Of a stretch of 22,758 bases of DNA, positions 1 through 22,758 are shown piece by piece. The stretch's first letter is position 1. Each line of letters begins with the position of its first letter. This DNA comes from a virus. The stretch is taken from the IMG/VR virus record IMGVR_UViG_3300030102_007266, positions 3,335 to 26,092 of that record; one strand, given 5' to 3'. A program made the position numbers and the translations under genes. Under the pieces are notes generated by a model. That model was not told the DNA's origin, searched no databases, and saw nothing but the letters and a program-made list of their open reading frames with translations.

Positions 1-1313
1 CGGCGACCAAGCCTTTGCGTACGATTGTGGCAGCTGACCACAACAAGACGACGAAGAGTATCTTCAAAAAGTTCCAAACCTACTATAATTTCCTTCCTGC
101 GGAGCTCAAGGCAGCCAACCCCTTCAAGATCAATCAGAACGACAAGACGCTCATCTCAGAGCGCACAGGGGCGTTGATTGACCACATGACAGCACGAGGG
201 GACACACACGGTCGAGGTTGGACATATCAGCGCATGATTGCGGAGGAGTTGGCCTTTTGGACTCATCCCGAGGATGTGTGGGCAGGTTTGAGATCGACAT
301 TGCATGAGGGTCCTGACACCAAGATAATCATTGTGTCGACGCCGAATGGTCCCGGGAATTTTTATCATCAGCGAGTGTTGAGCGCCATGGAGGCGGAGCG
401 CAATGGTGATGAGAGCACCAAGTTCATCTTCTCCCGATGGAGTGATCATAGTTCATATCGAATGGACCCACCTAGTGGGTGGGAACCAAACGAAGAGGAG
501 TGGCAACTCAAGCAGTTTTACGAGCTGGATATGGCTCAACTATATTGGCGCCATGAGATGATTCACGGAGTAGAGGGAATGGGTGAGCGGAGGTTCCGGC
601 GGGAGTTTCCATTAACCGTGGAGGATGGGTTTATTGTTTTGGAGGGTTGTTGGTTTGACAGCGATTATCTCAACGATCGTCTGCATGACTTGCCATCACC
701 TCAGACATCAGAGCTACGGGTCTATGTAGAGCCTGACATGGCGACGGACTATGTGATTGGTTGTGATCCTTCTTGGTGTACAGGTGGTGACTTTGCAGTT
801 GCTTGTGTTCTTGATGAGTATGGTAATCAATGTGCAGTGCTCAGTATGAACCAAGGTGGAGAAGACAGGTTTGCAGAAGAACTGACAAATCTGTCGAGGT
901 ATTATAACCGGGCACGGGTATTATGTGAAGCAAATACTGGTGGAGCAGGAAGAATAATTATTAAGGCTCTTTTACGGGAGAGCACTCCTATTTGGCGTGA
1001 CCAAAATGGGAAAGATTGGACGACAAGTCGGGGTAACAAAGAGATTGCATATGGTCATGCCCGTCAGTTATTGAATGGCGACGCATTCTTAATGAATGAT
1101 CACGCAACCATTCAAGAACTCATGCATGTACGTGAGGTACGAGGGCGAATAGAAGGACAAGATGGATACCATGATGACCACTCCGATGCATTTGTGTTGG
1201 CCGTATGGGCTTTGCGGACCTGCCCAGGTTGGCAAGGAAAGCCCAAGTATAGTAGACGAGAATTCCAAGGGGCAAGAAACCCAGCGGACAGAATTAGGAG
1301 AGCGATCGGATGA
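1..1313 (+). CDS. terL: Terminase large subunit (DNA packaging motor), 5' partial
   Basis: This is the ATP-driven motor and nuclease that pumps phage DNA through the portal and cuts the concatemer. The frame is open to the left edge, so the N-terminus with the Walker A loop is missing; the TTG at 15 is an internal Leu codon, not a start. Counting from base 15, a Walker B-like segment MIAEELAFW lies near residues 74-82 (Glu-Glu where many families have Asp-Glu), and the coupling motif VSTPNGPG is at 107-114. The RNase H-like nuclease domain follows: GCDPSW with Asp251, LCEANTGG with Glu305, and YHDDHSDAF with Asp387, Asp388 and Asp391. These three acidic clusters are the expected metal ligands. 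The stop overlaps the portal start (ATGA). A small terminase subunit would be expected upstream, outside the window. The identification rests on motif order and the adjacent portal gene. Confidence 0.96.
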   Translation, partial: ATKPLRTIVAADHNKTTKSIFKKFQTYYNFLPAELKAANPFKINQNDKTLISERTGALIDHMTARGDTHGRGWTYQRMIAEELAFWTHPEDVWAGLRSTLHEGPDTKIIIVSTPNGPGNFYHQRVLSAMEAERNGDESTKFIFSRWSDHSSYRMDPPSGWEPNEEEWQLKQFYELDMAQLYWRHEMIHGVEGMGERRFRREFPLTVEDGFIVLEGCWFDSDYLNDRLHDLPSPQTSELRVYVEPDMATDYVIGCDPSWCTGGDFAVACVLDEYGNQCAVLSMNQGGEDRFAEELTNLSRYYNRARVLCEANTGGAGRIIIKALLRESTPIWRDQNGKDWTTSRGNKEIAYGHARQLLNGDAFLMNDHATIQELMHVREVRGRIEGQDGYHDDHSDAFVLAVWALRTCPGWQGKPKYSRREFQGARNPADRIRRAIG

Positions 1314-3589
1314 AAAGAGATCAGATTAAAGATTATGATTTTAGTGAAGACATTCTGCCACCGCTACGGGTGTTGGAGCATTTAGATGCTCATGACCAGC
1401 GAATGGAGAGTGATCAGCCGTACATGGCGTTAGCCAAGGCGGCGTATACCACAAAGTTTTGGCGTTACATTGAGGGACAAGAGGACCTGAATGTAGCTTA
1501 TGAGATGACAAGGATTGACCAGATTGAGGTCAATAAGATCAAGCCAGCTCTGACGGGGTACCTCAGCAACTTGTATCCGAGACGGATCAAGGTTGTGGTA
1601 TCGAAGAGTCCATACACCACAGGTGATGTGGACAAAGCGGAGATGCTTGTAAATGATTGGATTAACCAGCCTTTGATGCGGGAAAGAATTATGGCAGCTT
1701 CACGCCAAGCCCTTTTGTATAAAGGAGCGGGTGCAAAGGTTGGCTATGATCCAGCAGGTGAGGGATTAGACCGTGTATGGATGCGAGTCTTCCCATATTG
1801 GGAAATGGTGCTTGACTGCGATGTCCATGACTGGGAAGACGCTCGGTTCTTTGGGCATGTAAGTTTCAAGCCTAAAGAGGAGGTGATCGATGAATACGGT
1901 CTATCTGATGATCTTGGGGGCACTTCTCGTGATGACTTTTTGGGGAGTTATCTCGTCGGATCCAAGAAGATTCGAAATTCAGATGAAGATGCTACAGGCG
2001 ATAACGAGGCTTTCGTTCGTGTACTTGAGTTTTGTAATTTGGTCGATGATTTTTATGATACCGATGGTACGAGATACAAGGGCCGGTTGGAAATATATAT
2101 ACTTGATGAAGGATATGAAGGAGAAATTAGACCAGTATATATGGGACCACTGCCCTTAGTGGACCCACGTGGTAAGCCGATGCCGCACATTGTGCCGCTG
2201 ATATTTGAACACGAGCCGGAGTATCCATACCGAGGTGTAGCTTATGCAGACCAGCTCATGCCGCAGCAGCGGGAGCTCAACACCATGCGTAGTTACATGG
2301 CTCAGGCAGCTCGACGAGATGCTCGTGTGTATCTAACTCCGAAGGGTGCATTAGATGCGGACGCTTACACAGATTTGAAAGCAGGTGAAGATGGTTTGAT
2401 CATTGAGGTGGATGAGCAGTATGCTGGAAACTTGGCAAATGTGGTGGTGCCAATCAAGCATGGACCTGTATCAGCCAATGTTCAACAAGCAATGAGTGTT
2501 GCTGAGCTGGACTTAGACCGCAATACGACCATCTCACCTGCTGCTTTGGGTCAAGTCACACAAGCCACAGCCTCAGAGATTGTAGCGATCGAAGGTCACA
2601 CACAAAGTGAGTTTGGTCGACATGCTGAGCAGAGGGACTTGTGGTTGGTACGGATCATTCAGCTTTGTTTGGCAGCGCACACTGCAGCGTTGTATGACCC
2701 GGGTGACTCAGAGGGGGCTGATGTACATGTCGACGAAGAGGGCATCGAGAAGGACAATGATGAGTTGCAAGAGGAAAGAGATGCAGCTGGCCTGAACGAG
2801 GACCCTGAAGAGTACAATCCGCACATGATGTATGACCCTGAGACAAAAGAGGGTCAGATGGCTGAAACAAAAGACGAACATGAAGAGCTTGGTGAGGCCG
2901 GATATGTACACGAAGACGAGTTGACAGACGACGAAGACGACCGCAGCATCTTGGAGCTAGCGCTTGATGTAACAGCAGAAGAGCGACAAGACGATGAGAT
3001 GCAGCGCCAAACTGAGCGTGAGATTCGATTGGTCATGCCGAATGGAGATGTGGTCATCATCACGGGAGAAGACATCGACTCAGACTTTGAGATTGGTTTC
3101 AGTGAAGCTGGTCGTAGTCCATTGGCCAATCAGGAGATGCGTGCCAACATCCTGGCGTTGTCAGACAAGATGCTTCAGTTGATGGATATTTCTAGCAAGG
3201 GTGGACCTGTAGGCCAGATGGCAGAAGAGCTACTTAAAACGATTCATGAGCGTTTCGAGTTTCCGCCTAATCTCTCGTTTGAGTATGTACAAGGTAAAGT
3301 CGCAGAGAAAGAAGAAGAGCAAGCTGCACAGCAGCAGGTCGAACAGCCACAGCCTCAGCCACAGCCAGAACCTAGCCCAAATCAAGCTGAACCAGATCAA
3401 CAACTCAGCGCTGCGATAGCGGAGATAGAGCAGATGCCGCCGCCCCAAGCGTTGCAAACGTTGGCTGAGATTTTCCAAGATAATCCTGAGGTTTTGCAGT
3501 TGATTGAGAGAGCGCTTCAGATGCCTCCTGAAGAGCAGGCTCAAGCGGTAGTAGTTATACTTGATGCGATCAAAGGAGGGCAACAATAA
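1310..3589 (+). CDS. Portal protein (head-to-tail connector), 759 residues
   Basis: This is probably the dodecameric ring at the capsid vertex that docks the terminase, conducts DNA and nucleates head assembly. It follows the terminase with an ATGA overlap, preceded by AGGAG at 1296-1300. The length suits portals of podovirus type. Visible portal-like traits are an N-terminal region rich in charged helices (PRRIKVVVSK), the FPYWEMVLDCDV segment near residues 161-172, and a helix around 318-340 (ELNTMRSYMAQAARRDAR). Two features are odd. A strongly acidic stretch of about 100 residues (roughly 463-565) interrupts the C-terminal half, before a segment with PNGDVVIITGEDI. After that comes a Gln/Pro repeat (about 675-695), then a short helical tail rich in Met, Pro, Glu and Gln. 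The acidic insert may form a disordered crown extension inside the head; that is inference. Assignment as portal is strong; the exact subfamily is not resolved. Confidence 0.94.
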   Translation: MKRDQIKDYDFSEDILPPLRVLEHLDAHDQRMESDQPYMALAKAAYTTKFWRYIEGQEDLNVAYEMTRIDQIEVNKIKPALTGYLSNLYPRRIKVVVSKSPYTTGDVDKAEMLVNDWINQPLMRERIMAASRQALLYKGAGAKVGYDPAGEGLDRVWMRVFPYWEMVLDCDVHDWEDARFFGHVSFKPKEEVIDEYGLSDDLGGTSRDDFLGSYLVGSKKIRNSDEDATGDNEAFVRVLEFCNLVDDFYDTDGTRYKGRLEIYILDEGYEGEIRPVYMGPLPLVDPRGKPMPHIVPLIFEHEPEYPYRGVAYADQLMPQQRELNTMRSYMAQAARRDARVYLTPKGALDADAYTDLKAGEDGLIIEVDEQYAGNLANVVVPIKHGPVSANVQQAMSVAELDLDRNTTISPAALGQVTQATASEIVAIEGHTQSEFGRHAEQRDLWLVRIIQLCLAAHTAALYDPGDSEGADVHVDEEGIEKDNDELQEERDAAGLNEDPEEYNPHMMYDPETKEGQMAETKDEHEELGEAGYVHEDELTDDEDDRSILELALDVTAEERQDDEMQRQTEREIRLVMPNGDVVIITGEDIDSDFEIGFSEAGRSPLANQEMRANILALSDKMLQLMDISSKGGPVGQMAEELLKTIHERFEFPPNLSFEYVQGKVAEKEEEQAAQQQVEQPQPQPQPEPSPNQAEPDQQLSAAIAEIEQMPPPQALQTLAEIFQDNPEVLQLIERALQMPPEEQAQAVVVILDAIKGGQQ
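3344..3366 (+). repeat. Short tandem repeat CAGCCW coding for Gln-Pro
   Basis: Nearly four consecutive six-base units (CAGCCA, CAGCCT, CAGCCA, then CAGCC) lie inside the portal gene and encode alternating Gln and Pro. It is in frame and flanked by more Gln, Pro and Glu codons, so it looks like a flexible linker in the portal C-terminus. Such repeats can change length by slippage; all steps of six bases would keep the frame. Confidence 0.8.
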
Positions 3590-4062
3590 TGCCCATATAC
3601 ACATACAAAATATACACTGACAAAGATGTAGCGACTGAAATGACATTCGAAGATTATTTTGAGGTTGGAGAGGCACCAAAGAGAATAGACTTTAGTGACG
3701 GAACTTATGCGAAAAAATATGTGCAACCATTTGGGTTACAAAAATTCTCATCCAGTTTTGATACGGAGTTTCCTTACTTTGACCGTGGCTTGGGGAGAGA
3801 AATAACATCCGTCGCCCATCGAGCCGAGGTATGTAAAGAATTGGGTGTAGTACCTGTTGAAGGGAACATCGATTTCAGTGATGAAATGGCAGAATACCAA
3901 AAGAAGGTTCGTGAAGAGGATGCCATTGTGGCGGATATGCAGGATCGCTTGGAACATCATCCGGGCTATGCTGATTACCGTCGTCAGAGAGATCGGGGAT
4001 GGACCCCTAAGCGAGTCATCAAAAACCGTGGAACAATTAATTATAAAGGAGAAAGTCCATGA
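3589..4062 (+). CDS. Small FmdB-like (cysteine-less zinc-ribbon-like) phage protein, 157 residues
   Basis: Function is unknown. The start overlaps the portal stop (TAATG) and is preceded by a strong AAGGAGG at 3573-3579, so it should be well translated. The first 47 residues resemble the FmdB zinc-ribbon family: the opening MPIYTYK matches the family's usual MPxYxYxC start, and RIDFSDGTYAKKYV (32-45) sits where the second Cys pair and the following basic strand would be. All expected ribbon cysteines are absent; the only Cys is residue 82. Residues 64-90 (with RGLGREITSVAHRAEV) resemble the segment that follows such ribbons in many phage structural clusters. The C-terminus (110-157) is rich in Arg, His and Tyr and looks helical then basic. 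It sits between portal and scaffold, which suggests a head-assembly or virion role. The FmdB relation is from memory of the family and needs a profile search. Confidence 0.9.
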   Translation: MPIYTYKIYTDKDVATEMTFEDYFEVGEAPKRIDFSDGTYAKKYVQPFGLQKFSSSFDTEFPYFDRGLGREITSVAHRAEVCKELGVVPVEGNIDFSDEMAEYQKKVREEDAIVADMQDRLEHHPGYADYRRQRDRGWTPKRVIKNRGTINYKGESP

Positions 4063-4652
4063 GTATGCCACAAGACCAGATGGGAATGCCACAAGGCGCC
4101 CCACAAGCAGCCCCAATGCCACCTGAAGGTATGGCTCCCCAAGGTGGAGCAAGCCCACAAGATGTCATGGCTGCCCAAGACCAACAACGAGCCGCACAGA
4201 TTGAAGCGATCGCAGCAGCTGCTCCACAACCAAAGAAGCCGTTTACCACCAAGAAGATTATGTCTTTGGTAGACTCTATGAATGGGTTCCTCGACAAGGT
4301 GGAAGCTGGTATTCCGCCCATCGAGTATGAAGCAGCGGACAAGAAACTGGATGCTCCTTTGCCTGCAGAGGTATTTGTTCCGTTTGTTGTGGTCATGAGT
4401 TTTGTTGATCAACTTGGCGAGTACGACAAGTTTGTGATGCAACCCGAAGAGTTAGATTCAGACGCTGCGCTGACAAAAGCTGCTGGGCAGTTCAAGCGCA
4501 TGGCGAATGACAAAGGTTTGGTTGAAGATCTCCAAGAGGGTGCAGAGCCTGAAATGGACGAAGAAGAGCCAATGAACGAAGCTGAGCGTGATGTAGCCAT
4601 GGACGAAGAGAACATGGATGATGACGATGAAGCGTTAATGAGAGGCATGTAG
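4059..4652 (+). CDS. Unrecognised low-complexity acidic protein upstream of scaffold, 197 residues
   Basis: I do not recognise this protein. The ATG at 4059 overlaps the previous stop (ATGA) and lies 7 bases after AAGGAG (4046-4051); the next in-frame ATG at 4065 is spaced too far, so 4059 is preferred. Residues 1-60 are almost only Met, Pro, Gln, Ala and Gly and should be disordered. A folded middle follows (about 65-150) with a conspicuous hydrophobic patch, PAEVFVPFVVVMSFVDQL, near 102-120. The last 40 residues are very acidic (runs of Asp and Glu with interspersed Met). Position between portal and scaffold, and the acidic tail, suggest an assembly cofactor, a second scaffold component or an internal head protein; these are inferences from context only. 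Confidence 0.88.
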   Translation: MSMPQDQMGMPQGAPQAAPMPPEGMAPQGGASPQDVMAAQDQQRAAQIEAIAAAAPQPKKPFTTKKIMSLVDSMNGFLDKVEAGIPPIEYEAADKKLDAPLPAEVFVPFVVVMSFVDQLGEYDKFVMQPEELDSDAALTKAAGQFKRMANDKGLVEDLQEGAEPEMDEEEPMNEAERDVAMDEENMDDDDEALMRGM

Positions 4653-4660
4653 GAGTAAGT

Positions 4661-5710
4661 ATGTCAGAAATAGATAGCACGTTGCAAGATGTTGCAGTAG
4701 TCAACGAAACATCAGAGTTAAACGAGGTAGGGGAACCTGTCCAGTCTGATACGACAGCGGCTGAGGCTCAACCCGAACCTCAAGAAGCCAAAGAAGCAGA
4801 AGAGGTTGCGGAGCCACAAGCTGAAGCCGAGGTGGAAGCGGAGGTTGCAGGGGAGGCTGCAGCGCAGCCCGAAGAGGTGAGCCAATCTGACAAGATACGC
4901 AAGCTACTGCGTCGCTTAGATGTACCTGATGAGCCGAATGCGCAACTCATGGAGAGCATTGACGAGGAGTCTATAGACAAGCTCCCTGCCAATGTCCGTG
5001 GGTTGTTTCGGCATCTGGTAGCAGCACAGCGTCAAGAACTTGACCGAGAAGCAGAGCAGATGAAGGCTCGCATGGCAGAGATCGACAAGCGCGAGCAGGA
5101 GCTACAGGTAAAGGCACGAGATTTGATTCGCAACCGAGCGCATTTGAATCGAGTGTTGACAGACCCCAAGCTTCAGGAGTTGATCAAGGGAGCGGACACA
5201 CCGGACGACCAGCTTGCGGATCCATATTCTGAGGAAGGGATTCAGCAGCGGATACAGCGTGGTGTAGCTCAGGCGATGAAGGCGTTTCAGGCACCGATCA
5301 CCGAAGCGGCGCAGCGAGCGCAGCAGATGGCAGCGTATCAAGACTTTGTAGAGGCGCATCCATTGATGAAGCAGAAAGCATTCAAATCTGAAGTGCGTCA
5401 AATCATGGAAGAGCGTCAAACGCAGGGTGCTCAAATTAGTTTAGAGGACGCCTATAATTTGGCAGACCGCAATCGAATCCTTCGGGAGCAGCAAAAAGCA
5501 CAAGAGAAAGAGCGAGCAGCACGAGCAGCATCAGCTCGAAAGGTGCAACGCAGTACCCAATCATCCCAACCAGACGGGGGTGATCCCGTTCCAAAATGGG
5601 TGATGGAAAAGGGATATAATGGTGCAAGGGGCCAAATGGCTAGGATACAATACCTACGGGACAATCCCAAAGCTTTGGCAAAGTTGCGAGATCAGCAGCG
5701 GCGCCGTTAA
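4661..5710 (+). CDS. Probable capsid scaffolding protein, 349 residues
   Basis: This is likely the internal scaffold that directs coat-protein assembly and is removed before or during packaging. It lies directly upstream of the major capsid gene, the usual scaffold position. AGGAG at 4651-4655 is 5 bases before the ATG. The N-terminal 70 residues are low-complexity Glu/Ala/Pro/Gln, largely repeating Ala-Glu pairs, and probably disordered. Residues about 119-166 form a heptad-like, charged coiled coil (QELDREAEQMKARMAEIDKR). A Gln/Ala/Arg-rich helical region follows, then a basic C-terminal segment (about 313-349, ending KLRDQQRRR), like the positively charged coat-binding ends known in P22-type scaffolds. 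No protease motif is visible, so a fused head-maturation protease is unlikely. Identity is based on composition, coiled coil and position rather than on a diagnostic motif. Confidence 0.85.
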   Translation: MSEIDSTLQDVAVVNETSELNEVGEPVQSDTTAAEAQPEPQEAKEAEEVAEPQAEAEVEAEVAGEAAAQPEEVSQSDKIRKLLRRLDVPDEPNAQLMESIDEESIDKLPANVRGLFRHLVAAQRQELDREAEQMKARMAEIDKREQELQVKARDLIRNRAHLNRVLTDPKLQELIKGADTPDDQLADPYSEEGIQQRIQRGVAQAMKAFQAPITEAAQRAQQMAAYQDFVEAHPLMKQKAFKSEVRQIMEERQTQGAQISLEDAYNLADRNRILREQQKAQEKERAARAASARKVQRSTQSSQPDGGDPVPKWVMEKGYNGARGQMARIQYLRDNPKALAKLRDQQRRR

Positions 5711-5729
5711 TTTATTGTAGGAGATAATC

Positions 5730-6791
5730 ATGCCAACTACGTCATTGACAGTTGATAATGAACTATTGTCTGCTACCTCTATTGAGGCTGCACGTGAAGC
5801 TCGTGACCTTCGTCATGTTGTAACGCCATTTCTGGCTGAACATGCTCGAGTTCATGGTGAAGGTCAGCCCTCTCGAGGCAGTGGACACAAATGGGTTGGA
5901 TCATTCCAAACTGGAGATCACAGCAGCCCAACTCGTCGCCGTACCGGTTACGAGCAAATGAACCTTACCTTTTCAGGTGTTCTTACTCCACTCGTTCTGA
6001 CCCCCGCTGAGGTTTCATTCCCCATCGGTATCAGTGCAGTTGAGGAAGATCTGAACGGTGGTGACCTTCAGACCATCGAGCTTGCTGCTCGTCGTGCGAA
6101 GGCAACCATGAGTTCAGCCAAGCGAGCCTTTGAGCGTCAGATTATTAAAGGTGGAGAGCCTCAGTTTGAAGACTTTCATACCCTTAATGGTATTGACTTT
6201 GGAGATGGCTTCCTTGAGCACGCAGCACCTGGTTCACAAAATCATGTCATTGGTGGTTTCAGCAAAGCAACTTTCAGTGCTCTGCCTGGTGCACAAAACC
6301 AATTTTTCGACATCAACAACAGTTTCAATACCTCAGGTTTGACTGGACTGTACCGTACCATCATCAAGTCAAAAGCCCGTGCGACTGACGACCTCAATGG
6401 TCTGACCGTATTCGCTTCAGAACTTGCGATGGAAAACTACAAGCGTACCATCCAAGCCAATGAGCGTTATATGGTATCAACTGGCGATGAGCGTCTTGAT
6501 GGAACCAACATGAACCTGCTTATCAGCGGTGTTCCAGCTCATGTTTCAACCCACATGCCAGATGCTGGGTCTGCTTCGACCACTAACAAAGCATCTTTCT
6601 ACTGTGTTGATCTCAACGCAATCTACTTTATGTTCTCTAAGGTCATCCGAGATGGCTATTTCAGCATGTCTGATTTCGAGAATGTAGGTAACGGATACAA
6701 TGTCCGAGTTGCTGAAATCATGGTCCGTGGTCAGCTTTGGGTACAGTCTTGGGCTTCTTCTGCATTGCTCGTCAATGGCGAATCATTTTAA
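5730..6791 (+). CDS. Major capsid protein (HK97-like fold expected), 353 residues
   Basis: This is the main shell subunit, expected to form hexamers and pentamers of the icosahedral head. A consensus AGGAG (5719-5723) is 6 bases before the ATG. The sequence runs through a flexible Gly/Ser/Arg-rich loop (residues 45-75, SFQTGDHSSPTRRRTGYEQ), then a strand-rich section with FPIGISAVEEDLNGGD, followed by a long helix rich in Ala and Arg (spine-helix-like, about 112-135). Its C-terminal half alternates Gly-rich loops and strands and ends in a hydrophobic strand. Codon choice differs from the surrounding genes: 14 of 20 Arg codons are CGT, one is CGC, five are CGA, and none are AGA or AGG, consistent with very high expression. 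Scaffold upstream, decoration protein and terminator downstream all support the call. I cannot place it in a named capsid subfamily without a structure search. Confidence 0.92.
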   Translation: MPTTSLTVDNELLSATSIEAAREARDLRHVVTPFLAEHARVHGEGQPSRGSGHKWVGSFQTGDHSSPTRRRTGYEQMNLTFSGVLTPLVLTPAEVSFPIGISAVEEDLNGGDLQTIELAARRAKATMSSAKRAFERQIIKGGEPQFEDFHTLNGIDFGDGFLEHAAPGSQNHVIGGFSKATFSALPGAQNQFFDINNSFNTSGLTGLYRTIIKSKARATDDLNGLTVFASELAMENYKRTIQANERYMVSTGDERLDGTNMNLLISGVPAHVSTHMPDAGSASTTNKASFYCVDLNAIYFMFSKVIRDGYFSMSDFENVGNGYNVRVAEIMVRGQLWVQSWASSALLVNGESF

Positions 6792-6804
6792 TTAGGAGTG
6801 TAAA

Positions 6805-7326
6805 ATGACTGTATATAAAGTTGACGGGATCGGTACCCGTAAAAATGGATCAGGTGGTGAAACCGCTAACTTCAGCGAAGGTAATGTAAAAATTATTCGC
6901 CTTGTTGGCTTTGCTGCCGACAGTGGTGGTAACGTTACTTACACCAAAGGTGATGTTGTTGCGTTGCAACGAGCAGCAGCTACCGTAGATGGTAGTGATG
7001 TCATTGGTCAGTATGGTATAGCAAATGTTATTAAACTAGCTGGTGCTGCCACTGAATTGTTGTGTGTTGGTGTTGTTACTGAAACCGTCACGGTTGCAGA
7101 AGGAACCACTGACATTATTGCCGTTCAAGTAGCAGGTGTGTTTGAAAATGCGAACGTAGCAACAGCATCAACTGCTGGACTACAGATCTTCCCATCCGGT
7201 ACTGCTGGTCGTGGTGCTATTAATGCAAGTTCAGACCCTGACACCAATAAGCCTTATGCTATTGCACTAGAGGATGCGTCAAGTAATGCAGCAGACATCA
7301 TACTGCTCAACCCACTTGACTATTAA
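6805..7326 (+). CDS. Probable capsid decoration/stabilisation protein, 173 residues
   Basis: This small protein is rich in Gly, Ala, Val and Thr and predicted almost entirely beta-strand. It is likely a cement or decoration protein that binds the outside of the mature shell. It starts 13 bases after the coat gene stop, with AGGAG at 6794-6798, 6 bases before the ATG. Strand patterns such as LLCVGVVTETVTVAEGT and IIAVQVAGVF in the centre, with no long helix, are typical of small phage decoration proteins placed next to the coat gene. It has no signal peptide or membrane segment. Codon use resembles that of the coat gene (many GGT, ACC, AAC codons), and the terminator directly follows, so the two genes probably form a high-level expression unit. 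A head-fibre base or another minor capsid protein is the alternative. Confidence 0.78.
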   Translation: MTVYKVDGIGTRKNGSGGETANFSEGNVKIIRLVGFAADSGGNVTYTKGDVVALQRAAATVDGSDVIGQYGIANVIKLAGAATELLCVGVVTETVTVAEGTTDIIAVQVAGVFENANVATASTAGLQIFPSGTAGRGAINASSDPDTNKPYAIALEDASSNAADIILLNPLDY

Positions 7327-7355
7327 TAGCTAACTGTAAGTAACGATCTAATGGT

Positions 7356-7387
7356 GGGGGTGGCGGAAGCCGCCCCCCTTTGGTTTT
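7356..7387 (+). terminator. Rho-independent terminator between capsid and tail genes
   Basis: Bases 7356-7364 (GGGGGTGGC) pair with 7369-7377 (GCCGCCCCC) to form a continuous 9-bp stem, with one T-G wobble and a GGAA tetraloop (7365-7368). A T-rich tail follows (TTT at 7379-7381, TTTT at 7384-7387). It lies in the only intergenic gap longer than 20 bases in the window, just after the decoration gene. The next gene's Shine-Dalgarno (GGAG, 7388-7391) begins immediately after the tail, leaving no room for a promoter in between. Tail genes must therefore be reached by read-through, or from a promoter upstream of the hairpin. Confidence 0.87.
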
Positions 7388-7396
7388 GGAGCCCTC

Positions 7397-8758
7397 ATGA
7401 ATGTAGCAGAGATACGCCAACGCATCTTCGATCAGATGGACTACTTTCCCGACTTACAACAGTATCGGGACAGTGTGGTTCGTCGTATAAATGAACGGTA
7501 TCAAGAGATCAATGACACGGCCCATTGGTTGTTTTTGCAGAAGGAGCATCCGCTCCAGCTCAGAAAGGACATCATAGCGACCACTGCGACCTATGATGCT
7601 TCTACAAATGATGTAAAGCTAACTGTTGATGGGACAAATAAAAGAAAGCTCGCAACAGCTTCTGGCTCAGACCTTTCGTTTAGTTTCGAAATGCAAGGAG
7701 CCCTACTTATTATTGGGACGGCAGAATATAGGATTATTGGTGTTGCCAATGAACTAACACTGTTTGTAGAGCCCTTAGATGGAGCAAGTGAGCTAACTGC
7801 AGCAGCAGAGCTCAAAGATTTTACAATACGATTTGATCGGTACAGGATGCCTGAGGACTGCATAGAGGTTCTAGGTTTTACAGACCGAGATGATGACCGT
7901 GGTCGACTACTTTACATTGACAGACGGCGAGAGGAGTTCGCATATCTTGACAGAGATAACAAAGGCGACCCCAGCACAGCTGTTGATGATGACTTTGTCT
8001 TAGACGACCCACCACTGAACACACCGACTGCCGTAGCAAGTGCAGGAGCCGGTGACTTGATCGGTGGCGAGAAATACGAATACAAATACACGATATGGCA
8101 AGAAGGTCGAGAAACACCGCCCAGCTTGAAAGTGCAAGTCACTTTGGGAGCAGCAGACAACACGGTGACCTTATCAAATATCGACAACACCGGTTGGTAT
8201 GATGCGTATCCCACACAGAGGGACTCGGGTCGTATCAAACTTATCTATCGACGCAATGTCACTCGAGATACCAAGTGGATTCTGATCGATGCTTTGACTG
8301 CGCTTGAGGTGTCCAAAACGGACATACATGAGCAGCCCAACATTGTGTTTGATGGTTACCCATTCAACGACAGCTTTCGGTATCTGAGCCCAAGTGAGCT
8401 TGAGCGATGGGAAGATGCAGGTCCCACACAGTACATCCGATTTTGGTATCGACCTGACACAGACAAGCGCATCCACATGCGATACCACTTTCGTCCCAAG
8501 GACTTGGTCGCAGACAATGATGCACCACAGTGGCCACGACAGTACCACATGTTGATCGTTCACCTGGTGCTTCAGGACATGTTCCTACAGATGCAAGACA
8601 CAGTACAATCTCAGTTGTTTGAGCGTCGAGCCAACATGATTCTTGAGCAGATGCGACGACGGTATCTGAGTCGTGACGATGTCAAGAAGCGCTTCATGAG
8701 CTGGAGTAGACCTCGTCGTTTCCGCAACATCTATGGACCACCGAGCATAACCTCATGA
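7397..8758 (+). CDS. Head-tail adaptor / tail tubular protein A-like, 453 residues, with FN3-like insert
   Basis: This is probably the ring protein that binds under the portal and seals the packaged head, comparable in place and role to T7 gp11 or P22 gp4. GGAG (7388-7391) precedes the ATG by 5 bases. Residues 1-60 are helical, with many Arg, Gln and Asp (RQRIFDQMDYFPDLQQYRDS), as in adaptor four-helix folds. Strand-rich segments follow to about 150, then RMPEDCIEVLGFTDR, a phrase I associate with podovirus adaptors. Residues about 206-310 look like a fibronectin-III-type insert (YEYKYTIWQEGRETPPS). Helices return near 379-400 (QYHMLIVHLVLQDMF) and close the fold. The stop overlaps the nozzle gene (ATGA), fitting co-assembly of the two products. 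Assignment is by pattern and gene order; the family name is uncertain, the adaptor role fairly secure. Confidence 0.84.
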   Translation: MNVAEIRQRIFDQMDYFPDLQQYRDSVVRRINERYQEINDTAHWLFLQKEHPLQLRKDIIATTATYDASTNDVKLTVDGTNKRKLATASGSDLSFSFEMQGALLIIGTAEYRIIGVANELTLFVEPLDGASELTAAAELKDFTIRFDRYRMPEDCIEVLGFTDRDDDRGRLLYIDRRREEFAYLDRDNKGDPSTAVDDDFVLDDPPLNTPTAVASAGAGDLIGGEKYEYKYTIWQEGRETPPSLKVQVTLGAADNTVTLSNIDNTGWYDAYPTQRDSGRIKLIYRRNVTRDTKWILIDALTALEVSKTDIHEQPNIVFDGYPFNDSFRYLSPSELERWEDAGPTQYIRFWYRPDTDKRIHMRYHFRPKDLVADNDAPQWPRQYHMLIVHLVLQDMFLQMQDTVQSQLFERRANMILEQMRRRYLSRDDVKKRFMSWSRPRRFRNIYGPPSITS

Positions 8759-11013
8759 GCATAAGAACCTCAAAGATGCGTGTTGCCCCTCTTCGGGGCA
8801 TGGATCAACGTTGGCAGGTCAATCCGACATCTGCCAGTAAGATCGTAGACATGACTTGGAGTGACCAAGACAGTTGGGTTCGTGCGGGTGGTTTCAGTTA
8901 CATAGTGCGAGATTATCTGCCAGATGACTGGAACGGCATTGGTGATAATACCAGCTTTACACCACAAGATGTTGTCACAGAAACTTCAGGGGCAGGTGGT
9001 GATAATGTCATCACACAACAAACATTACAAACTGCGTTCACAAGTAGTCCAACAACCAACCCATACATTAGATCAGCCTCTAGAGCCCCAATAAACGCAT
9101 ATTCACAAGAAGACGACTCACCCATAAGCCTGCATTGGTTTGCGCAGCACAATGGCGGTTTACAGTGGCTTGTGTATGAAACATCAGCAGGGAAACTGCG
9201 CTACTTTAATGGCAGCCGAGCTCCAGTGGCCCCCTGGACAGATGTGTACTACATCGACGGCAAAGCCATGGATGGGACGAACTACAAGCGCAAAGTCGTA
9301 TCAACTCCTTGGGAAGGGACACAGTTTGCCACATTTGCGGCTCGGTTGTATCTTGTTAATGGTTTCAATAAGCCGTTGGTATTTGATGGACGCAAGGCCA
9401 GTCCGGCTGGATATGACATCAGTCCTGACACGCCATCTGCGGACTTTGCAAACAATGGTGGTATTGATCGTGTGGCGCAAAGTCAGTTGTTGGGTGTTGG
9501 TTATCCAAATAATGGTAGTACTGACATTACATCAACATTTCGCTACAGGGTTTCATTCATCAATGAAAGAGGCAACGAGAGCCCACTGTCGCAACCAATA
9601 CAAATATCTGTAACAGCATCAAGAACGAATAGTGTCCAGACACAGTCTTTGATCACAGTCGAGATACCACGTGGACCTGAAGGTACAGTGGCTCGACGTA
9701 TATATAGAACTCAGAACGCTCGAGATGTGAGTGGTGATCTACGAACAAAAGTTTTTTCGGAAGAGTTCTTCTTTCATTCAGAGATTCAAGACAACGTCAC
9801 AGATATGTTTATAGATGGCTTGCCAGACAGTGCGCTTGGTTCATTGGTTGATGATTTGGATTTTGGTGTGTTTCCACAACAATCATCTATGATTGCCTTA
9901 TTCAAAGGTCGAAGCTTTGTAGCTGGAGAAAACGACAACATTGTCAGATACAGTCGTCCGAACTTTCCCGAGATGTTTCCTGTTGATAATCAGCTTGATT
10001 TGTCAGACACCTCTGGTTCTCGTATTACTGCATTGTATGCGACCAAGAACAGTTTGGTTGCATTTAAAGATAGAGGCATCTACCTAATCAAAGGCGACAG
10101 CACAGATGGGTTCTTTGCTCAGACACTCACTCGTGACATAGGTTGTTTGGCGCCTTCTAGTATCCGAGAGGTACCAGGTTTGGGATTGATGTTCTTATCT
10201 TCGGATGGCATCTATGTGTTGGAGGGTGCGCTTGAGAACACAGGTACACGCACAGCTGTTGTCAAGATGAGCACACCAATTCGAGATTTGATTCGTGATA
10301 TTAACTTTAGTGCTGTCGAGAACTGTCGCAGCATCATATATCATAGAGATCGTGAGTATTGGTTATCGGTTCCCATCAAAGGTAATCAAAGAGCGACACG
10401 CACTCTCAAGTTTTCGTATGAGGTTGGGGCATGGTCTTACATGGAGGACATGCCCATTAAAGACATGACAGAAACAGAAGACCACAGAGGTTACTTGTTT
10501 TTTGTTTCTAATGAGGCAGCGACCAAAGGCATTCATCACTACAATAGAGGATACCTGACCAAAGCTGGTACAGCATTGCAGACTCAATACGAAACATCAG
10601 ACATTCCTTTCGGGAGTGTGTATGAAAACTTTGTGCCGGTCAGGGTGCAAGGTCGAATCATCGGATATGGCAACAATGACCTTGAGATGAACTTTACGAC
10701 GAACCGTGAGCTCACTCAAGCATACGAAACCAACAAGACCACACAACAGAAGCGACCTTTGGAAGACAAGAACATCTCAGTCTATGGCACCACCGCCTGG
10801 GGAGATGGCAGTGTCTATGCACAGCATAGACCTGTATATGCACGGTTCGACATCAACACGATGCACAAAGGTCCAGTCAACGAGGTCAAGATTTCCTTCA
10901 CACCGACATCAGGACGGATTGAACTGCTTGAGTTTCAGATGGAGGCTCGCATTGGTTCTCGTCGGGATGTTATAAACCTCACATCTAAGATGGGAGGCAC
11001 GGAAACAAGATGA
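8755..11013 (+). CDS. Tail nozzle / tail tubular protein B-like hub, 752 residues
   Basis: This is probably the large beta-rich nozzle that extends the portal channel and carries the tail appendages. It overlaps the adaptor gene by ATGA. The N-terminus carries a pattern typical of such proteins: LRGMDQRWQVNPTSASKIVD (residues 13-32), then WVRAGGF. Residues about 259-325 look like the same fibronectin-III-like module seen in the adaptor (FRYRVSFINERGNESPLS, then RRIYRTQ). From about 380 to 500 there are propeller-like repeats: GRSFVAGENDNIVRYSRP, ALYATKNSLVAFKDRGIYLI, and MFLSSDGIYVLEG. The C-terminus is strand-rich and ends with EARIGSRRDVINL. No signal peptide, protease or glycosidase motif was recognised. 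Next come three small beta proteins likely to attach to it. Function is inferred from propeller-type sequence, size and position after the adaptor. Confidence 0.85.
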   Translation: MSIRTSKMRVAPLRGMDQRWQVNPTSASKIVDMTWSDQDSWVRAGGFSYIVRDYLPDDWNGIGDNTSFTPQDVVTETSGAGGDNVITQQTLQTAFTSSPTTNPYIRSASRAPINAYSQEDDSPISLHWFAQHNGGLQWLVYETSAGKLRYFNGSRAPVAPWTDVYYIDGKAMDGTNYKRKVVSTPWEGTQFATFAARLYLVNGFNKPLVFDGRKASPAGYDISPDTPSADFANNGGIDRVAQSQLLGVGYPNNGSTDITSTFRYRVSFINERGNESPLSQPIQISVTASRTNSVQTQSLITVEIPRGPEGTVARRIYRTQNARDVSGDLRTKVFSEEFFFHSEIQDNVTDMFIDGLPDSALGSLVDDLDFGVFPQQSSMIALFKGRSFVAGENDNIVRYSRPNFPEMFPVDNQLDLSDTSGSRITALYATKNSLVAFKDRGIYLIKGDSTDGFFAQTLTRDIGCLAPSSIREVPGLGLMFLSSDGIYVLEGALENTGTRTAVVKMSTPIRDLIRDINFSAVENCRSIIYHRDREYWLSVPIKGNQRATRTLKFSYEVGAWSYMEDMPIKDMTETEDHRGYLFFVSNEAATKGIHHYNRGYLTKAGTALQTQYETSDIPFGSVYENFVPVRVQGRIIGYGNNDLEMNFTTNRELTQAYETNKTTQQKRPLEDKNISVYGTTAWGDGSVYAQHRPVYARFDINTMHKGPVNEVKISFTPTSGRIELLEFQMEARIGSRRDVINLTSKMGGTETR

Positions 11014-11594
11014 GCTTTCGATACCGAGAACGGACAGTAGTTGATGGTGAGGCGATCGATCCACATGATTGGCGTGAGAACATAAATGCTTTGGTCGGCG
11101 AACTGAATGGCAAGCTGGACAGAGACAATATACCAGAGCGTGGCATTGAGTCACGGATGGTGATTCAAGGCACTTTCAATCAAGTAAAACAGTCTACTGA
11201 TACAACCACCAGAGATTTTAAAGACGCTAATGGTGATGCTTTAAAAACGGTATTTGATGTACATGAACAGTCGTATGATTTCGATGAGGATGGTGTTGTG
11301 ACAGTTCATATAGGTGGTACATACAGTATTCCTAATCATAGTATGCCAAGTGCTTTAGCGGATGACATGTTGGTAAACATTACATGCACCGTGAATGGGG
11401 TGACTATATCAAATGTTCGAAGGATTTCAGAGCATTATCAACACAGTGGATTTTATGCGGTTGGGACGTACCCAGTAGTTGCTGGTAGTGTTGTCATCAA
11501 AATCCGAGCTCGGTGTACAACAGAATCAACATTGGGCAATCTCTTTTTGCAGTTCAAACAAACCTCAATCACCACTATATATAAGAGGCGCTGA
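11010..11594 (+). CDS. Small beta-rich appendage-like protein 1, 194 residues
   Basis: This is the first of three consecutive small proteins, probably tail or head appendages. The start overlaps the nozzle stop (ATGA); a Shine-Dalgarno-like GGGAGG lies at 10992-10997, rather far, so translation probably depends on coupling. Residues 20-50 include the NALVGELNGKLDRDNI motif followed by RGIES. This resembles the Asn-Gly...Asn-Ile phrase commonly seen at the base of phage fibres and whiskers. The rest alternates short strands and turns, with many Thr, Val and Gly residues, and ends in FKQTSITTIYKRR. No catalytic motif is visible. It could be a fibre base, a whisker or a receptor-binding lectin-like domain. 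Composition and position do not decide between these. Confidence 0.8.
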   Translation: MSFRYRERTVVDGEAIDPHDWRENINALVGELNGKLDRDNIPERGIESRMVIQGTFNQVKQSTDTTTRDFKDANGDALKTVFDVHEQSYDFDEDGVVTVHIGGTYSIPNHSMPSALADDMLVNITCTVNGVTISNVRRISEHYQHSGFYAVGTYPVVAGSVVIKIRARCTTESTLGNLFLQFKQTSITTIYKRR

Positions 11595-12226
11595 TGAGTA
11601 TTGTAAACACGCAAGTGAATGAGTATGGTGAACCGATTACGATTACCAACCCTAATCAAACGATTACTAATATACAGAACATTACGTTTGACAGTGCAAA
11701 CTTTCGATTGCAGGGGTTAGAGGTACGAAACTTTGAGGAGTATTCAGCAAGCGAAACTTTTCAATCTAAGATTTATCCATCACGAACCGCAATAGCCACA
11801 CAAGGTCAACTGACATGGTTTGGTGGCAGTAATTTTTACATTGGACCATTCTCTATGGTTCAGGCTGAAAGAATACTTGTAGAGTGTAGCTTTGGATTTG
11901 AAACTGTTCGAACCGGAGGCACACCGGCAACAAGCACGGCAAGAATTGCAAAGTACCAATTCAGTATAGGATACGCAGATAATGACCAAGGTCTAAACAT
12001 ACAAGTGATCGACGGCACTTTAAGAAGGTATCAAAGCAATCTTCAGAGTCTGCACCGAGTAGCTGGTTCGTGTACGATTGTCGTGGCGTTTCCATATCTT
12101 AGTGCGGATCCCATATATTTTTACCTCCTCGTTCAAGATTTAAATGATCCGGGTTCACAGCTTGACACACCAACGCAACTGCGAATATACGAGTCCACTT
12201 TGTTGGGAAGGAAATATAAAAAGTAA
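11594..12226 (+). CDS. Small beta-rich appendage-like protein 2, 210 residues
   Basis: The start shares a base with the previous stop (TGATG), with AAGAGG at 11583-11588 only 5 bases upstream. Residues 15-45 are repetitive in Asn, Ile and Thr (ITITNPNQTITNIQNITF), then DSANFRLQGLEV, again echoing the fibre-base motif of the preceding and following genes. The middle is strand-rich with several aromatic residues, and the C-terminus (RIYESTLLGRKYKK) parallels the Lys/Arg-rich, Tyr-containing end of protein 1. I recognise no family. It is most likely a paralogue or structural partner of its neighbours, forming a tail appendage or small receptor-binding complex. Alternatives are a head-fibre or tail-plug protein. 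Confidence 0.78.
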   Translation: MSIVNTQVNEYGEPITITNPNQTITNIQNITFDSANFRLQGLEVRNFEEYSASETFQSKIYPSRTAIATQGQLTWFGGSNFYIGPFSMVQAERILVECSFGFETVRTGGTPATSTARIAKYQFSIGYADNDQGLNIQVIDGTLRRYQSNLQSLHRVAGSCTIVVAFPYLSADPIYFYLLVQDLNDPGSQLDTPTQLRIYESTLLGRKYKK

Positions 12227-12924
12227 TGCCATTACCAAGTACCTTTATTCCGTTTACCAACAACTCAACTGTAACTGCAACAAGTGTGAATAGTCGTGTT
12301 GAGGATGTTGAACAGTTCATCAATGGTGACATTGAGACATCTGATCTACCCATAACTCCATGGGTGGACAGTTCAATCATAGTTGGTCCTGAGTTTTATG
12401 GTGCCCCAGCTCCTAGAGTTCAACTTGTGAGTTCTGATGTGCATTACAGACGAGAAACAGGTGGGACCAACTCATTATTCTTTCATTATGAACTTTCCAC
12501 TGAATACATCCCCATACCCGGGTTGAATGCCACGATTCATGTAGCCATACCTGATGGTTATCCAAGGGACAATGTTGATGTACATATTAGGGCAAGCTTC
12601 TTTGCTGAAAATAGCAATTCAGTGCTGGGTGTTCGTACTGCTTTTAATGCGAATACTAATTCCTTAGTGACACAAAGTGCGGAGTTCTCTCTATTTGCCA
12701 ATGAAACAAGATTGATTGGTACCGCACGTAGAGTGTATGCCAAAACAGATGCAGATCATGATATGACAGCACAAAATATAAGTATGGTTGGTGTTGCTAG
12801 GTTGAGTCGAGGCATACATAATTTGGGTGTACGAATCAAACCTATTGACCCTGGCAACATACAAGATTGGCAGCATACAGTTATACGACACAGAACGCTA
12901 AATATTGAGGTACATTACCTATGA
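12226..12924 (+). CDS. Small beta-rich appendage-like protein 3, 232 residues
   Basis: The start overlaps the preceding stop (TAATG). AAGGA at 12208-12212 lies 13 bases upstream, too far to be efficient, so coupled re-initiation is likely. The N-terminus has NSRVEDVEQFINGDIETSDL (residues about 24-43) followed by a Trp-containing PWVDSSIIVGPEFYG segment. The Asn-Gly-Asp-Ile...Asp-Leu phrase is the clearest fibre-base-like motif of the trio. Residues about 60-225 are almost all strands, in a jelly-roll-like pattern (HVAIPDGYPRDNVDVHIRAS). No glycosidase or esterase signature was recognised. It probably builds an appendage together with the two proteins encoded just upstream, possibly carrying the receptor-binding surface, since it is the largest of them. 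Confidence 0.79.
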   Translation: MPLPSTFIPFTNNSTVTATSVNSRVEDVEQFINGDIETSDLPITPWVDSSIIVGPEFYGAPAPRVQLVSSDVHYRRETGGTNSLFFHYELSTEYIPIPGLNATIHVAIPDGYPRDNVDVHIRASFFAENSNSVLGVRTAFNANTNSLVTQSAEFSLFANETRLIGTARRVYAKTDADHDMTAQNISMVGVARLSRGIHNLGVRIKPIDPGNIQDWQHTVIRHRTLNIEVHYL

Positions 12925-12926
12925 GG
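12923..12926 (+). promoter_or_regulatory. Ribosome-binding site fixing the ATG at 12932
   Basis: GAGG at 12923-12926 lies 5 bases before the ATG at 12932. The same frame is open back to a TTG at 12905 but has no comparable site there, and that start would overlap the previous gene by 20 bases. The ATG at 12932 is therefore the better start. Confidence 0.75.
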
Positions 12927-12931
12927 TTGAC

Positions 12932-13348
12932 ATGGCATACAGTGATGTAAAATTAGATTCAGACGAAAAGAAAGGGGTTGCCTCTTCATCTGCCGTGGGT
13001 GGATTAGGCGGAGCAATGACCGGAGCTGCTTTGGGATCGGCTATCGTCCCTGGAGTGGGTACTTTGATTGGTGCCGCAGCTGGACTGGCAGTCGGTTCAA
13101 TCAGCAGTGCTTTGGCAGGAACTCGACAAGCCAAGGCAGAGAAGCAATTGGCACAAGACATTGCCAAGCAGCAGAAGGCAGCTCGAGCCGATCAAGTAGC
13201 GATCAACCGATCAAGTCAAGCTCGTCAGGAACTGCGTGACCGAAAGCGTCAGCAATACATGTTCCAACCCGAAGACGAAGCATTTCTAACCGCAACTGGA
13301 GGAAGCTCCGGTTTTGACCGCTTTATGCGCAGTAAGTACGGAGCATAA
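12932..13348 (+). CDS. Glycine-zipper membrane-active internal virion/ejection protein, 138 residues
   Basis: This is probably a small ejection protein that inserts into the cell envelope during infection, comparable in size and layout to T7 gp14-type proteins. Residues 21-62 are a long run of Gly, Ala, Val, Ile and Ser with small residues every few positions (GGAMTGAALGSAIVPGVGTL), the pattern of glycine-zipper transmembrane hairpins. A basic, Gln/Ala/Arg-rich helix follows (about 63-108). The C-terminal tail (FDRFMRSKYGA) matches the style of small virion proteins that end in a short amphipathic segment. There is no signal peptide. A toxin or holin role is less likely because the gene lies among virion genes, with large ejection-like proteins following. 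Confidence 0.82.
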   Translation: MAYSDVKLDSDEKKGVASSSAVGGLGGAMTGAALGSAIVPGVGTLIGAAAGLAVGSISSALAGTRQAKAEKQLAQDIAKQQKAARADQVAINRSSQARQELRDRKRQQYMFQPEDEAFLTATGGSSGFDRFMRSKYGA

Positions 13349-13350
13349 TC

Positions 13351-14589
13351 ATGGCTGCACCAATTAAATATTTTGATTTGACTGAAGGTGGAAAAGGAAA
13401 CTTTTTTGAGGTTGACCCAAATACTTTTCAAGGCACTTATGTTTATGCCGATGGAAGGCGAGAACCTATTACAGCCGGAGATTCAATCGCCGCTGCACGA
13501 CAGCAATACCAAGCAAATCTAGAACTCCAAGGAATACAACAGAGAAATGTTCCTACCGCAGCGGCTGCTGCACCAGTCGCAAGGACACAAGCGCCACTCT
13601 CAGCCACAGATGCAGCGGCTCTTCAAGATTTCAACAAGTTCTCACAGCGCAGGGACCTAACTCGTTCTTTGGGACCAGCGGCTCTCATAGGTGGTATTGG
13701 AGCGGCAGCTCAACTTGGTCAAGTGATTGCACCTCGTAGACTAGGCAACATACAAGACAGATATGCTGCAGAAGAGCTGGATCGATTGCAAGCTCTTGAG
13801 CGCCGTGGTCAACTTGGCCTCACAGAAGGCGAGAGAGGCGAAATGGAGCGTCAGATGATGGATCCTGTACGAACCATGTCTCGAGACATACAACGGGCAG
13901 GTGAAGCGGAGAGAGCCTCTTCTGGCGTTGTTACATCAGCAGCATCCCAAGTGAGAGCAGACAGGGAGCGTCAACGCTTGATTGCAGATCAAGCACGTCA
14001 AGCTGGAGCTCAGATAGCTCAAGCAGATATGGCGAAAGCAGACCAACAGATGCGAAAGATGGAGCAGTTGATTGCTTACAAGGGTCAGCGTTCCCAACAA
14101 GCCATTGCCAATCTACAGAAGACAGGCATGGACATTGCATATCTTGCTGGGTTGGCAAGAGCCGGAAAAGCCATGGAGCAGATTGATCCATCAGGATTAA
14201 TGAGTGTTGCACCTGACGCAGATTCAGCAGTCCGTCTATCTAAGCAACTCACAAGAGCTCAAGACTTTGGTGGTATCTCTCAGCGTGAGATTGAGCAGAT
14301 TGCCAAGAGAAACGATATAAGTTCAGATGGTGTAAAGTTTTTGATTGAGAACTATGCCACACAGACTCAACCAAGCAGTCTTGCTGATACCTTTACACAA
14401 GGCCGAAGGACTGAAGCAGAGCAAACAGAAACTGAGGTTGCTAGAATGACACCGGCATCAGCAGGCTTTGATTTGAATGAACTTTTTAAACGAGAGCAGC
14501 TTGGCTTGCCTTTGTCGCCTGAGGAGCAAGAGTACCTTGATTCCATCAAAAGGGCACGAGAATTTGAAAGTAAGAGGGATGCACAATGA
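13351..14589 (+). CDS. Helical internal virion (ejection) protein, 412 residues
   Basis: This is probably an internal core protein ejected into the host with the DNA. GGAG at 13340-13343 is 7 bases before the ATG, and only two bases separate it from the previous gene. An N-terminal strand-rich segment (1-45) is followed by an Ala/Pro/Gln linker, then a Gly-rich hydrophobic stretch (about 107-128, GPAALIGGIGAAAQLGQVIA). Next is a long helical region rich in Ala, Gln, Arg and Met. In it, residues 171-175 read DPVRT within a helix-rich phrase (GEMERQMMDPVRTMSRDI). The same DPVRT core recurs near the start of the giant protein further down. The C-terminus is charged and probably disordered. No transglycosylase motif is visible. 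Confidence 0.82.
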   Translation: MAAPIKYFDLTEGGKGNFFEVDPNTFQGTYVYADGRREPITAGDSIAAARQQYQANLELQGIQQRNVPTAAAAAPVARTQAPLSATDAAALQDFNKFSQRRDLTRSLGPAALIGGIGAAAQLGQVIAPRRLGNIQDRYAAEELDRLQALERRGQLGLTEGERGEMERQMMDPVRTMSRDIQRAGEAERASSGVVTSAASQVRADRERQRLIADQARQAGAQIAQADMAKADQQMRKMEQLIAYKGQRSQQAIANLQKTGMDIAYLAGLARAGKAMEQIDPSGLMSVAPDADSAVRLSKQLTRAQDFGGISQREIEQIAKRNDISSDGVKFLIENYATQTQPSSLADTFTQGRRTEAEQTETEVARMTPASAGFDLNELFKREQLGLPLSPEEQEYLDSIKRAREFESKRDAQ

Positions 14590-16238
14590 TACAGCCATAC
14601 TTTGACCCCACAAACTATTTCCAAGGCGGCTCAGTCTTCAGTCAATACCTTCAGGGTTTTGTCAAAGAGCGCAGTGCCATGAACAAGCAGATGATGGAGA
14701 TAGCTTTGGCTCAGTCAGACCCAAGCTTTCTGCAAGATCAGATTCAGATCATGAACAAGAACATCATCGAGCTGGAGAAGGCTAAGGCGAAGGCTCTGCA
14801 AGGTGATACCAAATACAACAAGCAACTGATGAGCCTGGTGACACAACAGATGAACAAAGAGTCACAAGGAATACTCGAGGTTGGTAGAGAGCAAGTCAAG
14901 CGAGGTGGAAGGGCTTCTATAGCGATGACGAGGGCCGCAGGAATGGTATCCGGTGTTCTTGCGGATTCAAGTCTGTCACCTGACGAGAAAAATCAACAAC
15001 TGAAAGCTTTATTTGGTGAAACTACTGATGAAGATCTAATGAAAGCTTTGCGAATAGAAATAGAGGACGCTGCTAACACAGATACAAATATTAACTTGCA
15101 AACAGCTGTGCCAGGTTCTGTTCCTAAAGTGAATAGAGCTATCTTTATGAGTCAAGGTGGTGCTGATCGAGTTCGTATGCCCGATGCTCGCACACAAACC
15201 AAAAAAGCCTTGCAGATTATGGAAGAGATAGGTGGTGGCGGTACCATGTCACCTCAAGATCAAGCAGCTCTAACAGCTCAAATAGATTCAGCAATTGCCA
15301 AGTATGAAACTCAAAGAGCTGGATACGAACAGCAACTGGCAGACCTGCAAGAGGGAGGCGTTGATCCTTTCTCTGGGTTCAGCCGAAACTACATGCTTGA
15401 CAATCCGTTCATTCAGATGAGCCGTTCCCAAGGGAAGGTAGATGCGTTGGCCTCAGCCATTGAAGCTGCACAGCAGGAAGATTTCCGCACACCCTTTGCT
15501 CGGGTTGAGCGTGAGGCAGCTACACCTCGAGACATCTTGAGTGGGAATGTGTATGATGAAGACGATGAGTTCTTTGGTGGTACTTTTGGAGAGTATTATC
15601 AAAAGAGAATGTCTGATTTCGGAGTACCGATGACACCTGATCCCCGTTTTGACGCTGATGAGTTGGCAATTATGAACAGGCAAGGCATGAGGCAATCTAC
15701 AACTGAAAGGAAACCTGAAATGGTAACAGAGGGTACTACTTTTCAACCATTGCGTATATTTGCTGATCCTGATATAAAACCTCAACCAGAAGGCTACAAA
15801 TCCTTTGCAGATCGAAGACAGGCAGAGATAGAGCAGGGAATGTTAACACCATCGGGCAGAGATTCTGACATAGTGGTTAGAGATCCAAAAACCGGTATCT
15901 TTAAATTACAAAAAGAATTGGTAACACCAACTGTTGATTTCACAGATCTTGGATCAGATGTGATGGGTGACCAAACTTTTCCTGAGCCCAAATATAGTGG
16001 TCCACCAGCGGTGTCTATGGACAATCGTCCAGCTTTGGCACCACCTGTTCGTGAATCAAATATATATGATGCTGAACCATTAAAACCCTTCCTTAACAGA
16101 GGCGATATTTATTATCTAATCAGAGATGGTGAAGCTCATTTTGTTCCACGTACACGAGAAGCAGTTGATGCTTTGCGTAAACAAATAGGAAGAGAACCAG
16201 GTCCCGCACAAACTGCATTTGAGGTATTCCCACGATGA
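14586..16238 (+). CDS. Probable internal virion protein, helical, 550 residues
   Basis: The ATG overlaps the previous stop (ATGA), suggesting coupled synthesis. The N-terminal 130 residues are strongly helical and rich in Gln, Met and Lys (FLQDQIQIMNKNIIELEKAK), with coiled-coil character. A second helical block lies around 205-260 (AIAKYETQRAGYEQQLADLQ). The C-terminal third is Pro-rich, acidic and low in predicted structure (EDDEFFGGTFGEYY, then several proline-rich turns). No enzyme motif, signal peptide or membrane helix is evident. Gene order and helix content match the second or third internal core protein of short-tailed phages such as T7, but I could not see sequence similarity that proves this. 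It may be a core scaffold for the giant protein. Confidence 0.78.
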   Translation: MIQPYFDPTNYFQGGSVFSQYLQGFVKERSAMNKQMMEIALAQSDPSFLQDQIQIMNKNIIELEKAKAKALQGDTKYNKQLMSLVTQQMNKESQGILEVGREQVKRGGRASIAMTRAAGMVSGVLADSSLSPDEKNQQLKALFGETTDEDLMKALRIEIEDAANTDTNINLQTAVPGSVPKVNRAIFMSQGGADRVRMPDARTQTKKALQIMEEIGGGGTMSPQDQAALTAQIDSAIAKYETQRAGYEQQLADLQEGGVDPFSGFSRNYMLDNPFIQMSRSQGKVDALASAIEAAQQEDFRTPFARVEREAATPRDILSGNVYDEDDEFFGGTFGEYYQKRMSDFGVPMTPDPRFDADELAIMNRQGMRQSTTERKPEMVTEGTTFQPLRIFADPDIKPQPEGYKSFADRRQAEIEQGMLTPSGRDSDIVVRDPKTGIFKLQKELVTPTVDFTDLGSDVMGDQTFPEPKYSGPPAVSMDNRPALAPPVRESNIYDAEPLKPFLNRGDIYYLIRDGEAHFVPRTREAVDALRKQIGREPGPAQTAFEVFPR

Positions 16239-16672
16239 ACTACGATATGAAAGACGATGATGAAATGATTGTAGACGGTATGCATGCGCTTGAGCAGGGC
16301 AAATACTACCGTAAGTACATCACAGATAGGTTCATGGTCGATGACCTTCTAGAAACCGAATATGGGCTATGTGCGGTGATTGTAGACCAAGAGATGGGTG
16401 TCAAGGACAAGTACCATACTGGTGATGAGCTGGCTGACGGAACGGTTGAGGTGTTGCAAACGGGTGTACTTTTTAAGCCGCACCGGGCTGACCTTGCGAG
16501 CGTGCCTTTGCACTCCAAAATGGAGATGTCACCGCTGTACGGACACATTGGTGACCGTGCCTACAGTCAGATGGTAGAGGACATCCGACATGAGCCTTTG
16601 GAGCTTTTTGGTGATGAAGATGATGAGGGATTGGTTATAATGGTTCTGAACGATCAGGTTGCTCAGAACTAG
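16235..16672 (+). CDS. Unrecognised small acidic protein, 145 residues
   Basis: Function is unknown. It overlaps the preceding gene (ATGA) and ends 8 bases before the giant frame. It is acidic at both ends, with an N-terminal Asp/Glu/Met stretch (MKDDDEMIVDGM) and a C-terminal GDEDDEGLVIMVLN segment. Between them lie strand-like sequence (YGLCAVIVDQEMGV; GTVEVLQTGVLF) and His/Met-rich loops. There is one Cys, no membrane segment, and no motif I can name. Its place inside the ejection block suggests a chaperone, loading factor or minor core protein for the adjacent large proteins; this is inference from context. Confidence 0.8.
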   Translation: MNYDMKDDDEMIVDGMHALEQGKYYRKYITDRFMVDDLLETEYGLCAVIVDQEMGVKDKYHTGDELADGTVEVLQTGVLFKPHRADLASVPLHSKMEMSPLYGHIGDRAYSQMVEDIRHEPLELFGDEDDEGLVIMVLNDQVAQN

Positions 16673-16680
16673 GATGACAT

Positions 16681-19600
16681 ATGGCTCTGCCCAAGAAGCT
16701 TACTGAAGAAGCTCGTAACGAATTATTAGAAAGATTTTATGGACTACCACCTAGCGACTTTGAAGACGCCATTTTAGGTGATCCAAGTATTCGATCATAC
16801 AAGCTCACAGGAGATCAAGAAACAGAACTGCTTGAGGATATGAACAACCGCAGAGAGATTCGTGAAATCTCAGAAATGGTCGATCCTGTAAGAACCAATG
16901 CTCAGTCGATAGTAAGAGATCAAACTGGAACTGTGGTTGACATTGACAAGTTTCAAGCACGATATGCGGCATCTGAACAAGATATGCGTGACATAGAATC
17001 CCAGCTCAGAGAGGTAGACATCCAAGCATTGGCAGCTGTACCAGAAGGTGATTACAACTCTTTGGGGTCTAAGCTTCGAGACAGCACATCACTGAGTGAA
17101 AAATATAAGTTATTGATCGACAACCAAGTAGAGATCAGAACGGCAGATTATGCACAAGAGTATAAAGATTTTTATGGTCAAGATTTCGAAGAGTTGACCA
17201 ATGAACAGCAGGCAGCACACCTCGCATTACTTAGGGAAACAGTTATAGCCAGTTACTATGCGCCAGTTTATCTAGGAATGAACAAAGCGCCTGCAAAAGG
17301 TAAGTTCTACATTGATGACATTATTGCAAGCCCAAATGTAAATAAGAGCGTCGTTGATGTAGCTAAAAAAATCAAAGATTTGAGCTTTCAGCAGGGTCTA
17401 GTTGAGATCAAAGACCTTCAGGGCTACAGCGATCTGATTAACGTAAGCAAGCGTGTTGCAAGTCCAACAATAAGAATCGACCTCAATAAGTTGGCATCAA
17501 AGGAAGCAACAGATGAAGATTTGGATGAGGCGATTGAACAGATAGCTAAGTATGGTGCTTCTACTCTTTTGGATCCAAACGTTCCCAAAATGGAGCAAGC
17601 TGCATTATTGTCTGAAGCCATCAACAAATTGAGGGAGCGACCAAACTATACCGATAGTTTGGAAGAAGACATACTAATAGAGGGTTTCGGTGGCGAAACA
17701 ATTATTCCAGCACAATCCCTAAGGGATCTTGACTACATCAGGAGTCAAGAGGCAGATTCTGTTGAAGCACTTAAAAGACAGAAGCAATACGAGCAGATTA
17801 GAGCAGCCAAGTATCGGTTTGAGCAAGGACTGAAGGATCTACAGCCTGAAGATATAAATCAGGAAAGAATCAAAGAGCTTTCACAAAGATACATTGACCT
17901 AGCAGTGGCCAAAGAGCATGTAACGCTTCGTGGTCTGATCGACGAGGACACAGATGTATTGGCAACAGAACAAACCGTACAAGCTCAAACCTTGCCATAT
18001 TTGGGTGCTGTGTTGCAAGCCTCAGATCCCGTGGCAGGAACAAGGCAATTCAATAATGAATTGTGGAGTGAGATGTCAACAAGCTTGGCTAGAAATAAAA
18101 ATTTAAGTGACATCCAATATGAAGATGCACTTGAGCTTATGAATGAAGCATTTGCTGAACGTCAAAGTAAAATGCTGAAAAAGACCATAGGAACCGACTC
18201 TGTAATTACATTACCTGGGGATACAACAAAGGATGCGAGACGATTTGGAGATGTCCTAAGTGATTTGACATTACAAGATGAAGAAACTGTAGAACGCACA
18301 GCCTTTACAACACGAGAGATGGTTCGTGACATCCCGTTCGCCGATCAGTTTGTAGATCTCACGGTAAGTGAAATAGATGTCGCCTTACGAGCAATGCAAA
18401 ATGCATTGCGTCGTGAGATTAAGAATGCGAAAGACAATAGCAAAGATACGTCAAGGTTGGAAAAAAACCTCAAAAATTTAGAACTCATTATGCGCCTCAA
18501 TCCAATATTGGAAAAAAGAGAAGAGTTCATTGATCCCTTCACTAATACCAAAAAGATGTTGAGTGGAGATTTTCGTGAGCGTCTTAAGGGGTTTTCAGTA
18601 GCTTTAAATCAAATCCCTGAGGATGACTATGAAGATTTATTACGACAGTTCTTTCCTAATTCAGAGGTCAATCTCATCGTAGACAGCTACAAGAAAAATG
18701 AACTGCGGATACTGTTTAACAACCTCACCGACATGTCAGAGTACATGAATGAAGCAGCTGACATAATGGGACAAACACCAAACGAGGGTTGGGATGCTGT
18801 TCGTAAGGATCCAGCTTTTCAAGATAGTTTGAGAGCTGGGGATATAGAAGCTGCGATGGAGAGTTTCGGTGAATATAACTTAAATGACATGCCAAAGTAT
18901 CTTGTTGACCAAGCAGACTTGAATGGAGTGAGCGAACAAGACTTTACCAAACCCATAAAGACATTGTGGAATCAAACCAAGGATACGGACAATCCTATAT
19001 TCACCATCAATGATTTGTTGTTTGCTGATGAGTTTCGTAACGATGTCAGTTCTCATCGAGCTGTTATGACGGGAATCACTGAGGTATTGTCTGACTTGAC
19101 AACTCGCACAGAATACGACATGAACGACGATGTTGTTGTAATCAGACCCAGCTCAAGCACCATGAATGTAATGAATGTATTAGGTGCTGGTAAAGAGATC
19201 TTGGAGGTCATGGATCCTGACTTAGCTATGTTCATGGCTTTACCTTTAGCTCCGTTCGCATATACACTAGACATCGATAGAATCGTTGAGTCCATATCAC
19301 CTGAAACACGCATGAAGGGATTGGTGTCCGGTGGTGTTCAAGAAGACATTCGTCAAAACATGCGAAACAATCGAAAGGACTTGTCTATTGATGAGATTGA
19401 CGAAATAGTTGCTCGGGTCACTGCATATATGACCAACAATAACATGGTCGAGTTTGCAGATTATGAACAACTAAATAAATACACTATGAGTAACTTTGAA
19501 GGACTTCAGGCCGATCAACTCTTTGATGGTCACTCAATCAAGCTTCTTCTTGGGACGGACAGATACTCAACAACATTTTTGGGAATACCGTACAAGCCCA

Positions 19601-22600
19601 CATTCATAGCGCCAAACTCACTGCAGGAAACATTGTTGGCTCAAAATGGCAAGTATGTTCCAATGTTCGATTATAAGAATACAACTACATTTGATCGAGC
19701 ATTGGCGATGTTTACGGTAGGTCAAGAAGGTGCAATGGGCTTCTCACGCTTTCGTGCTGATCGAATGGGATACTCACCTTTGACACCCGGGTATGTCACA
19801 GCTCAAGGTATTGGACTGGCAAGTGATGTATTGGTAGATCCAATCGATAAGGCTGCAGGTGGCGTAACCAAAGGTTTTGGGGCTGTCGGTTCAGGTATAA
19901 CTCGCATCAGAAGATTGGGCGACACGGTAACAATACCACGCCTTTTCAACTATACGATGATGGAATTGTCAACCAACCAAGGCATCAGTGGCGCTGTGGG
20001 TCGTTCGTATGTTGATGTATTAAGGTATAGGAAAGACGGCTTCCGTCAAACACTAGACTCTCAAATGCGTCAGTCCATCGAAGAAGAGTTGGCAGCATAT
20101 AAGCCTTTGTCTGTGAAGAGTGCTATAGATGTGGCAGGTCGCTCTGCTGCTATTGCGGGATTATCGTTACTGATTGGTCCAGAAGCTCTATTAGAGGTTG
20201 GCACTCAAACAGCCATGACTGGTCTTGCACGAGGCACAGCAACCGGTATAGGTCAAATCCCAGAGACAAAAGCGAGTGTATCTAACCAATTACAGTTTGG
20301 TCTAGCAAGGGCGATTCAAGACACCACCGGCTTCAAAGGGTATTACGATTATGTTGCTGGTCAAGCTTACCTTGGGAGTGAAGGTAACCTTAGCATGCTT
20401 ACCCCAAGTATGATTTCTGTGCCTGCTGAAAACATGATCAGGCTGTATCACCACGATGATTTGCGACAAACACACAAAGCTGGGGACAATCTGTTCAATC
20501 CCAACAATGCCAATAAGTCAGATGTTTTGGCATATCATGAAGCTAGGTTTGCCAAGCTGGGAATAGATGTACGCTTGGTACAAACTGCTTTTGAGCAAAC
20601 CTCTGCTCAACAACATCCCAAAATGTTCAAAGCTTTGAAAATGATTGGCAGAGACTCAGTTGAGTATAATGAGTTTGTAAAATACGCTAAGGTTTATGGT
20701 CTAGATAAAATATTTGATGATTTGGGAACGACTCCGCTCATAAAAGAACGAATGTATAAACTGTTCATCGCACATGCCGGAGGTCAGGACATTCAGACAT
20801 TTGTTCGTAAATTGACAGTTGAGTACAAGGACACTCTCAAAACTCCAAATATCAAAGAATCAGTGCTCAAGAAGCTTAGACAATCTCAAATATTTAAGCT
20901 TACAAAACAAGAAACGGAACAACTGCTTGACTTACCAGACGACTTAGGTGTTTCTATAGATTTATCAGAAATGGCAACACAGCAGATATATGACAAATCT
21001 ATATATGATTCACTTACAAAGGCTGAACAGCATTACTTGAAGAGATACGGGATTTCGTATGGTGACAATGTCAGTGTTGATATGGTGGAAAAGCTTATTG
21101 AACTGAGAGAGAACACCACAGTCAAGTATATTGAAACAGATGATGGTAAAGCTTATCAGATGGGTGTTCGATTCAAAGGTGAATCCTGGAGAGCAGATGT
21201 TAGAGTATCTGTAACAGACGAAGGGTTGCAAGTAGATGAGGTATATCGAAAACTTGACTCTTACCAAGCAAAAAAAGTTGAAGACGGTGAAATCACAGAA
21301 CCGCCTGATGCATTGTTCATACAAGAGTTGATAAGGTATTTAGCTGAAACGGATGCTCCATTTGACAAGCTGGTTGTTCGTGTGCCTGAGAATGTGAAAG
21401 TTGAAGATTTTACTAAGCTTTATACCCGTTCTATTGGGATCAGCGATGATTCTGTTGCTTCTGTGGATAATGGTTACAGTATCTCTCTTGCTAAACCCAA
21501 AGAGATGTATGCAGAGGTGTCTGCGGGAAGCAGATCAATCATATCTGAGCTGAAGCCAATCAAGAAGCAACCTTTTGTAACTGAAACGGTTTTGAGGGCA
21601 TCACAAAGGACCATCCAAGATTTACAGAAGCAGCAACTAGACACAAATGAGTTTCTATCTAAGCTTCTAAGTGAAAAGGATATAGGTGACATAAACGATC
21701 GGTTGACTCTTGGAGCCAAGCCCGAAGATGTAATCGCCGATTTTTATGGACCTAAGCAACAAGCCGTCGAAGAATTTATACCAAACAGACAAAACGAAGA
21801 ATATGTTGCCAATGCTAAAAGTCGATACAGAGAACAAAATCAAGTTTTGGTCGATACACAAAATCGTTTGAAGAGAGCAGAAACAACATATAAAAGTTTG
21901 GGCGGTGATCCAACAGTATTGGAGCCATCGACAAAACTCGAAACCAGTAACATACAAGAAAATATAAAAGAGGCCATATCTACAGAGCGTCAAAACCTTG
22001 CAAGTGAAGATATAAACAACATTTTAGAAGAACAACAAGCAGCACAGTTTGTTCATGTCAAAGATGATGGAACACATGTATACAAGGGACCAGCTTCCGG
22101 TAATATACAAGTCAAGTTTTTCGAAGGCCCATCCGGAGAACAAGTTCTGACTATCGAAAATATCAACAACATACCAATAGATAAGCTGATAAATGCAAGA
22201 ATTCAAGAGATAATAAATGCAGATCAAGCGGAGTCGATAGCAAATCAAATTAACAATGCTCTCGAAAGACAAGCTGATTTTCGACGATTGTCAGACATGA
22301 CATCAAATGAGTATAGGAATCTTGCTTCACTGATTCAGTATGCCATAGATAATGGCATATCTATTTCGTATCCCACAGCGATGGATGGTACTGTTGGTGA
22401 GGTTATACTAAATCAGTTGGCTTATGTCTTGGGTGTAGATCGCTTTAATAGTAAAGTTGAGCACCTGGTAACACATAACAACATACTGTATCGTGCCATC
22501 AACCTTGATCCTATCACAGCTGCACAGCGCACTCGAAAATCAATCACTCCACAGACTCCACGAAAAATTGTAGGTGATGAGTTTGGTCGAGCTCAAAAGG

Positions 22601-22758
22601 TCATCAACGAAGCCGAAGAGGCATCAGAAGCAGACATTGAAATCTTAGAGAAATGGATTGGTGATGCTGAGCCCGAAAGCTACTTGACTGTTGTCAGAAA
22701 GAATACAAATGTTCGTATGTTAGGGATGAATAAAGATCAACTCCGACTCCATATCAGA
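16681..22758 (+). CDS. Giant virion-associated (ejection-type) protein, 3' partial, at least 2026 codons
   Basis: One frame runs from ATG 16681 to the right edge without a stop; I translated all 2026 codons. AGGA (16671-16674) precedes the ATG by 6 bases. It is mostly helical, acidic and rich in Asp, Glu, Gln and Asn. Near the start, residues 57-80 contain EMVDPVRTNAQSI, echoing the 412-residue protein. A hydrophobic stretch lies at 845-861 (DPDLAMFMALPLAPFAY), a Gly-rich part at 1041-1080 (GIGLASDVLVDPIDKAAGG), and a second hydrophobic run at 1153-1190 (AAIAGLSLLIGPEALLEVG). Residues about 1481-1605 form a compact alpha/beta-looking segment, and 1840-1905 a further strand-rich one. I saw no lysozyme/transglycosylase, protease or single-subunit RNA polymerase motif. 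Context suggests the largest core protein ejected with the DNA; domains may lie beyond the edge. Codon use is more A/T- and AGA-rich than in the coat gene. Confidence 0.9.
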   Translation, partial: MALPKKLTEEARNELLERFYGLPPSDFEDAILGDPSIRSYKLTGDQETELLEDMNNRREIREISEMVDPVRTNAQSIVRDQTGTVVDIDKFQARYAASEQDMRDIESQLREVDIQALAAVPEGDYNSLGSKLRDSTSLSEKYKLLIDNQVEIRTADYAQEYKDFYGQDFEELTNEQQAAHLALLRETVIASYYAPVYLGMNKAPAKGKFYIDDIIASPNVNKSVVDVAKKIKDLSFQQGLVEIKDLQGYSDLINVSKRVASPTIRIDLNKLASKEATDEDLDEAIEQIAKYGASTLLDPNVPKMEQAALLSEAINKLRERPNYTDSLEEDILIEGFGGETIIPAQSLRDLDYIRSQEADSVEALKRQKQYEQIRAAKYRFEQGLKDLQPEDINQERIKELSQRYIDLAVAKEHVTLRGLIDEDTDVLATEQTVQAQTLPYLGAVLQASDPVAGTRQFNNELWSEMSTSLARNKNLSDIQYEDALELMNEAFAERQSKMLKKTIGTDSVITLPGDTTKDARRFGDVLSDLTLQDEETVERTAFTTREMVRDIPFADQFVDLTVSEIDVALRAMQNALRREIKNAKDNSKDTSRLEKNLKNLELIMRLNPILEKREEFIDPFTNTKKMLSGDFRERLKGFSVALNQIPEDDYEDLLRQFFPNSEVNLIVDSYKKNELRILFNNLTDMSEYMNEAADIMGQTPNEGWDAVRKDPAFQDSLRAGDIEAAMESFGEYNLNDMPKYLVDQADLNGVSEQDFTKPIKTLWNQTKDTDNPIFTINDLLFADEFRNDVSSHRAVMTGITEVLSDLTTRTEYDMNDDVVVIRPSSSTMNVMNVLGAGKEILEVMDPDLAMFMALPLAPFAYTLDIDRIVESISPETRMKGLVSGGVQEDIRQNMRNNRKDLSIDEIDEIVARVTAYMTNNNMVEFADYEQLNKYTMSNFEGLQADQLFDGHSIKLLLGTDRYSTTFLGIPYKPTFIAPNSLQETLLAQNGKYVPMFDYKNTTTFDRALAMFTVGQEGAMGFSRFRADRMGYSPLTPGYVTAQGIGLASDVLVDPIDKAAGGVTKGFGAVGSGITRIRRLGDTVTIPRLFNYTMMELSTNQGISGAVGRSYVDVLRYRKDGFRQTLDSQMRQSIEEELAAYKPLSVKSAIDVAGRSAAIAGLSLLIGPEALLEVGTQTAMTGLARGTATGIGQIPETKASVSNQLQFGLARAIQDTTGFKGYYDYVAGQAYLGSEGNLSMLTPSMISVPAENMIRLYHHDDLRQTHKAGDNLFNPNNANKSDVLAYHEARFAKLGIDVRLVQTAFEQTSAQQHPKMFKALKMIGRDSVEYNEFVKYAKVYGLDKIFDDLGTTPLIKERMYKLFIAHAGGQDIQTFVRKLTVEYKDTLKTPNIKESVLKKLRQSQIFKLTKQETEQLLDLPDDLGVSIDLSEMATQQIYDKSIYDSLTKAEQHYLKRYGISYGDNVSVDMVEKLIELRENTTVKYIETDDGKAYQMGVRFKGESWRADVRVSVTDEGLQVDEVYRKLDSYQAKKVEDGEITEPPDALFIQELIRYLAETDAPFDKLVVRVPENVKVEDFTKLYTRSIGISDDSVASVDNGYSISLAKPKEMYAEVSAGSRSIISELKPIKKQPFVTETVLRASQRTIQDLQKQQLDTNEFLSKLLSEKDIGDINDRLTLGAKPEDVIADFYGPKQQAVEEFIPNRQNEEYVANAKSRYREQNQVLVDTQNRLKRAETTYKSLGGDPTVLEPSTKLETSNIQENIKEAISTERQNLASEDINNILEEQQAAQFVHVKDDGTHVYKGPASGNIQVKFFEGPSGEQVLTIENINNIPIDKLINARIQEIINADQAESIANQINNALERQADFRRLSDMTSNEYRNLASLIQYAIDNGISISYPTAMDGTVGEVILNQLAYVLGVDRFNSKVEHLVTHNNILYRAINLDPITAAQRTRKSITPQTPRKIVGDEFGRAQKVINEAEEASEADIEILEKWIGDAEPESYLTVVRKNTNVRMLGMNKDQLRLHIR

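Follow-up and report, generated by a model that had tools for sequence, protein, structure and literature searches.

The open frame at the end of the stretch of DNA analysed here (the window, 22,758 nucleotides; frame at 16681–22758, + strand) probably encodes the N-terminal ~2,000 residues of an ejection protein of ~5,000 residues (~550 kDa) of the N4 virion RNA polymerase (vRNAP)/polyvalent type, a reading to which we assign a probability of roughly 0.78. Our best reading of the giant is that of a polymerase-less, N4-vRNAP-like polyvalent protein of an uncultured marine phage lineage, which would be packaged in the virion and ejected ahead of the genome; ejection is suggested by its position, by the homology of its C-terminal domain and by its lack of cysteine.

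The frame starts with an ATG at 16681 and runs for 2026 codons to the window edge, with a strong coding signal and a probability of remaining open by chance of ~1e-53 at the base composition of the window, confirming the giant unfinished frame of at least 2026 codons described in an earlier note on this DNA. The window corresponds to positions 3335–26092 of a 36,855-bp IMG/VR record (G000), and its right edge is a scaffold gap of exactly 10 N (contig 26093–26102), not the contig end. All N runs of the record (L002:3325–3334, L003:9194–9203 and L003:13424–13433) are exactly 10 N long; besides that at the window edge they lie within the terminase gene, upstream, and within the second large frame (ORF2), and such runs also occur in several relatives. 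This recurrence suggests an assembler's placeholder for gaps of unknown true length, so that gap lengths and reading frames across the N runs are unreliable, and the stop called mechanically a few codons past the window edge is an artefact of placeholder Ns read in the wrong frame.

Immediately past the gap, a single frame with a strong codon-usage signal is open for 345 codons (contig 26103–27140); it is followed, in another frame and with an overlap of only 20 nt, by the 2624 codons of ORF2 (contig 27121–34995), the coding switching frame within ~50 bases at the end of the 345-codon piece (L003 10189–10241). Extending the contig to find the stop, as had been proposed, therefore yielded the continuation past the gap together with a frame break between the 345-codon piece and ORF2. 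The supposition that the frame closes the virion gene cluster did not hold, since the 345 codons and ORF2 follow it and are themselves followed by cement/decoration-like genes; downstream of ORF2 lie three small genes (L003:18182–19872; contig 35081–36771), the last of which has weak matches to phage cement/head decoration proteins and encodes several cysteines. Judged by its nearest relatives, the window holds about the first 40% of a ~5,000-residue product, which may be split in two in G000.

A search with the terminase large subunit (TerL) recovered 53 IMG/VR contigs, the longest of 75 kb, and one with the capsid gene (5730..6791) recovered three close contigs. The three nearest relatives each have a single ORF at the same position: that of G005, which contains no N run, is 5092 aa long, that of G003, with one N run, 5251 aa, and that of the third 4473 aa. 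Most of ORF2 can be aligned to residues 2780–4844 of the G005 giant (E 1e-91). Taken together, these single ORFs and the ORF2 alignment identify the window ORF, by position, as the N-terminal part of a ~5,000-residue product. ORF2 was matched in 20 of the 49 whole related records searched, in open frames of 2,354 to 5,381 codons, and the giants of the family range from 2,345 to 5,251 aa. That the window ORF and ORF2 are two separate genes, with both products ejected, is a variant of our explanation and not exclusive of it, and we regard it as possible though somewhat disfavoured. The frame change in G000 would fit such an arrangement, as would the adjacent same-strand ORFs of ~1,170–1,270 aa and 2,480–2,610 aa present in G016, G014, G021 and G022; against it stand the single ORFs of the three nearest relatives, an ORF2 ATG that lacks a Shine-Dalgarno sequence and lies only 11 codons into its open frame, and the position of the sole cysteine of the 345-codon piece, which falls among the final eight residues, where the two frames overlap.

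Conservation across all the giants is highest in a region of ~430 residues towards the end of ORF2, with the pattern ...AIDNxxRVSxF..EL..G.SP..AA...R...FDYSDLT.FEK...R..F.FYSY.RKN...NP.RV... An hhalign comparison of a profile of 18 giants with one of 15 N4-like vRNAPs aligned this region near the vRNAP C-terminus with an E value of 5.7e-6 and a score of 53.6; controls reached at most 20.4 in 60 column shuffles (shuffled E no better than 0.13) and 13.6 with reversed profiles. On this profile evidence, the C-terminal domain of the giants is homologous to the extreme C-terminus of the N4 vRNAP. The family phrog_2206 likewise matches the extreme C-terminus of the G005 giant and the metallopeptidase (MPTase) part of relatives, with no match in G000. 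A model of the domain has a pLDDT of 57 overall (75–93 in its best parts), and its Foldseek matches are phage proteins annotated with large polyvalent-associated domains; LPD38, considered as a name for the domain, gave no match, and neither did its control, so that absence is not shown. In N4 itself, according to unpublished work cited in a review (PMC4496689), encapsidation depends on the C-terminal domain of the vRNAP and genome injection on its N-terminal domain, and Iyer et al. describe the MPTase-bearing region as required for encapsidation (PMC5512222).

The same domain occurs near the end of proteins of ~590–2,440 aa (mostly 890–1,450 aa) on other phage contigs, mostly of 15–47 kb. At L137, L142, L146, L148 and other loci, on phage contigs of ~40 kb, it ends cysteine-free proteins of 890–1,160 aa which PHROGs labels as tail fiber (phrog_19395); these are probably ejection proteins.

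Neither the window ORF (0/2026) nor ORF2 (0/2624) encodes cysteine, giving a product of ~4,990 aa devoid of this residue, and the giants of 17 relatives contain 8 cysteines in 57,242 aa. Within the window ORF no TG[CT] codon occurs in frame, whereas the other two frames contain 51 and 119; ~50 would be expected. The three genes at 12905–16238 also lack cysteine, as do N4 gp50 (0 in 3500 residues) and the C-termini of all 15 N4-like vRNAPs. Among T7, SP6, P22 and N4, the 12 ejection proteins have one cysteine in 10,351 aa, against 103 in 14,973 aa for the other virion proteins (Fisher p 2e-22, indicative because residues within one protein are not independent). Cysteine absence is an empirical, not an official, criterion for podophage ejection proteins, and it describes the giant. 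The signature is not exclusive, since scaffold proteins share it: the scaffold-like gene of the window (4661–5710) is cysteine-free in 38 of 38 family homologs (11,141 residues in total), and the T7, SP6 and P22 scaffolds lack the residue too; the signature supports ejection without proving it. We found no statement of such a rule in the ejection-related literature examined, which does not show that it is unreported.

The virion/ejection setting proposed for the frame is supported by its neighbourhood. The window opens with the terminase large subunit (3..1313, +), cut by the window start and by the 10-N gap just upstream, and the portal protein (1310..3589, +; weak P22_portal match). The scaffold-like gene is followed by the putative major capsid protein (5730..6791, +), assigned from gene order, conservation and a weak head-protein PHROG match, and by a 752-aa virion protein (8755..11013, +) matching phrog_511 (internal virion protein) and phrog_3287 (virion structural protein). 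A 147-aa glycine-zipper protein with a helical tail (12905..13348, +) is a candidate outer-membrane channel ejection protein; it resembles N4 gp52 (PMC12633501) in size, order and layout, with no sequence homology detected. The next two proteins, of 412 aa (13351..14589, +) and 550 aa (14586..16238, +), are candidate periplasmic-tunnel ejection proteins. Directly upstream of the giant, a conserved 145-aa protein with one cysteine (16235..16672, +) serves as a synteny marker. The giant thus follows the terminase, portal, capsid and tail genes, among the late virion genes, a location used as a criterion for polyvalent proteins, and the order capsid – tail – glycine-zipper – two cysteine-free proteins – giant parallels that of N4 gp56 to gp50.

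Length, helical character and late-gene position would also suit a tail tape-measure or other structural tail protein, and the glycine-zipper neighbour scores against tape-measure profiles. We consider this very improbable: the window ORF and ORF2 have no tape-measure match, and among the 15 giants or pieces scanned a single one gives a weak match (E 8e-4); the C-terminal domain is shared with the N4 vRNAP; the nearest cultured TerL (27%) is that of the short-tailed phage CRP-7; and the spread in giant size across the family would be unexpected for a tape measure of one tail type.

A different possibility is that the giant is a virion RNA polymerase proper, its polymerase domain lying in the N-terminal half and diverged past recognition. 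It has the same C-terminal domain as N4 gp50, belongs to the same size class, is likewise cysteine-free and takes the same place in the cassette. However, the phrog_2206 matches in the giants of relatives are confined to the MPTase and extreme C-terminal parts, and none falls in the polymerase; PF00940 has no match in 16 family contigs, seven of them of 72–75 kb, in a search whose control matched N4 and CRP-7 and was weak for the vRNAP itself (E 0.007); and the single-subunit (T7-like) RNA polymerase that defines an N4-type vRNAP was not found. A DxDGD in ORF2, considered as a multi-subunit RNA polymerase motif, occurs once and is not conserved, and was rejected. An unrecognised polymerase is accordingly very unlikely.

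At residue 840 ORF2 contains HENGH, followed downstream by T..G.E..A, and none of the residues H, E, H, G and E varies among the 12 aligned members retaining the motif. We interpret this as a putative zincin-like HExxH...E site, the motif being observed and activity being inferred from it. The order strand–strand–helix (HExxH)–strands–helix (Glu) fits a zincin in a poor model of the region, and a PDB fold search with this weak model gave no match. The site is lost in about half of the relatives, so catalysis is not essential in the family; some members without it have another HExxH upstream, matching the N4 MPTase part of phrog_2206.

Among relatives, the G045 giant has an ART-PolyVal match and other giants have LysM and GNAT matches, that to LysM being reported in one of 15 scanned giants or pieces; these matches suggest several unrelated effector domains per polypeptide. 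Modules seem to be inserted within the C-terminal core: by eye, the G032 giant (L068) has a LysM-like repeat apparently inside its conserved part. No named LPD or effector domain was detected in G000's own sequence. A second large ORF of 1700–2237 codons with ART-PolyVal is present in G022:608–4339 (−; L078/L130), G012:41524–43944 (−; L017) and G016:34286–38731 (−; L021), in G012 together with an N4-type MPTase region.

Such modularity, rapid divergence and the ART, LysM and GNAT matches might also describe a polyvalent protein that is produced and active within the infected cell and never packaged. The virion operon position, the N4-type C-terminal domain and the strict cysteine avoidance, common to known ejection proteins, make this quite improbable, and we favour an ejected giant.

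Divergence within the family is uneven. Identity to the nearest relatives declines along the module, being 73–78% for the capsid protein, 69–75% for TerL, 57–64% for the portal, 41–44% for the 752-aa virion protein and 40–46% for the 145-aa protein, yet the window ORF has no detectable identity to those relatives though capsid genes are ~75% identical, and its profile comparison with their N-terminal halves was no better than shuffles; it is either a homolog that has diverged or a module that has been exchanged. Family, structure-sequence and tblastn searches with the window ORF gave no match and no recognisable domain or fold, bearing out the earlier note's impression that no familiar catalytic motif is visible there; GNAT-like repeats seen by eye at its end have no profile support. 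No closer relatives that could resolve the junction were found, no host was indicated by matches in bacterial genomes, and the C-terminal core has no match among the large proteins of CRP-7. The suggestion that the frame is something undescribed must be tempered, given the N4-vRNAP C-terminal domain and HExxH of the half then unseen and the homologous giants of related contigs: the giant is not wholly undescribed, and it is its N-terminal, window part that has no recognisable domain.

The comparators named at the outset, N4-type vRNAPs and polyvalent proteins, proved to be the right ones. N4 gp50 (Schitoviridae; phrog_2206) is alike in its homologous extreme C-terminal domain, an HExxH in its C-terminal part, absence of cysteine, giant size and place as last gene of the capsid–tail–ejection cassette; it differs in length (3,500 versus ~5,000 residues), in its polymerase domain, which was not found here, and in an unrelated N-terminal half. 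Family capsid, portal and TerL profiles gave nothing significant to the corresponding N4 gene, the measure used for membership of the Schitoviridae. The phage polyvalent proteins described by Iyer et al. (2017, PMC5512222), which carry zincin-like MPTase, ART and LPD domains, share the late-gene location and zincin motif and, through relatives, a multidomain character suggested by the ART-PolyVal, LysM and GNAT matches, but differ in that G000's own sequence has no detectable LPD or effector domain. The inner-membrane ejection proteins T7 gp16 and SP6 gp37 likewise end the ejection cassette and completely lack cysteine, but are ~4-fold smaller and have known peptidoglycan-hydrolase domains.

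By analogy with these systems, the giant would be made late and packed in the capsid via its C-terminal domain, a packaging role taken from N4. At infection the channel across the outer membrane and periplasm would be built by the glycine-zipper protein and the two proteins encoded after it (PMC12633501). The giant would pass through the tail and this channel last, as small domains strung loosely together, the absence of cysteine allowing passage without disulfides in the periplasm. Once delivered, it would act in the envelope or cytoplasm as infection begins; the zincin-like site may cleave either the chain itself, into units, or proteins of the host, and the fast-diverging N-terminal half would supply membrane-docking or effector modules. 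In G000 the product would be either a single chain, whose frame the assembly gap and a small indel have interrupted, or two chains ejected together.

A broader interpretation, which we offer tentatively, is that in this lineage an injected protein of the N4 kind lost its polymerase, or had it replaced, and became a cysteine-free delivery vehicle of ~0.5 MDa with undescribed effectors in its fast-evolving N-terminal half, and that cysteine avoidance is a general rule for proteins threaded through a tail and an oxidising periplasm, by which ejection proteins could be recognised from their composition alone. If right, the giant would be among the largest proteins proposed for threading through a phage tail; its lineage comprises dozens of contigs, and no close cultured member was found. 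The N4-type C-terminal (packaging) domain would then be separated from the polymerase, so that the part driving encapsidation becomes testable. The cysteine rule, simple and strong in the four model phages, could flag ejected proteins in unannotated phage genomes.
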